Below are positions 1-64,000 of a stretch of DNA of 64,000 nt, piece after piece (positions within the stretch are counted from its first letter, which is position 1; every line of letters begins with the position of its first letter). The notes beneath the pieces are model-generated. The model searched no databases. It saw only the letters and a program-made list of their open reading frames with translations, and was not told the DNA's origin. This stretch comes from Affinundibacterium nitidum (GTDB lineage Bacteria > Pseudomonadota > Gammaproteobacteria > Burkholderiales > Burkholderiaceae_D), in NCBI RefSeq assembly GCF_014284155.1, contig NZ_JACOFZ010000002.1, forward strand, positions 344,711 to 408,710, read 5' to 3'. Both the position numbers and the translations under genes were made by a program.

Positions 1-1
1 T

Positions 2-898
2 GCAGGCGCTGTTAGCTGGCCGACACCAGTCTTGGGCAAATACACATTGACCATCACTGCAAAAGACACGCTTTCCGGCCTATCTGGTTCTGGTGTTTAT
101 ACTGTCACGATTGTTAATCCACCAGCACCAATCGTAAGCGCACAAACTATTAACGGCAAAGTAGGAACTGCACTCAGCTTTACACCGAGTGTCGTTGCTT
201 CTAACCCAGTAAGCTTTACCTTAACTGGGGCACCTTCCGGTATGAGTATCAGCAGCACTGGGGTGGTGAGCTGGGCGACGCCAATACTCGGCACTTACAA
301 TGTCAGTGTTACCGCCAAAGACAATGCAACCGGACTCAGTGGGCAAGCAAATATTACGGTGACAATCACCAACCCACCAGCGCCCGTAGTCACAGCCCAA
401 ACGATCAATGGCACCGTAGGCACGGCATTAAGTTTCACACCGCAAGTTACCGCTTCAAATCCAGTCAGCTATAGCATGACGGGCGCACCATCGGGCATGA
501 ACATCGCAAGCGCTGGGGCTATTGCTTGGGCTTCGCCTGTTGCAGGAACCTATAACGTGACGATCATCGCGAAAGACATTAAGACTGGTCTGAGCGGCCA
601 AGCAACAATCACTTTCGTCATTAGTGTTGCTGGTCCAGTCATTACAGCACCTGCACAGAATGGTGTCGCTGGTAAGCCATTGAGTGGCAGCATCACCATT
701 ACAGATCCTGGTGTGAGCTATATTTCTGTATCAATCAGCGGCGTTCCTCTCGGCATGTCGATGGCGATGAATGGCATGAGCATTACCACGAATTGGGCGT
801 CTCCAGTGACAGGCTCCTACACCATGAAGGTAACCGTGACAGATTCGGCCGGGCGCACTGCGACCGCAGATGTACCAATTACAATTGCAGCAAAATAG
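2..898 (+). CDS. Ig-like repeat protein, C-terminal part (5' end outside window)
   Basis: The reading frame is open from the window edge, so the start is missing. The visible 298 or so residues hold the end of one domain, then two near-identical domains of about 95 residues, each starting AP(I/V)V(S/T)AQTING and containing TGAPSGM and GTYNV, and a third diverged domain that ends the protein. This resembles the putative Ig / cadherin-like domains (He_PIG type) of large exported or surface proteins. No enzyme motif or membrane anchor is seen in the visible part. The role is probably structural or adhesive (inference). A strong terminator follows at 945-980. Confidence 0.75.
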   Translation, partial: AGAVSWPTPVLGKYTLTITAKDTLSGLSGSGVYTVTIVNPPAPIVSAQTINGKVGTALSFTPSVVASNPVSFTLTGAPSGMSISSTGVVSWATPILGTYNVSVTAKDNATGLSGQANITVTITNPPAPVVTAQTINGTVGTALSFTPQVTASNPVSYSMTGAPSGMNIASAGAIAWASPVAGTYNVTIIAKDIKTGLSGQATITFVISVAGPVITAPAQNGVAGKPLSGSITITDPGVSYISVSISGVPLGMSMAMNGMSITTNWASPVTGSYTMKVTVTDSAGRTATADVPITIAAK

Positions 899-944
899 TT
901 TCTCCCCCCAAGGTAGTTGATGTAAGCAAGCAAAAGTGACTATG

Positions 945-980
945 CGGCGTACACGTTCCAAGCGTGTACGCCGTTTTTTT
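945..980 (+). terminator. Rho-independent terminator after the Ig-like protein
   Basis: A perfect 11-bp stem (945-955 with 963-973) encloses a 7-nt loop and is followed by seven T. It lies 47 nt after the stop codon of the Ig-like repeat gene. Confidence 0.9.
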
Positions 981-1074
981 GTTTTCAGAAAAATGACGAG
1001 AAGTCCGGTTTTACCCTAAAATCTCGGCATTCATGCACATCTGTGCTGTTGTGAACTACATTTAGGAATACATT

Positions 1075-2223
1075 TTGGAACTCTTGCATATTGATTGTCT
1101 CGGTAAGCCATTGCGCTTGCGCGCCTCGATGGCTGGTTGGCAGCAACTAAGCTGGGACACCCACATCGTTGCTGAACAACCGGCAACTGGCTACAGCGAA
1201 GGTCATTTTAGTCACGCATTTGAGATTCAAATCGCGGCGCCGAGTAACACACCGAACGACAACGCAATCCCGAACGATGCAACGCCGGCACTACCGCAAC
1301 TCGCGCGAGTTCGTTTGGAAGTCGATCTACAATGGCAAGACTTCAAATGTAACTATCAGTTATTTGTGAACGATGAACTGGTATCGAGCGGTACTCGTAA
1401 CGCGACAGACATGCAGCAAAGTGCGCCGCAACCCGCGCCAGACAGTATTAAACTCAAAACACGCGGCAATAGCTTTGGCTTATTTGCAATGCTGCTCAAG
1501 CTTCTCCAAAGCGCCAAATTCGTCAAGGTAGCATTGGCTGGTCTCACTTTAGCAACCTATAGTGCGATCTTCTCGTTTCAGTTTGCACTTGCATTGATCG
1601 CGTGTCTCGTTGTACATGAATATGGGCACGTTCACGCCATGAAACATTTCGGCATCAAGACCAAGGGCTTTTATTTGATCCCATTTTTCGGTGGCATGGC
1701 GCTGACCGATGAGAAAATCAACACGCGCTGGCAAGATGTGGTGATCTCGATCATGGGACCAACCTTTGGCCTTATCCTATCCTTGATCTTGTGGGGAGTT
1801 TATCTTGTCACCGACAACATCTTCATCGCCAATCTCGCCAACTTCAATGCTTTCCTCAACCTGATCAATCTGATTCCAGTATTGCCGCTCGATGGTGGAC
1901 ATGTCGTCAAGAGCGTTTCCTTCTCCGCCAGTACCCGTATCGCGACAATTTTGCTATCTCTCGGTACCGTACTAGGAATTTTCATAAGCTATCAACTAGG
2001 TCTATTCTTTCTTGCCTTTGTATTGTTCATAGGCACCTTGGATATCGTGGTTGAATGGCGTCAGCGCCATCATAGTTTGCTCTTGCCAATGAACCGCTAC
2101 GGGCAGATCGTATCGGTGGTTTGGTATGTCGCTACCATGGCTATTTTGGTTGGCATTATTTGGCACTTTGCACAAACAGGCGACCCCTTACTCTCCTCAC
2201 CCTTTGCTATTCTCAAGAATTAA
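1075..2223 (+). CDS. Site-2 protease family (M50) membrane metalloprotease
   Basis: The protein has 382 residues. A hydrophilic N-terminal part of about 150 residues precedes a multi-spanning membrane domain. The zinc site HEYGH is at residues 181-185 and the second M50 signature, LPLDGGH, has its Asp at 273. M50 enzymes cut substrates within the membrane; the substrate here is unknown. The hydrophilic N-terminal extension is not part of the M50 core. The start is TTG, chosen because AGGA sits 7 nt upstream and no ATG lies nearby. The gene is monocistronic, between two terminators, and convergent with the S9 peptidase gene. Confidence 0.8.
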   Translation: MELLHIDCLGKPLRLRASMAGWQQLSWDTHIVAEQPATGYSEGHFSHAFEIQIAAPSNTPNDNAIPNDATPALPQLARVRLEVDLQWQDFKCNYQLFVNDELVSSGTRNATDMQQSAPQPAPDSIKLKTRGNSFGLFAMLLKLLQSAKFVKVALAGLTLATYSAIFSFQFALALIACLVVHEYGHVHAMKHFGIKTKGFYLIPFFGGMALTDEKINTRWQDVVISIMGPTFGLILSLILWGVYLVTDNIFIANLANFNAFLNLINLIPVLPLDGGHVVKSVSFSASTRIATILLSLGTVLGIFISYQLGLFFLAFVLFIGTLDIVVEWRQRHHSLLLPMNRYGQIVSVVWYVATMAILVGIIWHFAQTGDPLLSSPFAILKN

Positions 2224-2255
2224 TCGCAAGAATTCAGCAAACTCAGCTCAAATAA

Positions 2256-2285
2256 AAAAGGCTCAGAATATTTTCTGAGCCTTTT
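2256..2285. terminator. Bidirectional terminator between convergent genes
   Basis: A perfect 12-bp stem (2256-2267 with 2274-2285) with a 6-nt loop begins in A-rich and ends in T-rich sequence. It can therefore stop transcripts of both the M50 protease gene (+) and the S9 peptidase gene (-). Confidence 0.85.
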
Positions 2286-2304
2286 AATTTTTTATTACAA
2301 CAAT

Positions 2305-5300
2305 CTACTTACTGTCTGCTTTCACTGCCGGCTTTGCTTCAGGGGTTTTAAACATTCCCATTACATCCCGCTTACCGCGTTCGAGATAAGGTACAGGCTT
2401 GTCCATCCACTCAGGGCGCGCTTTGCCGAGTAAATAATGGTCAAAAAACTCTCCCATGTGTACCGTGAAATGCTTGATATTGTCGCGATCACGAAGTCCA
2501 TGTTTCTCGCCATTGTAGTTGAACCAATAAGCCTCTTTATTCAAACGGCGCAGGGCGGAGAAAAACTCAATCGCTTGATACCAAGGCACAGCATCATCAT
2601 CGTCATTGTGTACTGTTAAGTAAGGTGTCTTCACTTTATCAATTTGGAATATCGGTGAATTTTCCACGTACTTCGACGTACTATCCCAAGGAGTGCCACC
2701 AATACGACTCTGGCCACGTTCGTATTGGAACGCACGACTCACACCAGCGCCCCAACGAATGCCACCATAACCGCTGACCATATTTGCCATCGATGCGCCG
2801 GCCTCAGCCGCGCGGAACATATCGGTACGCGTCAACAGATAGTTGATTTGATATGCGCCCCAGCTATGTCCCTGAATACCGACACGTTTCGGGTCTACGT
2901 AGCCTTGCGCCAAAACAGTTTTGACCGCAGGTAGAACGGTGTTCAGTGCGCTCTTTCCAGGGTAACCTGTGGTGTAGACGATATCTGGACGTAGCACGAT
3001 ATAGCCATTACTGACGTAACGCGTGACGTTGATATTTTGTGCTGGTGATGGTGGTACATAACGATGTAAGTTATCGGTCATCTTTTCATAGATATAGACC
3101 ATCATCGGATATTTCTTTTTCGGGTCGAAATTCTCCGGCTTCGCAATCAGTGCCTTCAATTTCTTACCATCGGCGCTGACGTATTCGATCTGCTCTTGCG
3201 TACCCCAATTGAATTGTTCTTGCTGTGGATTAGCCTGGCTAATTTTATCCACTTTAGCAAAATTTAAACGACTACTCCACAAATCTGGGAACTCGGTAAA
3301 ACTCTGCTGGGTAAAGAGAATGCGGTCACTATCTTTCGCCTTCAGTACGTTAGAAATCAATTTATCAGCATAGATTAAACGGCTCGGTGCGCCAGGCTGT
3401 TTTGGATCGAGCTGATAGTATCCGGTCGCATGGGTGACATCATGCTCTGCCGACAGCAACCACGGTTGATCAGAAGGTAAAGCCTTACTTTCTGGTGAAC
3501 GTTTGTTATCGCCCAAATATACGTAGCGCAATGCTGTTTGATTTTTCTTTCCCCAACCCGAAGTCAAGTTCTTGCTGGCTTTATCAGCGAGATTCACTGA
3601 CCACAGATCGAATTGATCATACAAGACCACGGTCGCATCATTTTCTGTCCAACCAGCGACGCCGTATGGTGGTTTGAGATCCGGCGTATCACGCTCTTGG
3701 TCTTCAAAGCGAGTTTTGATTTGACTGCTAATCTCTTGCTTTTTACCGGTACTTGTATCGTAAGTCCACCATTGACTCTTCACACCATCAAAGCTCAACA
3801 GGAACTTACCTGCGGGTGAAAGTTGCGGCATGAACGCTGCTTTTTCGATCAGCATCTTGGACTGGCCATTACGCAAATCGACTGCATAGGCGTCGTAATA
3901 TAATTTATCCCAAGACATCAAATGACGGTAAGGTAAACTGCTAATACCGAGCGCAAATTGCGCGTTTTCATTGACCATCAATTGCGGCATATTTTTATTC
4001 GCCAGTTGGATGAAACGGCGATCACTCAGATGTACCACTGCACGATAATTGCGTTGTTTATCACGCTCAGCATTGACCTTTTGCACTGACTGCAACTCTG
4101 GATCCTTCCAATGCCAAAGGTCGACTTTCATTGGCTCGGGTGCATTCTTAGGATCTGGTTTCGCGACCTCCGCAGTACTCAAGAACAAACGTTGTCCGTC
4201 TTTACTAAAGACGAGATCTGCATGTTCACTGGGTGCCCAATTCAAAGGCATGCCAGGACTAGTCGCATCGACCACCAATTGCGCAGAACCAGTTGCATCA
4301 GTCCACAGATACAAGGCAAATTGCGCCGGAGTAGTGTCTGCTTTATCTTCCGCTTTAGCAGCGGGTTTACTCGCCGCAATGTCGGCGCCTTTATCGCCAG
4401 CCTTAGCTTTCGATTCTTGCGCCTTCTTCTTCGCTTGATCATCGCGATTGGTCAAGAAAGCGAGTTGCTTACCTTCGTCGTCGAAACGCAGATGCTTATA
4501 ACTGCCTGCACCACTTAATAAGGCACGCGAACTCGCTTCAGACGTTTGGAAAACATACACACCTTCAGATTCAGGATTACTTACAATTGCAACGTCTTTT
4601 ACCTCGGTCTCCGCGGATTTAACTACATCTTTTGGCGCCTCTTTACCTACCTCCCTCGCAGGCTCTTTCACAGACACTGAATAAGCCAAAACTGAACCAG
4701 ACTTATTCCAGACAAAATCAGCCACATCTTTCAAGCTATGCTTTTTGTTAGCAACCAAGTCCCACACGAGCAACTCTGTTCCTGCCTCTTTCTTTTTTGC
4801 AGCGCCTGTGGCACCAGCAGCCCCAGTAGCTTGGTCTTGCTCAGCATCGTCCGCATCTTTCGCTATTGGCGCAGCATCTTTCTTACTGTCTTTCACTGCT
4901 TCCAACAAAACAGCAAGGAAATTTCCACCTTCTTCAGGCACACTGAATTTCTTCACGCGTTCAAGGCTTTCGACTTTACCCGTGGCCAAATCCATGAAAC
5001 CCACGCCAGGCTTAGGCGCATCCTCCGGCTTTTTCTTTTCCTTCTTCGCCTTATCGAGATCAGCTCGGGTCGGCGCAATGGCGAATACTAGGTAATTTCC
5101 ATCGGACGTAAAAACTGGTGTGATGCCACGCGGGGAACGCCATTCACGGCCATCCTGCAAATTCTTAACCACCACTTCACCGTCAGACTCTTGTCCATGC
5201 AGAGCGTATGCCGCCCAGATACCATCTCGGCTAAGGACAGGCGTTTGTATGCTACGCCAAGTGGCATAGACATCATGCGTGATCATTTTTTTTACGCCAT

Positions 5301-5460
5301 TTTGAATGGCGGTTTCGGCCTTTGGCTTACTCCCTACCGTATCTTGTGCCAAGCCTGCCGAGCTCAGCGACAGGCCAAGCACTAAGGCAATCGCTGTTAC
5401 GCCGATCTTACTGCCAGTCCAATGCAACTGCTTCGCAGTGCTGAAAACGTTTGTTTGCAT
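2305..5460 (-). CDS. Prolyl oligopeptidase family (S9) exported serine peptidase
   Basis: The protein has 1051 residues with an N-terminal signal peptide ending near SSAGLAQ. A beta-propeller-like region covers most of the protein, followed by a C-terminal alpha/beta hydrolase domain. The nucleophile is in GHSWGAY (Ser near residue 866), the acid in HNDDDDAVPW and the His in EKHGLRDR. Two Lys/Ala/Asp-rich low-complexity stretches interrupt the propeller (about residues 190-235 and 345-390) and lengthen it. The start at MQTN was chosen over an upstream ATG because GGAG lies 6 nt before it. It follows the 5512-6279 gene at 51 nt, probably in one operon, and acts in the periplasm or outside the cell. 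The peptide substrate is unknown. Confidence 0.85.
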   Translation of the reverse strand: MQTNVFSTAKQLHWTGSKIGVTAIALVLGLSLSSAGLAQDTVGSKPKAETAIQNGVKKMITHDVYATWRSIQTPVLSRDGIWAAYALHGQESDGEVVVKNLQDGREWRSPRGITPVFTSDGNYLVFAIAPTRADLDKAKKEKKKPEDAPKPGVGFMDLATGKVESLERVKKFSVPEEGGNFLAVLLEAVKDSKKDAAPIAKDADDAEQDQATGAAGATGAAKKKEAGTELLVWDLVANKKHSLKDVADFVWNKSGSVLAYSVSVKEPAREVGKEAPKDVVKSAETEVKDVAIVSNPESEGVYVFQTSEASSRALLSGAGSYKHLRFDDEGKQLAFLTNRDDQAKKKAQESKAKAGDKGADIAASKPAAKAEDKADTTPAQFALYLWTDATGSAQLVVDATSPGMPLNWAPSEHADLVFSKDGQRLFLSTAEVAKPDPKNAPEPMKVDLWHWKDPELQSVQKVNAERDKQRNYRAVVHLSDRRFIQLANKNMPQLMVNENAQFALGISSLPYRHLMSWDKLYYDAYAVDLRNGQSKMLIEKAAFMPQLSPAGKFLLSFDGVKSQWWTYDTSTGKKQEISSQIKTRFEDQERDTPDLKPPYGVAGWTENDATVVLYDQFDLWSVNLADKASKNLTSGWGKKNQTALRYVYLGDNKRSPESKALPSDQPWLLSAEHDVTHATGYYQLDPKQPGAPSRLIYADKLISNVLKAKDSDRILFTQQSFTEFPDLWSSRLNFAKVDKISQANPQQEQFNWGTQEQIEYVSADGKKLKALIAKPENFDPKKKYPMMVYIYEKMTDNLHRYVPPSPAQNINVTRYVSNGYIVLRPDIVYTTGYPGKSALNTVLPAVKTVLAQGYVDPKRVGIQGHSWGAYQINYLLTRTDMFRAAEAGASMANMVSGYGGIRWGAGVSRAFQYERGQSRIGGTPWDSTSKYVENSPIFQIDKVKTPYLTVHNDDDDAVPWYQAIEFFSALRRLNKEAYWFNYNGEKHGLRDRDNIKHFTVHMGEFFDHYLLGKARPEWMDKPVPYLERGKRDVMGMFKTPEAKPAVKADSK

Positions 5461-5511
5461 CAATTTCTCCATCTTAAGTCAGCACTGCGTAATAGGCATG
5501 TGCTGTTTTCC

Positions 5512-6279
5512 TTAACCTTGAATTTGCAAAGTTTTGACAACCTTGCCTTCACCTTTTTCGCCCATACCGGAACCGCTGTTTTTATTCTCTTTCTTTACCG
5601 CGACTAAGCGATCGCCGACCACGCCATATACCCACTCCTCTTCATTCTTGAGATCAAAACTGACCACCAAGAATGCACGGCCGTGAACATTTTGAGCACT
5701 GCGACTCGCTAAAGGCGTGCCATCAGCGGCTATCCACACGTCAAGTGAGCCTTCAAATTTTTTCATGTACTTGCGATCGCGCTCCGGCAACTTGTCCATC
5801 GATAATTCGAAGTTCAGTACACGCGCAGGCTTACCGCCGTAGGTATCATTGCGTTCGCCCTTGAAGTTTGCTTTATCCATAATGCGGCTTAAAGACGAAG
5901 CTGCAAATAGCATAGGACGTAAGGCGGACGAGTTGACCTCGCTCAAGGCGCTTAGTGTAGGAGTCTTGGCTTTACTGTCTTTTTCTTTCAGGCGCTCTTC
6001 TGCCTCGAGTTTGCTCAGCATATCTTTGCTGTACAAGACTTGTAAGCCACGCGCGCCTTCTTCCAAGCTCACTACGGCATGACCAGCATTTTCCTCAGCG
6101 TCCTTGCCGTCCCCTTGACGATTCCAGGTCCGAGCCTCGACCACAGCTTTTAAAGGAGTTTGACCTTGCAGGCGCGCCAAAGCTGACTTCAAGTCAGACA
6201 AGCCATCAGCGTGGGCCATGCTACTCAGTAGAGATAAAAACAGGCTGGAGACCAGCGCTGTGCGAATATTTGTTTGCAT
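5512..6279 (-). CDS. Exported protein of unknown function, partner of the S9 peptidase gene
   Basis: The protein has 255 residues and a clear signal peptide (MQTNIRTALV..., cleavage near MAHA). No family was recognised. The mature part is rich in charged residues, contains several Trp/Tyr near SLDVWIAADGTPLASR, and ends in a Gly/Lys-rich tail. The phrase ADGTPL and the predicted beta-rich C-terminal half suggest a periplasmic beta-sheet protein (inference). SD AAGGAT precedes the ATG. It is upstream of and co-directional with the S9 peptidase, so the two are probably transcribed together. Confidence 0.6.
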   Translation of the reverse strand: MQTNIRTALVSSLFLSLLSSMAHADGLSDLKSALARLQGQTPLKAVVEARTWNRQGDGKDAEENAGHAVVSLEEGARGLQVLYSKDMLSKLEAEERLKEKDSKAKTPTLSALSEVNSSALRPMLFAASSLSRIMDKANFKGERNDTYGGKPARVLNFELSMDKLPERDRKYMKKFEGSLDVWIAADGTPLASRSAQNVHGRAFLVVSFDLKNEEEWVYGVVGDRLVAVKKENKNSGSGMGEKGEGKVVKTLQIQG

Positions 6280-6356
6280 ACCTATCCTTCAATTCGATGT
6301 TCGTTCGCCTAAACTCTCGCGTGATGCCGTCAACGTCGTGTAGACATCTTCGACCA

Positions 6357-6962
6357 TCAAGACTTGCGAGAGTTCCCATCTACCTGTAAGGACGCAAGAT
6401 ATACTAATAACGCCGATTGTGCATCATCGGCAGCGTATTTCAATTGCTTTTGATTTAAGGTCAATGCAGACCAGTTAGAAGTAGAAATCCGTTTGGATTT
6501 TTGTAAGACTTGTCCAAAGTACTTTTCTACAGCGGCTTTCGCCCCCATCTGACGTTTGCGGTCGGTGCTCAAGGAACGAGACAAATCAAGCACTTTTTGT
6601 ACTTTGACCCCTAATTTATTGAGTAACCGTTGATTATCATCGCCTAGCCCAAAGCCCACTTTGAGAATGTCTGGCGATTCCAGTACCTCTTTCAACAACG
6701 CACGCGCTAACTCGACTTGAGCTTGCGTTACGATAGGAAAGAGGAATGCCCATTCTGGTGTCGCTAATTGCACCAGGTGTGGACCATCTGAATCTTGTCC
6801 ACGCATAAACACCGGCTTAGACTCTGTATCGAATCCGAGCACTGCTTCGGCTGTCAAATACAGGCGTGCTCGCTGTAAGCTCTGATCATCACTTACTAGT
6901 ATGATCTTTTGCTCTGGAATGCCAGCATAGCTCGGCAATTGCAGTTCAGGGGTTTCACTCAT
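6357..6962 (-). CDS. 3'-5' exonuclease domain protein (RNase D-like, DEDDy)
   Basis: The protein has 201 residues, only the exonuclease domain, without the HRDC domains of full-length RNase D. Motif I is GFDTES (Asp and Glu), motif II is in KVGFGLGDDNQ and motif III in KYAADDA, the Y-x3-D form of DEDDy nucleases. It probably trims RNA or single-stranded nucleic acid 3' ends; the substrate is unknown. The ATG at 6962 was preferred to an upstream TTG because AAGGTGG lies just before it. Confidence 0.8.
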   Translation of the reverse strand: MSETPELQLPSYAGIPEQKIILVSDDQSLQRARLYLTAEAVLGFDTESKPVFMRGQDSDGPHLVQLATPEWAFLFPIVTQAQVELARALLKEVLESPDILKVGFGLGDDNQRLLNKLGVKVQKVLDLSRSLSTDRKRQMGAKAAVEKYFGQVLQKSKRISTSNWSALTLNQKQLKYAADDAQSALLVYLASLQVDGNSRKS

Positions 6963-7031
6963 GCGCCACCTTGAGAACAATGTCGTGGTTATGCATTTCG
7001 ATCTGCCTCGACCTTATTTGTATCGCTGTAC

Positions 7032-7829
7032 TCATTGAGGACTAACAAAGAAAACCTGCTCACCGTTGATTTTAAATGCCGCGATCTGTTTGCGCCCTGC
7101 CTCTGAAGTCAGCCATTGGATCAAACTCATCGCACCTTTGTAATTAATATCTTTGTATTTGGCTGGATTAACGGCAATCACACCATAGGGGTTACGCATT
7201 TTTTCATCGCCCTCAAACAGAATCTTTAAACCTGTTTTCGCTTTGTAGGCGTAGTAAGTTGCACGATCACTCAGTGTATATGCTTGCATTTCCGCACTCA
7301 TATTCAGCACTTCACCCATGCCTAAGCCTGCAGAAACATAGGCTGCACCTTTCGGTTTATCGCCCAAAAGTTTCCAATACTTTTGCTCCATGACTTCGGT
7401 GCCAGAGTTGTCGCCACGAGAGACAAATCCCTGTTTAGCATCAACGATTTTCTTCAGCGCCTGCATTAAGTCTTTCTCTTTCTTCACGCCAGCAGGGTCA
7501 TTTTCAGGCCCAACGATGACGAAGTCGTTAAACATGACGTCACGTCGATTCACGCCATGGCCGGCGGCGACAAATTGATCTTCGGCTTCACGTGCATGCA
7601 CTAGAGCGACATCCACATCACCATTTTTGGCGAGCTCGAGTGCTTTCCCTGTTCCGACGGCGATCACCTGTACCTTAAATTTGGATTCGGCTTCGAATGC
7701 AGGCAAGATCGCTTTCAACAAACCCGAGTTTTCAGTGCTGGTGGTGGTCGACAACTTTAATATCTCTTGCGCCCATGTCGGCAAACTCAACGCAGCCAAC
7801 AAACATAACACTATGTATTTAGATTTCAC
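7032..7829 (-). CDS. tupA: Tungstate ABC transporter, substrate-binding protein
   Basis: The protein has 265 residues with a signal peptide ending at PTWAQ. Right after it comes LSTTTSTENSG, the oxyanion-binding TTTS motif typical of TupA-type tungstate binders; AVGTGKALELAKNGDVDVALVHA is another family hallmark, here given in part only. The periplasmic protein captures tungstate for the TupB/TupC importer encoded just upstream. The start is GTG with AGGAG 7 nt before it. It is the last gene of the order tupB-tupC-tupA, 31 nt after tupC. Confidence 0.85.
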   Translation of the reverse strand: MKSKYIVLCLLAALSLPTWAQEILKLSTTTSTENSGLLKAILPAFEAESKFKVQVIAVGTGKALELAKNGDVDVALVHAREAEDQFVAAGHGVNRRDVMFNDFVIVGPENDPAGVKKEKDLMQALKKIVDAKQGFVSRGDNSGTEVMEQKYWKLLGDKPKGAAYVSAGLGMGEVLNMSAEMQAYTLSDRATYYAYKAKTGLKILFEGDEKMRNPYGVIAVNPAKYKDINYKGAMSLIQWLTSEAGRKQIAAFKINGEQVFFVSPQ

Positions 7830-7860
7830 GGTGACTCCTGACGGTGGCGGTATTCATTTC

Positions 7861-8526
7861 TCAATCGCTATTGTCGCGTACTTCTATTTTCCCTGCTCGT
7901 AACTTTAAATGCTGTGTTTGTGGGAGATGAATCAAATCTCTATCGTGGCAGGCCATCAGCACCGTCTTCCCTTCGTTAATTAAATCGGGAATCAAGGCTA
8001 TCACTTGCTCGCGCGCGATTCCATCGAGATTCGAAGTTGGCTCATCAAGTAGCAATAAGCGTGGCTCCAAAACCTTAGCTCGCGCTAGCGCAATTTTTTG
8101 TTTTTCACCGCCCGATAGACCTTGCGGGAAACGATCACGAATCGCTTGCAATCCTGTCCAAGCTAAGGCTTCTTCCGTTTTTTTCTGCACTTCTGCGCGG
8201 GGTAAGGATCGCAAGCGCAAACCATACGAAATATTATCTGCCACACTCATCTGAAACATGATTGGATGCTGATGCACGTACACAATCTCGGCGCGCAAAT
8301 GAGCTGGGTAGCGATTCCATGTCAGTGCTTGGCCGCACCACTCTGCGTGCTCAATGTCGGCTAATTCAAGGCCTGCCAAAATACGCATCAACACTGTTTT
8401 TCCAACGCCATTCACGCCGGTCAGGACATAAGCACTTGCCTGCTCTAATTGAAAATTATCCATCTCAAGCAAGGCTTGATCACCAAAAGATTTACGTAGT
8501 TTTTTTATGCTTAGGAGCACACTCAT
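7861..8526 (-). CDS. tupC: Tungstate ABC transporter, ATP-binding protein
   Basis: The 221-residue ATPase has Walker A GVNGVGKT, signature LSGGEKQK, Walker B LLLLDEPTSNLD and the switch His in ACHDRD. The start ATG overlaps the tupB stop as ATGA, so translation is probably coupled. A longer frame starting upstream was rejected because it would run into tupB without a ribosome-binding site. It powers tungstate import through TupB. Confidence 0.85.
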   Translation of the reverse strand: MSVLLSIKKLRKSFGDQALLEMDNFQLEQASAYVLTGVNGVGKTVLMRILAGLELADIEHAEWCGQALTWNRYPAHLRAEIVYVHQHPIMFQMSVADNISYGLRLRSLPRAEVQKKTEEALAWTGLQAIRDRFPQGLSGGEKQKIALARAKVLEPRLLLLDEPTSNLDGIAREQVIALIPDLINEGKTVLMACHDRDLIHLPQTQHLKLRAGKIEVRDNSD

Positions 8527-9242
8527 CGCACGCCCCCCGATTTTCCAAGATCGCCTTGTACGAACAGCAGTGCTGCATTCATCAACAGTGCGAAACACAA
8601 CAACACGAGACCCAGTGCGATGCCTTGCGCAAATTCACCTTTGCTGGTTTCTAAAGCAATCGCTGTGGTCATTGTTCTAGTCGCGCCAGCGATATTGCCG
8701 CCGACCATCATGGCGCAGCCGACTTCTGAAATGACGCGCCCAAAAGCATGAATGAGTGCTGCTACGACAGCGAAGCGGCATTCAATTAGCAAACGCCACA
8801 TGACTTGAGTTGGCGTAGCTCCCAGAGAAACGGCTGTTTCTGCCAGCCTAGGGTCACTACTTTGTACCGCACTCATCACGAATGCCACAATGATCGGAAA
8901 CGCCATTAAGGCTTGGCCGAGAACTAGGGCTTTGCTGGTGAATAACCAATGCCACTGACCTAATGCACCATGGCGCGATAGCAGCATGTACAACAGCAAA
9001 CCGATGAGCACTGTAGGAAAGGCTAAACTCGTTTGCAACAGCCAAACTAAGAAACGGCGACCGCGAAAAGAGCTCACCGCCATCGCATATCCACAGACAA
9101 TAGCGAACGGTGAAGCAATTAAAAGCGCAAGCACAGAAGTGCGCATTGATAAAGCAACGATGCCCCATAAATCAGCATCACCTTGCAACAATAACTGCAA
9201 GGCGCTCAGAAATGCCTGAAACAATCCGGAATCACTACTCAC
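8523..9242 (-). CDS. tupB: Tungstate ABC transporter, permease
   Basis: The 239-residue inner-membrane protein has about five to six hydrophobic segments. The EAA loop that contacts the ATPase is AETAVSLGATPTQVMWRLL. It starts at GTG behind a strong GGGAGAGG site. It is first in the tupBCA operon. Tungsten enzymes such as some formate or aldehyde oxidoreductases would need it; none is in the window. Confidence 0.85.
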   Translation of the reverse strand: MSSDSGLFQAFLSALQLLLQGDADLWGIVALSMRTSVLALLIASPFAIVCGYAMAVSSFRGRRFLVWLLQTSLAFPTVLIGLLLYMLLSRHGALGQWHWLFTSKALVLGQALMAFPIIVAFVMSAVQSSDPRLAETAVSLGATPTQVMWRLLIECRFAVVAALIHAFGRVISEVGCAMMVGGNIAGATRTMTTAIALETSKGEFAQGIALGLVLLCFALLMNAALLFVQGDLGKSGGVR

Positions 9243-9373
9243 GGCCTCTCCCTTGAAGGGGATTGGTACAAGTGAGTAACGAAAGAAAATAAAGGAAATA
9301 ACATACTGTCATCATAGAGAAGGCAGCCTGAAAGCGCAATCTCCTAGCAAACAGATATCAGTTCAACCGCCAA

Positions 9374-9416
9374 TAAAAAAACGACCGGTGCTCAGCACAC
9401 GCGGTCGCTTTTTTAT
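9374..9416 (-). terminator. Terminator after the DUF2807-like gene
   Basis: An imperfect hairpin with GCGACCG/CGGTCG arms and A- and T-runs on either side follows the stop at 9435. It reads as a terminator on the minus strand and may also work on the plus strand. Confidence 0.7.
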
Positions 9417-9434
9417 TATTCCAGTTGGTATTCG

Positions 9435-10205
9435 TTATGGTGCAGAGCCTTTACGGGTGACGTTACCACTGCCACCGATATTCTTTGTCACACGTGGGTC
9501 ACCGTAGTAATTCACGCTACCAGAGCCACCGATACTAACGTTCAAGTTGTCGGTTGCCCAAGTTTCTACGCTACCACTGCCACCGATACTGATACGGACA
9601 TCTTTTGCTGCCAATTTACCCAGATTAAGCTCGCCCGATCCGCCAATGGAACCCGAAATCTGCGACACATTACCATTCGCCGTAAAACTCCCACTGCCAC
9701 CAATCGTCGCGCGCAGAGTATCTGCTTTCAAGTCTTGAATCAAAATATCGCCTGAGCCACCGACACGAATTTTCAAATCGCCAGCAACAATTTTCGTGCT
9801 ACTCACTTTGCCCGAATTTTCCAGCGCAAGATCATCGATTTTTTTCACATTGACGATGACATTAAAAGTCCGTGTTTTAGGATAAACATTTTTTTCTTTA
9901 GTGCGAATCTTCAAGGTATTGCCTTCAACCACCACATCCAACATCGCTTGAATATTGTCATCGGTTTCGACTTGTACACTCTCTGTATCGCCTTGCTTCA
10001 ACTCCACTTTAGCGGGAACAGCGATCGCCACAGCGCGGAAATCTTTCACGACAAATTCCTGCTTGATGATTTTGCCTGAGCCTTCAACTGACTTACCCCA
10101 ACTTCCAAGCCATTCAGCACTGGCCGGAGCACTGCAAAAAGCAAGAGTAGTAAGGCCTGCAACACTCGCGAGCAGCATATGACGGCGCGTGAATAAAGTT
10201 TTCAT
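9435..10205 (-). CDS. Exported GIN-domain (DUF2807-like) protein
   Basis: The protein has 256 residues. A signal sequence with a twin-arginine-like start (TRRHMLLASVAG) ends near APASAEW. The mature part has a repeated GGSG turn six times (VGGSGD, IGGSGS, IGGSGE and so on) at regular spacing, matching the head-GIN / DUF2807 right-handed beta-solenoid-like fold. Function is unknown; such proteins are envelope-associated. The ATG at 10205 has GGGGA just upstream, which an upstream TTG lacks. It lies 81 nt after the small membrane protein gene, possibly in one transcript. Confidence 0.75.
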   Translation of the reverse strand: MKTLFTRRHMLLASVAGLTTLAFCSAPASAEWLGSWGKSVEGSGKIIKQEFVVKDFRAVAIAVPAKVELKQGDTESVQVETDDNIQAMLDVVVEGNTLKIRTKEKNVYPKTRTFNVIVNVKKIDDLALENSGKVSSTKIVAGDLKIRVGGSGDILIQDLKADTLRATIGGSGSFTANGNVSQISGSIGGSGELNLGKLAAKDVRISIGGSGSVETWATDNLNVSIGGSGSVNYYGDPRVTKNIGGSGNVTRKGSAP

Positions 10206-10286
10206 GTTTTTCCCCAACAGTGTAGTGTGAATTCAGAAGACTGACTCACCGCCCATCACAATGTGGCAGTGAGTCGTTTTATTCGT

Positions 10287-10634
10287 TTATGCAGCTCTAG
10301 GCTTAGTTCTGAACAAGCAGTAGATCGCATAGATAATCAAGAATGGGAACAACAGGGGTAAAGCTGCTAAAGCAAAAGAACCTAGTACCATTGCCAAGAC
10401 GACGACCAACATCAGAGCAACGCCGACTAACACTAAACCCGTCACACTCAACGCCAAGACGATGGCAACAAACGCAACCACAGCAGCAATCAAGATGCCC
10501 GCAATACCGCCGACATCGCCAATTTCTTCACCATCAATCACAATGTGTGAACCGCCTGAAGCAAACAGTCCTAACACTAACAATGTAAATAAGACAGCAA
10601 AACCGATCATCAAATTACGTTTATTGGCATTCAT
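10287..10634 (-). CDS. Small membrane protein of unknown function
   Basis: The protein has 115 residues with three hydrophobic segments: near residues 8-26, then two long Val/Ala/Leu-rich stretches from about 42 to 105. A short hydrophilic piece (HIVIDGEEIGDVGG) lies between the first two. It ends in a basic tail (RTKPRAA). A good SD (GGGGA) precedes the ATG. The gene lies directly upstream of the GIN-domain gene in the same direction, and small membrane proteins next to DUF2807 proteins suggest a shared envelope role (inference). Confidence 0.6.
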   Translation of the reverse strand: MNANKRNLMIGFAVLFTLLVLGLFASGGSHIVIDGEEIGDVGGIAGILIAAVVAFVAIVLALSVTGLVLVGVALMLVVVLAMVLGSFALAALPLLFPFLIIYAIYCLFRTKPRAA

Positions 10635-10807
10635 GATATTCCCCTCGTTTTAATGAAGCACTCAGTAATGGGATCGCTGTTCAATTGTTTGCGCTTTCCC
10701 GATGACTGCAGTGTAGAGAAAGCCTAAGCCGCCTTCCAGCGACTTGCGACAAACTGCAAAAAACGCGGTGTAAAGCGTCAATTACTTAGAAAACCGAGGG
10801 AATATTG

Positions 10808-11668
10808 CTACTTGGCTGCTGCCATATGCTTCAAATACACTAACAAATCGTCGAGCTGACCTGGGCTAATCGTCTTTTCATCGAAGCCTGGCATCAGTGA
10901 GGTTTTCCAAGCTCTGACGGACGAAGGCTGACGTATCAACTTGCGCAGAAACTTCTTTTGAAAGTATGCGGTCGGGCTATAGGGTTGATTCAGGTCTGGA
11001 CCAATCGACGCATCCCCTCCACCGTTCAAGGTATGGCAAACCGCACAATTCTTGACGTAAACCTGCAGGCCTTTCAAGGCCTGAGCATAAGTCGCGGATG
11101 GCGACGGTTTCGGAACCATCTGAGGGAAACGCTGCGTCAGTGGCTGTTCGACGCTGATTTTCACGACCTGGTAAGGCCATTGCTCGCTGCTGATTTTTCC
11201 AGCTTCCGGGCTAAACCAGACCAAATAAAAGGGCCCCGCGCTCGCAGTTTTCTGCGGATTATTCGCATCAATTGGCGGCCAAGGCTGTTGCTCAGACTCG
11301 ATCGCAATATAAGCCTGCCCCTTCCCTGCGACATCTTTTCCCGCAATGTTAGCGACGAAACCATCACTGGCAACAAACTGTATCGTTTCATATTGAGCTG
11401 CATTGGGCATCAGTTTCGACATGGCAACGGCCTGATAGCGCATCGGCCGCTTATAAGCGGAATCCTGCGCAATCGCGATGGTCTGTGCCTGTGCTAATAA
11501 AGCCGCACGACTCCAAGTTTGGGATTTGTCGCCTTGTTTGATCTCAAGACTTGGTTCGCCATTCTGCGCAAAGGCGTACGAATTCGGCAGTAGTGCGCCC
11601 ACGCTCAAGACACTGGCCAGCAACACGGCCGTTCCACGGAAAATTCTAAGGTAGGGGCTCAAATTCAT
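10808..11668 (-). CDS. Exported c-type cytochrome
   Basis: The protein has 286 residues with a signal peptide (MNLSPYLRIFRG...) cut near SYAFA. An N-terminal domain of about 160 residues, with FVASDGFVANI and FYLVWFSPEAG, looks like the oxidoreductase molybdopterin-binding-like fold seen in some cytochrome fusions (tentative). The C-terminal cytochrome c domain has the haem site CAVCH and the Met ligand in LMPGF. It is probably a periplasmic electron carrier; the partner is unknown. The ATG at 11668 was chosen over an upstream GTG because the signal peptide starts there. Confidence 0.75.
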   Translation of the reverse strand: MNLSPYLRIFRGTAVLLASVLSVGALLPNSYAFAQNGEPSLEIKQGDKSQTWSRAALLAQAQTIAIAQDSAYKRPMRYQAVAMSKLMPNAAQYETIQFVASDGFVANIAGKDVAGKGQAYIAIESEQQPWPPIDANNPQKTASAGPFYLVWFSPEAGKISSEQWPYQVVKISVEQPLTQRFPQMVPKPSPSATYAQALKGLQVYVKNCAVCHTLNGGGDASIGPDLNQPYSPTAYFQKKFLRKLIRQPSSVRAWKTSLMPGFDEKTISPGQLDDLLVYLKHMAAAK

Positions 11669-11950
11669 ATTTTGCTCACATCGATGGAGGAAATTAGGGC
11701 GAATATTGACCACCCATCATAGCAGCTAGTGCTGCAAAACTTACAAAAAAGCTATGCTGATTCATTTAAGAAAAAGTAATTGTCGAGAATTCTAGTCATT
11801 CGGCTCGAAAACGTGGCGAAAAGCTAAGCTGCAGACCCCGCTTCAGCCCAAAAGGCTTTAAAATGGAAGGTTTGAAAAATCACGTGTTTCTCAGGCACAA
11901 ATGCCTCGTTTCTTGAAGCACAACCATCACAGCACAAAGGCAGAAGAGCT

Positions 11951-12910
11951 ATGCTCACATTTCAACAAATTATTTTGACCTTACAAGATTATTGGGACAA
12001 ACAAGGCTGCGCATTGTTGCAACCTATCGATATGGAAGTCGGCGCCGGCACTTCGCATACGGGCACTTTCTTACGTGCGATTGGTCCTGAGCCTTGGCGC
12101 GCTGCCTACGTGCAACCATCCCGCCGCCCTAAAGATGGCCGTTATGGTGAAAACCCAAATCGTCTGCAACATTACTACCAATACCAAGTCGTATTGAAAC
12201 CAGCCCCAGAAAATATTCTGGACTTGTACTTGGGTTCTTTGAAAGCCTTGGGTCTCGACTTGCAACAAAACGATATTCGCTTCGTTGAAGATGACTGGGA
12301 AAATCCAACGCTGGGCGCTTGGGGCTTGGGCTGGGAAGTCTGGTTGAACGGCATGGAAGTGACGCAATTCACTTACTTCCAACAAGTGGGCGGTATCGAC
12401 TGCAAACCGATTCTAGGTGAAATCACTTACGGTATTGAACGTTTGGCCATGTATCTGCAAGGTGTAGAAAACGTCTACGACCTAGTTTGGACAGAACGCG
12501 AAGAGAACGGCAAAACGGTGCGCCTGTCTTACGGCGACGTTTTCCATCAAAACGAGGTCGAACAATCGACCTTTAACTTCGAATATTCCAATACTGACTT
12601 CTTGTTTTCTTTATTCACCAACTACGAAGCCGAAGCAAAGCGCTTACTCGAAGTCACAGAAAAATCTCTGGCTTTGCCTGCTTACGAAATGATCTTGAAA
12701 GCAGCGCATACCTTCAACTTGTTGGATGCTCGCGGTGCAATCTCCGTCACTGAGCGTGCAGCTTATATTGGCCGCATTCGTAATTTGTCACGCGCTGTTG
12801 CTGCAGCCTACTACGCCTCACGCGAAGCGCTCGGCTTCCCGATGTGCGCAGCAGATGACAAGCACAAGCCTGCACCTGTAGCTGCAGCTGTCGCTTCCGA
12901 AACAGCTTAA
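11951..12910 (+). CDS. glyQ: Glycine--tRNA ligase alpha subunit
   Basis: The 319-residue class II synthetase alpha chain starts with [20 protein letters not shown] and contains [19 protein letters not shown], both highly conserved in GlyQ. It carries the glycine and ATP site and works as an alpha2beta2 enzyme with GlyS in the cytoplasm. A short Ala-rich tail follows the core. SD GAAGAG precedes the ATG. glyS follows at 31 nt in one operon. Confidence 0.97.
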
Positions 12911-12941
12911 GCAAGAATAGACGAACCGAATTGAGATCAAC

Positions 12942-15029
12942 ATGAATCAAACATTATTAGTTGAATTATTTACAGAAGAATTACCACCAAAAGCCTTGGC
13001 CAAATTGGGTGAAGCCTTTGCTGCTGGCATCGTCAATGGCTTGAAATCACGTGATTTTTTGGAAGCCGATTCCGTTGCTACGAGCTTTGCATCACCGCGC
13101 CGTTTGGCAGTCAGTATTAGCAATGTGCGCGGTACATCACCAGACAAACAAATGCGTGAGAAGGTCTTGCCGGTTTCGGTCGCGATCGATGCTAACGGCA
13201 ATGCAACAGCACCACTCGCCAAGAAACTCGCCGCATTAGGCTTCCCTAACTTGCAAGTTTCTGACTTAGAACGTGCTGTTGACGGCAAAGCAGAAAGCTT
13301 TTTCTATAGCTACACGGCAAAAGGAACAGCGTTGGTCGGAGCTCTTCATAATTCAATAGAAGAAGCAATCGAAAAATTGCCAATTCCAAAATTGATGACA
13401 TACCAACGCCCTAACGGTGATTCAGTAAAATTTGTTCGGCCAGTGCACAGCATCGTTGCCCTTCATGGGGCCGACGTTGTTAAAACCGGAGGGCACCTCG
13501 GGCTCATCCCGGGCCGCATCACCCACGGTCACCGTTTCTTGTCCGCGGGTCAAGTCACGATCAATCATGCTGATGACTACAACCGTGCATTGAAAGAAGA
13601 AGGCAAAGTGACGGCCAACGTCACGGAACGTAAAGAACAAATTCGCCAAGCTTTGCTAGCGAAAGCCAATGGCGATCAAGTCTTGATGCCAGAATCTTTA
13701 CTGGATGAAGTAGCGGCTTTAGTCGAATGGCCAGTGGTCTACGAATGCCATTTCGAACAAGAGTTCTTGGCCGTCCCGCAAGAATGCTTGATTCTGACCA
13801 TGCAAACCAATCAAAAGTATTTCGCCGTGACTGATGCTGCGGGCAAATTACGTTCACGCTTTTTGATCGTCTCCAACTTAGCGACAGACACACCTGAGCA
13901 CATCATTCAAGGTAATGAGCGCGTCGTGCGCCCACGTTTGTCCGATGCGAAGTTCTTCTTCGAACAAGATAAGAAGAAATCCTTGGCCGATCGTCTGCCC
14001 TTGTTAGCAAACGTGGTCTACCACAACAAACTCGGTAGCCAAGCAGAACGTACACAACGCGTTAAAACTTTGGCGGGCAATATCGCGCAATTGTTAGGTG
14101 CAGATGTCGCCTTAGCGGAACGCGGTGCCTTATTGGCGAAAGCTGACTTGTTGACCGACATGGTCGGTGAGTTCCCCGAACTGCAAGGCATCATGGGCAC
14201 TTACTATGCGACGCACGATGGCGAACACGCTGACGTGGCTGCTGCCGCATCCGAGCACTATCAACCTCGTTTCGCGGGCGATGCTTTACCAGCGACCGCG
14301 ACAGGTACTGCCGTTGCACTGGCCGACAAACTCGAAACTCTGGTGGGTATCTGGGGCATCGGTTTGCAACCAACGGGCGATAAAGATCCATTCGCCTTAC
14401 GTCGTCACGCGCTCGGCATCTTGCGCATGTTGGTCGAAAAACGCTTAGCGATTTCTTTGGAAGCCTTAATCTCGGCAGCAACAACACTGTTTGCAGGCAA
14501 CGCCAATTTCAAAGACCCAAGCGCTGACGTATTGGCGTTCTTGTATGACCGCTTGCGCGGCCAATTGCGTGATCGCGGCTTCTCACAAAGTGAAGTAGAA
14601 GCAGTGGTCGCGCAAAACCCAGATACTTTGAATAACATCGTTGAGCGTCTACAAGCGGTACAAAGTTTCGCAGCATTGCCAGAATCAGCCTCTTTAGCGG
14701 CAGCGAACAAACGTATTACCAACATCCTGAAGAAAGCCGAAGGCAAACCAGGCGAGATCAATCCTAGTCTCTTGCAAGAAGCGGCTGAACAAGCACTCTA
14801 CAAAGCAATGGTTGATGTGAAACCAAGTGTCGACTCCGCTTACGCAGCGGGTGACTTTACCGGCGCCTTGAAAACTTTGGCAGCATTGCGTGAAGGTGTT
14901 GATGCTTTCTTCAACGATGTAATGGTCAACGCTGAAGATTTAGCCTTGCGTAATAATCGTTTGGCTTTATTGGCTTCGCTGCATGGCATGTTGAACCAAG
15001 TCGCGGATATTTCTAAGTTGGCTGCGTAG
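12942..15029 (+). CDS. glyS: Glycine--tRNA ligase beta subunit
   Basis: The protein has 695 residues, the normal GlyS length. It begins [19 protein letters not shown], the usual GlyS opening, and contains [18 protein letters not shown] and the [12 protein letters not shown] segment. The C-terminal part is the tRNA-binding DALR-like region. It forms the tetrameric glycyl-tRNA synthetase with GlyQ. The gene is in the core cluster glyQ-glyS-gmhB-plsC. A hairpin without T-tract lies just after the stop (about 15043-15062). Confidence 0.97.
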
Positions 15030-15096
15030 ATCTAAGCATATTTCCTCTCCCATGGGCGGGAGAGAGAGCTTTAAACTGAAATTCTGGGAAACCAAA

Positions 15097-15660
15097 ATGA
15101 CACCACCCAAACTCATCATCCTCGACCGCGATGGCGTCATTAATCATGACTCAGACGCTTTCATCAAATCACCTGATGAATGGCATGTGATTCCTGGTTC
15201 AGCGCAAGCGATTGCACGCTTGAATCAAGCCGGTTATACGGTGGTGGTGGCGACGAATCAATCGGGCGTATCGCGTAAATTGTTCAGTATGTCGACTTTA
15301 AATGCGATACATCAAAAGATGCACGCGACAGTCGAGCAAGTTGGTGGCAATATCGATGCTGTATTTTTCTGCCCGCATAGCGCAGACGATAATTGCGATT
15401 GCCGCAAACCTAAGCCTGGCATGCTCAATGAGATCGCGCGTCGCTACAATGTGTCGCTCAAAGGTGTGCACTGCGTAGGCGATTCTTTGCGTGACCTGCA
15501 ATCGGGTTTTGTTGTCGGTTGTTTGCCGAACTTGGTACTCACCGGTAAAGGCCAAGGCACGATGGATAAGGGTGGCTTGCCACCAGGCTCGCAAATTCAT
15601 TCTGATTTAGCGGCAATGGTAGATGCCCTACTCAGCGCTGAGGCTTCAGCGAACGAATAA
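15097..15660 (+). CDS. gmhB: D-glycero-beta-D-manno-heptose 1,7-bisphosphate 7-phosphatase
   Basis: The 187-residue HAD phosphatase has nucleophile motif LDRDGVIN (Asp10, Asp12), motif II TNQSG and the zinc-binding loop CPHSADDNCDCRKPKPGM, typical of GmhB. It removes the 7-phosphate from heptose bisphosphate in ADP-heptose synthesis for LPS core. The ATG at 15097 was chosen over a longer frame because GGGAAA precedes it and the HAD motif then sits at the usual distance. Confidence 0.92.
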   Translation: MTPPKLIILDRDGVINHDSDAFIKSPDEWHVIPGSAQAIARLNQAGYTVVVATNQSGVSRKLFSMSTLNAIHQKMHATVEQVGGNIDAVFFCPHSADDNCDCRKPKPGMLNEIARRYNVSLKGVHCVGDSLRDLQSGFVVGCLPNLVLTGKGQGTMDKGGLPPGSQIHSDLAAMVDALLSAEASANE

Positions 15661-15735
15661 AGGGCTTAGCTTTTCACTTGAACTTGTTGGCTAATAAGTA
15701 TTAACAAAAATTATTTTTAGAAATTCAGGAATACC

Positions 15736-16470
15736 ATGTTTTCAGCATTTTGCTTTATCCGCTCGTTGATATTCTCTCTTGTCATCGCCCTCGCGACCGT
15801 CATTTGGGCGCCGATTTGCTTTCTGTTTGCGCCGCTCCCTTACAACCAGCGCTATTGGGCTACCGCGCGCTGGAACGTTTTCATCATCTGGGCGGCAAAA
15901 GTTATTTGCGGCATTCGTTACGAAACACGCGGTTTTGAAAACTTTCCTGATGGCCCGGTGATTGTTTTGTCCAAGCACCAATCTGCTTGGGAAACCATCT
16001 TCCTGCTAATGGCAACGCCACGCCCATTGGTGTTTGTCTTCAAGAAATCGATTCTGTACATTCCCTTCTTCGGTTGGGCAATCGCCTTGATGAAGATGAT
16101 TCCCATTGATCGCAACAAAGGTAAAGATGCATTTGCCCAAGTCGTTAAAATTGGCGGCCAACGCTTGGCTGATGGACAATGGGTAATTATGTTCCCAGAA
16201 GGTACACGTATTCCTGTTGGCGAAAAAGGTAATTACAAGGGCGGCGGAACACGTTTGGCAATTGAAACGAAAACACCGGTAATTCCTATCGCACTTAATT
16301 CCGGCGAATGCTGGCCTAAAAATTCTTTCATCAAACGCCCAGGCACGATTACCGTATCGGTAGGCAAACCTATTGAACCGGGCAATATGAATGCGACCGA
16401 AATGATGGCAAAAGTGGAAGAGTGGATAGAAGCTGAAATGCGCGTCATTTCACCTAATGTATATAAGTAA
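15736..16470 (+). CDS. plsC: 1-acyl-sn-glycerol-3-phosphate acyltransferase
   Basis: The 244-residue membrane-bound acyltransferase has an N-terminal hydrophobic segment (about residues 8-35). The catalytic box is KHQSAWE, an H-x4-E variant of the usual H-x4-D; block III is FPEGTR. It adds the second acyl chain to lysophosphatidic acid in phospholipid synthesis. SD AGGA precedes the ATG. It follows gmhB at 75 nt and ends at a strong terminator. Confidence 0.88.
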   Translation: MFSAFCFIRSLIFSLVIALATVIWAPICFLFAPLPYNQRYWATARWNVFIIWAAKVICGIRYETRGFENFPDGPVIVLSKHQSAWETIFLLMATPRPLVFVFKKSILYIPFFGWAIALMKMIPIDRNKGKDAFAQVVKIGGQRLADGQWVIMFPEGTRIPVGEKGNYKGGGTRLAIETKTPVIPIALNSGECWPKNSFIKRPGTITVSVGKPIEPGNMNATEMMAKVEEWIEAEMRVISPNVYK

Positions 16471-16498
16471 AGCAGATTCACTACCCATTTTTCTACCT

Positions 16499-16530
16499 AA
16501 AGCGCCGTCACTACACGGCGCTTTTGTTTT
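16499..16530 (+). terminator. Terminator of the glyQ-glyS-gmhB-plsC unit
   Basis: A perfect 10-bp stem (16499-16508 with 16515-16524), a 6-nt loop and a T-rich tail follow plsC by 28 nt. Confidence 0.9.
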
Positions 16531-16611
16531 TCCGTGAGTGGCAACCTTCATTCAGAAAATTTGCTATGATGAAGTCACAATCACGCAGCAATCGATTTGA
16601 TTTTGGGCACT

Positions 16612-17547
16612 ATGGCAGCACATAAACCTTCTTTCCTCAATAGCTTACAACGCGCGCTTCAACTCGACTTATTTGGCGATTTGTTTGCGGTTGAGCGAAA
16701 GTCTGCACCACCACTCCCAAAGTCTCCGCAACGTTCACCACAGCAGCCCAAGCATAATGCAGGGCGCCCTGCCCCATACGCGCAATCACCGAACGCCGCT
16801 CCCGAAACAGAAGGACGCTTGCGTCAGATCTTACTTGGTGACGTCGCCTTGGAATACACACTACGTCGTTCCAAACGCCGCAGCATAGGATTCTTGATCG
16901 GCGATGATGGCCTTCGCATCACCGCACCAAAATGGGTAACGCTACACGACATCGAACAAGCAATCATCGAAAAACAAGAATGGATTTTGAAGCACTTGCG
17001 CGCGAAACGCGAACAGCAAAGTCAAAAACAAGCCGCACAACTACGCTTCGAAGAGGGCGCGACCATACAATTGCTGGGCGATGCTTTTCGTCTGCGCTTT
17101 GAACTCGGTCGCAGCAAGATCACGCTTGATCAGGCGAATACCGAATTGCTGATACAACTGCCCGTCGAGCCAGAAGATCCACTGCACGAATCCATGTGCC
17201 GAACGCGATTAAAAGCGTGGCTGCAACAACAAGCGAAACTCATCTTTAGTCAGCGCATGCCAGAGCTCGCGCAAGAACTCGGCGTTGATTACAAACATAT
17301 GCAACTGAGCTCGGCAGGCACGCGCTGGGGCTCATGCACCTCCAATGGCGTGATCCGCTTAAACTGGCGCTTAGTGCACCTAGACCCCGATCTCATCGAT
17401 TACGTTATCGCCCACGAACTTGCGCACCGCATAGAAATGAATCACAGCCCTGCTTTCTGGGCTACGGTGGGACGGATTTACCCGCACTATGATCAGGCAC
17501 GAAAGCGTTTGAAAGAAGTGGCTGTGAGTGGGTTGCCGATGGTTTAG
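16612..17547 (+). CDS. YgjP-like metallopeptidase domain protein (DUF45)
   Basis: The protein has 311 residues. The C-terminal half is the SprT/YgjP-like metal-binding domain: AGTRWGSCTSNGVIRLNWRL followed by HELAHRIEMNHSPAFW, giving an HExxH motif and a third His downstream. The N-terminal 70 residues are Pro/Gln-rich and probably disordered. It is found beside plsC and gmhB in many betaproteobacteria. Peptidase activity is inferred; substrate unknown. The ATG at 16612 is preferred to a TTG five codons earlier; no clear SD is seen for either. Confidence 0.8.
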   Translation: MAAHKPSFLNSLQRALQLDLFGDLFAVERKSAPPLPKSPQRSPQQPKHNAGRPAPYAQSPNAAPETEGRLRQILLGDVALEYTLRRSKRRSIGFLIGDDGLRITAPKWVTLHDIEQAIIEKQEWILKHLRAKREQQSQKQAAQLRFEEGATIQLLGDAFRLRFELGRSKITLDQANTELLIQLPVEPEDPLHESMCRTRLKAWLQQQAKLIFSQRMPELAQELGVDYKHMQLSSAGTRWGSCTSNGVIRLNWRLVHLDPDLIDYVIAHELAHRIEMNHSPAFWATVGRIYPHYDQARKRLKEVAVSGLPMV

Positions 17548-17634
17548 GTTAGTGTGCTGGTGTGAGGGTTTAACGTTGAGCTCAGCGAACTGCAGGACTG
17601 TTTGCTCGGCTCAGTTAACGCTGGGTTGTGCGTA

Positions 17635-18174
17635 TCATTTTTCAGTAGCCTTCTTTGCAAGCTCATTGAGGCGCCGGTTAAAGTTTGCGTCGGCGATCGG
17701 GATTTGCTTTGCATTCAATCGTCCCAATTCTTGATAGAAATTCCGAGAAGCGATCTTGTGTGCAGAAATAAGACGCTGCCCCGACGCTGTTGAATAGAAA
17801 CGGATAGCTTCACGTAATTCCTGCGAAGAAAGTTCCGCTTCATATGCACGAGCCATCGCGTCCAAGAACTCACTTTGTGTTGGCCTTTCGCAAGCTTGTT
17901 GGTAATAGAGCTCGTAAGCTTTGACAACCTCAGGCCATAGCTTGCTTCCAGGGCGGATACCATAAAACCGATCTGGATTTTGGCGCATTAGCGATTCAGG
18001 TGTAACTGCTTTCGCGGCAGCGATACATTGACTTTGATAATCAATATGCTGCTCAGAATAACGCATAAGCGCTACGAATTGCTTTGCAAGTTCGCCTGTA
18101 GTGGTGTCGGCGCTTGCAACAAAACAAGGGGCGAAACCAAGAAGGACTACAAAAGACCGGAGAGCGTTATTCAT
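17635..18174 (-). CDS. Exported DUF2059-like protein
   Basis: The 179-residue protein has a signal peptide (MNNALRSFVV..., cut near FVASA). The C-terminal half includes SSQELREAIRFYSTASGQRL, which fits the DUF2059 pattern of a helical hairpin followed by FY-x3-GQ-x-L. Function is unknown; it is probably periplasmic and helical. Three starts are possible between 18174 and 18192; the chosen one places the signal peptide at the N-terminus. It follows the 18211-19170 gene at 36 nt. Confidence 0.65.
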   Translation of the reverse strand: MNNALRSFVVLLGFAPCFVASADTTTGELAKQFVALMRYSEQHIDYQSQCIAAAKAVTPESLMRQNPDRFYGIRPGSKLWPEVVKAYELYYQQACERPTQSEFLDAMARAYEAELSSQELREAIRFYSTASGQRLISAHKIASRNFYQELGRLNAKQIPIADANFNRRLNELAKKATEK

Positions 18175-18210
18175 AACTGGCATTCTACGCAATTCAATTA
18201 CACAACATAA

Positions 18211-19170
18211 TCAAGCTTTTCGCTGCAATCGTTCCGTCCGCCGCGCCAAATAAAACCATTCCGTTCCCACTTGCGCATGTGTATCAGGGAACACGATGTA
18301 GCCATCAATCTCCGCCAGCACCGCACTACCATCAGCGCGCGTGCCGATTTGGTCGCCTGCTTTCAAGGCGTCAAAACTACGCCAATCGCGACTGAATTCA
18401 TCGTTCTCGTGTAGGCGATCGACCACGTGATAGAGGCTTAGCATTTCCGCTTGTGCGCGCGCGGCGGCGAGATCTGTGGCTTGTGCAAAATCGAGTAGGT
18501 CATAATGGTGTAGCGCATTGCGAATCGCGCGATAGGCGACTTCTGGCGCATGTGGGTCGAGATGGGAGCCACACTCCAAAGTCAACGCACGGCCACCGAC
18601 GGAGCGCATGTATTCCGTCGTACCAACACCAAATTTCCATTGGTCGCTTTTGCCATGGGTGCTGAGCCATCGGCTATAGGTTCCTAGCCAACCATCGACA
18701 TAACGTTGCACGCCAAGGCACAGTGCAAAGTCTTCTTCTTCGCGGGCTTGAGTGAAGGGTTCGATCGTCCCTTGATTATCTTCAGGGCCCATCATCGCAA
18801 AGGCTTGACCCGCATCACGGAAGGAGTGCAAATCAAGCAGAATTTCATGCTGCGCCATCAGTGGGCACAGCCAATTCGCTACCGCATCCTCAAACTCCTG
18901 TACTTCGGTGGTCGGTTGCAAACAACGATTCAGATTACGATCACCAAAACGAGATTGCTGGGCGTAGGCCTTCGCATTAGCAACGGGGACAAACGTCACT
19001 AAGCCACGCTTTAACAATAGCTGTCCACTGTCGAACTCTTGAATGATGCGGCGAATGGCCTGCGTACCGCAAGTCTCGTCGCCGTGCACCGCACCGCTGA
19101 TCAAGAGTCGAGGGCCGGCTTGCGGTGAGGCAAATTGGTAGCTTTGAAATTGATAAGGGAACTGGGACAT
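18211..19170 (-). CDS. Succinylglutamate desuccinylase / aspartoacylase family zinc hydrolase
   Basis: The 319-residue protein has the M14-like zinc site: SGAVHGDETCG (His and Glu ligands) and LLDLHSFRD (third His). The family cleaves N-acyl amino acids. The substrate is not evident: no arginine-succinyl pathway genes are nearby, so AstE is unlikely. Its location opposite a cell-wall recycling cluster allows a role on muropeptides, but that is speculation. It is divergent from the sugar kinase gene at 19365, with about 194 nt between them. Confidence 0.75.
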   Translation of the reverse strand: MSQFPYQFQSYQFASPQAGPRLLISGAVHGDETCGTQAIRRIIQEFDSGQLLLKRGLVTFVPVANAKAYAQQSRFGDRNLNRCLQPTTEVQEFEDAVANWLCPLMAQHEILLDLHSFRDAGQAFAMMGPEDNQGTIEPFTQAREEEDFALCLGVQRYVDGWLGTYSRWLSTHGKSDQWKFGVGTTEYMRSVGGRALTLECGSHLDPHAPEVAYRAIRNALHHYDLLDFAQATDLAAARAQAEMLSLYHVVDRLHENDEFSRDWRSFDALKAGDQIGTRADGSAVLAEIDGYIVFPDTHAQVGTEWFYLARRTERLQRKA

Positions 19171-19364
19171 AAATCACTAGTCAGTACTGAAAATGAGGAA
19201 AATGCGTTGCTTTACCAAGAAAAACACAGCAACTTGCATCGATCTCTGTGAATTTATCAGATTGGCAAAGGAAACACAGCCGTTTTGGATGATAATACCA
19301 CGCTGAATTAGCCTCAAATTTTGCCTACGACACGACTTAACTACTTATCATTAGGAATACCTGC

Positions 19365-20309
19365 TTGAACATCTCGCCGCCTATCCTCCCAGCATCTCGC
19401 TTCGCGCTCGGTATTGATATGGGCGGCAGCCAAACACGCTGGACCTTACTCGACTCGACCGCGCAGCTACAAGCAGAGGGGCATACTCAAGGCGCCACTG
19501 CACTGCGTTTGCATGAATCGGATAGCCAAACCTCACTCCGCCACATCTTTACCGAAATCGCGCAAACGCTGCCACCTTCGATCAGCACGCCAAGCCTATG
19601 GGTGTGTGCAGGTTTAACAGGTTTAGTCGGGAGCGAACATCAAAGTTTGGCACGGGATCTGATCGCGACAATTTTCAAGACCGACGTGAAACAAGTGAAG
19701 GTCCACAACGATATCGAAATCGCTTATTACAGCGCCTTCGAGGCGGGTGAAGGGTACTTGATTTATGCAGGCACGGGTTCTATCGGTGCTTACATCGATG
19801 CGCAGGGGCAGTTGCATCGAGTCGGTGGCCATGGCTATATCCTTGACGATGCGGGCGGTGGCTACTGGATCGCCCGTGAAGCCTTAAAACACATTTGGCG
19901 CCAAGAAGATGAGCAACCGGGTAACTGGCAAACCTCAGCGCTGGCGCAAGCGGTGTTTGCACATATAGGCGGACATGATTGGCAAAGTTCACGCCAATTC
20001 TTGTATCAAGGCAGCCGTGGCGATGTCGGCCGCTTGGCTATCGCTGTCGCTGCAAGCGCTGATCGTGATGCGCAAGCATTGGCCATCTTGCACAGCGCGG
20101 GCAAAGAACTGGCTCGGCTCGCACAACTCTTATGTCAACGCTTTGGAACAAAACCTTTAGCACTCGCCGGAAGAGTGAGAGAATTACATCCCATGATTAG
20201 CGATAGCTTCCGCCAGCATTTGCCAGCCGAGGCTCGCTTACACATCACCGCCAATACCGCCCAGCATGCTGCGGCACAATTAGCACTGAAAGATATGCAA
20301 AGAATATGA
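19365..20309 (+). CDS. BadF/BadG-type sugar kinase (probable GlcNAc/MurNAc kinase)
   Basis: The 314-residue ASKHA-fold protein starts FALGIDMGGSQTRW (phosphate 1 loop), followed by YAGTGSIGAYID (phosphate 2) and GGHGYILDDAGGGYWIAREAL, as in N-acetylglucosamine kinases of the BadF/BadG/BcrA/BcrD family. It probably phosphorylates an amino sugar released from peptidoglycan. The start is TTG with AGGA 8 nt upstream; the next ATG would remove the first strand of the fold. Its stop overlaps the start of the amidase gene (ATGA), which links it to wall recycling. Confidence 0.78.
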   Translation: MNISPPILPASRFALGIDMGGSQTRWTLLDSTAQLQAEGHTQGATALRLHESDSQTSLRHIFTEIAQTLPPSISTPSLWVCAGLTGLVGSEHQSLARDLIATIFKTDVKQVKVHNDIEIAYYSAFEAGEGYLIYAGTGSIGAYIDAQGQLHRVGGHGYILDDAGGGYWIAREALKHIWRQEDEQPGNWQTSALAQAVFAHIGGHDWQSSRQFLYQGSRGDVGRLAIAVAASADRDAQALAILHSAGKELARLAQLLCQRFGTKPLALAGRVRELHPMISDSFRQHLPAEARLHITANTAQHAAAQLALKDMQRI

Positions 20310-21157
20310 GCGTTTTTCGATTGAACTTCACGACACGCCCTGCTCTCCTCATCGGGCTGGGATGTATGCTCAGCATCTTGAGCGGCTGTGCCACACGCCC
20401 GTTCACCGTCAATCAGATTGATACACGCGTCGCTGCGAAGGCACAAGAGAGCCGTGTGCGTTTTCTAATTTTGCATTACACCGCGCTCGATCAACCAAAG
20501 TCTTTACAGGTATTGAGCGAGCAAGCGGTGAGTGCCCATTACCTCGTTGCCGACAATAACCCGACCACGGTGAATCGCTTGGTGGAAGAAGATAAGATGG
20601 CCTATCACGCGGGTCTAAGCAGTTGGAAGAACTACACGCAGCTCAATGCCAGTTCGATTGGGATCGAGATCGTCAATAAAGGTTTTGAAGAGACACCTGA
20701 GGGCCGCCGCTATTTCTCTTTCCCACAACAGCAAATTGATGCCGTTATCGCCTTGGCGAAAGACATTATCGCACGTCATCAAATTAAACCTGAATTTGTC
20801 TTAGGCCATTCCGATATCGCGCCACAACGCAAAAGCGACCCTGGCCCGCTCTTTCCATGGAAGCGTTTCGCTGAGGCTGGTTTAATTTTATGGCCAAATG
20901 AAAACGCGGTCGCTGAGCAAAAACTTATTTACGATGCCAACCTCCCAGACATCAAATGGTTCCAAAAGAAATTAGCCGAATTTGGTTACGCCACGCCACA
21001 GCACGGCAACTACGACCAAGAAACGCGCAATGTAATAGCAGCGTTTCAAACGCGTTATCGTCCGAGCTTATTTGATGGCACAGCAGATGCTGAAACGGCG
21101 GCGATGCTTGAAGTAATCACCCGCAAACCAGTGACTCCCGCCGCACCCAAACCATAA
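20306..21157 (+). CDS. N-acetylmuramoyl-L-alanine amidase, lipoprotein (AmiD-like)
   Basis: The 283-residue protein has a lipoprotein signal ending LSGC (Cys28 or so). The Amidase_2 domain has zinc ligands in LILHYTALD and GHSDIAPQRKSDPGPLFPW. A C-terminal peptidoglycan-binding domain (WFQKKLAEFGY...) follows. It cleaves the bond between MurNAc or anhydroMurNAc and the stem peptide at the inner face of the outer membrane. Translation is coupled to the upstream kinase gene by a 4-nt overlap, and ampG follows at 16 nt. Confidence 0.88.
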   Translation: MSVFRLNFTTRPALLIGLGCMLSILSGCATRPFTVNQIDTRVAAKAQESRVRFLILHYTALDQPKSLQVLSEQAVSAHYLVADNNPTTVNRLVEEDKMAYHAGLSSWKNYTQLNASSIGIEIVNKGFEETPEGRRYFSFPQQQIDAVIALAKDIIARHQIKPEFVLGHSDIAPQRKSDPGPLFPWKRFAEAGLILWPNENAVAEQKLIYDANLPDIKWFQKKLAEFGYATPQHGNYDQETRNVIAAFQTRYRPSLFDGTADAETAAMLEVITRKPVTPAAPKP

Positions 21158-21173
21158 CAATAATAAGCTGGCC

Positions 21174-22475
21174 ATGAACGATACGACTCAACAGAATAAA
21201 AGCGGCCTATGGTGGGTGCCCACCTTGGCATTCCTTGGCGCGATTCCTTTTATCGTAGCGCAACAGTTGTCCAGTGTGCTGTACAAGAATCTCGGTATTT
21301 CCAATGACGAGATCACCTTCTACACCAGCTTGTTATATCTGCCGTGGGTAATTAAACCGCTATGGTCGCCGCTGGTTGATATCTTCAAAACCAAACGATT
21401 TTGGATCATCGTCACGCAGATGTTAATTGGTGCGAGTTTGGTGGCTTTGTCGTTTAGCCTACAAACACCCTATTTCTTTGCCGTCAGCCTCGCCGTCATG
21501 TGGCTAATCGCCTTTGCCTCGTCAACGCACGATGTCGCGGCAGATGGCTTCTACATGCTAGGTTTAAGCCCGCCAGATCGCGCCAAGTTCATCGGTGTGC
21601 GCAGTATGTTTTACCGTATCGCCAATGTGATTGGCGGTGGCATTCCTGTGTTGGTATCGGATAGTTTGTTCCACATCAGCGGCAATTGGGCTAATTCTTG
21701 GTCCATCGTCTTCTTGGCACTAGCCACCGTGTTAATTGCACTCGCCTTGTACCACTTGTGGGCTTTACCAAAACCAATGGAAGATCAAAGCATCCTGCAA
21801 TTGCAAAACAAAACCGCGACGGCGAGTGAAGTCATCAAGGAATTTTTTGCGACCTTCCGCGCCTTCTTTTTGAAAAAAGAAATTGGTTTTGCGATCGCCT
21901 TCATTTTGCTGTTCCGCCTCGGTGAATCGCAAGCGCTCAAAGTCGTCAGCCTATTTATGCTCGACCCGCGCGAGAAAGGTGGACTTGGTTTATCAAACCA
22001 CGACTTCGGCCTAGCTTATAGCATTATCGGCATTAGTTTTCTAACTCTCGGTGGCTTACTTGGTGGCTGGCTCATCTCGCGCCATGGTTTGAAGAAGATG
22101 TTATGGCTGATGATGGCTGCGGTCCATTTGCCAAATCTCGCTTTCCTATTCTTGGCCTACCTCCAGCCTGATAATTTGTGGATTATCTCTGGCGCCCTCG
22201 CCATCGAACAATTTGGTTATGGCTTTGGCTTTACCGCCTTCTTGATGGTGTTGATGATGATCGCTGACGGCCCGCATAAAACATCGCACTACGCGCTGTG
22301 CACAGGTTTAATGGCTGCCGGCATGATGATTCCCGGTATGTTTAGCGGCGCGCTGTCGAAGTTCTTTGGCTATCCACACTTTTTTGCCTGGGTCTGTCTT
22401 TGCACCATCCCAGGCTTCATCATGACCACATGGATCAAAGTTGACCCTAGCTATGGAAAGAAAACCACAGCGTAG
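21174..22475 (+). CDS. ampG: AmpG-like muropeptide permease (MFS)
   Basis: The 433-residue protein has about 12 hydrophobic segments and the AmpG pattern LSSVLYKNLG near the first helix and LPWVIKPLWSPLVD in helix 2. AmpG imports GlcNAc-anhydroMurNAc muropeptides to the cytoplasm. It is third in the operon kinase-amidase-permease, which gives release, uptake and phosphorylation of wall sugars. Confidence 0.85.
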   Translation: MNDTTQQNKSGLWWVPTLAFLGAIPFIVAQQLSSVLYKNLGISNDEITFYTSLLYLPWVIKPLWSPLVDIFKTKRFWIIVTQMLIGASLVALSFSLQTPYFFAVSLAVMWLIAFASSTHDVAADGFYMLGLSPPDRAKFIGVRSMFYRIANVIGGGIPVLVSDSLFHISGNWANSWSIVFLALATVLIALALYHLWALPKPMEDQSILQLQNKTATASEVIKEFFATFRAFFLKKEIGFAIAFILLFRLGESQALKVVSLFMLDPREKGGLGLSNHDFGLAYSIIGISFLTLGGLLGGWLISRHGLKKMLWLMMAAVHLPNLAFLFLAYLQPDNLWIISGALAIEQFGYGFGFTAFLMVLMMIADGPHKTSHYALCTGLMAAGMMIPGMFSGALSKFFGYPHFFAWVCLCTIPGFIMTTWIKVDPSYGKKTTA

Positions 22476-22556
22476 AGAGCGAAAACAGCGGGCGATGCTT
22501 GCCGCCCGAGCTTGATTCCCCTACTCTGACGAAGAACCCATTTTTAATACAAGAAC

Positions 22557-23795
22557 ATGACACTTAACTATATCTGGATAGGCTTTTTCATCGTGGGCTT
22601 TATCGCCGCACTTATCCAATGGATCTTCTTCGGCGATACCGAAGTATTCAAACGCATCATGGACGGCACTTTCGATTCTGCCCGTATTGGCGTAATGGAG
22701 ATTGCACTGCCGCTCGCTGGTGTCATGACCTTGTGGCTGGGTATTATGAATATCGGTGAGAAGGCGGGAGCCATCAATTGGCTAGCGAAGCTAATCGCAC
22801 CGTTCTTCGCCCGTATTTTTCCGGGCGTACCAAAAGACCATCCAGCTAACGGCCATATGGTGATGAATTTCTCGGCTAACTTGCTTGGGCTCGATAACGC
22901 TGCCACGCCATTTGGCCTGAAGGCCATGGAAAGCCTGCAAACGCTCAATCCGAATAAAGACGAAGCCAGCGATGCCCAGATCATGTTTCTGGTCTTGCAC
23001 ACCTCAGGGCTCACCCTGATCCCACTGGCCATCATGGCGCAGCGCGCGGTCCTCGGAGCAGCCGACCCTTCCGATATTTTCATCCCCTGCATGATCGCGA
23101 CCTATGTCGCAACGATGGTTGGTTTAGTTGCAGTGGCAATTCGTCAGCGCATCAATTTGCTCAACCGAGTTGTACTTGGCTGGCTAGGCGGCATCAGCGG
23201 TTTCATCATTTTTCTAGTGTGGTATCTGAGCCAATGCTTAACGCGCAACGAGCTTGAAGTCTTCTCCAAGCTCACGGCCAATCTACTCTTATTCTCGATC
23301 ATCATCGCCTTCTTGGTTGGCGGCATGCGTAAGAAAGTGAACGTCTACGAAGCTTTTATTGAAGGAGCGAAAGGCGGCATTACAACCTCGATCACCATCA
23401 TTCCTTATCTGGTAGGTATGTTGGTGGCGATTGGTGTTCTACGGAATTCGGGTGTGCTAGGCATGATCGTCTCAGGATTCAATTGGCTCTTCACCCAATT
23501 TGGTATCAATACGGACTTCACAGCGGCCTTGCCGACTGCATTGATGAAACCATTGAGCGGCAGCGGCTCACGCGCCATGATGGTCGATGCGATGAAAACC
23601 TATGGACCAGATTCTTTCGTTGGACGCTTGGCTTGTATCTTCCAAGGTTCTGCAGATACGACTTTCTACATCGTCGCTTTGTATTTCGGTTCCGTCGGGA
23701 TTCGCAAAACGCGTTATGCGATTTCTTTGGGATTATTGGCGGATTTGGCGGGTGTTATCGCCGCGATTTTTGTGGCTTATTTGTTCTTCCATTGA
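22557..23795 (+). CDS. Nucleoside-recognition (SpmA-SpmB fused) membrane protein
   Basis: The 412-residue integral membrane protein carries two nucleoside-recognition/Gate domains. The N-terminal half resembles spore maturation protein SpmA (NFSANLLGLDNAATPFGLKA), the C-terminal half SpmB (LPTALMKPLSGSGSRAMM and IFQGSADTTFYI). In Bacillus these are two proteins; here they are joined, as is common in non-sporulating Proteobacteria. The substrate is unknown. It lies 81 nt after ampG in the same direction and may be part of that transcript. Confidence 0.82.
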   Translation: MTLNYIWIGFFIVGFIAALIQWIFFGDTEVFKRIMDGTFDSARIGVMEIALPLAGVMTLWLGIMNIGEKAGAINWLAKLIAPFFARIFPGVPKDHPANGHMVMNFSANLLGLDNAATPFGLKAMESLQTLNPNKDEASDAQIMFLVLHTSGLTLIPLAIMAQRAVLGAADPSDIFIPCMIATYVATMVGLVAVAIRQRINLLNRVVLGWLGGISGFIIFLVWYLSQCLTRNELEVFSKLTANLLLFSIIIAFLVGGMRKKVNVYEAFIEGAKGGITTSITIIPYLVGMLVAIGVLRNSGVLGMIVSGFNWLFTQFGINTDFTAALPTALMKPLSGSGSRAMMVDAMKTYGPDSFVGRLACIFQGSADTTFYIVALYFGSVGIRKTRYAISLGLLADLAGVIAAIFVAYLFFH

Positions 23796-23848
23796 GGTGG
23801 GTGCGGGCTGCGGTATTTTACTCCTAGTCAACTGCAAAAAGATAACAT

Positions 23849-24235
23849 ATGACTGATACAGAGATTACAGCAGTCAAAGATTGCGAGCATGAGCGTCCAA
23901 TACCAAACTCGTGGCGCCCGATTTTCGTACGCGTTGTCGCTGCCCTCACAAAAGCCAACTACAAATCTTTAAATCAAATTGAAGGTGTCTTAGAAGTCTC
24001 GAATGAAACAGCAGCTCAGATTAAAGGGTATATTGCTGACTACGGCTGCACTCTCATTGAACTTCCTCCGGAGAGCTGGGACACCTCCGTTTGTATCTTT
24101 ATGAAATCCTACTGGAGCGTTATGATCGACTTGTGGACCAAAGAAGAAGGGCCGAGTGACTTGGTTTTAAGTGCGCATGTGTTTGAGGTAGAAAACGGTT
24201 ATTCGATCAAAATTGAGCTGGTCTATGTTCCTTAG
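23849..24235 (+). CDS. Small protein of unknown function
   Basis: The 128-residue soluble protein was not firmly assigned to a family. It contains PNSWRPIFVRVVAALTKANY and a C-terminal DLWTKEEGPSDLVLSAHVFE segment, with mixed alpha/beta character, no signal peptide and no membrane segment. The pattern recalls a family of small immunity-like or unknown proteins (DUF7668-like, uncertain). Only a weak SD is visible. It sits between the SpmA-B protein and the repeat region. Confidence 0.55.
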   Translation: MTDTEITAVKDCEHERPIPNSWRPIFVRVVAALTKANYKSLNQIEGVLEVSNETAAQIKGYIADYGCTLIELPPESWDTSVCIFMKSYWSVMIDLWTKEEGPSDLVLSAHVFEVENGYSIKIELVYVP

Positions 24236-24378
24236 ATTACTTCTAGTTCTTAGGGTGATTTAGCGTCAGCGTAACCCACCACGCATCTTCTAAATTTATA
24301 GCATCGCAATGCCATTAGGAGTGGACGGAGTACCAGTTTTCATCCTTGATATTCACATGCGCGCCTACTTATAGTTCA

Positions 24379-24630
24379 CTAGTCGGGTGTGGCCCGACAG
24401 CCAGTTACCTTTTTTGCTTCGCCAAAAAAGGTAACCCAAAAAAGGCGACCACGCTGCCACTGCCCTTCGGGTGCCCAATTGTGCAAGTCAAAAATGGGGG
24501 AGAGTCAGCAACTCGCTTCGCTCAAACATCTGACTCTCTTATTCCCCATTTTTGCCCAGCACAATTGGCAGTGTCAGAAGTGGATGAAAATCAAAACCAA
24601 CGACCTACGACGGTCGCTAGAAAAATAAGC
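24379..24630 (+). repeat. Dispersed long-hairpin repeat, copy A
   Basis: This copy holds a TCGGG/CCCGA hairpin; a perfect 12-bp hairpin (24404-24415 with 24424-24435, loop GCTTCGCC); and a long arm in which CACTGCC (24458-24464) pairs with GGCAGTG (24567-24573) and encloses further nested stems (24475-24484 with 24559-24568, then GAGAGTCAG with CTGACTCTC). The apical loop reads ACTCGCTTCGCTC. It is homologous along its length to copy B in the opposite orientation. Short open frames across it are not credible genes. Confidence 0.85.
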
Positions 24631-24749
24631 GGTGTTCGAGATTGCTTGTTTTGGTGTTGCCTTTGACTTTTCGCCGTTCCGCTTTTGAATCGCCAATGGT
24701 ACAAACCCCGTATCTAGATGAAATATCCCTACAAATATCATCTTGCTGT

Positions 24750-25002
24750 GATTGATACTTTTTCCGCTGACCATCGAGCATCTAGGTTTTGAGTTTCCGC
24801 GTCTGGCACTGCCATTTGTGTGGGGCAGAAAATGGATAAAGAAAGCTTTGTTGTCTGAGCGTAGCGAGTTTCAAAGCTTTCCCATTTTTTGTCCCGCACA
24901 AATGGGAACCCGAAGGGCAGTGACGGTTGCGGTCGCCTTTCTTTGCTTACTTTCTTTGGCGAAGCAAAGAAAGTGAGTAGCCGTCGGGCTACCCCCGACC
25001 AG
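24750..25002 (-). repeat. Dispersed long-hairpin repeat, copy B (inverted)
   Basis: Read on the minus strand this repeats the whole plan of copy A: the GCTTCGCC-loop hairpin, CACTGCC/GGCAGTG, the CCCTTCGGG hairpin, CCATTTGTG/CACAAATGG and an apical loop ACTCGCTACGCTC. The paired arms differ from copy A by compensating changes, so structure is kept although sequence is not. About 120 nt without recognisable features separate the copies (24631-24749). Confidence 0.85.
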
Positions 25003-25048
25003 CGAAGATTGAGCGTACAAACTCTCAATTAGAACCTAGAGCAATCGA

Positions 25049-25078
25049 CACTGGATTCCTGTCTTCACAGGAATGACA
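25049..25078 (-). repeat. Short REP-like palindrome
   Basis: The hairpin ATTCCTGT-CTTC-ACAGGAAT followed by GACAG belongs to the same short repeat type as the one at 28766-28796, in the opposite orientation. Such GTCAT-x-CC...GGAATCCAG palindromes are common in intergenic DNA of Proteobacteria. Confidence 0.7.
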
Positions 25079-25097
25079 GGCTAATCGAGCTCAAACA

Positions 25098-26756
25098 TCA
25101 CTCAATCGTAACCGAACTCCTCGCACTCTCCTCACCATAACGATTCACGCTAGATACAACGACTTGCTTGATGCGATTACCTTTGCTGTCCGCGTCGACG
25201 ACGATCACTGTCTGTGTTGCGTCTTGCACGCTAAACTGCCAACCCAGATCACTACGCTTCCAGACCGCCACTTGCACTACGCTAGTCGCGTTGTTTTCCC
25301 AACTTAAACGAATCTGCTTTTGATCCCTCACATAATTAAGTGTCGGGCGCGGTGTGACTAAGCCTTGCGGATTCAGCCAAGGAAACGATGGCACTAATGC
25401 GGTCGTAATATACTTCTCAGCAGCCAAGCGCGAACGGACTTGTTTGCGATCTTGTGCCAAGGGGATGAAGCTAAAATGGCTATGACCCGCATTCGGATTA
25501 TTGCGGCTGATATCGACTTGTTTCAAGATTTCGTCGCTACTCCAACTCGCTTCACTATTATCAATTTTGCTAGTGTACAGACCTGGCCAAATGGGGCGTT
25601 GCAATGGGTTTTGCGCGTGCCAGTAATTGTTCAACACCGGAAAGGCCTGCGCTGTTTGCGTAATAGGCCAGTACAATTGCGGCACTAAATAGTCGAGCCA
25701 GCCATTTTGCAACCACAGTTCAACATCGGCATACAGTTTGTCGAATTGACTAAAACCAGTGATGCCATTCGGCAGGCGGTCTGGACGTCCTATACCAAAG
25801 GGGCTAATCCCAAATTTCACCCAAGGCTTAATCTGATGAACATTAACGTAGATCGTTTCGACGAGATGGTTGACTTGCTGACGCCGCCAATCAGCGCGTG
25901 ACAAAGCACCACCACTTTGCTGGTAAGCACGCCATGCGTTCGCGTCGGGAAAGTCTACCTCGGCGCCTGCGCTATTCTTAATTGGGTAAGGATAAAAGTA
26001 GTCGTCAATATGCACGCCATCGATATCATAGCGCTGCACCACATCACGAATCACTGCCAAGGTGTTTTGTGCGGCGAGTGGCTCTGCAGGATCCATCCAT
26101 TGCAGATCGCCATAAGTGCGCACCACCTGCGGTGCACGTTTGGCGATATGCGTCGCCGCATACGGTGTGCGCATGGACGGTGTACGCGCACGGTAAGGGT
26201 TGAACCACGCATGCAATTGGATGCCGCGTTTGTGCGCTTGCTCTATCCAAAACTGCAAGGGGTCATAAAAGGGATTGGGAGCACGTCCTTGTTCACCTGT
26301 GAGAAATTCAGACCAAGGCTCTAAAGTAGACGGATAAATCGCATCACCGCTGGGGCGTACTTGCAAAATCAAAGCATTGAGTTTGAGCTGCGCGGCGGTG
26401 TCCAGAATTTGAATAATCTCTGCTTGTTGCTTTTCTGTGCTCAGATCACGACGACTAGGCCAATCAATATTGGCGACTGTCGACACCCAGGCCGCCCGAA
26501 ATTCACGCGGGGCGGCGGGCGGCATTTCTTCGTTCGCTGTAACTACCGCTCCACCGACCGCAATCGGATTCGTAACCGGCTTCAGTACAATACCACTGCC
26601 ACCATCCACTTGAGGTGCCACGGGTTTTACTGGCTCTGCTGGATTGGGCTCAGTAACAGGTGGACTTGCACACGCAAATAACGCAGCGAGCAGGCCGACA
26701 GCGGTGACATGCTGCGCCAAGCGCGACCAATGCCGCTGCTTTACAAAAGAAGTCAT
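25098..26756 (-). CDS. GHL10/DigH-like glycoside hydrolase lipoprotein
   Basis: The 552-residue protein has a lipoprotein signal with lipobox LFAC (Cys about residue 29) and a Pro-rich linker. The catalytic TIM-barrel domain begins REFRAAWVSTVANIDWPS and contains LNALILQVRPSGDAIYPS, HAWFNPYRA and DGVHIDDYFYPYP, the hallmarks of the YddW/DigH (GHL10) family. A C-terminal fibronectin-III-like domain (about residues 465-552) ends it. DigH cleaves denuded peptidoglycan glycan strands at division sites; the same role is likely here. No clear SD is seen before the ATG. Confidence 0.85.
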   Translation of the reverse strand: MTSFVKQRHWSRLAQHVTAVGLLAALFACASPPVTEPNPAEPVKPVAPQVDGGSGIVLKPVTNPIAVGGAVVTANEEMPPAAPREFRAAWVSTVANIDWPSRRDLSTEKQQAEIIQILDTAAQLKLNALILQVRPSGDAIYPSTLEPWSEFLTGEQGRAPNPFYDPLQFWIEQAHKRGIQLHAWFNPYRARTPSMRTPYAATHIAKRAPQVVRTYGDLQWMDPAEPLAAQNTLAVIRDVVQRYDIDGVHIDDYFYPYPIKNSAGAEVDFPDANAWRAYQQSGGALSRADWRRQQVNHLVETIYVNVHQIKPWVKFGISPFGIGRPDRLPNGITGFSQFDKLYADVELWLQNGWLDYLVPQLYWPITQTAQAFPVLNNYWHAQNPLQRPIWPGLYTSKIDNSEASWSSDEILKQVDISRNNPNAGHSHFSFIPLAQDRKQVRSRLAAEKYITTALVPSFPWLNPQGLVTPRPTLNYVRDQKQIRLSWENNATSVVQVAVWKRSDLGWQFSVQDATQTVIVVDADSKGNRIKQVVVSSVNRYGEESARSSVTIE

Positions 26757-26780
26757 GAAATCGATTGATCCAACGAAGGT

Positions 26781-27185
26781 TTACAAGGTAACGACCTGAT
26801 CAAACTCACGCTCGATCAATTCAATTTTGTAACCATCAGGATCTTGCACAAAAGCGATCACCGTTTTGCCGCCCTTCACTGGGCCAGCTTCGCGCGTCAC
26901 ATTCCCACCTTTGGCTTTCACCGCTTCGCAGGCTGCCGCCGCATCTGGCACCGCCAAAGCAATATGACCATAAGCTGTGCCCATCTCGTAGGATTCCACA
27001 CCATAGTTATAGGTTAGCTCTAACTCTGCATGTTCAGGGTTATTGCCATAGCCGAGGAACGCCAAAGTGTACTGATATTCAGGATTATCCGAGGTGCGCA
27101 ACAACTTCATCCCCAAGACCTGCGTGTAAAAATCAATCGAACGCTGCAAATTGCCGACGCGGAGCATCGTATGAAGAATGCGCAT
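26781..27185 (-). CDS. gloA: Lactoylglutathione lyase (glyoxalase I)
   Basis: The 134-residue protein has the normal GloA length. Metal ligands are visible as His5 ([10 protein letters not shown]), Glu in AELELTYN, His in YGHIALAV and Glu in GYKIELIER. It converts the methylglyoxal-glutathione adduct to S-lactoylglutathione. SD AGAGGA precedes the ATG. It lies 24 nt upstream of the DigH-like gene in the same direction. Confidence 0.95.
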
Positions 27186-27322
27186 AAAGTCCTCTGAAAA
27201 AGCGGTTTAAACAAGTAAGCCTGCATTGTACCTTGTCTGCTTTCGGCTGGCATTCGAGGGTAAAATTGCTCATATTGTCTTTTCCTTAGCATCTTTACTA
27301 TTTGCCCGAATTGCCCCGCTAC

Positions 27323-28252
27323 ATGAACCTTCGCCCGCCCCTTTACCTTATCCTCAGCGGCAGCCTTGCTGCAGGCCTGTATCTGGCTTGGAATGCGAAA
27401 GATTCATCTACGGAAATTGCGCAAGAGCCAGCAACAGCGGCTATAAAATCCATCACGCGCCCGTCGCCCCCAGCATTAGAGGTGGCAGTGCCTGTGAAAA
27501 AAGGCCCAACAAATGCGAAAACAGCATTGGAAGAACTGAAGGAACTCGCTCATTCAACGACACCTGAAGATACATTTAAGCGCTATCAAATATTGGCTCG
27601 TTGTTTTCATGATGCGAAGGAATTGAAGTCCTTCGACTCTTGGAAGATCAATGAAGATAACCAATTGCATATTTCTGAAAGAAAGCCGGAGCTAGAAGAA
27701 TCAAAGCGATATTGCATTGGCGTTGGCTATGCTGCAATGGCCCATCGACTCGATCTATTAAACATCGCAGTCAAAGCAAAGGTGAATGGTGCGGCAAACG
27801 CTTTCTTATATGAAGGTCCATTTGGTGACCCTAATATCTTAGAAAGCCGCCCATCAGACCCAGCGGTTATCGCTTGGAAAAAACAAGCTGTTGAGCAATT
27901 AGAAGCGGCGGCGGAAAGTGGTGACAGAGACACTTTTTTGCCGCTATATCAGTTTTACGATGATGGTATAAACAAAGTGAGAGATAGCTTCGTAGACAAA
28001 GATACTTTCAGAGCATACATATATCATTTAGCAATGTATAAATCTGTTGGAAAAACACCATCCGCGCTCGCGAAGAACAAGCTAGCGCTTGAAGAAAAAG
28101 AACTGAGCGCATCGCAAATAGAGGGAGCGCATAAAATAGTCGACGAACTGATAAAAGCATGTTGTGCTTCAAATCAAAGTGACGGCAAAACGCCTACCCC
28201 TCTTCACTTTAAGCTAAAGGGAGATGAAGTCTCCAATGGCAATTTAAACTAA
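27323..28252 (+). CDS. Membrane-anchored protein of unknown function
   Basis: The 309-residue protein has one N-terminal hydrophobic segment (about residues 6-24) without an obvious cleavage site, a Pro/Ala linker, and a helical, charged C-terminal domain that reads like Sel1/TPR-type helix pairs (RYQILARCFHDAKELKS, EQLEAAAESGDRDTFLPLYQFY). The passage AAAESGD is common in Sel1-like repeats. No SD is obvious; an alternative TTG start seven codons upstream exists. It probably faces the periplasm. Confidence 0.5.
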   Translation: MNLRPPLYLILSGSLAAGLYLAWNAKDSSTEIAQEPATAAIKSITRPSPPALEVAVPVKKGPTNAKTALEELKELAHSTTPEDTFKRYQILARCFHDAKELKSFDSWKINEDNQLHISERKPELEESKRYCIGVGYAAMAHRLDLLNIAVKAKVNGAANAFLYEGPFGDPNILESRPSDPAVIAWKKQAVEQLEAAAESGDRDTFLPLYQFYDDGINKVRDSFVDKDTFRAYIYHLAMYKSVGKTPSALAKNKLALEEKELSASQIEGAHKIVDELIKACCASNQSDGKTPTPLHFKLKGDEVSNGNLN

Positions 28253-28278
28253 ACTTACTCTGACTTACAGGAGAAACC

Positions 28279-28752
28279 ATGTCGAATCCAGCCATAGCAC
28301 TCGTCTCTACCGACGTCGCGCCACGCGCCAAGAAATCCATTTACCCAGAACCCTTCGCCTCGCGCATGGAAGGTCGTGAAAAACGTATTTTGGGTGACTT
28401 GTTTGGGTTGACGAATTTTGGTGTGAATCTGACGACGTTGGCACCGAAAGCCGTATCCGCTTTGCGCCACGGCCACACGAAGCAAGATGAGTTTATCTAT
28501 ATCGTGAAAGGCCATCCGACTTTGTTGAACAATGCAGGGAAAACGGTATTAGCACCTGGCATGTGCGCGGGCTTTAAGGCGGGAACGGACGACGCCCACT
28601 GTTTCGTCAATGAAACCGATGAGCCCGTTTTGTATTTGGAAGTGGGGGATCGTAGTGCGGGTGATGAAGTGAATTACCCTGATGAAGATCTCAAGGCCGT
28701 ATTTCAAAACGGCGCTTGGGTATTTTTACACAAGGATGGTTCAGCATATTGA
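28279..28752 (+). CDS. Cupin-domain protein
   Basis: The 157-residue protein has a single cupin fold: the first motif is in LRHGHTKQDEFIYIVKGHPTL and the second in AGFKAGTDDAHCFVN, where metal ligands (His, Glu, His) can be picked out. Proteins of this type are often small sugar- or metabolite-binding cupins of unknown substrate. A strong AGGAGA site lies 5 nt before the ATG. Confidence 0.8.
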   Translation: MSNPAIALVSTDVAPRAKKSIYPEPFASRMEGREKRILGDLFGLTNFGVNLTTLAPKAVSALRHGHTKQDEFIYIVKGHPTLLNNAGKTVLAPGMCAGFKAGTDDAHCFVNETDEPVLYLEVGDRSAGDEVNYPDEDLKAVFQNGAWVFLHKDGSAY

Positions 28753-28765
28753 TGAGACTAATGAG

Positions 28766-28796
28766 GTCGTCATCCCTGCGCAGGCAGGGATCCAGC
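28766..28796 (+). repeat. Short REP-like palindrome
   Basis: The hairpin ATCCCTGC-GCAG-GCAGGGAT (28772-28779 with 28784-28791) between the cupin and pgi stops, flanked by CGTC and CCAGCG, is of the same type as the 25049-25078 repeat. It may also act as a weak bidirectional terminator between these convergent genes. Confidence 0.7.
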
Positions 28797-28832
28797 GACT
28801 CTCATCTTGGAATTACGTCTGGCAGCACGTGC

Positions 28833-30479
28833 TCAGTTATTCCCATAACGTCTAAAATAGGCGATCAAACCTTGAGTAGACACATCGAGCTGCCCATCAA
28901 ATTCAGGGTTCCCTTGCAGGGCTGGGAGCAAACTATTCGCTAATTGTTTGCCCAACTCCACGCCCCATTGATCGAAGGAATTGATACCCCAGACCACGCC
29001 TTGCACAAAGACTTTGTGCTCATACAGTGCCAGTAACATCCCCAATTGGAAGGGATCCAAACTCGTCATCAAAATCGTATTCGAAGGCTGATTACCAGCG
29101 AAGACCTTATGCGGCAACAGCTTGGTGATTTCAGCTTCTTTCAAGCCTTGCGCGGCGAGTTCAATGCGTGCTTGTTGTTCGGTTTTACCGAAAGCCAAAG
29201 CTGAACTTTGCGCCAGACAGTTAGCGAGCAAAGGTGCTTGGTGACCTGGTAATGGATAATCGCTGCTCGCTGCCACGACGAAGTCGCATGGAATCAACCA
29301 ACCACCTTGATGCAGCAATTGGAAGAAAGCATGCTGACCGTTGACGCCGATTTCACCCCAAACAATCGGGTTCGCGCGGCAGGTCAAAGCCTCACCATCG
29401 CGGCTCACGGTTTTACCGTTAGATTCCATCTCAAGCTGCTGCAAGAAACCCGGCAGATGGCGCATCGATTCGTTATACGGCAAGACTGCGGTCGTTTCCG
29501 CGCCTAAGAAATTGGTATTCCAAATCGACATCAAGGCCAGCAAGACCGGCAAATTCTTTTCCAGCGGCGCAGTACGAAAATGCTGATCCATGGTTTCCGC
29601 GCCCTCTAACAAGCGTTCAAAACCGCGCATGCCAATTGCCAAAGCTACCGACAAACCCACTGCGGACCATAAAGAATAACGACCGCCGACCCAATCCCAA
29701 ATCTGCAAGATATTGCTATCAGGGATGCCAAATTCATGGGCCTTGCTCGGATTCGATGTGACGGCAATAAAGTGCTTCGCAATCGCCCACTCTTCGGTCG
29801 CCGCGGCCAATAACCAATTGCGCGCGGTGTGCGCATTGATGCTAGTTTCTTGCGTGGTAAAGGTTTTTGAAGCGACGATAAACAAAGTGGTGCGTGGATC
29901 GAGGCGTTCAATCAAAGGTGCCAGATGGGCGCTATCGAGATTCGATACATAGTAGAAATTCAAACCCGGATGCTGCAAGGCAGATAGTGCACGCGTCGCC
30001 AATTTCGGTCCAAGGTCAGATCCACCAATACCGATGTTGACGATGTTTTGAATTGCATCGCCTTTGAAGCCGCGCCACAAGCCACTGCGCACACGTTCGA
30101 CGATGTCACGCATTTGCTTACGCACCGCATGCACCTGCGGCATGACGTTATTCTCTTCACTAGGGAAAGGTGTGTAGTCAGTATGACGCAAAGCCGTATG
30201 CAAGACTGCACGATTTTCGCTGACATTAATTTTATCGCCCGCGAACATGCGATCACGCCAATGTTCCACGCCAGTGCTACGCGCCAAGGCTAACAGATCG
30301 TTCAATGCAGCTTCATCGACACGCTGTTTAGAGTAGTCGACCAACAGGCCTTCCAACTCTAAAGAAAAACGATGAAAACGCTGCGGATCCTCCGCGAACA
30401 AATCACGTAGATGTTGATGCTGTAAGCGGCTACGATGCCCAAGCAGGGCTTGCCACTCTGGGGTGTTAGTTAAATTCAT
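28833..30479 (-). CDS. pgi: Glucose-6-phosphate isomerase
   Basis: The 548-residue protein is of normal length. It has NIGIGGSDLGPKL, VSNLDSAHLAPL, SKTFTTQET and the C-terminal signature region FDQWGVELGKQLA with catalytic Lys. It interconverts glucose-6-phosphate and fructose-6-phosphate in the cytoplasm. SD GAGG is 4 nt before the ATG. It follows rsmA at 73 nt and may be the end of the lptD-surA-pdxA-rsmA string. Confidence 0.97.
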   Translation of the reverse strand: MNLTNTPEWQALLGHRSRLQHQHLRDLFAEDPQRFHRFSLELEGLLVDYSKQRVDEAALNDLLALARSTGVEHWRDRMFAGDKINVSENRAVLHTALRHTDYTPFPSEENNVMPQVHAVRKQMRDIVERVRSGLWRGFKGDAIQNIVNIGIGGSDLGPKLATRALSALQHPGLNFYYVSNLDSAHLAPLIERLDPRTTLFIVASKTFTTQETSINAHTARNWLLAAATEEWAIAKHFIAVTSNPSKAHEFGIPDSNILQIWDWVGGRYSLWSAVGLSVALAIGMRGFERLLEGAETMDQHFRTAPLEKNLPVLLALMSIWNTNFLGAETTAVLPYNESMRHLPGFLQQLEMESNGKTVSRDGEALTCRANPIVWGEIGVNGQHAFFQLLHQGGWLIPCDFVVAASSDYPLPGHQAPLLANCLAQSSALAFGKTEQQARIELAAQGLKEAEITKLLPHKVFAGNQPSNTILMTSLDPFQLGMLLALYEHKVFVQGVVWGINSFDQWGVELGKQLANSLLPALQGNPEFDGQLDVSTQGLIAYFRRYGNN

Positions 30480-30552
30480 GGTGCCTCAAATCTTTTCGGA
30501 AAAATCGACCGGTATGAACTAATGGTCAAACACATGTCGTTATTTCTATATG

Positions 30553-31326
30553 CTAAGGCAAAAGATTAGCCAAGGCTACATACTGCTCTAATGGAATCGC
30601 TTCCGCGCGCAATTGTGGATCGATTCCCACACTTTGCAATTGTTGTTCATCGAACAGACCAGCAACGCAATTGCGTATCGTTTTGCGACGTTGAGAGAAA
30701 GACTTGGTAACGACGAGTTCGAGATTTTCCAACTTGCACGGCAACTTCTCTTTCTTAGGAATCATACGCACAATCGCGGAATCAACACGCGGTGGCGGAT
30801 CGAACGCCGTCGGTGGCACGATAAACAAGAGCTCCATGTGATAACGCCATTGCAGCATCACCGACAAACGTCCATATTCTTTGCCACCAGGTTCCGCCAC
30901 CATACGTTCAACCACTTCTTTTTGCAGCATAAAGTGCTGGTCTTCTACTTGATCTGCGTATTCCGCCAAATGAAACAGTAGAGGGCTAGAAATGTTGTAC
31001 GGTAAATTACCAACGATACGTAATTTCTTGCCAGGGTTGACAGGAATCGTCACAAAATCAAATTTCAGCGCATCACCTTCATGGATGGTCAATTTCGTAG
31101 GATCAAAACTTTTCTTTAAGCGAGCTACCAAGTCGCGATCGAGCTCAACCACATGCAAAGCCTGCAAGCCGTCAAGCAGTAAGCGTGTCATCGCTGCCAA
31201 GCCTGGTCCGATCTCGACCATGCTTTCATCTTGCTGAGGATTGATGCAGCTAATGATGTCGGTCAAGACTTGTTGATCGGTCAAAAAGTTTTGGCCAAAT
31301 CGTTTGCGGGCAATGTGTTTCGTCAT
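30553..31326 (-). CDS. rsmA: 16S rRNA (adenine(1518)-N6/adenine(1519)-N6)-dimethyltransferase
   Basis: The 257-residue protein opens with ARKRFGQNFLTDQ and has the SAM-binding EIGPGLAAMT and catalytic NLPYNISSPL, diagnostic of RsmA/KsgA. It dimethylates two adenines in helix 45 of 16S rRNA during late 30S assembly. The gene is in the conserved order lptD-surA-pdxA-rsmA; the stretch between pdxA and rsmA is 78 nt. Confidence 0.96.
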   Translation of the reverse strand: MTKHIARKRFGQNFLTDQQVLTDIISCINPQQDESMVEIGPGLAAMTRLLLDGLQALHVVELDRDLVARLKKSFDPTKLTIHEGDALKFDFVTIPVNPGKKLRIVGNLPYNISSPLLFHLAEYADQVEDQHFMLQKEVVERMVAEPGGKEYGRLSVMLQWRYHMELLFIVPPTAFDPPPRVDSAIVRMIPKKEKLPCKLENLELVVTKSFSQRRKTIRNCVAGLFDEQQLQSVGIDPQLRAEAIPLEQYVALANLLP

Positions 31327-31404
31327 ATCGTTTTGATTTCTTGATGATGCACTCTACAGTGACATCGGTTTATTCTTTACTTGTATTTCTGTGCCAAATT
31401 AGGC

Positions 31405-32454
31405 TTAGTTGACGGCGGCCAAGGCTTGGCGCTTCACCATTTCTGCTGCCATACGAATAGCGACCTTCATGCTGCCAGCATCTGCCAAACCCGTACCCAG
31501 TTTAGCGAGATCAAGAGCTGTGCCGTGATCGACAGAGGTACGTATTAAAGGCAGACCCAAAGTAATGTTCACACCCAAGCCAAAGCTCGCGTATTTCAAT
31601 ACCGATAAACCTTGGTCGTGATACATCGCTAGTACGCAATCGGCATCTTTCAAATACTTCTGTTGGAAGAGTGTATCTGCCGGGAAAGCACCTCTTACGT
31701 CCATACCTAAAGAACGCGCTTGTTGGATCACTGGGTTAATCACTTCAATTTCTTCACGTCCAAGATAACCGTTTTCACCGGCATGCGGATTCAAGCCCGT
31801 AACAAAAATACGTGGTTTAGCAATGCCAAATTTGTCTTGCAAATCGCGATGGATAATCTGCAGTGTGTTCAACAATGGATCAAACTGAATCGCATCTGCC
31901 ACTTCACGCAATGGCAAATGCGTGGTCGCCAAAGCGACACGCAAAGGCTGAGGCAAAGTCGCCGATACCTCGCATGCCAACATCATTACTACCTGTGCCG
32001 TCTTGGTTTGTTCAGCGAGATATTCGGTGTGTCCAGTGAACGGCACACCAGCGTCATTGATGGTGCTTTTTTGCAGCGGCGCGGTGACCATGGCATCGCA
32101 CCATTTATTCTGCACGGATTCGATGGCCACATCGAGCGTTTGCAACACGGCGCGGCCATTGCGTGGATCAAGCTGACCCGCCACAACATGGGCATTCAAG
32201 GGGCAATCGATGACGGTGATCTGATCGCGACCACAACCAGGCAGACCATTAAAACGCAAAGCCTGCTGCGACAGGCCCATCAAACGAATCTCTTTATTGA
32301 GATCGTGGGCTAACATCGCTAAGTAGGCGGCATCACCCAAAAGTACAGGCCTAACTTCATTGCGTAAAGCCCATGCCGCCAACAGAGAAATCTCCGGCCC
32401 AATGCCAGCGGGTTCGCCGACGGTGATTGCAATAACCGGAGAGTTAGATGGCAT
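31405..32454 (-). CDS. pdxA: 4-hydroxythreonine-4-phosphate dehydrogenase
   Basis: The 349-residue protein starts [15 protein letters not shown] and contains [26 protein letters not shown] and MYHDQGL with the zinc-binding His residues. It oxidises 4-phosphohydroxy-threonine in the DXP-dependent route to pyridoxal phosphate. Its ATG overlaps the surA stop by one base (TAATG), so translation is probably coupled. Confidence 0.96.
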
Positions 32455-33860
32455 TATTTTTGATCCGTACGAAACTCCACATAAGCACGATCACGCAATT
32501 GGCGCAACCAGCTCTGAACAGCTTCATCCGATTTACGTGCACGTACAGACTGACGAGCTTCAGAACGTTTTTTCTCAACGGAGTCTTCAGTCAATTTACG
32601 TTCTGTTACTTGAATCAAGTGGAAGCCCAGTTGTGTTTCAACTGGATCACTCACTTCGTTAATCGCCAATTTATTCATCGCCGCTTCGAAGTCTGGTGAT
32701 GTATCTCCAGGATACACCCAGCCCAAATCACCACCTTTAGCTGCCGAGGTATCGATTGAATTAGTTTTCGCTAACTCTTCGAAAGTTGCCGTTTTATTTG
32801 CGATCTTTTGTTTAAGTTCGAGCAATGTGCTCTTAACTTGCGCCGCTGTCATCGCTTGCGTTGGTCGCATCAGAATGTGGCGTACATTCGATTGCTGAGA
32901 GCCTGTCGCTTCGACCGGAGCTACATCACGCTTGCCCAAAAGCTTCAAAATATGGAAACCATTTGGGCTACGAATAATCTCCGAGATGCCACCGATAAAC
33001 TGGATCTTGTTAACGGCTTCCATAAAGAGGGGCGGAATTTTTTCTTGTTCACGGAAACCAACCTCGCCGCCTTTCAGTGCCTCGACGGAGTCTGAATACG
33101 TCGCAGCCAGTTTGGCGAAATCTTCACCGATACGCAATTTTTTGTAAGCTTCTTGTGCGCGTGCGCTGCGTTGAGTAATTACTTCGGGAGTTGCATTTTC
33201 TGGAATCCGAACCATGATATGGCCAAGATTGATTTCTTGATTTTTGCTAGGCGCTAATGCTTGGGCAGCCAGGAAGTTGTCGATCTCTAATTCAGAGACT
33301 TGAATCTTGCTATCAACTTCGCGCTCACGCACGCGTTGAATCATGATGTCATCACGAATGTCTTCGCGAAATTGCGCAAAAGATGTGCCTTCACGTTCAA
33401 CTTGATTACGTAACTCTTGCAAACTCATCTTATTGGATTCAGCCATACGTTGCATCGCGCGGTCAAGCATGACGTCATCAATGCGCATGCCCTGCTCTTT
33501 CGCCAATTGGATCTGCAAACGATCGATAATCATGCGCTCCAAAATTTGCTTTTGAATTTCAGAACGTTCAGGTGGAGTAGTCCCCTGCGCCTTTAGACTT
33601 TTCTCGATGGCGTTGATGCGATCATTCAATTCAAGGTTGGTGATGACCTCGTCTCCGACAACCACGGCGATACCGTTCACAACCGCTGATTTACTTGCTT
33701 TCTTTGGAGCAGCCTTATTCGGTGTCGAGTCTTGCAAGGGCGCCACTGGCGAATTGGACTGCGCCAATGCCGCGTTCGATAACAACAAGCCTAAAAGGGT
33801 CGAAGTAATGCCAACAGCGAGGGAACGCTTCGATTGATTCATTTGCAAAATGTGTCGCAT
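32454..33860 (-). CDS. surA: Periplasmic chaperone / peptidyl-prolyl isomerase
   Basis: The 468-residue protein has a signal peptide (after NQSKRSLAV, cut near AALAQ), the SurA N-terminal chaperone region ([19 protein letters not shown]), two parvulin domains (starting near [10 protein letters not shown] and [10 protein letters not shown]) and a short C-terminal helix. It escorts outer-membrane beta-barrel proteins, including LptD, to the BAM complex. The start at 33860 has GGA 5 nt upstream; an internal ATG at 33842 would also leave a good signal peptide. Confidence 0.93.
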
Positions 33861-34061
33861 AGTCATCCAAAAATCTACTAAGACAAAAAACAAAAGTCTT
33901 ATCAAAATAAAATGTGAAACACAAAACTACTGCTGCATTTCACTAATTCTGCCTCGTCATAAATCGACGAAAGCTGCAATATACACGGATATCGGGCAAG
34001 CGCAAACCAAGCCGCTACTGCAAGAATGCCTGACGGCAATTCTTGTTACCCAACCATGCGA

Positions 34062-36374
34062 TCAATTTGTGGTCGACGGCTGATATCCATTAATACTTTT
34101 CTTCAACGTCTCGATTGGGTTAGACCCAAAGCCAAGACGCGCTAAACCGGTCAATTCCAATTGAATTGCAATGCCCGAATTATTATTCAACGTAGTCGTC
34201 GCGAATCGATGTGCAACGAAACGTAAAGCCCAGCAATCCGCACGATATTCCAAGCCTGCCAAACCTTCAACCAGCTTACGGTTTAATAGAGAATAGTTGC
34301 TCTTACCGACTGCATACCAACGATGGGAAATCGGCCATTGGCCTGACAATTCCAATTGTTTCAAGACATCGCGTTGAAATTGGTATTGCAAATTCAAGAC
34401 TTTTTTCTCGGCAGGCTGCCAATGAATACCATAGCTAGAACGCACCGATTGACGATCACTTTGGCTTACTTGCAGTGCCGCTTCCACATTCAAGGTATTC
34501 GAAATTTGTCCATTGCCGGCTAATAGCAGATCGGAACGACTTGGATTACTCTTACCATCCAGGCTCACCTTTTGCGTATTGAAGTAAAAACGCTGCCCAA
34601 GTGCAAACTTAAAGCGCTCAGTACCATCACCTTCAATGAAACGAGAGACCAAACCTGCGGTCACCTGATTTGAATCGCCAATACGGTCATGTCCGGTAAA
34701 ACGATTTTCACTAAAAATCTGTGCGAAATTGAAGTCGGCTAAAGCAGTATCAAATAATGGTAATGCAGTCTGATCTCGATATGGCGTATTTACATAGAAC
34801 AGGCGCGGCTCCAATGTCTGAGTCATGCCTTCACCCAATAAACTTGCTTGGCGCTCAAAGATCAAACCTGTGTCCAACGATAAACTTGGGATAGTGCGCT
34901 GGTAATGCGAAGCTTGCCCTTGAGCTGGGTTATCTAACTCATATTGGGTGGCGTGAAATGACAGTTTAGGAACTGCAAAGAACGCTGGCTGAATAATCGG
35001 GAAAGAAACCTGCGGATTAATCACTGCACGGTTACCACGTATCAAAGTCGGGTGCCAGAAACGCGTCATCAAGGCGTCCACTGACCAATCAAGGCCAACC
35101 ACATCATGTTGTCCAGCATGAAAACTCAACTGTGGCAAACGTTCATAAGGCAAGGTAATCGGTGCAGATGGATCTTGCAATACTTGGTAGCTGGTTGAAC
35201 GCAATGAGGCATTCCAAATAGATCCGTAATAATCGAGCCCAACTTCACGCAGCAACAAACGTTGCGCAGTTTTGGTCGTAGAATTGGAGAAGTCGGCTGG
35301 ATAATCGTTATCCGAAGCGCGATTCAAGTTCCACGAAAACACTGCTTCTGGCGTCAACTTCTGATTATGAATAGAGTTAATCGCATAACGCGTTGTATTC
35401 GTCAGTTTGTCGCTAATGCCTTCGACCGCTGTCTCACCAGCATAGGACTCGCCTAGATATCGCCCTTCAATACCCATCTGCAGACCACGCCTTGCGATCA
35501 TTTTCGGGCGCAGGGTTAGGTCGCGGTTAGGCGCAATATTGAAATAGTAAGGCACACCGAACTCGATACCACCTTTGTTGGAATGGCCCATAGTTGGCGG
35601 CAATATGCCTGAATGACGTGCACCAGACAAAGGAAAACTGAAATCCATCCAACCAGGTGTCGCCATAATCGGGACGCCCTTAAAGTACAGCACAGACTTC
35701 CCCGCCACCCCTGTATCAAGACCGGTATCGAGATTTAAAGTTTCCGCTTTTAAATACCAATCTGGATCTAAACCTTGGCAAGTACTATAAGTGCCATTGG
35801 TAATGGTCGAACGTTCTTCGCTGGCAAAATCGATACGATCTGCCTTACCCTGGCCATTATTACGTGCAATAAAATAGCTCGGCTTGAGGACGAAACCAAC
35901 GCCAGATTCAAGCGCAAATCGAATTAATTGGCCAGTATAGCAATCAGCACCCCGTTGCAGCTCGATATTCCCAGAAGCATCTAATTGGTCTTCAATTTGC
36001 AGATAGCTAGCCCGCTCTGCCGTGAGCTTGGTATCGCCGCGTGTCACGATCACATTGTTTTCCATGCGGACGATACGATCCGGCTCGCCGTTCATGGTTT
36101 CGGCTTGAATCACCGTCGGCAAGGTCGATGGGTCTACGGCTTTCTTATCTGCCGCTTGCGTTGCCTGCGGCTTGGTTGCTGCAGATAGGGAGCTCGCGTT
36201 TTTATTGGCCGTTTCGATCACAGTCTGCGTTTGCGCAAAGCTGCTGGAAAATGCGGAACATAGCAAACCAGCAATGATCGTTTTCGTAAAAATAGGAAAC
36301 ATGGCCGGTGAATGCGATAATACGGTTTTTGCTTGATTTCGATTCAGACGCATGTCGTGGTCAGTGAATGGCAT
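34062..36374 (-). CDS. lptD: LPS-assembly outer-membrane protein LptD
   Basis: The 770-residue protein has a signal sequence region (MFPIFTKTIIAG..., cut near SSFAQ), an N-terminal beta-jellyroll (LptA-like OstA domain: RMENNVIVTRGDTKLTAERASY) and a C-terminal 26-strand barrel region. It inserts LPS into the outer leaflet with LptE. One Cys (RGADCYTG) in the N-terminal part and one near the C-terminus (RADCWALRF) suit an inter-domain disulphide. The start is uncertain: three ATGs (36374, 36353, 36302 or so) lack clear SDs. A hairpin at 34021-34045 lies between lptD and surA. Confidence 0.94.
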   Translation of the reverse strand: MPFTDHDMRLNRNQAKTVLSHSPAMFPIFTKTIIAGLLCSAFSSSFAQTQTVIETANKNASSLSAATKPQATQAADKKAVDPSTLPTVIQAETMNGEPDRIVRMENNVIVTRGDTKLTAERASYLQIEDQLDASGNIELQRGADCYTGQLIRFALESGVGFVLKPSYFIARNNGQGKADRIDFASEERSTITNGTYSTCQGLDPDWYLKAETLNLDTGLDTGVAGKSVLYFKGVPIMATPGWMDFSFPLSGARHSGILPPTMGHSNKGGIEFGVPYYFNIAPNRDLTLRPKMIARRGLQMGIEGRYLGESYAGETAVEGISDKLTNTTRYAINSIHNQKLTPEAVFSWNLNRASDNDYPADFSNSTTKTAQRLLLREVGLDYYGSIWNASLRSTSYQVLQDPSAPITLPYERLPQLSFHAGQHDVVGLDWSVDALMTRFWHPTLIRGNRAVINPQVSFPIIQPAFFAVPKLSFHATQYELDNPAQGQASHYQRTIPSLSLDTGLIFERQASLLGEGMTQTLEPRLFYVNTPYRDQTALPLFDTALADFNFAQIFSENRFTGHDRIGDSNQVTAGLVSRFIEGDGTERFKFALGQRFYFNTQKVSLDGKSNPSRSDLLLAGNGQISNTLNVEAALQVSQSDRQSVRSSYGIHWQPAEKKVLNLQYQFQRDVLKQLELSGQWPISHRWYAVGKSNYSLLNRKLVEGLAGLEYRADCWALRFVAHRFATTTLNNNSGIAIQLELTGLARLGFGSNPIETLKKSINGYQPSTTN

Positions 36375-36698
36375 TTGTTCATTGTTTTTTAGGAAGCACC
36401 CTGACTGGGCCTAGCTCTTTCTGTAAGTAAGCACTTAGAGCAGAAAGCTTGCCAGCAGTTCATCGATGCGAAAGCGCTCTATTATAGGCGCAAACCCCTG
36501 AAGTATCAGTAACAAAGCAGCTGCATTCGGTATTCGCATCGTCTTTCTTAGCCAAGGTGATCGAACTCGAAGTCAAACCAAAGAGCAAAGCAGCATTTTT
36601 CGTTTCATTTTGACATGAAAAATGGTATTGACGGTGGGCTCTAACACACCCCGCTGTCGTCCTTTTCATCTCACTTTTTACAGATATTACGTTTAATT
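36375..36698. other. Intergenic region between divergent lptD and amgK
   Basis: This 324-nt stretch must hold the promoters of both divergent genes. No convincing paired -35/-10 boxes, repeat or RNA gene was seen. A frame on the minus strand inside it lacks a ribosome-binding site and family features. Confidence 0.5.
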
Positions 36699-37730
36699 AT
36701 GTCTACATCTTCCGACCAGCAACGTTTGCACGACTTAAAGCAATTTTTGAGCGGCATTACACATCCCCAACTCAATCTCGACAGCTTGCGCCCTGCTTCT
36801 GCTGACGCCAGCTTTCGTCGCTACTTCCGTATTGACGGTAACGATGGTAATGGTCCGCTAAGCTTTATCGTGATGGATGCACCGCAGCCTACTGAGGATG
36901 TCAAACCTTTCATCCAAGTGGCAGAACTTTTTCATTCGCTGCATTTAACGGTACCGCAAGTACTGGCAAGAGATGTAGAGCGAGGTTTCCTGTTACTGAC
37001 CGATCTCGGCACCACCATGTATTCACACATGTTAAATGTCGATACGGCCCACAAGTTGTACATGGATGCGATTGATTCTCTGGTCTTGATGCAATCACAG
37101 AGTCAGCCTGAAGTCTTGCCCGAATACGATCGCGCTTTCATGCATCGCGAACTAATGATTTTCCCTGAGTGGTACATCAGCAAACACCGTGGAGTGACCT
37201 TGACTGAGGCGCAAACGGATAGTTTGAATAAAGTATTTGACGCCATTTTGGCCAATGTCACCGCACAACCTCAGGTATTCGTGCACCGCGATTTCCATTC
37301 GCGCAATTTGATGGTGATGGATAAAGGTAATCCGGGCATCATCGATTTCCAGGGTGCATTGTATGGCCCTTTGACCTACGACTTGGTTTCATTACTGCGC
37401 GACGCTTATGTACAGTGGGATGAAGAAATGGTACTCGACTGGGCCATCCGTTACTGGGAAAAAGCAAAAAAAGCGGGCTTACCAGTGGCACCCGATATCG
37501 ACAGCTTCTATCGCGATTTCGAATTCATGGGCTTACAACGTCATCTGAAAATCTTGGGTATCTTTGCTCGCTTAGCACATCGCGATGGCAAACCACATTA
37601 TCTCGACGACATGTCGACGGTGATGGACTATGTACGCAAGACGTCGAACCGCTACAGCGTTTTGATTCCATTGCTGCGTTTGCTCGACACGATCGAAGAT
37701 AGTGCGCCGCAGTTTGGCTATACTTTCTAA
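36699..37730 (+). CDS. amgK: N-acetylmuramate/N-acetylglucosamine kinase AmgK
   Basis: The 343-residue aminoglycoside-phosphotransferase-fold kinase has the catalytic loop VHRDFHSRNLMV and the metal-binding IIDFQGALYGP. Its position next to a MurU-type nucleotidyltransferase and beside lptD is that of AmgK in Pseudomonas. AmgK phosphorylates the anomeric carbon of MurNAc and GlcNAc in cell-wall recycling, bypassing de novo UDP-MurNAc synthesis and its fosfomycin target. No SD is visible before the ATG. murU follows at 63 nt. Confidence 0.88.
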   Translation: MSTSSDQQRLHDLKQFLSGITHPQLNLDSLRPASADASFRRYFRIDGNDGNGPLSFIVMDAPQPTEDVKPFIQVAELFHSLHLTVPQVLARDVERGFLLLTDLGTTMYSHMLNVDTAHKLYMDAIDSLVLMQSQSQPEVLPEYDRAFMHRELMIFPEWYISKHRGVTLTEAQTDSLNKVFDAILANVTAQPQVFVHRDFHSRNLMVMDKGNPGIIDFQGALYGPLTYDLVSLLRDAYVQWDEEMVLDWAIRYWEKAKKAGLPVAPDIDSFYRDFEFMGLQRHLKILGIFARLAHRDGKPHYLDDMSTVMDYVRKTSNRYSVLIPLLRLLDTIEDSAPQFGYTF

Positions 37731-37793
37731 TTTGCTGCACAGAGTCAGCACGTCGCCGAACAACTCAGCAACACCGTACACAGAAGAATATCG

Positions 37794-38519
37794 ATGAAAG
37801 CCATGATCCTTGCCGCTGGACGCGGTGAACGAATGCGTCCGCTAACCGACACCTGCCCTAAACCGCTGCTCAAAGTGCGCGGGCGTCCTTTAATCGTATG
37901 GCATATTTTGAATTTGGTGAAAGCAGGGATTACGGAGATCATCATCAACCACGCACACCTTGGCCACATGATTGAAGAGGCTTTGGGTGATGGCAGCCAA
38001 TTCGGCGCCAAGATTCAGTATTCTGCTGAAGGTACTGCGCTGGAAACCGCTGGCGGTATTGCCAAGGCTTTGCCACTGTTGGGCGATGAGCCGTTCTTGG
38101 TTGTGTCGGGTGATATCTATATTCCGCACTTTAATTTTGCCGAATGCGAAGGCAGTGTCGAAGACAATGATATGTGGGGAAATCCACATCCGCTCGACAA
38201 ACGCGATGTCGCATGGTTGTACATGGTCAAAAATCCAGACTTCCACCCTCAAGGCGACTTCGCTCTAAGCTTGATGGGCTTACGCAATGAGGCCAAAGAA
38301 GGTGAGCAGATGTACACCTTCGCCAATATCGGCGTCTATCGTCCTGAGTTGTTTAAGGATATCGTCCCTGGCACGCACGCCAAACTCGGCCCGCTGTTAC
38401 GTGATCTCGCTGATCGCGGCCAACTCGGTGGCGAACTGTATCGTGGCGAATGGCACAACTTAGGTACACCAGAGCAATTGGCGGCGTTAAATACCCCTTT
38501 GCGAGTGATCAAACCTTAA
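37794..38519 (+). CDS. murU: N-acetylmuramate alpha-1-phosphate uridylyltransferase MurU
   Basis: The 241-residue nucleotidyltransferase begins MKAMILAAGRGERMRPLTD (the NTP-binding GxGxRxxPLT signature), then PKPLLKV and SGDIYIP for the metal site. With AmgK upstream it makes UDP-MurNAc from recycled MurNAc-1-phosphate. It is shorter than glucose-1-phosphate thymidylyltransferases, as expected for MurU. Confidence 0.87.
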   Translation: MKAMILAAGRGERMRPLTDTCPKPLLKVRGRPLIVWHILNLVKAGITEIIINHAHLGHMIEEALGDGSQFGAKIQYSAEGTALETAGGIAKALPLLGDEPFLVVSGDIYIPHFNFAECEGSVEDNDMWGNPHPLDKRDVAWLYMVKNPDFHPQGDFALSLMGLRNEAKEGEQMYTFANIGVYRPELFKDIVPGTHAKLGPLLRDLADRGQLGGELYRGEWHNLGTPEQLAALNTPLRVIKP

Positions 38520-38575
38520 CTCCCTGAGTTGGTTACAATGACGTCTTCAAGTCATTTACTCAACCCTTCGCAACG

Positions 38576-39724
38576 ATGAGCGCAAATAAGCCAATTCCTT
38601 ATCTGATTTGCGGTGCTGGCCCTGTCGGGCAAGCGCTTGCACTTGAGTTGCATAGAAATGGCGTCGCCGCGAGCGATATCTTGCTAGTCGATGCAAAGAG
38701 TGTAGAGCAAGCAAGTAAAGATGCGCGCACCATCGCCCTCTCTCATGGCAGCCATCAATTGCTACAACGGTGGAACGCTGCGCCATTGCGGGCGACGGCT
38801 ATCCACGACATCCATGTCAGCCGTCGCCGTCATTTTGGCCGCACCCTAATTCAAGCGAGCGACCATCAAATCCCTGCCCTCGGTTATGTCGTGCGCTACG
38901 CTGATATTGTGACGCCTTTGGAAATTTCCTTGCAGACAGCAGGCATAGAAGTATTGCGACCTCAGCTCGTTGCAGCGATTCGTGACGACGCCGATCAAAA
39001 CGCTGTATGGGTCGAACTGCATGATCACGACCCGCTATTAGCGCTGTGCGTGATCCAAGCGGAAGGTGGAATTTTTAGCGAACAACAGCAAAGGCAACAA
39101 CATCACGACTACCAACAGACCGCCATCATTGCGCATGTGACCGCATCTCATCGTATCGCACATCGTGCATTTGAACGTTTTACAGAAGAGGGACCGATCG
39201 CATTACTGCCGCAGGACGAAGGCTATTCATTGGTGTGGTGTGCGCGTCCAGAAAAAGCAGCTCAGTTACAGCAATTGAACGATACCGCATTTCTGTCTGA
39301 GTTACAGACTGCATTCGGTGATCGCGTTGGTAACTTCACTTCTGTCTCGCCGCGTTTCGCTTTCGCGCTTGGGCTCAATGCACAAGCGGATGCGACGAGT
39401 CGTACAGTTAAGATTGGCAATGCGGCGCAAACCTTGCACCCAGTCGCTGGCCAAGGCCTCAACCTCGGTTTGCGAGATGCCATGGTGCTAGCACAAGCTT
39501 TAATTCGCCACCCCGCACCAACGGCCATCGAGATTTTCATGCAAGAACAAGATCGTGACCGTCAACGCACCATCAAAATCACGGATAGCATGGCGCGCAT
39601 GTTCGCTAGCAGCGCCGATGGCAGCCCGCTACAAGCGGCATTAGGACTAGGATTAGGTATCGTTGATGTGCTATCGCCACTCAAGCAAGAGTTGGCTGAA
39701 CAGATGATGTTTGGACGACGATAA
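38576..39724 (+). CDS. UbiH/COQ6-family FAD monooxygenase
   Basis: The 382-residue flavoprotein has the FAD-binding GAGPVGQALALEL at residues 12-24 and the second FAD motif in GNAAQTLHPVAGQGLNLGLRD, typical of UbiH-type ubiquinone ring hydroxylases. Which ring position it hydroxylates cannot be told from sequence. It follows murU at 56 nt in the same direction. A second family member is at 43848-45053, so the genome splits the ubiquinone hydroxylations between paralogues. Confidence 0.82.
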   Translation: MSANKPIPYLICGAGPVGQALALELHRNGVAASDILLVDAKSVEQASKDARTIALSHGSHQLLQRWNAAPLRATAIHDIHVSRRRHFGRTLIQASDHQIPALGYVVRYADIVTPLEISLQTAGIEVLRPQLVAAIRDDADQNAVWVELHDHDPLLALCVIQAEGGIFSEQQQRQQHHDYQQTAIIAHVTASHRIAHRAFERFTEEGPIALLPQDEGYSLVWCARPEKAAQLQQLNDTAFLSELQTAFGDRVGNFTSVSPRFAFALGLNAQADATSRTVKIGNAAQTLHPVAGQGLNLGLRDAMVLAQALIRHPAPTAIEIFMQEQDRDRQRTIKITDSMARMFASSADGSPLQAALGLGLGIVDVLSPLKQELAEQMMFGRR

Positions 39725-39783
39725 TTTGGGGTGGATAGTCCAGGTAGGATGCTTCACACTGGACCGCCGAATTGTTCAATATT

Positions 39784-41607
39784 TTATTGCGATGGGCGCT
39801 TCAAAGCCGACTTACTAGCGCCCTTAACTTTCGTTGACGTCTTCACATTCAAACTCAGATTCGGTACATCATCGGCCTGCAATTTCGCCTGCACGACCAC
39901 CAATTCATCGCGACGAAAGGCATGAATCTCAACCGTGTCGCCCACTTTGTACGCCGACAAAACATTTGATAAACCATTGTCGACATCAGATGCTGTCACC
40001 CGCAAACCATTGATGGCGATGATGGCATCACCTGCCGATAATCCGGCGCGATGCGCGGCACCACCTTCATAAACGCTCGCCAATTTGCAATCGCCGCCCC
40101 CCTTGCTCAAGCGTACATTGAGGGATGGTTTCTTTGATGGTGCTGGGACATCCAGTTCCACACCAAAGTCGGCATACAGTTTCGACAAAGGCACATCGTC
40201 GACGCCGTCTACATATTTCGCCAAGAAAGCTTGTACGGGAACGCCGGTGACCTCTGCTACTAAACTAGCGAATTCCTGCTCCCCCAAACCCTGACCAGAA
40301 TTTTTTACAGACGCCGTATAGAAATCACGTCCATATTTTTTCCACAATGCACGCATCACATCATCGAGTGATTTTTTGCCTTGTGTTTGCTGGCGTATCG
40401 TCAAATCTAAACCAAGCGCAACTAAAGAGCCTTTGGTGTAATAACTAACGATAGCATTCGGAGAGTTTTCATCTTGGCGATAGTACTTGGTCCATGCATC
40501 AAAACTGGAAGCTGCCACGCTTTGCTTCTTACGACCACTGCCGCGCTGTACCATATTGATGGTTTTGCTAACGAGTTTAAGATACGCCGCTTCATCGATT
40601 AAGCCCGTACGGCACAAAAACAAATCATCGTAATAGCTGGTAAATCCTTCAAACAACCACAGCAAACTCGTATAGTTCTCTTGGCTTAAATCGTAAGGTG
40701 CGAAGACGGCTGGTTTGATGCGCTTCACATTCCAAGTATGAAAATATTCGTGGCTGCATAAACCCAAGAAGCTGCGATAACCTTCGCTCATTTCAGGTTT
40801 ATTCTTGGTCGGTAAATCATTGCGATTACAAATCAATGCGGTCGAGGCACGATGCTCCAAACCACCATATCCATCGCCAACTGCCATCGTCATAAACACA
40901 TAACGCTGCATAGGCGCCTGTTTACTGCGTGGCTCAAAAAAGGCGATTTCCGCTTCGCAAATCTTTTTCAAATCGTCGGCAATACGGGCCAAATCGAGAT
41001 TGGGAACGCGACCCGTCACCACAAAGTCATGCGGTACGCCATGCGCTTTGAAACTGATCATTTGAAACGCGCCCATCTCGACTGGATGATCAATCAAATC
41101 ATCGTAATCACTGGCGATATAAGTGCCGAATCCGTAGCGTTTCGCTTTCAACTCAGGCAAGGACGTGGCGACACGCCATTTCTTGGCAGCGGCGTCGTCA
41201 GGTTGTTGGATATTGACCATGTGTGGCAAATGCTCTTGCCCTTGCACTTGCAAGAACACACTGGTGCCATTAAAGAATCCATGCGATTGATCAAGGTGTG
41301 CCGCTCGTACCGACAAATCCCAAGCATACACTTGATATTCCAAGGTCAGCACGCCTTCGCAAGGCGCGGCTTGCCATGTCGATTTGTCGATTTTTTTCAG
41401 CGCGACTTTTTTGCCTTTGCAATGGGCTTTGATTTGTACAATATTGCGCGCAAATTCGCGCACCATATAGCTACCAGGAATCCACACCGGTAAAGAAAAA
41501 ACCTGCCCAGTTGCGGCAGGTTTTGTGATTTCAAGACTCACTTCAAACAAGTGAGCGGCCAGGTCGCTGGCCTTAATTTTGTATGACACTGCATGCATAA
41601 CAGCCAT
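39784..41607 (-). CDS. M61 family metallopeptidase with C-terminal PDZ domain
   Basis: The 607-residue protein has the M61 zinc site SHEYFHTWNVKRIKP (HExxH plus downstream Glu) in an aminopeptidase N-like fold, and a C-terminal PDZ domain (GGAAHRAGLSAGDAIIAING). The family includes glycyl aminopeptidases. No signal peptide is seen, so it is probably cytoplasmic. The ATG at 41607 was chosen because GGAG precedes it by 6 nt; an upstream TTG was rejected. Confidence 0.87.
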   Translation of the reverse strand: MAVMHAVSYKIKASDLAAHLFEVSLEITKPAATGQVFSLPVWIPGSYMVREFARNIVQIKAHCKGKKVALKKIDKSTWQAAPCEGVLTLEYQVYAWDLSVRAAHLDQSHGFFNGTSVFLQVQGQEHLPHMVNIQQPDDAAAKKWRVATSLPELKAKRYGFGTYIASDYDDLIDHPVEMGAFQMISFKAHGVPHDFVVTGRVPNLDLARIADDLKKICEAEIAFFEPRSKQAPMQRYVFMTMAVGDGYGGLEHRASTALICNRNDLPTKNKPEMSEGYRSFLGLCSHEYFHTWNVKRIKPAVFAPYDLSQENYTSLLWLFEGFTSYYDDLFLCRTGLIDEAAYLKLVSKTINMVQRGSGRKKQSVAASSFDAWTKYYRQDENSPNAIVSYYTKGSLVALGLDLTIRQQTQGKKSLDDVMRALWKKYGRDFYTASVKNSGQGLGEQEFASLVAEVTGVPVQAFLAKYVDGVDDVPLSKLYADFGVELDVPAPSKKPSLNVRLSKGGGDCKLASVYEGGAAHRAGLSAGDAIIAINGLRVTASDVDNGLSNVLSAYKVGDTVEIHAFRRDELVVVQAKLQADDVPNLSLNVKTSTKVKGASKSALKRPSQ

Positions 41608-41631
41608 CGCAAGCTCCAACTTCAGCAAAAA

Positions 41632-42090
41632 TTAATGTGAACGAACAGTGAAAATTACAAACATCAAGATTTGCGTCGCCACCACCACACTCGTTAAACG
41701 GAAACGCAGCTCCAAGAACCAAGGTGGAATATCAAAACGCTGATACATACGTTTATCGTATTGGTAGGAAAAAATAAAGGCGATCATTTGCACCAAAAAC
41801 GCTGCGCCCGAAATGTATGCCATTGAGAACCAAGCAACAATCGTCGGCACCACGCCCCACAACAAGTCACGTTTCAAATCTTGCACTGAACGCTCTTTAC
41901 TGATGAAAGACAAACCCCAGTGCAAACCACCTAAGAAGCCCAAGATCGCGATACCGTAAACCAATTGTGCGCTAACAAAAAATTCTGCCACTTCCAAAGG
42001 CACGACGCAGCACAGCAGCATCAACAAAACAAAAGGAGATAAGGCGGCGATGCCTAGACGTGTAGCAAACTGTTTATCTAAAGTATTCAT
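41632..42090 (-). CDS. DUF3429-like membrane protein
   Basis: The 152-residue protein has four to five hydrophobic segments (residues about 15-30, 38-55, 75-92, 95-112, 130-148) with the pattern FLGGLHWGLSF, typical of DUF3429. Function is unknown. GGA lies 5 nt before the ATG at 42090. It is 24 nt upstream of the M61 gene. Confidence 0.72.
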   Translation of the reverse strand: MNTLDKQFATRLGIAALSPFVLLMLLCCVVPLEVAEFFVSAQLVYGIAILGFLGGLHWGLSFISKERSVQDLKRDLLWGVVPTIVAWFSMAYISGAAFLVQMIAFIFSYQYDKRMYQRFDIPPWFLELRFRLTSVVVATQILMFVIFTVRSH

Positions 42091-42230
42091 AATTCCAAAA
42101 CTCAGAGCGCGATGCGCGATAAAGACCAAATGGGTGCGGCTAATTCTACAGTCGCTATTTTAGGCGAAATGGCGCGCTTCTGCGATGAAATACGCAAATT
42201 GAGGCTTTTACTAACAAAGACATCGAAAGA

Positions 42231-42845
42231 TTAGATGGCACTAGGGCCAGATAAGTCTGCTGGGGTGTCGATATCACGCAAAATACCCGTATCGTTCACC
42301 AACACTTCTGACACGGGATAGCTCTTCAATAGAGCTCTTGCGCCTTGATCGCCACGCAACTGCAGCAGCTCACCAAACAACGCCTTACTAAACCCCACGG
42401 GGTTACCACGCTGCCCTTGGTGCACTGGCACCGCGATTTTCGCGCCTTCTTTTAAGGCTTGTACGATGGCTTTAATCGTACTGACGGTCACAAAAGGCAT
42501 ATCAGCCAAGGCGATCACTACAGCATCACACTCTTGAGGCAAGGTTTGGACACCGCTAACGAGGCTATGCGCCATCCCAAGATCGGCATCTCCACAAACC
42601 ACTATCGATGAAGAAAACTGCTGAAGGAAGCTTGCCGGCCAATCGCTGGCATCACGCACGACGATATGGCATTGAGGTATGGCGCTTGTCAGGTGTCGTG
42701 CGCTCTGCTCGACCACACTGACATTGCTTTGAACGCTTTGGTGTAGTTTACTGATTTGACCTTGAGGATCGAATCGTCGACCACGCCCCGCTGCCAGCAA
42801 AATTGCATGGCAACGGAAATCATTTCGGGGGTTGAAGTTTGACAT
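42231..42845 (-). CDS. MobA/MocA-like nucleotidyltransferase
   Basis: The 204-residue protein has the NTP-transferase loop ILLAAGRGRRFDP and ALADMPFV (metal Asp), followed by RGNPVGFS, as in MocA-type molybdenum-cofactor cytidylyltransferases that serve xanthine-dehydrogenase-like enzymes. Other small MobA-like sugar or cofactor transferases are possible. No XdhC or molybdoenzyme gene is adjacent. Confidence 0.75.
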   Translation of the reverse strand: MSNFNPRNDFRCHAILLAAGRGRRFDPQGQISKLHQSVQSNVSVVEQSARHLTSAIPQCHIVVRDASDWPASFLQQFSSSIVVCGDADLGMAHSLVSGVQTLPQECDAVVIALADMPFVTVSTIKAIVQALKEGAKIAVPVHQGQRGNPVGFSKALFGELLQLRGDQGARALLKSYPVSEVLVNDTGILRDIDTPADLSGPSAI

Positions 42846-42874
42846 CGAAATCGATGTGCTCGATTAAGAAGCTA

Positions 42875-43786
42875 TTATCGTGCGGCTACAGCTGCTGCTG
42901 GCGTTTTCAGGCTTGCCCATTTATCTTCAAGCGCTTTAACGTCGACCATACCAGGTAAGCGACTACCGTCGGTGAAGATGACTGTTGGCGTACCCGTTAC
43001 ACGCAATTTTTGACCAAGCGCGAACACTTTATCATTTGGTGTTTGGCAATTGGCTGGTGCAGTCGGAGCGACCTTGCCTTCAATCATCCACTCATCCCAA
43101 GCCTTGCTACGATTAGCGGAACACCAAATATCGCGTGACTTCACAGACGAATCGTCTGCCAAAATGTTGTACATGAACGTGTAGATAGTAACGTTATCAA
43201 CCGACTGTAAAGTCTTGCGGAATTTTTTGCAGTAACCACAATTTGGGTCTTCAAAAATAGCGATTACGCGCTTGCCGTCACCTTTCACATATTTCACAGC
43301 GGCGTCTAAAGGCAACTCGTTAAAATTGACCTTAGTAATCTGCTCGACGCGTTGTTTCGTAAAATTCACCGCCGCTTTGTTATCAAGCACGCTACCGACA
43401 AATAAGAAGTTTGCTTTGGCATCGGTATAAATAATTTCAGGGCCCATACGCACTTCATACAAACCACCGTAAGGTGTTTTAGTCACTGAATCAATCTTTG
43501 TACCAGGACCTAAATTACCCACCAAAATGTTACGAATATTTTCTTTACGCTGCGCTTCTAACTTAGCCAGTTTCTCTGCACGGTGTTTAGCAGCAGCAAT
43601 CTTTGCAACTTTGGCTTTCGCTGCCTCAGCACTTGCATCTGCCGTGCTGACCCCTGCCGTTGCTGCAGCCGTGGCTGGTGATGCTTTCATTTCAACTTTT
43701 GCATCGCCTTGAGCGCACACTGGCAATGTCACCGCTAGCATCAAACTGGCAGCCAAACTGCTCAACATTTTTGTCGACATCATCAT
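42875..43786 (-). CDS. DsbC-like thiol:disulphide isomerase with N-terminal extension
   Basis: The 303-residue exported protein has a signal peptide (cut near PVCAQ). The DsbC dimerisation domain and thioredoxin fold follow, with the active site CGYC in FEDPNCGYCKKF and cis-Pro in GTPTVIF. Between signal and DsbC domain is an Ala/Lys-rich segment of about 60 residues, probably a helix or linker, which makes the protein longer than usual DsbC (about 235). It reshuffles wrong disulphides in the periplasm, possibly for LptD. Confidence 0.87.
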   Translation of the reverse strand: MMMSTKMLSSLAASLMLAVTLPVCAQGDAKVEMKASPATAAATAGVSTADASAEAAKAKVAKIAAAKHRAEKLAKLEAQRKENIRNILVGNLGPGTKIDSVTKTPYGGLYEVRMGPEIIYTDAKANFLFVGSVLDNKAAVNFTKQRVEQITKVNFNELPLDAAVKYVKGDGKRVIAIFEDPNCGYCKKFRKTLQSVDNVTIYTFMYNILADDSSVKSRDIWCSANRSKAWDEWMIEGKVAPTAPANCQTPNDKVFALGQKLRVTGTPTVIFTDGSRLPGMVDVKALEDKWASLKTPAAAVAAR

Positions 43787-43847
43787 GATCTACTCTCTAT
43801 ATTCTTTCAATTGTTCTGGCCACGTTCGCCATCTCGTCAATCGCTGG

Positions 43848-45053
43848 TCACACGCCCATCGCATGGGCGATCAGTTTGCGTTTTAGGACAGGTAAGCGAT
43901 TTAAGAAGTTCAATCCTGTATTGCGCAGCAGACGAACGGCAGATAAATCACTACCAAAGAGACGATATAAGCCATCCGTGGTGATCTGCATCAGCGCGAC
44001 TTCCTCAGCGCGAGCACGGCGATAACGGCTTAATACCCGTTCATCACCACAATCGCGATGCGCCTCGCGCTCTTTAATACAGCGAATCAAATCATTTACG
44101 TCGCCAAACCCCAAATTCATACCATGGCCTGCCATAGGGTGAACCGCATGCGCTGCATCACCAATTAAGGCAACACGCTCAGCCACTAAAGAGTGCGGCC
44201 GAATTAAACGTAAAGGAAAGGCCTTAATTGCTTCTGGCAAAACGGGACGCAGTTGGCCTAATGGCTCGGTGCTATATGGTGCTAAGCGGGCAATCAGCTC
44301 ATCCATCCATTGGCTCATGATTTGCTGTGCCAAATCATCAGGCGCCGACCATACCAAAGAAACACGATTGCCAGGCAAAGGCAGCAAAGCAATAATGCCC
44401 TGCTCTTGCACAAACCATTGATGGGCAACTCCATGATGTGGCTTTTCGCATTCGAAATTACAGACCACACCTTGTTGATGATAAGAGCGATAGTCGAGAC
44501 CAATATCGGCCTGACCTCGCACCCAAGACTGCGCACCATCAGCACCAATCACTAATTCTGCTTGTAACTGACGACCATCACTCAAATGTATAGTGGCCGC
44601 ATCCGCGCCGACTTCTAAACGTGAAGCCTGACCAAACACCGAAGTAATATGTGGAGCGAAACGCAAAGCAGTATCTAAAGCGCGCGTCAGATTGCAATCT
44701 TCAACGATCCATGCCAACTCATTGATATAAGCTCCGTAGGCATCGAACGACAAATCTCCAGTTGCTCGCTCAGAACCATCAAACACGCGCATTGCACTCA
44801 CTGGCGCCACCCGCGACGCATCCAACGCGCCCCATACTTTCAAGCCATCGAGTAAATTACGTGCCACGTGGTTCAAGGCAAAGACACGGACATCCCAATC
44901 ACCCAAAGAAGCAGACGATTCGGCACGCGGCGGCGCGGCGCTCAGCAAGGTCACTTGCAAGCCGAGCTGAGAAAAGCCCAAAGCAGCCGCCTTACCCACG
45001 GCACCATCGCCAACGATACAGATCTGAGAACGAATTTGAGAACCAGTGCTCAT
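43848..45053 (-). CDS. UbiH/UbiF-family FAD monooxygenase (second copy)
   Basis: The 401-residue protein has FAD motifs GDGAVGKAAALGF and LIGDAAHAVHPMAGHGMNLGFGD, the latter closer to UbiF/UbiH of gammaproteobacteria than that of the 38576-39724 paralogue. It is likely a ubiquinone-ring hydroxylase. It lies 61 nt upstream of the dsbC-like gene in the same direction. Confidence 0.82.
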   Translation of the reverse strand: MSTGSQIRSQICIVGDGAVGKAAALGFSQLGLQVTLLSAAPPRAESSASLGDWDVRVFALNHVARNLLDGLKVWGALDASRVAPVSAMRVFDGSERATGDLSFDAYGAYINELAWIVEDCNLTRALDTALRFAPHITSVFGQASRLEVGADAATIHLSDGRQLQAELVIGADGAQSWVRGQADIGLDYRSYHQQGVVCNFECEKPHHGVAHQWFVQEQGIIALLPLPGNRVSLVWSAPDDLAQQIMSQWMDELIARLAPYSTEPLGQLRPVLPEAIKAFPLRLIRPHSLVAERVALIGDAAHAVHPMAGHGMNLGFGDVNDLIRCIKEREAHRDCGDERVLSRYRRARAEEVALMQITTDGLYRLFGSDLSAVRLLRNTGLNFLNRLPVLKRKLIAHAMGV

Positions 45054-45231
45054 ACATTACCTTTTATACACGCAACATCATTGCCAACTACTCTAAGCAA
45101 ATCCATTGCCAGTGAGCCATATAGCCAAGCTTCGTATTATACGTGAGCCCACCAGAAGGCATTCTGCCCCTCAGAAAAACCCGCTTTTTTATTGAGAAAG
45201 GACAAAATTTTGAGCTCAAAACAGAAACCAT

Positions 45232-45260
45232 TTGCTTTTTCGGAGATGATCCTCTATACT
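45232..45260 (+). promoter_or_regulatory. Sigma-70 promoter of tRNA-Phe
   Basis: TTGCTT (-35, 45232-45237), a 17-nt spacer and TATACT (-10, 45255-45260) end 10 nt before the tRNA 5' end. This is a near-consensus promoter. Confidence 0.8.
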
Positions 45261-45270
45261 TCTTGGTCTT

Positions 45271-45346
45271 GGCCTGGTAGCTCAGTCGGTAGAGCAGAGG
45301 ATTGAAAATCCTTGTGTCGGTGGTTCGATTCCGCCCCGGGCCACCA
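45271..45346 (+). tRNA. tRNA-Phe (anticodon GAA)
   Basis: The 76-nt gene has acceptor arms GGCCTGG and CCGGGCC, D-arm TAGCTCAGTCGGTAGAGCA, anticodon loop with GAA, variable loop, T-arm GGTTCGATTCC and an encoded CCA end. Its last 17 nt form part of the left attachment site of the mobile element, and the gene stays intact after insertion. Confidence 0.97.
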
Positions 45347-45349
45347 AGA
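45330..45349 (+). repeat. Left attachment site (attL), 20-bp direct repeat
   Basis: The 20 bp TCCGCCCCGGGCCACCAAGA at the 3' end of tRNA-Phe recur exactly at 58790-58809. The next bases differ on both sides, which fixes the repeat ends. Confidence 0.92.
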
Positions 45350-45404
45350 TTTTAAGTTGTTGATCTGATTGAAGTTTATAGGCTTCAAAATATCAGGTGC
45401 TCCA

Positions 45405-45418
45405 AACAGGTGTTCCAC
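45405..45418 (+). repeat. Terminal inverted 14-mer, left copy
   Basis: The 14 bp AACAGGTGTTCCAC occur here inside the left end and, inverted, at 58716-58729 inside the right end. TCCAAACA also occurs at both ends (45401-45408 and 58707-58714). Position near both att sites suggests integrase arm-type binding sites (inference). Confidence 0.55.
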
Positions 45419-45438
45419 CTCACATTGAGGTGATACCG

Positions 45439-47052
45439 ATGAAATTAGCTTCACACCTACGCCGTTCTCGACACGGCGTTTTTTATTTCCGCATCGTTTT
45501 TCCACAAATTCTCGCTTCCCTTTTAGGACAGCCAGAACTCAATCGCTCCCTGCATACACGCTGCCCTAAAACAGCAAGGGTTACGGGCTACCAACTTTCT
45601 GGCACAATGCTACCATTAATATCCAAACTGGCACGCCTTATGACCATTGACCCAGACAGCATTGATCCAGCAAACATCAAAAAATTAATTGTTGAAGGTC
45701 TAACCATTGGTAAAGATGGCAGTTTTTCTGCTTCGCGCATTCAAACCAGTGACAATCCCCAAGTCGCTCAAGAGGAACTGAAAAACTTCGCCCTATTCCT
45801 GCATGCCAGCCGTGGGGAGCAACCCGCTACGCCACCAATTGAAGCCTTAAAGGTGGAAGCTCAGAAATTAAAAGCAGAAATTACCCAATTTGCTCCAGCT
45901 CTTCCAACCAAGCCAAGCACATTGAAAGATGCCTTTGATTCCTATTTGCTTTCCAAAAAAGGCATTGCTGCGGCTACGAAAAAATCCTACACAGAAAGCC
46001 TGGAATTATTTGGAATTCTGATGGGTGGCAATCATCGCATGGTGCATGAACTCACTCGGCGGGAATGCATGGACTTCAATGAGGCACTTTCGCATATTCC
46101 ACTGCATGCCAAAAAACGAAATATTAAAATCGGCACGGCATCTGAAATTTTGCTCAATCCACCAACCGTGCTCGATGCGAATGGCAACGACACTGCTCCT
46201 GACACTATTTCAGCTAGAACATGCAACGACCACTTAACCAATGTGTCTGGATTTTTTTCATGGGCGATTAAAGCTGGACGTTGTTTTGAACCAAATCCAT
46301 TTGAAGATTCAGTCCGCCACTCTGATGGCGAAATTGATGGTGGTGCCGAAGCGTTCCAGCAAGAAGAACTGATTAAGATTTTTGACAGTGCGAACTTCAT
46401 GAAGGCAAAACGACCACATCAGTTTTGGGGTCCTTTACTGCTCCTATTTACAGGTGCTCGTGCCAACGAAATTGCTTGTCTTGATCTGGACGACATCATT
46501 ATTGAAAATGGCATTCGCAGTATTTCAATTAAGCATCGCCCCAGAAAGAAGCCTGACTCAATTGAGCACAAGATAGAAACAAAGCGGCTCAAAAATGCAC
46601 AGTCGAAAAGAACCATACCGCTGCATCCAATATTATGGGAAATTGGCCTTGATGATTATCTCGCAGACTTGCGAATATTGGGTGCGACTCGACTTTTCCC
46701 AAATCTGCCCATGGATTCCAGAGAAAAACGAGAACGCAATTTATCTAGAGACGTAAATAATTATCTCGAAAAAATTGGTGTACATGTTCCACGCACTAAA
46801 GTTTTGCACAGCTTCCGTGACACGGTTGCTGACGCATTGGGTACGAGCGATCTTGATGCTGTTCGTGCTGACCAATGGACAGGTCACGCACCGGTCGGCA
46901 TTAAAGCGAAACACTACCGCAGTAAAGCGACTGCGGATGTCCAAGCAAGGGATGCATTCACGGCTTTAGATTTTCCATTCATTCATTTTGATACTTTGAG
47001 ATATCGAAAAGGCTGGTGGAATGAATGGCTAGTAAAAAATATGGTTCCTTAA
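45439..47052 (+). CDS. Tyrosine recombinase / phage-type integrase
   Basis: The 537-residue protein has an N-terminal arm-binding region, a SAM-like core-binding domain and a C-terminal catalytic domain. The catalytic residues are Arg341 (TGARANEI), His457 and Arg460 (HSFRD), His in WTGHAP and nucleophile Tyr493 (KHYRS). It is larger than lambda Int, as in many island integrases. The ATG at 45439 is preceded by GAGGTGA at 7 nt; an upstream GTG frame would run through attL-proximal repeats. It integrates and excises the element at tRNA-Phe. Confidence 0.93.
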   Translation: MKLASHLRRSRHGVFYFRIVFPQILASLLGQPELNRSLHTRCPKTARVTGYQLSGTMLPLISKLARLMTIDPDSIDPANIKKLIVEGLTIGKDGSFSASRIQTSDNPQVAQEELKNFALFLHASRGEQPATPPIEALKVEAQKLKAEITQFAPALPTKPSTLKDAFDSYLLSKKGIAAATKKSYTESLELFGILMGGNHRMVHELTRRECMDFNEALSHIPLHAKKRNIKIGTASEILLNPPTVLDANGNDTAPDTISARTCNDHLTNVSGFFSWAIKAGRCFEPNPFEDSVRHSDGEIDGGAEAFQQEELIKIFDSANFMKAKRPHQFWGPLLLLFTGARANEIACLDLDDIIIENGIRSISIKHRPRKKPDSIEHKIETKRLKNAQSKRTIPLHPILWEIGLDDYLADLRILGATRLFPNLPMDSREKRERNLSRDVNNYLEKIGVHVPRTKVLHSFRDTVADALGTSDLDAVRADQWTGHAPVGIKAKHYRSKATADVQARDAFTALDFPFIHFDTLRYRKGWWNEWLVKNMVP

Positions 47053-47098
47053 AATGATCTATCCATCAGAAATAGAACACTAATACCTTTACATTGCA

Positions 47099-47120
47099 GC
47101 TTACCGCCAAAGCGGTAAGC
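47099..47120. repeat. Element hairpin 1 (TTACCGC/GCGGTAA)
   Basis: A perfect 9-bp stem with loop CAAA lies between the integrase stop and the next gene. Two relatives, at 52255-52278 and 58623-58644, share the core TACCGC/GCGGTA. No T-tract follows this copy. Confidence 0.6.
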
Positions 47121-47135
47121 ACACTTAAATTTACT

Positions 47136-48314
47136 ATGACGCCACTAGAATTTTTACTCAAGCTCAAGCAATTGTCGCCAGATACCCAGCTCAGTATGGC
47201 GCACCTAGGTGCAACTTTCGAGATGCTGTCCCCAGTAGTGATACGGAAATCTTCTCCAAAGTCATCGACTTCACTATCGGCACGACTAACGAACGAAACA
47301 GCATTGGCAGATTGGTTAGGAGAACCAGTGGCAACTATTGAACAGTGGCGAATACAAGGCTCTCACCCTGCTTCCATAAAATATCATCTGGGTACTTTAT
47401 ACGAATGGATTATTTCCCATATCGTGCCTATGTTTGCTGCAACCGTCACTACGAATCAAATTTCTGATGTTCAATTTGGTGACATTGCCGAAATATGGAA
47501 AATGCAAATTCCTGTCATGAAGGTAGACGATCAATTTGTTGGATTTTTCAAGTCTGTAAAGGAGGAATGTGAGCCTTCACAGTATTCATTGGTCGAAATT
47601 CCTACCTTGTCATTTCACCCATCCGACATGACAAAAGAGACTATTTCAACAATCAATGAATCACTCATTGCACATGGCGATTTCAGCATTGCAGTTGCTG
47701 ACTCTATTATTGAAGCAAGAGGAATTTATGAGAAGTGGAAAGACGTTGCCATACCAGAAGTGCTGTTGCAATTTTTCAGGTCGGCACTTTTGCATAGTGA
47801 AGAATTAGCCAAAGATATCGCAGATGAACTAGAGCATGAACTAATTCGCAAGGGCTTCAATATCACACAATGGTTTTGGCAGCAGTTAGTAGAAAATGAC
47901 TTCTGCTCATTGAAAGAAAATGCGTTGATTTATGCCTTTGAGCTGACTGAGGAATACGGTGTCAATTTAAATCAGCTATGCCATATCTACGACGATCAAA
48001 GACAGGAATTATTTCACGGCAATAGTTCTCATCTGTTAGCAGATACCAAAGGCGAAATTTACCAGATCCGTCCTTATGAGCAATGCACCGTCAGCTATGG
48101 GTGTCTACTCACTTGCGTACTTGATTTGGGCCTCAGTGCTGACAAGCCAAATAATCATCAAATGACTGCACGACAAATTGCAAATGCCGTTGAAGAAAAA
48201 CACGGGCATGGTCAAAGCATATTCAAAAATCTCATTGAAAAATATGAACTTCAAGAAAAATTGAAAACTACTTTAGCACCGAAGAATTCCAAAACGAAAA
48301 AACAGCCTTTGTAG
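47136..48314 (+). CDS. Element protein of unknown function (392 aa)
   Basis: No family was recognised. Near the N-terminus, NETALADWLGEPVATIEQWR looks like a helix-turn-helix of the excisionase/MerR type (tentative). The rest is mostly helical without membrane segments, and the C-terminus is basic (KNSKTKKQPL). The ATG at 47136 lacks a strong SD; a TTG frame starting at 47094 would include the hairpin. Its last 47 nt overlap the 3' end of the convergent 48268-49140 gene. Codon use is AT-rich like the rest of the element. Confidence 0.5.
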   Translation: MTPLEFLLKLKQLSPDTQLSMAHLGATFEMLSPVVIRKSSPKSSTSLSARLTNETALADWLGEPVATIEQWRIQGSHPASIKYHLGTLYEWIISHIVPMFAATVTTNQISDVQFGDIAEIWKMQIPVMKVDDQFVGFFKSVKEECEPSQYSLVEIPTLSFHPSDMTKETISTINESLIAHGDFSIAVADSIIEARGIYEKWKDVAIPEVLLQFFRSALLHSEELAKDIADELEHELIRKGFNITQWFWQQLVENDFCSLKENALIYAFELTEEYGVNLNQLCHIYDDQRQELFHGNSSHLLADTKGEIYQIRPYEQCTVSYGCLLTCVLDLGLSADKPNNHQMTARQIANAVEEKHGHGQSIFKNLIEKYELQEKLKTTLAPKNSKTKKQPL

Positions 48315-49140
48315 AGTCTGGTAGATCGCTACTTTTTTCACTTTTTTGAATTTCCATGCGTTTTTCTGTCGGTTGATATATGTCAGAAAAAATTTTCGCT
48401 GCAAGGCTCGTCTGCCCCTGCATCAAGTAATGTCTTACCGCGAACGCGTGAACCAGAAAGCAAACATGTTCATAAATTCCATGTTTTTCTAAAACCTGCA
48501 CATAAGGCCCAGTCAATAAGCAATGTAATAAATATTCAGTCGCTTCCTCCCCTTCCCGCACTAACATGCTCAATCGCCAAATAGCGATCACTGCTGCCAA
48601 AAATCGCAATTCAGGCAACACCTGAAATTCATCCATATAGACTTGAACTGGATTATTCTTTTCAAACGAATAGGCTCGTTTAACGCGAATATCCGCCCAA
48701 GTATCCGTTGCACAGAAAATAGCTGCAATGCGATCAATCCGTCCATAATGCCCTTCCTCCCTATCTGTTGGTAATCGGGGAATGACATCTTCAATGATTG
48801 TCCAAAATTCGTCATAGCGATCCTGAAACAGCATCCAAAGCGATACGAATTCCCCTTTATCTTCAGGACCGAGTTCAAAGACGAAGCGTGATTTCTTTAC
48901 AGGCGCATAGGCATGAATAGCATTTCTAATCATTCCAGAAGGAAGATGGATACCTGATAAGTATCGTCCAAACCGAACTTCCAAATCTTGGATGGTTGGA
49001 ATGGACTTTAGTAACGCCTTATCACTCTCAACCTCAGTTCTACGCTTGAGATCATTTACCCAAGCGGCGGCTCGCATCGAATTAAAAACGGTCAATTTAC
49101 TATCTTTAGTGCTTTTTTTATCACTTTTTTTATCTGCCAT
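48268..49140 (-). CDS. Element protein of unknown function (290 aa)
   Basis: No family was recognised. The N-terminus is Lys/Ser-rich (MADKKSDKKSTKDSK). The middle contains a Trp-rich region (RLSMLVREGEEATEYLLHCLL and WMLFQDRYDEFWTIIEDV), suggesting an all-helical fold. It is divergent from the ParB-methyltransferase gene, and its 3' end overlaps the convergent 47136-48314 gene by 47 nt. A link to element maintenance or defence is possible but not shown. Confidence 0.5.
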   Translation of the reverse strand: MADKKSDKKSTKDSKLTVFNSMRAAAWVNDLKRRTEVESDKALLKSIPTIQDLEVRFGRYLSGIHLPSGMIRNAIHAYAPVKKSRFVFELGPEDKGEFVSLWMLFQDRYDEFWTIIEDVIPRLPTDREEGHYGRIDRIAAIFCATDTWADIRVKRAYSFEKNNPVQVYMDEFQVLPELRFLAAVIAIWRLSMLVREGEEATEYLLHCLLTGPYVQVLEKHGIYEHVCFLVHAFAVRHYLMQGQTSLAAKIFSDIYQPTEKRMEIQKSEKSSDLPDSTKAVFSFWNSSVLK

Positions 49141-49287
49141 TCCTTGGTCTCACACATTAAAAATGTCAAGGGGTGGCTGGAAAATGCAAAAATCCAGCCA
49201 ATTATTAAAAATTTCCGTAAATGTTTTAATCACACCATCGAATCAGCGCTGACGAGATATAAATTAAACCTAACTTACGGAGAATTT

Positions 49288-50538
49288 ATGAACACAATCA
49301 AAACCACAGTAATTCAACCTGCCATGAAAATCCATGAAGCAGCATATTTATTCCCAGAAATGACCACGGATGCTTTTTTGAAATTAAAAGAAGATATCCG
49401 CATCAATGGTCAGCAAGTGCCAATTATCGTACAAAACGGCTACTTGTTAGATGGTCGCGCTCGCTATCGTGCATGCCGAGAGTTAGGGATCACGCCAATT
49501 TTATGTGAGCTACCTGAAACAAATGAACCAATTGAGCGGCTTCTTAACAGTCTTAACTTTCACCGTCGCCATCTTGAAGAAGGACAACGAGCAATGATTG
49601 CAGCTCGTATGGCAAATTCATACATCGGTGGCAATCAATACACACCAGGTACAGTATCTCAAAAACAGGCTGCATTGGATTTGAAGGTATCCGTTGATTC
49701 ATTGCAACGGGCTAAATCGGTATTGAATCTTGGCTCAGCCGAATTAATTAAAGCTGTTGATGATGGTCAATTGAATGTCAGTAATGCTGCCGTCATTGCG
49801 ACATTGCCTGAACACGCTCAAAACAAAGTGCTTGAACTTTCAGAGAAGGAAATTTTGGAAAAAGCAAAAGCACTTCGCAAAGCAAAAACTGAAGCTCGTC
49901 GTTCTCAGATTTTGGAAGAAATCGAAGCAAAGCGGGCTAACAATAAACCACTTGATCCACGTGCAGGACCATATAACGTGATTTTGGCTGATCCACCATG
50001 GGATTACATGGGTGAGGTCGCAGTTGGATATCCAACGATGACTTTGGAAGATATTTGTGCGATGCCTGTCAATGACATTGCAGCCGAAGATGCCGTTTTG
50101 TTTTTGTGGTGCTCTGCATCCCTAATTCGTGAAGCATTGGCAGTGATTGATGCATGGGGATTTACCTATAAGACCCAATCCATTTGGGACAAAATGTCCG
50201 CTGGGCAAGGCTGTTATGTGCGAGTGCAGCATGAAATTTTATTAATTGCGACTCGCGGTAAATTGCCAGAAGTACCTCCAACCGCACGACCAGGATCAGT
50301 ATTTACATTCCGTCGTCGTGAGCACAGTCGTAAACCTGATTATTGCTACGAGATGATTGAGAGTATGTACCCTGAATTATCAAACAAAATTGAATTATTT
50401 TGTCGCGGAATTCCACGAAAAAACTGGAATGGCTTCGGCAATGAATGCATCACTGACGATCAAGTTTTAAGCCCAATAATGCAAATGATTAATGCTGAAA
50501 ATGACGATGTCTATTTTTCAGAAGAACAAGCAGCATAA
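49288..50538 (+). CDS. ParB-like / MT-A70 adenine methyltransferase fusion
   Basis: The 416-residue protein has an N-terminal ParB/Srx-like domain (PVPIIVQNGYLLDGRARYRACRE-like motif near residue 35-65), a helix-turn-helix middle (QKQAALDLKVSVDSLQRAKSV) and a C-terminal MT-A70 N6-adenine methyltransferase with DPPW at residues 235-238. The fusion suggests a DNA-binding module that guides adenine methylation. GGAGA lies 6 nt before the ATG; a longer upstream frame was rejected. Similar fusions occur on phages and integrative elements. Confidence 0.85.
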   Translation: MNTIKTTVIQPAMKIHEAAYLFPEMTTDAFLKLKEDIRINGQQVPIIVQNGYLLDGRARYRACRELGITPILCELPETNEPIERLLNSLNFHRRHLEEGQRAMIAARMANSYIGGNQYTPGTVSQKQAALDLKVSVDSLQRAKSVLNLGSAELIKAVDDGQLNVSNAAVIATLPEHAQNKVLELSEKEILEKAKALRKAKTEARRSQILEEIEAKRANNKPLDPRAGPYNVILADPPWDYMGEVAVGYPTMTLEDICAMPVNDIAAEDAVLFLWCSASLIREALAVIDAWGFTYKTQSIWDKMSAGQGCYVRVQHEILLIATRGKLPEVPPTARPGSVFTFRRREHSRKPDYCYEMIESMYPELSNKIELFCRGIPRKNWNGFGNECITDDQVLSPIMQMINAENDDVYFSEEQAA

Positions 50539-50569
50539 ACAATTATTCAAAATAACTTAGGAGAAAAAA

Positions 50570-50860
50570 ATGAATACAGCAGAATTTATTGAAGCACAAA
50601 TTATTCCAAGTATTACCACGAAATTTTTAGCCAAAATTGCAGACGATGCATTTTCAAATGCTTATGATTCGTTTGATGATACGATGAACTTTTCAGATTT
50701 AATGGAATTGTTTACCAACAATATTAACCAATTTATTTCAGAGCAAGTACTAATCTCAGCATTTGGTTTCAGTGAGGAAGAAATGGAAGAATTTTTCGGC
50801 TCCTCCGGTGGAGTACCTTATGCCATCGACGACTTAATTGATGAAATCAATTGCGAGTGA
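50570..50860 (+). CDS. Small, very acidic protein of unknown function
   Basis: The 96-residue protein has 20 Asp/Glu, two Lys and no Arg. A strong TTAGGAGAA site is followed by the ATG. It is 31 nt after the methyltransferase gene, and a terminator closes the pair at 50909-50939. The extreme negative charge resembles DNA-mimic proteins such as anti-restriction proteins, but sequence alone does not prove this. Confidence 0.65.
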   Translation: MNTAEFIEAQIIPSITTKFLAKIADDAFSNAYDSFDDTMNFSDLMELFTNNINQFISEQVLISAFGFSEEEMEEFFGSSGGVPYAIDDLIDEINCE

Positions 50861-50908
50861 TTTTTCAAAAAGAGTGGCATCTGATTAAATGAAATGTGAG
50901 TCAAAAAT

Positions 50909-50939
50909 AAAATGGTCAATCGCTGGGTTGGCCATTTTT
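50909..50939 (+). terminator. Terminator of the methyltransferase-acidic protein unit
   Basis: An 11-bp stem (50909-50919 with 50928-50938) with one G-T pair and an 8-nt loop precedes further T. Short frames that run across it (50889-51172) are therefore unlikely genes. The 50940-51134 stretch shows nothing else recognisable. Confidence 0.8.
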
Positions 50940-51134
50940 CATTTCACTTCTCATTTTTATTATCTTTCTATTCCGTTTTATTCCGGTACCGCATTACATT
51001 GTTTGGTAGCCCACGGGCTATTCTCTATATTTGCTGGTTGCGGATGTTTCCTATGGTTCGATGCGCTCTGGCGGGTCAAGCTATCTGTGCTAATTACCTG
51101 ATGGTAGGGCGTAACGGTCAACGAAAATTTTTAA

Positions 51135-52094
51135 TTAACACAGTTGTGGAAAATATTTGCGGACAGTCTTGATATTCATTCCTGTATGCTCTACCAACCT
51201 TGAAATACTGATCTTAGAGTGCCCCATCATCTGCAAGTCATTTTTTGCTTTTTGTAAGGTTTCTAGCGATTTTTTTACACGAATAGCATTTGTGTATTCA
51301 GCTCCCAAACTCATGCGCTGTGTGGCTGTTTCATCGGTAAATTTGAGCACTTTGGGCGTATGGTTGCCTAACTGATGACGGTATCGCCAAACCCCACGGG
51401 AAACCGATTTTGCGGTGCTTTTAATTTCAGACATGGGCAACGGCTTATCAAATAAACTGTTGATTTCCATTGCTTCAGCAAATACCTCCATATCCCAGCG
51501 ATCACCATCTGCAAATTTATGTACTGCAATATATGCCCATAAACGCAAGGTATGGAATAACTCATCATTACGACCTTTGATCATTAAATTATCAGGTAGT
51601 TTGCGAACTGTTCCCCTTTTAGGAAGGTCAATATATTCTAAAAAATCGGATAGGTCATAGCTAGTCGGAAATGTTTGCACACGCCAGCGATCGCTTAATG
51701 GATTCTTGGTAATCGTATGATTGTAGGCGGTATCGGCTCGAAGGCAATTTTCCATTTCTTTTTGAATAGCTTCAAAATAATCCTGAGGACCGGTACGGCT
51801 ATTGTTATGGTATGCCACGGGCGTTTTTAAGTGGTACAGATAATGGCAATGAGCATTCGTCGGATTAATTGTAATAATGGTTGGTGTCGGCAAATTCAAG
51901 TCGTCAAAGCGATATGCTGAACCAGGAATATCCAAGTCGAAGCTAAGGTACCGCTTATACATTTGATTCAGTCCGCAATAGGAAAACTGATCAACTTTTT
52001 CGCGCTTGCGAAATTTGATACCTTCCGAAAAATCATTGGTAGTCATGACTGCTTCATTGAGGTGAGAATAAAAATCTTCTAGTTGTTGGCTCAT
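51135..52094 (-). CDS. RepA-like replication initiation protein
   Basis: The 319-residue protein matches the plasmid replicase pattern: DLDIPGSAYRFDDLNLPTPTIITINP, AHCHYLYHLKTPVAYHNNS, then NPLSDRWRV. A PriCT-like region (about residues 185-240) and a C-terminal helix-turn-helix (ISISRLVEHTGMNIKTVRKYF) follow. Initiators of this class start replication on small plasmids and integrative elements after excision. No strong SD precedes the ATG. Its promoter (52160-52188) carries a palindrome. Confidence 0.8.
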   Translation of the reverse strand: MSQQLEDFYSHLNEAVMTTNDFSEGIKFRKREKVDQFSYCGLNQMYKRYLSFDLDIPGSAYRFDDLNLPTPTIITINPTNAHCHYLYHLKTPVAYHNNSRTGPQDYFEAIQKEMENCLRADTAYNHTITKNPLSDRWRVQTFPTSYDLSDFLEYIDLPKRGTVRKLPDNLMIKGRNDELFHTLRLWAYIAVHKFADGDRWDMEVFAEAMEINSLFDKPLPMSEIKSTAKSVSRGVWRYRHQLGNHTPKVLKFTDETATQRMSLGAEYTNAIRVKKSLETLQKAKNDLQMMGHSKISISRLVEHTGMNIKTVRKYFPQLC

Positions 52095-52159
52095 CCGTTC
52101 TTTTTGTTGTTGTTACTACCAACAAACAAAATTCGGAGGGACAAGTCAAGTCTATTCTC

Positions 52160-52188
52160 TACATAATCAGAAATATATTTCTGATCAA
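52160..52188 (-). promoter_or_regulatory. Promoter and operator of the rep gene
   Basis: On the minus strand TTGATC (52188-52183), a 17-nt spacer and TATGTA (52165-52160) form a promoter. A perfect 20-bp palindrome (52166-52185, centre AATATATT) fills the spacer and overlaps the -35 box. This arrangement predicts repression of rep by a dimeric binder, possibly Rep itself. Confidence 0.65.
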
Positions 52189-52254
52189 TTTAATGCTATT
52201 TTTAAGCCTATTTTTTGTACGATTTTCGACTCATTTTTTATGAGGAAAATGTAT

Positions 52255-52284
52255 TGCCTACCGCTGGTGCGGTAGGCATTTTTT
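52255..52284 (+). terminator. Plus-strand terminator antisense to the rep leader (element hairpin 2)
   Basis: A perfect 10-bp stem (52255-52264 with 52269-52278), loop TGGT and six T. No plus-strand gene ends here. A short transcript starting in 52095-52250 would end here and be antisense to sequence upstream of rep. It shares its core with hairpins 1 and 3. 52285-52447 holds only a doubtful minus-strand frame. Confidence 0.7.
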
Positions 52285-52447
52285 ATACGCTTGATGCGTT
52301 TGTGCATGTCCACGTTGTGCCATTAAAATCAAATTCGTATAAATCGCCCCCCCTTTCACAATCCCGCGCATATTTCCAAATTTGATTTGGATTAGTCCGA
52401 CCAAAGCCAGACGGTCAGTATCAGTGCTGTCAGTAACATCACTCACT

Positions 52448-54886
52448 TCAAAAATGGCGCCAAGAAAATATTTCATTAATTGGCTTCGGTTTTCCGATGT
52501 AATAACCCTGCGCAAAGTCTACGCCTATATCCTCCAATAGCTTTAAAATATTCTCATTTTCGACAAACTCAGCTATGGTAAATTTCCCGGTCAAATGCGC
52601 AATTTCATTGATACTACGCACCATCGCACAATCAACTGCGTCGTTTGCCATATCCTTCACAAACTGTCCGTCAATCTTTAAATAGTCAACCCTTAAGTGT
52701 TTAAGATAAGCCATAGAAGACATGCCGCTGCCAAAATCATCGAGAGAAATTCGTGCACTACGCTCATGTAACATTGCAATAAATTCAGTTGCAATGCCCA
52801 TGTTCCCAATAGCAGCGGTTTCGGTAATTTCAAAGGAAATTTTATGTGCGGGAATCTGATCGCGATCAAGTGCCTCAACCAAAAATTGATGGAAATTTCG
52901 GTCACCAACGGATTTACCAGATAGGTTGATAGCAATCGTATGTATATTATCGAGCGCATCTGCGTGCATTTTCAGCCACTCAAAAACACTATTCACCACC
53001 CACCGATCAACTTGCGGTGCCAATCCAAATCGCTCAGCGGACGGTATAAATACACCAGGCGGTATCAATGTGCCATCCGTTTCCCGCATGCGCAGCAAAA
53101 CTTCAAAATGCAGCCCATTTTCAACAAACTCACCAAGTGGCATGATGGGTTGTGCAAAAAGTTCAAAGCGATTTTCGTCAATTGCCTGGGGTAAACGCGT
53201 TGCCCATTGCATCTGATCACGTTGTTCCATCACTGTTTTATCTAAGTCCACATAAATGTGCACACGACCTCGGCCCTCATCTTTTGCTGCGAAGCATGCG
53301 CCGTCGGCGGCCTGCTGTGCGTCCTGAGCACTTTCCCATCGCCCGTCTAAGGGTACGACACCAATGCTGGCGCCAACACGAAAAAAATTGCTGCCGTGTT
53401 GAAACCGAATTTGCGCCACCTTGTCACAAACTTGTTGAGAGATTCGATGAGCCGCTTTCAAATCACAGCCTTCAAGCAAAATAGCGAATTCGTCTCCGCC
53501 TAATCTTGCCACAACATCTTTGGACCGTACTGTTTTAACGAGCAAGGCGGACACCTCTTTGAGCAAAGCATCTCCGGCAGAATGGCCGCAACTGTCGTTG
53601 ACAATTTTAAATTGATCCAGATCGATACAACATAGTGCATGTGAAACACCTGTCGAAATCGAAGATTCAAACATCTCAAGCAACACACGATCAAATTCAG
53701 CACGATTCGCAAGCCCAGTTAAATGATCGTGACTCGCTCGACGTTCAACTTCTTGCCGAAGGATTCGTTGACCAGTAACATCTCGAAAAACCATAACGAC
53801 ACCGGTAATTACATCACCGGTCGAAAAAATCGGCGCAGCAGAATCTTCCACCGCGTATTCATTACCGTCTTTACTGATCAACACGGTATCACGCGCCAAA
53901 CCAACGATTGCACGCTCCTCTAAACAATGCGCGATTGGATTCTTAGCGGTCAGTCGTGTATGTTGATTGACGATGTTAAAAACCGTAGTGACAGGCAGGC
54001 CGATCGCGTCAACCAACTTCCAACCTGTCAACTGTTCTGCAATGGGGTTGAGGTATTCAACTTCTTCGCGTTCATTCGTAGTAATGACCGCATCACCAAT
54101 AGAGTTGAGCGTCACACGGGTTCGCTCAAATTCATTTGACAACGTGAGTTCCAAGGCTTTTCGTTCTGTAATATCTTTAATATAGCCATGCCAAAGTGTA
54201 CTTCCATCAGAACGCGATTCCGGTGTCGCATTCCCTTCCAGCCAGCGAAGTCCCTTTTTTGGCAATATCACACGATATTCTTGATGCCAAACAGTGAGGT
54301 TTTTCGCAGACTCAGTAATTCCTAGATTAATTGATTCCAGATCGTCTGGGTGTAAGCGCTTGAACGCCAGGTTCGCGTCTTTTTGTAGTTGCAACGGGCT
54401 TAATTCGTACACGTCGCGCACGCCTTCGCTCGCGTAGGGGAAGCGTGAACTGCCATCAGCACATAGCAGAAATTGATAAATCGCACCCGGCACTTGTTCG
54501 GTTGCTTTTTTCACTCTAAACAATTCGTCTTCAAGGCTTTGACGTTCATTCATGCGAATGACGACACATTCAATAACAGCACCTCCCTCAATTTCTCGTC
54601 GCACAGCATTAAAAATGACAGGTAACGTTTTCCCATTCGCGCCAGTGAGAACAATAGCAATCTCTTCAACGTGACCATGGACATGCAACAAGGTCATCAC
54701 TTGCATGTGAAACACTAAACGATAGGCTGATGTCAGCAACGCATCTAATCTTTTCCCGTTTAACTCTTCCACGGAAAAATCAAGCATGGTCGCCAAAGTC
54801 TGATTCGCGACGACGAGCTCCAAGTTGCTATTAACGATAAATAAACCGCACGGTGCGTTCTGAAAATTAAATCTTGAAATATCCAT
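52448..54886 (-). CDS. PAS-PAS-PAS-GGDEF-EAL c-di-GMP signalling protein
   Basis: The 812-residue cytoplasmic protein has no membrane segment. PAS1 (residues about 1-125: FNFQNAPCGLFIVNSNLELVVAN..., LLTSAYRLVFHMQVMTLL, LPVIFNAVRR) resembles PAS domains paired with RsbQ. PAS2 (about 130-240) and PAS3 (about 250-375) follow. GGDEF (near 462) has an intact GGDEF motif. The EAL domain has EVL (near 593), EITET, DDFGSG (near 716), LKIDG and EFVEN, so both cyclase and phosphodiesterase sites look intact. The start lies 20 nt after the RsbQ-like stop. Confidence 0.9.
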   Translation of the reverse strand: MDISRFNFQNAPCGLFIVNSNLELVVANQTLATMLDFSVEELNGKRLDALLTSAYRLVFHMQVMTLLHVHGHVEEIAIVLTGANGKTLPVIFNAVRREIEGGAVIECVVIRMNERQSLEDELFRVKKATEQVPGAIYQFLLCADGSSRFPYASEGVRDVYELSPLQLQKDANLAFKRLHPDDLESINLGITESAKNLTVWHQEYRVILPKKGLRWLEGNATPESRSDGSTLWHGYIKDITERKALELTLSNEFERTRVTLNSIGDAVITTNEREEVEYLNPIAEQLTGWKLVDAIGLPVTTVFNIVNQHTRLTAKNPIAHCLEERAIVGLARDTVLISKDGNEYAVEDSAAPIFSTGDVITGVVMVFRDVTGQRILRQEVERRASHDHLTGLANRAEFDRVLLEMFESSISTGVSHALCCIDLDQFKIVNDSCGHSAGDALLKEVSALLVKTVRSKDVVARLGGDEFAILLEGCDLKAAHRISQQVCDKVAQIRFQHGSNFFRVGASIGVVPLDGRWESAQDAQQAADGACFAAKDEGRGRVHIYVDLDKTVMEQRDQMQWATRLPQAIDENRFELFAQPIMPLGEFVENGLHFEVLLRMRETDGTLIPPGVFIPSAERFGLAPQVDRWVVNSVFEWLKMHADALDNIHTIAINLSGKSVGDRNFHQFLVEALDRDQIPAHKISFEITETAAIGNMGIATEFIAMLHERSARISLDDFGSGMSSMAYLKHLRVDYLKIDGQFVKDMANDAVDCAMVRSINEIAHLTGKFTIAEFVENENILKLLEDIGVDFAQGYYIGKPKPINEIFSWRHF

Positions 54887-54906
54887 TTAATTTATTCGCA
54901 AGATTA

Positions 54907-55704
54907 CTAGCTAGAAAGGTAATTCTTCATCAGCGCGATTGTTTCCTCTGGGTGGCTCATGTGTGGACAGTGCCCTGTGGCCTTCATCTGTTGCAAAACA
55001 CTATTTTGCAAGTGTTGATGTAAATACTCCCCAACGACAAGTGGGGCAACTGAATCTTCTTGGCATTGAAGGAGCAAACATGGTTTATCAAAATCGACGA
55101 GGTCAAGTCGATTGTCCGCCAAAAAAGTGGCTTCTGCAAAACGCTTTGCGATCGGTGGGTCCATTGCACAAAAACTCGCTTCTAGCTCTTGCGCCAAGGC
55201 AGGCTGATCAGGGTTTTTTGCGACGACACCAGCGAGATAACTCGCCCAACCTGGTTGGTTGCGCGAAATCATGTCGAGTAAGCCTTCTATATCCGCACGC
55301 TCAAAGCCACCGACGTAATCGGGGGCGTCGTTCAAGTATCGCGCAGATGGACAAATCATGACTAACTTCGAGATCCGATCTGGGATATCGCGTGCTGCAA
55401 GCAAGCAAATCATGCTACTGACTGAATGCCCAACCAAGATCGCGTCATGAAGATCAAGTGCTTCGCACAGGTCAACGACATCTTTGGCATATCCCGCTAA
55501 ACTTGAATAAAGCTCTGGATCATAAGCATCAAGATCAGACATGCCAGCGCCGACATAGTCAAACAGGACGACATTAAAGTCTTTCTCAAAGGCCGGACTA
55601 ACTTTACGCCACATCTCCTGATCGCAACCATAGCCGTGCGCAAAAACAATGGCTTGTGATCCAGAACCACTGATTTTGACGTTACATTTTTTAATTATAT
55701 CCAT
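54907..55704 (-). CDS. RsbQ-like alpha/beta hydrolase
   Basis: The 265-residue protein aligns along its length with Bacillus RsbQ: FAHGYGCDQ, LFDYVGAGMSD, GHSVSSMI, SHPEETI and SFCAMDPPIA. The triad Ser94-Asp217-His245 sits two positions before the known RsbQ triad 96-219-247. RsbQ-like hydrolases, related to plant D14/KAI2, make or bind a small hydrophobic signal sensed by a partner PAS domain. AGGAAA precedes the ATG at 55704; a longer upstream frame lacks an SD. It forms a two-gene operon with the PAS-GGDEF-EAL gene. Confidence 0.92.
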   Translation of the reverse strand: MDIIKKCNVKISGSGSQAIVFAHGYGCDQEMWRKVSPAFEKDFNVVLFDYVGAGMSDLDAYDPELYSSLAGYAKDVVDLCEALDLHDAILVGHSVSSMICLLAARDIPDRISKLVMICPSARYLNDAPDYVGGFERADIEGLLDMISRNQPGWASYLAGVVAKNPDQPALAQELEASFCAMDPPIAKRFAEATFLADNRLDLVDFDKPCLLLQCQEDSVAPLVVGEYLHQHLQNSVLQQMKATGHCPHMSHPEETIALMKNYLSS

Positions 55705-55790
55705 CGCGTTTCCTATGTATTTAATAAACTTTGTCAGACGCTTGAGTTGAATTTGATGCTCGGCCATTTATCGTACATGAATTCAACAAA

Positions 55791-55815
55791 ATTTCGGTCT
55801 TTTTATGACCGAAAT
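55791..55815. promoter_or_regulatory. Inverted repeat upstream of the RsbQ-like gene
   Basis: A perfect 9-bp inverted repeat, ATTTCGGTC-N7-GACCGAAAT, lies 87-111 nt upstream of the ATG. It may be an operator, or a weak terminator on the minus strand (a short T-run follows there). No sure -35/-10 pair was found nearby. Confidence 0.5.
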
Positions 55816-56114
55816 CCGTAGTTGGCAGTATTATTCTAACAACATCAGTAGCGTTTGCCTCCCCCAACCTGTTGATTTGCATTTAAAACTGCCCTCCTCG
55901 TAGACACTTGTACCACTTAATATGTAAGAACTCATTAAATTGAATCCGCCAATACTTAACTGAACAAAATATTGTTGTTAATATTTTAATTATTGCACTT
56001 GCACTTGCACTTTTTCTGCCACTCCACCATTACCAATCCCATCTGACTTTTCAATGACATAGCTTTTAACGATATTGCATTTCCGCTAAACCATGACACT
56101 CACAAAAGTGCAGA
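55816..56114. other. Intergenic region after the relaxase gene
   Basis: This 299-nt stretch holds an AT-rich hairpin AAAATATT-GTTGTT-AATATTTT (55966-55987), usable as a minus-strand terminator after the relaxase gene, and three tandem GCACTT units near 55995-56012. No gene or RNA was recognised. Confidence 0.5.
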
Positions 56115-57494
56115 TCAAATTTTTGGTTTGTGACAAAAATCTCGTGGCTGTGCATCTTGAGCATCCTTCGCTTTTTCCATCTGCATCCTATAATTCAAAA
56201 CCTCCATTTGGTGCTGCAACTTAACGATCTGCGCATGAAGTATTTCGTAGTAGGCGGCATTGGTTGTGGTTTGGGCTCTTATCATCAATTTGGACACCAA
56301 ATTGGCGAGATTACCGATTTCCATTTCTATGCCGAAAACCATGGCGTTGCTAACCGGATTGACCGTTGGAATATGAGAGTCTTCATTGACGGATGGCGTT
56401 GACGTTTCCACATTGAATTTAGATAGCTGGTGCGTGGAAACTTCCGTGCCTGTTTCGGCTGAAGTAGCAGCTACAACGCTTAAAATCTTGGTATCCGCTG
56501 GGCAAATCTGTACCTGCTGTATCTCTGGCTGTATTCGCTTGAGTGGTGGTTTCACATTACCGCCACTTGCTTTGTGCGCCTTTCCACGATTGCTCAAGGT
56601 ACGTTTGAAAGTTGTTTTCTTCTTGTATCGCTTGGCAAAATATGCCGCCCTCTCAAAAGTCAACTTTTCTAAGGTGGTCTTGGCCTGCGTGTATTCTTCG
56701 GTGGTCAGCTTTTGCGGTTGTTTAGATTTTTGGTGCTGTTTGACCAATTCCTGGTAATCAGCATCCGCTTGAAACAATGGCCCCTTGAGTCTTTTGGCTT
56801 TGCTGCTGCCAGGCAGTTTAATGGAAATATAATCCTTGCCGATGCGAGTGACTTCGCCATAGTTGCCTTCCAAATGTGTGATGAGTTCATCACGGTTGGC
56901 AATCCTGCCACTTACGATATGGCTGTGCAGCTCACTAGACAAAATGCGTTTAACTCGTCTGGATTTCTTACCAGCATCAGTCTTAGCTTCAAATTCATTA
57001 AGTGCAATTTTAAGTGGATCGGGTGTAACTTGGTCATAGCCCAAAGCCTGATTCATGACCTGCGTGAATGCCTGAAAGTGTGCAATATTGCGTTTTCCTG
57101 GTGGATGAATATTGAGCTGTCTGCCAGACTGAATTTCGGTGCCTGCTACAACGAAATGCAATTCGAGATTGGATTTATCTCGGTGAGCGATCCAAGCATC
57201 TGCATAATTATCGTCCTCCTTCAATCCGGGTAAGAAGCTAGCCTTGAAAGCAGCCATGATGTTTTTTATCTGACCTTCGCTAGGGTGCTCATTGTCACGG
57301 AAGCTGATTGCACCACTAACGTATTTTTGTTTTCTATCCGTGCTATTGCAGACTAGCTGAAAAAGACTTGGGGAACCGTGGAGCCACTCTGGAGCTACCG
57401 CTCTGAGCTTGCCAGTGTGATCATTTTTGCCCATTAGGTAATTGATGGCGGATTTGGCATTGCCCGTGCCGGTATTAAACACACGTACCATCAT
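56115..57494 (-). CDS. Relaxase / mobilization nuclease
   Basis: The 459-residue protein starts MMVRVFNTGTGNAKSAINYLMG, typical of small mobilization relaxases. The His-rich metal-site region is HRDKSNLELHFVVAG. A Lys-rich linker and a C-terminal helical segment (MQMEKAKDAQDAQ) follow. It nicks oriT and stays bound to the 5' end during transfer; the exact MOB family is uncertain. Its start overlaps the mobC stop (ATGA), so the two are translated together. Confidence 0.82.
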   Translation of the reverse strand: MMVRVFNTGTGNAKSAINYLMGKNDHTGKLRAVAPEWLHGSPSLFQLVCNSTDRKQKYVSGAISFRDNEHPSEGQIKNIMAAFKASFLPGLKEDDNYADAWIAHRDKSNLELHFVVAGTEIQSGRQLNIHPPGKRNIAHFQAFTQVMNQALGYDQVTPDPLKIALNEFEAKTDAGKKSRRVKRILSSELHSHIVSGRIANRDELITHLEGNYGEVTRIGKDYISIKLPGSSKAKRLKGPLFQADADYQELVKQHQKSKQPQKLTTEEYTQAKTTLEKLTFERAAYFAKRYKKKTTFKRTLSNRGKAHKASGGNVKPPLKRIQPEIQQVQICPADTKILSVVAATSAETGTEVSTHQLSKFNVETSTPSVNEDSHIPTVNPVSNAMVFGIEMEIGNLANLVSKLMIRAQTTTNAAYYEILHAQIVKLQHQMEVLNYRMQMEKAKDAQDAQPRDFCHKPKI

Positions 57495-57892
57495 GATTGC
57501 ACCTGTGCACGGAGAGTGTTCTGGAATTGCTGATCCATGGCAGCGAGTCTAACCTCCACTTTGCAAAGTTCTTCTAACATGGCCATTGAAACATCATCGT
57601 CACGATTCAAGGCTCTCGCTATCTGATTGACGTTGTTGCCGATACGGGCTATTTCGGCAATGACTGCCTTGCTTGTATCTCGCTGTTGGCGATAATGCTC
57701 TATAGCAGCATTGCCACCATAGATGAGTTTGTTTCTGGCGTATTGGGCTAATGAATTGCCTTCAGCAAGTAGGGCTTGTGATACGAGTCCGTTGTATTCA
57801 CTAGGAGATAAACGGATCTCGAAGCGCATGGTGCGCAAATCTTGGTTTTGTTCTATGCCAGTTTGACCAGCTTTTTTCTTCTTTTGTGTCAT
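57491..57892 (-). CDS. MobC-like mobilization protein
   Basis: The 133-residue protein has a ribbon-helix-helix-like start (MRFEIRLSPSEYNGLVSQAL) and the MobC pattern VIAEIARIGNNVNQIARALN. MobC binds near oriT and helps the relaxase open the strands. AGGAGGT lies 5 nt before the ATG. The candidate oriT is just upstream. Confidence 0.82.
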   Translation of the reverse strand: MTQKKKKAGQTGIEQNQDLRTMRFEIRLSPSEYNGLVSQALLAEGNSLAQYARNKLIYGGNAAIEHYRQQRDTSKAVIAEIARIGNNVNQIARALNRDDDVSMAMLEELCKVEVRLAAMDQQFQNTLRAQVQS

Positions 57893-57989
57893 GATAACCT
57901 CCTGTTATTTTTATTGTGTTTGAGGCTCAACCTCATTCCTTTCTCTTATTTACTGCTATTTGATTTCAGCCGTAGTGTGCAAGGTTCAC

Positions 57990-58060
57990 TCACGGGGGCT
58001 GGGGAAACACCCCAGATAATTCAATAAACCGGCAAGCAAATTTTTTGCGACGGGTTATTG
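57990..58060. other. Candidate origin of transfer (oriT)
   Basis: Upstream of mobC this region has a perfect hairpin (CTGGGG/CCCCAG, 57999-58004 with 58010-58015) and a long imperfect inverted repeat (58023-58040 with 58041-58059: AATAAACCGG... and ...CGGGTTATT). Such repeats next to mobC usually mark oriT. The nick site cannot be named from sequence. Confidence 0.5.
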
Positions 58061-58102
58061 ATTGACCTTGCTGTGTACCTCTTCACACATCATGGGTCTT
58101 GG

Positions 58103-58429
58103 TTATCTCTTAGGCTTTCGCGGTTGATTTGTTGCCGAACCAGTTGAGCCATGACTGCCAGAATCCGCGCCTAGAAATTTCTGACGTAACTCACGCACCA
58201 ATATTTGAGTACGTTCTTTTGAAGGCACTCGAATTCCGTGGATATACCAATGGCACTGTTCTGGATCGGGTGAGCAAATGGCTGGTCCGTTCTCACGGTG
58301 TAATTGACCATCGTAAAAATAGTAGCTTGTGCCATCGGATGTTTCCAAGGCTGGCCCATCTTCACAATGAAGCTGGCCGTCGGTGATTGAAATAGTTGTC
58401 CCGTCTGAGAACTGTAGTTTTTCTTGCAT
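58103..58429 (-). CDS. Small element protein with HREDGPA-like repeats
   Basis: The 108-residue protein has two or three repeats of the form DGQLH(C/R)E(D/N)GPA, as found in phage and MORN-like hypothetical proteins, and a basic, Pro-rich C-terminus (NQPRKPKR). Function is unknown. GGAGGAAAT precedes the ATG at 58429; a longer frame upstream has no ribosome-binding site. It is the last gene before attR. Confidence 0.6.
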   Translation of the reverse strand: MQEKLQFSDGTTISITDGQLHCEDGPALETSDGTSYYFYDGQLHRENGPAICSPDPEQCHWYIHGIRVPSKERTQILVRELRQKFLGADSGSHGSTGSATNQPRKPKR

Positions 58430-58622
58430 ATTGATTTCCTCCTGTAGATATGTAGACAAACCTAATGGATTAAATTCAAATTGCAAGGCCTTCAGAGGGA
58501 TGAAATACGTTATGCGGTATCCGACGGTAGAATTAGGATTTGGAACACTAAAGTCACAACTTTTTGATACGTATATGCTGTTCAATTTTCCTTAAAATTC
58601 AACCCCGAATTTGTGAAGATGT

Positions 58623-58644
58623 GGCTACCGCTAGTGCGGCAGCC
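58623..58644. repeat. Element hairpin 3 (CTACCGC/GCGGCAG)
   Basis: Stem GGCTACCGC/GCGGCAGCC with one mismatch and loop TAGT, near the right end of the element. It is related to hairpins at 47099-47120 and 52255-52278. Confidence 0.5.
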
Positions 58645-58715
58645 TGTTTCATTTTATTAGTGCTGGCATTAAATCTTAAACAGCGTCAAAATGTGGCATT
58701 AAGTGTTCCAAACAA

Positions 58716-58729
58716 GTGGAACACCTGTT
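58716..58729 (-). repeat. Terminal inverted 14-mer, right copy
   Basis: GTGGAACACCTGTT is the exact reverse complement of the left-end 14-mer at 45405-45418. It sits 61 nt inside attR. A further inverted pair (AAACACCT/AGGTGTTT) lies between it and attR. Confidence 0.55.
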
Positions 58730-58789
58730 GGTAGCGTTTTTGTGATAAACACCTATATAAATCAATGACTTAGGTGTTTTGGTAGCCAG

Positions 58790-58809
58790 TCCGCCCCGGG
58801 CCACCAAGA
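58790..58809 (+). repeat. Right attachment site (attR), 20-bp direct repeat
   Basis: This copy is identical to 45330-45349 and carries only the last 17 nt of tRNA-Phe plus three more. It marks the right boundary of the element. Confidence 0.92.
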
Positions 58810-58814
58810 ACATC

Positions 58815-58850
58815 AAGGGTTAGAGCCGTAGTAGGCACTAACCCTTTTTT
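58815..58850 (+). terminator. Displaced terminator of tRNA-Phe
   Basis: Stem AAGGGTTAG/CTAACCCTT (58815-58823 with 58838-58846) followed by T. It directly follows attR, where the original tRNA terminator would be if the element had pushed it away from the tRNA (inference). 58851-59098 shows no gene. Confidence 0.75.
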
Positions 58851-59098
58851 GTTTTTGGTGCTTTGGTAGGCTGTTGGTAGGCCGCTATTTGATATTGATT
58901 TGCTCTGAGTTTCTTTAATTCAGATAAATTTCTGCTGCAAACATGCTCCCGCTTTTCACAATATATCCCCTACGAGCCGATCAAGCACCTTCCGAAAAAA
59001 ATAAGCAAGTGCAATTGGCCTGACGTCACTTGACACAAACTTTAAGCGATTTTGAACGAGTTACTAAACTGATAGTGAAGAATTCTCCACTGTCTCGA

Positions 59099-59734
59099 TT
59101 AACCAGCTGATTGATGAACTTGCGGCTCGTACCCAGCGCTAATCGTGCCAACGACAGACTTTGGGGTAAGGACATCAACGACCAAGGTATCTGAAAGGAT
59201 ATTAAATCGTTCTACATATCCTGTCCCAGACCAATCGAAAAATTTACTTTTCCATTTAAGTACAGCGATCCCGTCAATTAAGACGAAAACACCATCTGGA
59301 AGTTCACCTAATATTGCCTGGTAAGTGACTTTTGTTCCATCGCGCTGGGTGCGCTCCGCGTGCATTTGCTGGTCTATTTTTCCAATGCCAATACCATTTG
59401 CATCAGCTGCTTCAGTCGATGGGGCGTTCGCCATTTGCCATCGAAGTTTGAATTCTTTAAAGCGTTCACGACGACAGTCACCACATGGCCGATGCCCTGC
59501 CGATAACGCTGTCGCCTCATCCAAAAAAAACAATTCTGAATAATTGCCCTTACTAAAAATCTCGCGTCGTATGCCTTGATACTGCAATGAACAGGTCACC
59601 CATGCTTTATGGCGCCACTTCTTGACGATTCTTTTCTCATCGTCGTGCAGTATGCCGCGATTACCTAAAAACTCACCACGCATGTTTAACGCCTGCAACT
59701 CTCCCAAAGGGGTAACACGGTTTTGTAATGTCAT
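59099..59734 (-). CDS. Protein of unknown function with CxxC motif
   Basis: No family was recognised for this 211-residue soluble protein. LSAGHRPCGDCRRERFKEF, with His and a CxxC pair, looks like a small zinc site, recalling the metal-binding part of Ada-type proteins (weak similarity). The N-terminal passage NMRGEFLGNRGILHDDEKRIV is another distinct block. No SD is obvious. It lies between attR and the phosphatase unit. Confidence 0.55.
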   Translation of the reverse strand: MTLQNRVTPLGELQALNMRGEFLGNRGILHDDEKRIVKKWRHKAWVTCSLQYQGIRREIFSKGNYSELFFLDEATALSAGHRPCGDCRRERFKEFKLRWQMANAPSTEAADANGIGIGKIDQQMHAERTQRDGTKVTYQAILGELPDGVFVLIDGIAVLKWKSKFFDWSGTGYVERFNILSDTLVVDVLTPKSVVGTISAGYEPQVHQSAG

Positions 59735-59994
59735 TTGGTCTGTTCGATAAAGGAAAGGTTGCGACTGCGATTATTTTACGACAATAGAGATCGTACTTAC
59801 CCGCTCCAATGAGATAAATGCTCTCATGCTTCACAAGAATTAAATACGGGTCGACGGTACAGACTACACTCAATTCTTTCTCAGACCGCCCACGATACAG
59901 ATGTAATGCGACAAATATTGTCGCGACTTTGGTGCAGAATCATAAACGTACTCACAATATTAGATATGCCAATTTCTCACTGAAAGGAAATTAT

Positions 59995-60264
59995 ATGGAA
60001 AACGGTTGGGTGCCAGTAAATCAAGTCAAAATACAACCTGTCAGCAAATTTCCCGCCAAGGTATCGGACGAAACTATCGATTTTTTAGAGGAGCTTCTTA
60101 GCGAGTCGAAGTCTGGAAAGCTAGTCGGCCTCGCCACAGTTGCACTCTCGCTCGACGGTAAATTCAGTCTAAATTTGCGCGGAGAAGCTCGCATTGAGGG
60201 CAATCAAATGAGTGTTGCTGGTATGCTTGCAGCATTGCAGAAAATCGTTTTGGAGAATCACTAA
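59995..60264 (+). CDS. Small protein of unknown function beside a phosphatase
   Basis: The 89-residue protein has no recognised family. It contains VSDETIDFLEELLSESKSGK and a short beta-rich segment (GLATVALSLDGKFSLNLRGE). AAAGGAA precedes the ATG at 59995, which is why the longer upstream frame was rejected. The phosphatase gene starts 4 nt after its stop, so the two form a coupled unit. Confidence 0.65.
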   Translation: MENGWVPVNQVKIQPVSKFPAKVSDETIDFLEELLSESKSGKLVGLATVALSLDGKFSLNLRGEARIEGNQMSVAGMLAALQKIVLENH

Positions 60265-60268
60265 GAAT

Positions 60269-61330
60269 ATGAATTCATCTTATGCCTTGATTCAAACACT
60301 TCCTCCCGGCACGCTCGATATCATAGGCGACATCCACGGCGAAATTGATTCATTGCGTCAGCTACTTCAAGAACTCGGTTACGATGAAGAAGGCAAACAC
60401 GCTGAGAACCGGCACCTGGTCTTTGTAGGTGACTATTGCGACCGCGGCCCAGATAGCCCAGCCGTCATTGCGTTGGTTGAAAAGCTAGTAAAGGCTAAGC
60501 GCGCGTTTGCCATCCTCGGCAACCATGAATTAAATCTTCTTCGGAATGACGCCAAAGATGGATCGGGATGGTACTTTGATTCGCAATACGAACACGACCA
60601 AGAAAAGTTCGCGCCGTTTAAACGAGCCAATGAGGAAGAACGTGAACAAATACGCTCATTCTTATTGACACTTCCGATCGCGCTTGAACGTGAAGACATC
60701 CGTATTGTGCACGCCGCATGGGATTTGCCAGCAATTAAGAAGCTAAAAGCAAACGAAGGAAGACCATTGCTTGATCTCTACAAAGAATGGCATCTAGCGA
60801 CGCAACATAGACTCAATGAAATAAAGCCTTTAGTCGAACAGGAAAAGTTAGATTGGCCGCATAGCCTTCATCACAAACATGACATACCGCCGATGTTGCA
60901 TGCACATGCACAGAAGGATGTCATAAATCAAAACCACAACCCAATGCGCATACTCACGTCAGGCATAGAACGCGAAGCAAAGGTGCCGTTCTACACCAGC
61001 GGCAAATGGCGCTTCGCGGAGCGTGTGCAATGGTGGAATGAATACGATGAAGCGACGCCTGTCGTAATTGGCCACTATTGGCGGCAACCACACAAAATCG
61101 ATCGCTCAGTCATTGGCAAAGGTGATGCTGACTTATTTGCCGACATAGAACCTGATGCTTGGCATGGCAAGCATCAGAATGTGTTTTGTGTGGACTTTTC
61201 AGTTGGCGGAAAATGGTCTGCGCGGAAATACGATATTAATACCTTGCATGATTTTCGCTTGGGGGCTTTGAGGTGGCCAGAGGATAAAATTTTCTTCTCA
61301 ACCGGGAAAAAATCGTCAAAACGCTCCTAA
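60269..61330 (+). CDS. PPP-type metallophosphoesterase
   Basis: The 353-residue protein has the three PPP/ApaH metal motifs in order: GDIHGE, GDYCDRGPD and GNHELN, with a further His in VIGHYWRQ. Such enzymes are Ser/Thr phosphatases or dinucleoside tetraphosphatases; the substrate is unknown. It is longer than ApaH, with an inserted helical region at about residues 105-230. It is convergent to brxL, 43 nt apart, and coupled to the 89-residue gene upstream. Confidence 0.8.
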   Translation: MNSSYALIQTLPPGTLDIIGDIHGEIDSLRQLLQELGYDEEGKHAENRHLVFVGDYCDRGPDSPAVIALVEKLVKAKRAFAILGNHELNLLRNDAKDGSGWYFDSQYEHDQEKFAPFKRANEEEREQIRSFLLTLPIALEREDIRIVHAAWDLPAIKKLKANEGRPLLDLYKEWHLATQHRLNEIKPLVEQEKLDWPHSLHHKHDIPPMLHAHAQKDVINQNHNPMRILTSGIEREAKVPFYTSGKWRFAERVQWWNEYDEATPVVIGHYWRQPHKIDRSVIGKGDADLFADIEPDAWHGKHQNVFCVDFSVGGKWSARKYDINTLHDFRLGALRWPEDKIFFSTGKKSSKRS

Positions 61331-61373
61331 TGTACATTTTATACAGTGCAATGCCTCATGCGATTCACGGGCA

Positions 61374-63488
61374 TCAGTTTTGCATTTTTAGTTCATTTTT
61401 TCTATCGGGAATTCGAACATAGGTGACGTTAAATTCCTTCGATTGCCGGTACTGCTGCATTCGATTTGAAAAACTGAACGCATCATTAACATCGAACCGC
61501 TGGAAAATATCCAACCCTCGACTTAAGACAATCTTCCATCCTGTATCTGTGGTTATATCACGATCATGCTTTGTCCCAGTAGTATCGTACTCCCACGTCA
61601 ATTTAATACCAATAGATAAACATGAGTCACTCATTTTCTGAAAGTTTTCGCTTTGCCTGTCGTTGTTAAATTCATCCTCCGCAGTAACAATATGTACGCG
61701 AACTTCTTCATCCAAGGAACAATGCTTACTGATCGTTTCCAATAGCTCCATCACGTTTCGCTGCTGATGAAACAAACGAAGATAAGGATCAGTGACCGTA
61801 ATGACATGCGAACCAACAAGATATGGTCCAAAAATTTTGTCAAAACTCACTCCTCTCTGGTTTTCCTGGAATGCAATGTGGCACTCACGCAAAATAGACT
61901 CAGCCCGATTTCCCAATCCACGATCAATCTTCTTTTGGCCATTGACGTCAGGCTCTGAAGCGATATCAGATTCAATTTCTATCTCTTTAGTTCCATCATC
62001 GGAACTTTGTAGGTTCACGGTACGGTGATACGCGTTTGGATATTCATCCTCTTCCAAAGTCCTAATTACGATTTCTTTTCCATCCTTAGTGATATAAGCA
62101 AATTTAACCTCTGGATAAGTTGAATCGATTCTTAGAAGTTGATCTTTAACGCGTTTTCTACCTTCAATCGCTGTGCGCAGAATTTCTTCAATTTCCGCAT
62201 CAGTTGCCTCACCTTGCGGATATAAAATCTTCATTAGACCAGAAAAGGTTTTATTGATCCCGTCCCGATCTCGAGTAGAGAGTGCTTCAGAAAGTTGGAA
62301 CTTTGATTTATATCTGTCAGAAAAATCATGACTGCGCAATGAGCGTAGAATTTCTGCGAGGTAGTCCACAACGAAGCCATAGCCATCTGAGAACATTTCA
62401 CCTCGTATGACATCTACTTCCCAACCCGGGATGTAATTATGTATCCGATCTAAAAAAGCAGAGTCATGAAATTTCTCTGGCAGCGGATCAAACAAATCGG
62501 AATGTTTTAACATGTATGGAACGGTATGGTCCGTATTGCCAACAAATGCCATACTAGCCTCGGCACCGAGCGTTTCTACACCTCTCGAGAACGTCTTGTT
62601 CGCCATGTAATTTTTCAAAATATCGACCAACGCTTTATCGACTTTTTTTTGCTTACCCGCAAATTCGTCGAAAGCGACCACATCCCAGTAGCCAACCAAT
62701 CCAAGCTTTCCACTGCTATTATTCACAAAAAGTTTGGGAACCGTAACTTCTCCACCTGAGATCAAGATACCATGTGGTGAGAATTCTGAAAAAATGTGGG
62801 ACTTTCCTGTCCCTTTGGGACCGAGTTCAATCAAATTATAATTACGTTCGCAAAATGGAATCAGCCTGACTAGTTGACTTAGCTTGTTTCGCTTACCAAA
62901 CAATTGAGGATTGAATCCAATACTTTGAATTAGTAGGTCAATCCACTCTTCGGTCGTGAACTGTTTACGTGCCTCGACATACCTGTCAAAGTCAAAGTGC
63001 GAGAGTTGAATCGGCTTAATTGATGAAAGTATCCAAGGCGACGAGTTCTTATCTTCCGTGAACATGTACTCGAGATCAGCGATACACCAAACGCCACCAA
63101 CAAGCAACTTAGGATGAGTCTTAACTGTAGCGGAATCAATAATTACTTTCTTTATCCCTAAATTGGCGAACTCAGCCTCGTAAGCGTCTGATTTGTCATT
63201 CAATGCGACGCTGATACGATCAATGACTTTATGTCGTCCTTTTTCTTTTATCGTCGAGCGAACCAAACCGGCTTCATTTCGATGTACGTAGTGTTTACGC
63301 AATATCTCTCTTACGGTGTCGATCCCGGTTTCGATAGTGGCCTGGTCATCAGTAGCGCAATATTGACCAAGGAGGTATTCCAAAACATAAGTTGGCACGA
63401 TCGCGTTACCCTTGACCGTTTTAACGAGATCTTTGCGAACCACCAAACCAGCAAAATGCTGATTTATCTTGTCATCTAACTGACTCAT
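61374..63488 (-). CDS. brxL: BREX protein BrxL (Lon-like)
   Basis: The 704-residue protein has the BrxL N-terminal block (HFAGLVVRKDLVKTVKGNAIVPTYV in part), an AAA+ core with Walker A GPKGTGKS and Walker B-like VVAFDEFAG, and a C-terminal Lon-protease-like domain. In type 1 BREX it is the last operon gene and is needed for some phage-restriction steps. AGGGA lies before the ATG. It is 20 nt after pglZ. Confidence 0.9.
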   Translation of the reverse strand: MSQLDDKINQHFAGLVVRKDLVKTVKGNAIVPTYVLEYLLGQYCATDDQATIETGIDTVREILRKHYVHRNEAGLVRSTIKEKGRHKVIDRISVALNDKSDAYEAEFANLGIKKVIIDSATVKTHPKLLVGGVWCIADLEYMFTEDKNSSPWILSSIKPIQLSHFDFDRYVEARKQFTTEEWIDLLIQSIGFNPQLFGKRNKLSQLVRLIPFCERNYNLIELGPKGTGKSHIFSEFSPHGILISGGEVTVPKLFVNNSSGKLGLVGYWDVVAFDEFAGKQKKVDKALVDILKNYMANKTFSRGVETLGAEASMAFVGNTDHTVPYMLKHSDLFDPLPEKFHDSAFLDRIHNYIPGWEVDVIRGEMFSDGYGFVVDYLAEILRSLRSHDFSDRYKSKFQLSEALSTRDRDGINKTFSGLMKILYPQGEATDAEIEEILRTAIEGRKRVKDQLLRIDSTYPEVKFAYITKDGKEIVIRTLEEDEYPNAYHRTVNLQSSDDGTKEIEIESDIASEPDVNGQKKIDRGLGNRAESILRECHIAFQENQRGVSFDKIFGPYLVGSHVITVTDPYLRLFHQQRNVMELLETISKHCSLDEEVRVHIVTAEDEFNNDRQSENFQKMSDSCLSIGIKLTWEYDTTGTKHDRDITTDTGWKIVLSRGLDIFQRFDVNDAFSFSNRMQQYRQSKEFNVTYVRIPDRKNELKMQN

Positions 63489-63508
63489 AGAGTTTCCCTA
63501 GCAAACGC

Positions 63509-64000
63509 TTAAAAATCAAATTCACTCGTAAACGATCGGCGAATTGTATAACGCAAGGCCTTGTATTTCGTAAAATGTGATGTACCTTCCACTTGCTCTT
63601 CCAAGCGTAGCTCAACCTGCTGGTTATTGGAATCGTCTGCCTTACGGCTTAGCATGAAGCGTACATGTAGTTCTCGCTCGCGGGGATTTTCTGAAGAAAA
63701 ATCAAAGACCAAGTCATTACTATCTGAGATAGATTCGCCACTCAAAGTGAAAAGCCCCGCCCTCAATCGTCTAGCCTGCAACTTCTCAGTAACTGGGTTG
63801 GTCTGATAAAAAACCACCGCCAATTGTCCGGTCGTGATTGTTTTGCCGCCGCCCCCGACACATTCCACGTCGACACGTCCCACATCACTATGACGTTTTT
63901 TGTTAATGCTTATAACCGGAATCACGACTTCCTGCAAAGTAGCTCCCCCATGAACAAACCTACTTCCAGAACCTTTCAATCGTAGACGATTAATGGACTT
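63509..64000 (-). CDS. pglZ: BREX phosphatase PglZ, C-terminal part (5' end outside window)
   Basis: The reading frame continues past the window edge (KSINRLRLKGSGSRFVHGGA on the last codons). RFVHGGATLQEVVIPV is a conserved end-block of type A PglZ proteins. The visible part is the C-terminal beta-rich domain of about 163 residues; the catalytic alkaline-phosphatase-like domain is outside. Order pglZ-brxL matches type 1 BREX, so pglX, brxC, brxB and brxA are expected beyond the edge. Confidence 0.85.
   Translation of the reverse strand, partial: KSINRLRLKGSGSRFVHGGATLQEVVIPVISINKKRHSDVGRVDVECVGGGGKTITTGQLAVVFYQTNPVTEKLQARRLRAGLFTLSGESISDSNDLVFDFSSENPRERELHVRFMLSRKADDSNNQQVELRLEEQVEGTSHFTKYKALRYTIRRSFTSEFDF

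Follow-up and report, generated by a model that had tools for sequence, protein, structure and literature searches.

A gene pair within the 64,000-nucleotide stretch of DNA analysed here (the window) encodes an RsbQ-type alpha/beta hydrolase and a PAS-PAS-PAS-GGDEF-EAL protein. We put the probability at roughly 0.6 that the pair forms an RsbQ-PAS signalling module whose output is c-di-GMP and that an integrative mobilizable element at a tRNA-Phe gene carries it as cargo, the contact between hydrolase and first PAS domain (PAS1) having probably been re-specified in the branch of homologues to which it belongs. In this mechanism RsbQ, its triad intact, would bind or turn over a small molecule and act on PAS1 of a GGDEF-EAL protein that would itself be a dimer. 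From there the signal would run through the linker of PAS1, then through the second and third PAS domains, and shift the balance between c-di-GMP synthesis and breakdown; in the branch, where the F-alpha helix of PAS1 and several RsbQ positions are changed, the hydrolase-PAS1 contact would probably be re-specified. Pairing of RsbQ with a c-di-GMP output is not new. The outputs described for RsbQ/RsbP-PAS pairs are phosphatases, kinases and diguanylate cyclases, three of the cyclases carrying EAL, and the model published for the RsbQ-PAS module includes the diguanylate-cyclase outputs (Nadezhdin et al., 2011; PMC3183031). The signal sensed by RsbQ and the way it talks to its PAS partner were an open question as of 2011 (PMC3183031), and a 2025 paper on RsbQ-PAS communication offers a predicted model only. 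A natural branch whose partners both carry changes in or close to the presumed interface, and whose genes are still paired, makes a direct test of specificity possible.

Both genes lie on the minus strand. The hydrolase gene (54907..55704, 265 aa) is upstream and ends 20 nt from the gene of the PAS-GGDEF-EAL protein (52448..54886, 812 aa); an upstream in-frame ATG provides an alternative start that would extend the hydrolase gene to 55767. The spacing and the RsbQ triad (Ser94, Asp217, His245), both claimed in a preliminary description of this DNA, were confirmed. The best PDB match of the hydrolase was B. subtilis RsbQ (1wom, E 6e-95, residues 3-264 of 265), which ranked above every KAI2/D14 receptor among the PDB matches listed. 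Homology to these plant receptors extends across most of the hydrolase (E 3e-55 at best), but RsbQ is far closer. KAI2/D14 receptors have other proteins as partners. Among paired homologues, Ser94 and Asp217 are conserved in 133/133 and His245 in 132/133, the triad being complete in 13/13 members of the branch and in 119/120 other paired RsbQ.

The second protein begins with PAS1 (residues 1-124, 54515..54886) and continues with a second PAS domain (151-229, 54200..54436, PAS_3 match), a third (255-371, 53774..54124; Pfam PAS 255-370, PAS_9 265-371), a GGDEF domain (384-540, 53267..53737, Pfam 1.4e-36) and an EAL domain (564-800, 52487..53197, Pfam 4e-61), all on the minus strand. The GGDEF, RxxD-site and EAL-domain motifs are intact (RLGGDEF, RSKD, FEVLLRM, AINLSG, EITET, DDFGSG, DYLKIDG, AEFVEN and AQG). 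We take these to be the catalytically relevant ones, and by them the protein is predicted to be bifunctional, in keeping with the GGDEF and EAL domains with key motifs originally claimed. Scanned alone, PAS1 matched Pfam PAS_9 (1.2e-9), and its structure predicted alone (pLDDT 87.3) resembles the PAS domains of PpsR, EcDOS and FixL; such a modelled likeness does not show heme binding. The full-length model (mean pLDDT 65.5, below 50 for residues 115-264, which span the linker and second PAS) was left out of our conclusions. Promoter-like and terminator-like sites around the pair were not commoner than in shuffled sequence.

The preliminary description had suggested a search for the gene pair in other genomes. 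At 133 of the 147 loci examined, the window's own included, RsbQ is directly followed by a PAS1-like domain. These loci, no two of which have identical RsbQ DNA, came in three sets (72/81, 30/35 and 31/31 paired), and the PAS1 profile was made from the first set only. No PAS1-like domain was found beside other alpha/beta hydrolases of the same genome at the seven loci tested (27 such hydrolases were found). Conversely, PAS1 of the window type occurs in 9/285 genomes of the family, and RsbQ adjoins it in all nine. RsbQ-PAS1 pairing is far above chance. The 72 paired loci of the first set held no natural fusion protein that could serve as Rosetta evidence. In the window, as in the module generally, the RsbQ gene is immediately upstream and the linked PAS is the first domain. 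The pair would be best read as a hydrolase that feeds PAS1 and thereby sets c-di-GMP.

The element that carries the pair spans ~13.46 kb between att repeats and is integrated at tRNA-Phe (GAA; 45271..45346, plus strand). Its left attachment repeat (20 bp, 45330..45349, plus strand) overlaps the stretch 45297-45347, of which one further 51-bp, 98% copy exists outside the window; the right repeat (58790..58809, plus strand) is an exact 20-bp match at the right end of the element. An unoccupied integration site was found, and the 721-bp tRNA region was matched in 44/44 genomes of the genus searched, some matches being short or partial. Next to the tRNA lies an integrase gene (45397..47052, plus strand) with a DUF6538 N-terminus and a Pfam Phage_integrase match below cut-off (E 3e-5); its product is 92% and 94% identical in amino acids to those of two sister elements. 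The backbone further comprises orf406 (47094..48314, plus strand), a gene without assigned function that is present in sister elements and interrupted by an insertion in L078, orf290 (48268..49140, minus strand), likewise without assigned function, a gene for an MT-A70 methyltransferase protein (49144..50538, plus strand) and one for a replicase/primase (Replicase and PriCT_1; 51135..52094, minus strand). Beyond it an exchangeable segment (52376..58607) holds the pair together with genes for a MobA-type relaxase (56115..57494, minus strand; NCBIfam MbeA-like E 1e-26, Pfam Relaxase E 4e-5, neither match reaching its curated cut-off) and a MobC/NikA-like accessory mobilization protein (57491..57892, minus strand). 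No mating-pair gene was found among the eight element ORFs scanned besides the pair, 58103-58585 among them. With an integrase at a tRNA, direct att repeats and a relaxase but no transfer apparatus, this would be an integrative mobilizable element, judged by its sequence. In a sister element of another species of the genus (G266), at the same tRNA, the backbone is kept and the segment is replaced, so that restriction-modification genes and another relaxase stand at the pair's place. The claim that a mobilizable element carries the pair as cargo is thus supported, and the element, of ~13.5 kb, could be given defined ends.

Comparison with other genomes shows horizontal spread of the pair. It is closest to homologues from Janthinobacterium and Colwellia, and those of two other members of its genus are more distant (AU p 1e-9); this conflict between the pair's tree and the host classification argues against vertical descent within the genus. 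DNA similarity to the Janthinobacterium pair extends over 52460-55704; it begins at the start codon of RsbQ and stops within 12 nt of the end of the second gene. RsbQ homologues, all below 60% identity, occur in 74 plasmid records, 39 of them typed as conjugative or mobilizable, and a PAS1-like domain adjoins RsbQ at 10 of the 11 plasmid loci examined. The branch shows that a complete hydrolase-sensor-c-di-GMP switch can move between genera. Flanks named at five homologue loci are chromosomal, namely metK-ahcY-metF at L087 (neighbours that L085 and L088 share by eye), recG-queA-tgt at L013, an Lrp-type regulator and a chromate-efflux transporter at L010, an ABC ATPase at L083 and a TIGR00366 protein at L011. 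Other genes of the element were absent from the DNA available around 12 homologue loci and nine further RsbQ loci. From the chromosomal flanks and the missing element genes one might conclude that an island picked up, on a single occasion, what is a chromosomal signalling operon, and that 'mobile module' is too strong a term for it. We consider this possible but doubtful, given the conflicting tree, the replaceable segment and the plasmid-borne loci. Phage records were set aside as a source of the module: only two were found, 24.7% identical and annotated as enol-lactonase. Beside three plasmid-borne GGDEF-EAL matches, out of 92 records, a gene table that is incomplete lists no alpha/beta hydrolase.

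PAS1 keeps C13, L51, R56, E75 and P89, the equivalents of RsbP-PAS C10, L48, Q53 (here basic), E72 and P86, positions that were mapped from the text of PMC3183031 and not from its consensus figure. Its F-alpha helix (residues 53-70) departs from the class pattern at V58, M61, Q62 and T65, of which V58, Q62 and T65 stand at RsbP-PAS F55, Y59 and P62. The proposal that the first PAS is of the RsbQ-linked kind therefore holds by linkage and by C13, R56, E75 and P89, but the class's F-alpha residues are absent. In B. subtilis, RsbP-PAS F55A and Y59A abolish signalling and reduce interaction with RsbQ, as assayed by two-hybrid and pull-down for F55A and by plate two-hybrid for Y59A (PMC3183031). 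As PAS1 is without the F55 and Y59 residues, the Bacillus RsbQ-PAS contact cannot simply be transferred. All 13 branch PAS1 share this departure, with V/M/Q/E/G at the F55 equivalent and Q/R at that of Y59, and P62 is lost in 11/13; the combination of Pro62 with an aromatic residue or His at 59 occurs in 0/13 branch members versus 111/120 other paired PAS1. RsbQ of the branch is changed from Y150 to Q, from P159 to G/V/S and from R/S180 to A (Q150, G159 and A180 in the window), positions that we presume to lie in the lid. Positions 150 and 159 are nearly fixed outside the branch, and Gln150 is present in 13/13 members and 0/120 others.

These changes could also mean that the branch has lost or loosened direct RsbQ-PAS1 contact, in which case an RsbQ product would diffuse to PAS1, or PAS1 input would go unused and the other two PAS domains would drive the protein, the F-alpha change tracking the GGDEF-EAL output and not RsbQ. 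The null phenotypes in Bacillus and the two PAS domains between PAS1 and output speak for this. So does position 59, where Gln/Arg is found in 16/16 PAS-GGDEF-EAL pairs versus 1/56 others among the 72 first-set pairs; the 16 comprise the 13 of the branch plus L099, L103 and L116, and the lone other is a kinase (L154). Nevertheless, RsbQ still adjoins in every case found and keeps its triad, PAS1 keeps C13, R56, E75, P89 and most of the linker, and the changes at near-fixed RsbQ positions 150 and 159 suggest adjustment rather than release. We regard contact loss as conceivable, though hardly the leading explanation, and prefer re-specification.

A stronger form of re-specification is that the branch is a naturally insulated pair, in which RsbQ and the PAS1 F-alpha (F55, T58, Y/H59 and mostly P62) changed together, so that genomes already owning another RsbQ-PAS pair could take it up with no cross-talk. 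Both pair types are present in two Colwellia genomes, the second RsbQ being 45% identical, on another contig and canonical on both sides, which suggests insulated partner specificity. However, L099, L103 and L116, GGDEF-EAL pairs outside the branch with EAL confirmed, combine Gln59 with canonical F55, P62 and RsbQ Y/F150. The change at PAS 59 is therefore not tied to the RsbQ changes, which lowers the odds of insulation, and we consider it unlikely. Covariation between the two proteins, scored over 102 pairs (effective number 74) as mutual information with average-product correction, was discarded as an independent line of evidence, as F-alpha accounts for 11 of the top 100 pairs versus 10.6 expected. 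RsbQ 150 and PAS 58, a site pair picked after the branch difference had been noticed, rank 28 (z 4.1), and a test on independent pairs could use six pairs, no more than two of them informative, and gave a median p of 1. The joint change of RsbQ and PAS1 is in essence one event.

That the hydrolase is a metabolic enzyme merely sharing an operon with a c-di-GMP protein is highly improbable: the wider fold holds many general hydrolases, but those families all match below cut-off, RsbQ is the best PDB match, the pairing is specific, and in Bacillus RsbP is a target of RsbQ.

Among known systems, RsbQ-RsbP of Bacillus subtilis likewise has RsbQ directly upstream, the linked PAS first and the triad, together with the conserved PAS residues listed above, and RsbQ-PAS contact has been shown there (PMC3183031). 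A hydrolase-derived ligand was without experimental support in Bacillus as of 2011, and the question if the hydrolase produces a ligand or does the sensing itself was left undecided (PMC3183031). The window's protein differs in its GGDEF-EAL output in place of a PPM phosphatase, its two further PAS domains, the changed equivalents of F55, T58, Y59 and P62 and its location on an integrative mobilizable element. Diguanylate cyclases also travel as cargo of other mobile elements, for instance on a genomic island of Vibrio alginolyticus, for which the abstract mentions no RsbQ-type hydrolase (PMC10672970). By its published description, the RsbQ-PAS-PAS-GGDEF-EAL system of Psychromonas ingrahamii (A1SX34; PMC3183031) resembles the window's pair in linking RsbQ to cyclase and phosphodiesterase domains via another PAS.

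The preliminary description of the gene pair was borne out. On the minus strand, the RsbQ-type hydrolase gene (54907-55704) and the PAS-GGDEF-EAL gene (52448-54886) are 20 nt apart, and the hydrolase was most similar to B. subtilis RsbQ (E 6e-95), followed by Olei00960 (2e-78) and a KAI2 protein (3e-55). In the second protein Pfam identified GGDEF (residues 384-540) and EAL (residues 564-800) domains, with PAS matches in the N-terminal half. When the first, RsbQ-linked PAS domain (PAS1) was scanned alone against Pfam, it matched PAS_9 (1.2e-9); a phmmer search of the PDB sequences, run with an E-value limit of 10, gave no match for it. An AlphaFold2 model built from ten sequences displayed a confident PAS fold (pLDDT 87.3), and Foldseek ranked the PAS domains of PpsR and EcDOS at the top, with FixL close behind.

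The pair was then sought in other genomes. We inspected the downstream region of 147 RsbQ loci, comprising the window, homologue loci, the better-scoring genome-search matches and 11 of 74 plasmid records. A PAS1-like domain followed RsbQ at 72/81 loci of the first set, on which alone the profile was built, at 30/35 of the second and at 31/31 of the third. Among seven other alpha/beta-hydrolase loci tested in the window's genome, none had such a domain beside it. In the reverse search, branch-type PAS1 (E up to 1e-20) was found in 9 of 285 family genomes, with RsbQ adjoining in all nine. RsbQ itself is common in the family (100/295 genomes, E up to 1e-50) and rarer at E up to 1e-45 in the class sample (3/369) and the phylum sample (20/398), each count including the window's own genome. 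Outside the branch, the 13 RsbQ-PAS pairs to which the window's belongs, histidine kinases predominated among the outputs of the first set, followed by GGDEF (7) and GGDEF-EAL (3); these types were assigned by motif matching, for nine proteins by Pfam.

The pairing and general mechanism named in the preliminary description are already known, because PMC3183031 and PMC12143880 describe them. Nadezhdin et al. (2011) report 45 RsbQ/RsbP-PAS pairs with PPM, histidine kinase or diguanylate cyclase outputs, three of the cyclases also carrying EAL, and RsbQ-PAS contact demonstrated in Bacillus; two models are offered there, in which a product from the hydrolase is delivered to the PAS domain or the hydrolase itself is the sensor (PMC3183031). 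In 2025 the association with kinases and cyclases was restated, and an AlphaFold2 model placed RsbQ between PAS domains and linkers (PMC12143880). A search of the available literature for RsbQ with c-di-GMP gave, beyond PMC3183031, just one paper with a single mention; with 'PAS domain' and 'diguanylate cyclase' it gave, besides those, PMC12143880 alone, and 'RsbQ homolog' added none among the matches listed. For the window pair the RsbQ-PAS1-c-di-GMP mechanism is plausible, and its outline had been published before. The word 'mobile' is absent from the main text of PMC3183031 in a term search. What is new here are the altered residues on both partners in the branch and the carriage by an integrative mobilizable element.

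Nine published RsbP-PAS residues were mapped onto PAS1 (B. subtilis numbering), ungapped through F-alpha, the helix in which the branch diverges. Four of these, C10, Q53 (as R or K), E72 and P86, are conserved throughout the 13 branch domains. At position 48 the branch has Leu or Trp, and 12 of the 13 domains have Phe in place of L13. Within F-alpha, F55 is replaced by M/Q/E/G/V, T58 by M/L/I, Y59 by Q/R and P62 by T/A/S in 11 members, Pro being retained in 2 of 13. Substituting Ala for F55 or Y59 in B. subtilis abolished signalling and weakened the interaction with RsbQ (PMC3183031). Position 55 is F or Y in 107 of the 120 other linked PAS domains but in none of the branch (0/13), and Pro at 62 accompanied by an aromatic residue or His at 59 is seen in 111/120 versus 0/13. 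The branch hydrolases differ as well: residue 150 is Gln in 13/13 branch members (0/120 others), residue 159 is Gly/Val/Ser in 13/13 (Pro in 117/120 others) and residue 180 is Ala in 13/13 (4/120 others). By RsbQ/KAI2 anatomy, these three positions presumably lie in the lid. A pair from an Ardenticatenales (Chloroflexota) MAG, with an RsbQ 63% identical and a kinase output, has a canonical F-alpha and canonical RsbQ residues 111, 150 and 159. Two Colwellia genomes encode on another contig a second RsbQ pair that is canonical on both sides.

A simple reading of these changes as a re-specified contact is weakened because the joint RsbQ/PAS1 change is one event, covariation tests on RsbQ-PAS1 found no independent support for it, and position 59 seems to track the output. 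Among the 72 first-set pairs, Gln/Arg at 59 is present in 16/16 of the PAS-GGDEF-EAL build and 1/56 of the rest, a pattern spotted post hoc; the 16 are the 13 branch pairs plus L099, L103 and L116 from outside it, L099 and L103 being close kin. Position 59 thus seems to follow output type, the change there may belong to GGDEF-EAL outputs, and the PAS helix could be adapted to the kind of output. Since L099, L103 and L116 retain both F55 and P62, and their RsbQ has Tyr or Phe at residue 150, loss of F55/P62 and the RsbQ changes are, unlike the change at 59, peculiar to the branch.

All 13 branch proteins have an intact GGDEF motif, and 12 an intact RxxD site. Six (window, Janthinobacterium, two Undibacterium, two Colwellia) also have intact EAL-domain motifs, which are altered in the other seven (L013, L014, L015, L085-L088), for example to DNFGGG or DDVGRG instead of DDFGSG, with GGDEF intact. 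As the window protein has intact GGDEF, RxxD and EAL-domain motifs, in line with what had first been noted, it is likely bifunctional; judged from sequence alone, RsbQ could control either activity, GGDEF or EAL.

In a midpoint-rooted concatenated tree of the 13 branch pairs, the window pair grouped with that of Janthinobacterium lividum PAMC 25724 (91/94), and both joined two Colwellia (100/99); two other pairs of the window's genus fell elsewhere in the tree. The same groups (95/90, 82/89) were recovered from RsbQ alone after five more distant sequences had been added. Uniting the genus's three pairs was rejected (AU p 1e-9), as was uniting them with Janthinobacterium without Colwellia (p 3e-5), a grouping chosen after the tree was seen. 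DNA similarity to the Janthinobacterium locus (52460-55704, 78%) covers the two genes and almost nothing outside. In Colwellia's family RsbQ occurs in 41/196 genomes, the branch type only in the centre genome (75% identical; next 51%). RsbQ homologues occur on 74 plasmid records, all below 60% identity; at the 11 inspected loci a kinase, phosphatase or cyclase is annotated next door in 8, one of them a diguanylate cyclase on a mobilizable plasmid, and an 'ATP-binding protein' in a ninth, and 10/11 carry a PAS1-like domain. However, a general mobile module is opposed by the flanks of five homologous pairs, where the genes that could be named are chromosomal, and by the absence of the element's other genes from 12 homologous loci and nine further loci fetched around RsbQ. 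In Janthinobacterium, whose pair is most closely related to that of the window, a short gene matching a resolvase N-terminal domain (L009, 9385-9705) precedes the pair by ~300 bp; in an Undibacterium MAG, a chromate-efflux transporter gene (L010, 13243-14595) lies directly downstream of the pair.

For the window pair itself, carriage on a mobilizable element was supported and delimited by an integrase at a tRNA, att repeats, MobA/MobC and replacement of the cargo in a sister element. The integrase gene (45397-47052) follows tRNA-Phe (45271-45346). An exact 20-bp copy of this tRNA's 3' end forms the right repeat (58790-58809), and a 51-bp copy (98%) lies ~73 kb downstream, beyond the window. 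The inner repeats enclose ~13.46 kb with the integrase, two genes of unassigned function, an MT-A70 methyltransferase protein, a replicase, the pair, MobA and MobC. A congeneric species (G266) has at the same tRNA the sister element L078, which encodes an integrase, methyltransferase and replicase 92%, 93% and 91% identical, its orf406 backbone gene being broken by an insertion. Its DNA is 84-86% identical over 45252-52375 and 85% at the right end (58608-58810), where a 22-bp att copy closes the element. In place of the pair and mobA/mobC, L078 carries genes for an AlwI-type restriction enzyme, a D12-class methyltransferase, an ArdA-like protein and a MobA/MobL relaxase. The 86-bp window stretch 52374-52459 recurs inverted near the right end of L078. 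In a third element (G144, L079; integrase 94%, orf406 73%) similarity ends at 52375 as well. Comparison of the elements thus marks 52375 (feature 52293-52375), beside the pair's 3' end, as a putative cargo exchange point common to both. A fourth genome (G032, L077) keeps just part of a related integrase and orf406. The genome G695 (L095) matches the left flank at 81% identity along 5.4 kb that include the tRNA; from 97 bp past the repeat it continues into DNA which, in the window's genome, is found ~76 kb downstream of this tRNA, 2.8 kb from the 51-bp repeat. We read this tRNA-Phe as an unoccupied site.

The MT-A70 gene (49144-50538) belongs to the backbone and is possibly a self-protection or regulatory methyltransferase. 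A GC-rich hairpin, CTACCGC ... GCGGTAG or GCGGCAG, lies at 52255-52278 near the cargo breakpoint, at ~58623-58644 near the element's right end and at the right end of L078; it may be a terminator or a recombination site. A second, larger island at this tRNA-Phe immediately follows the element; it spans 58810-64000 and continues beyond the window to ~121457 in window coordinates, with the 51-bp copy near its far side. Because it carries a BrxL gene (61374-63488; PADLOC and Pfam) with further large genes after it, beyond the window, it is perhaps a BREX defence island. The tRNA-Phe looks like an integration hotspot, and five genomes of the genus (G210, G248, G277, G199, G260) carry on the same contig, at a distance of ~13-42 kb, an extra copy of its 3' end (48-61 bp).
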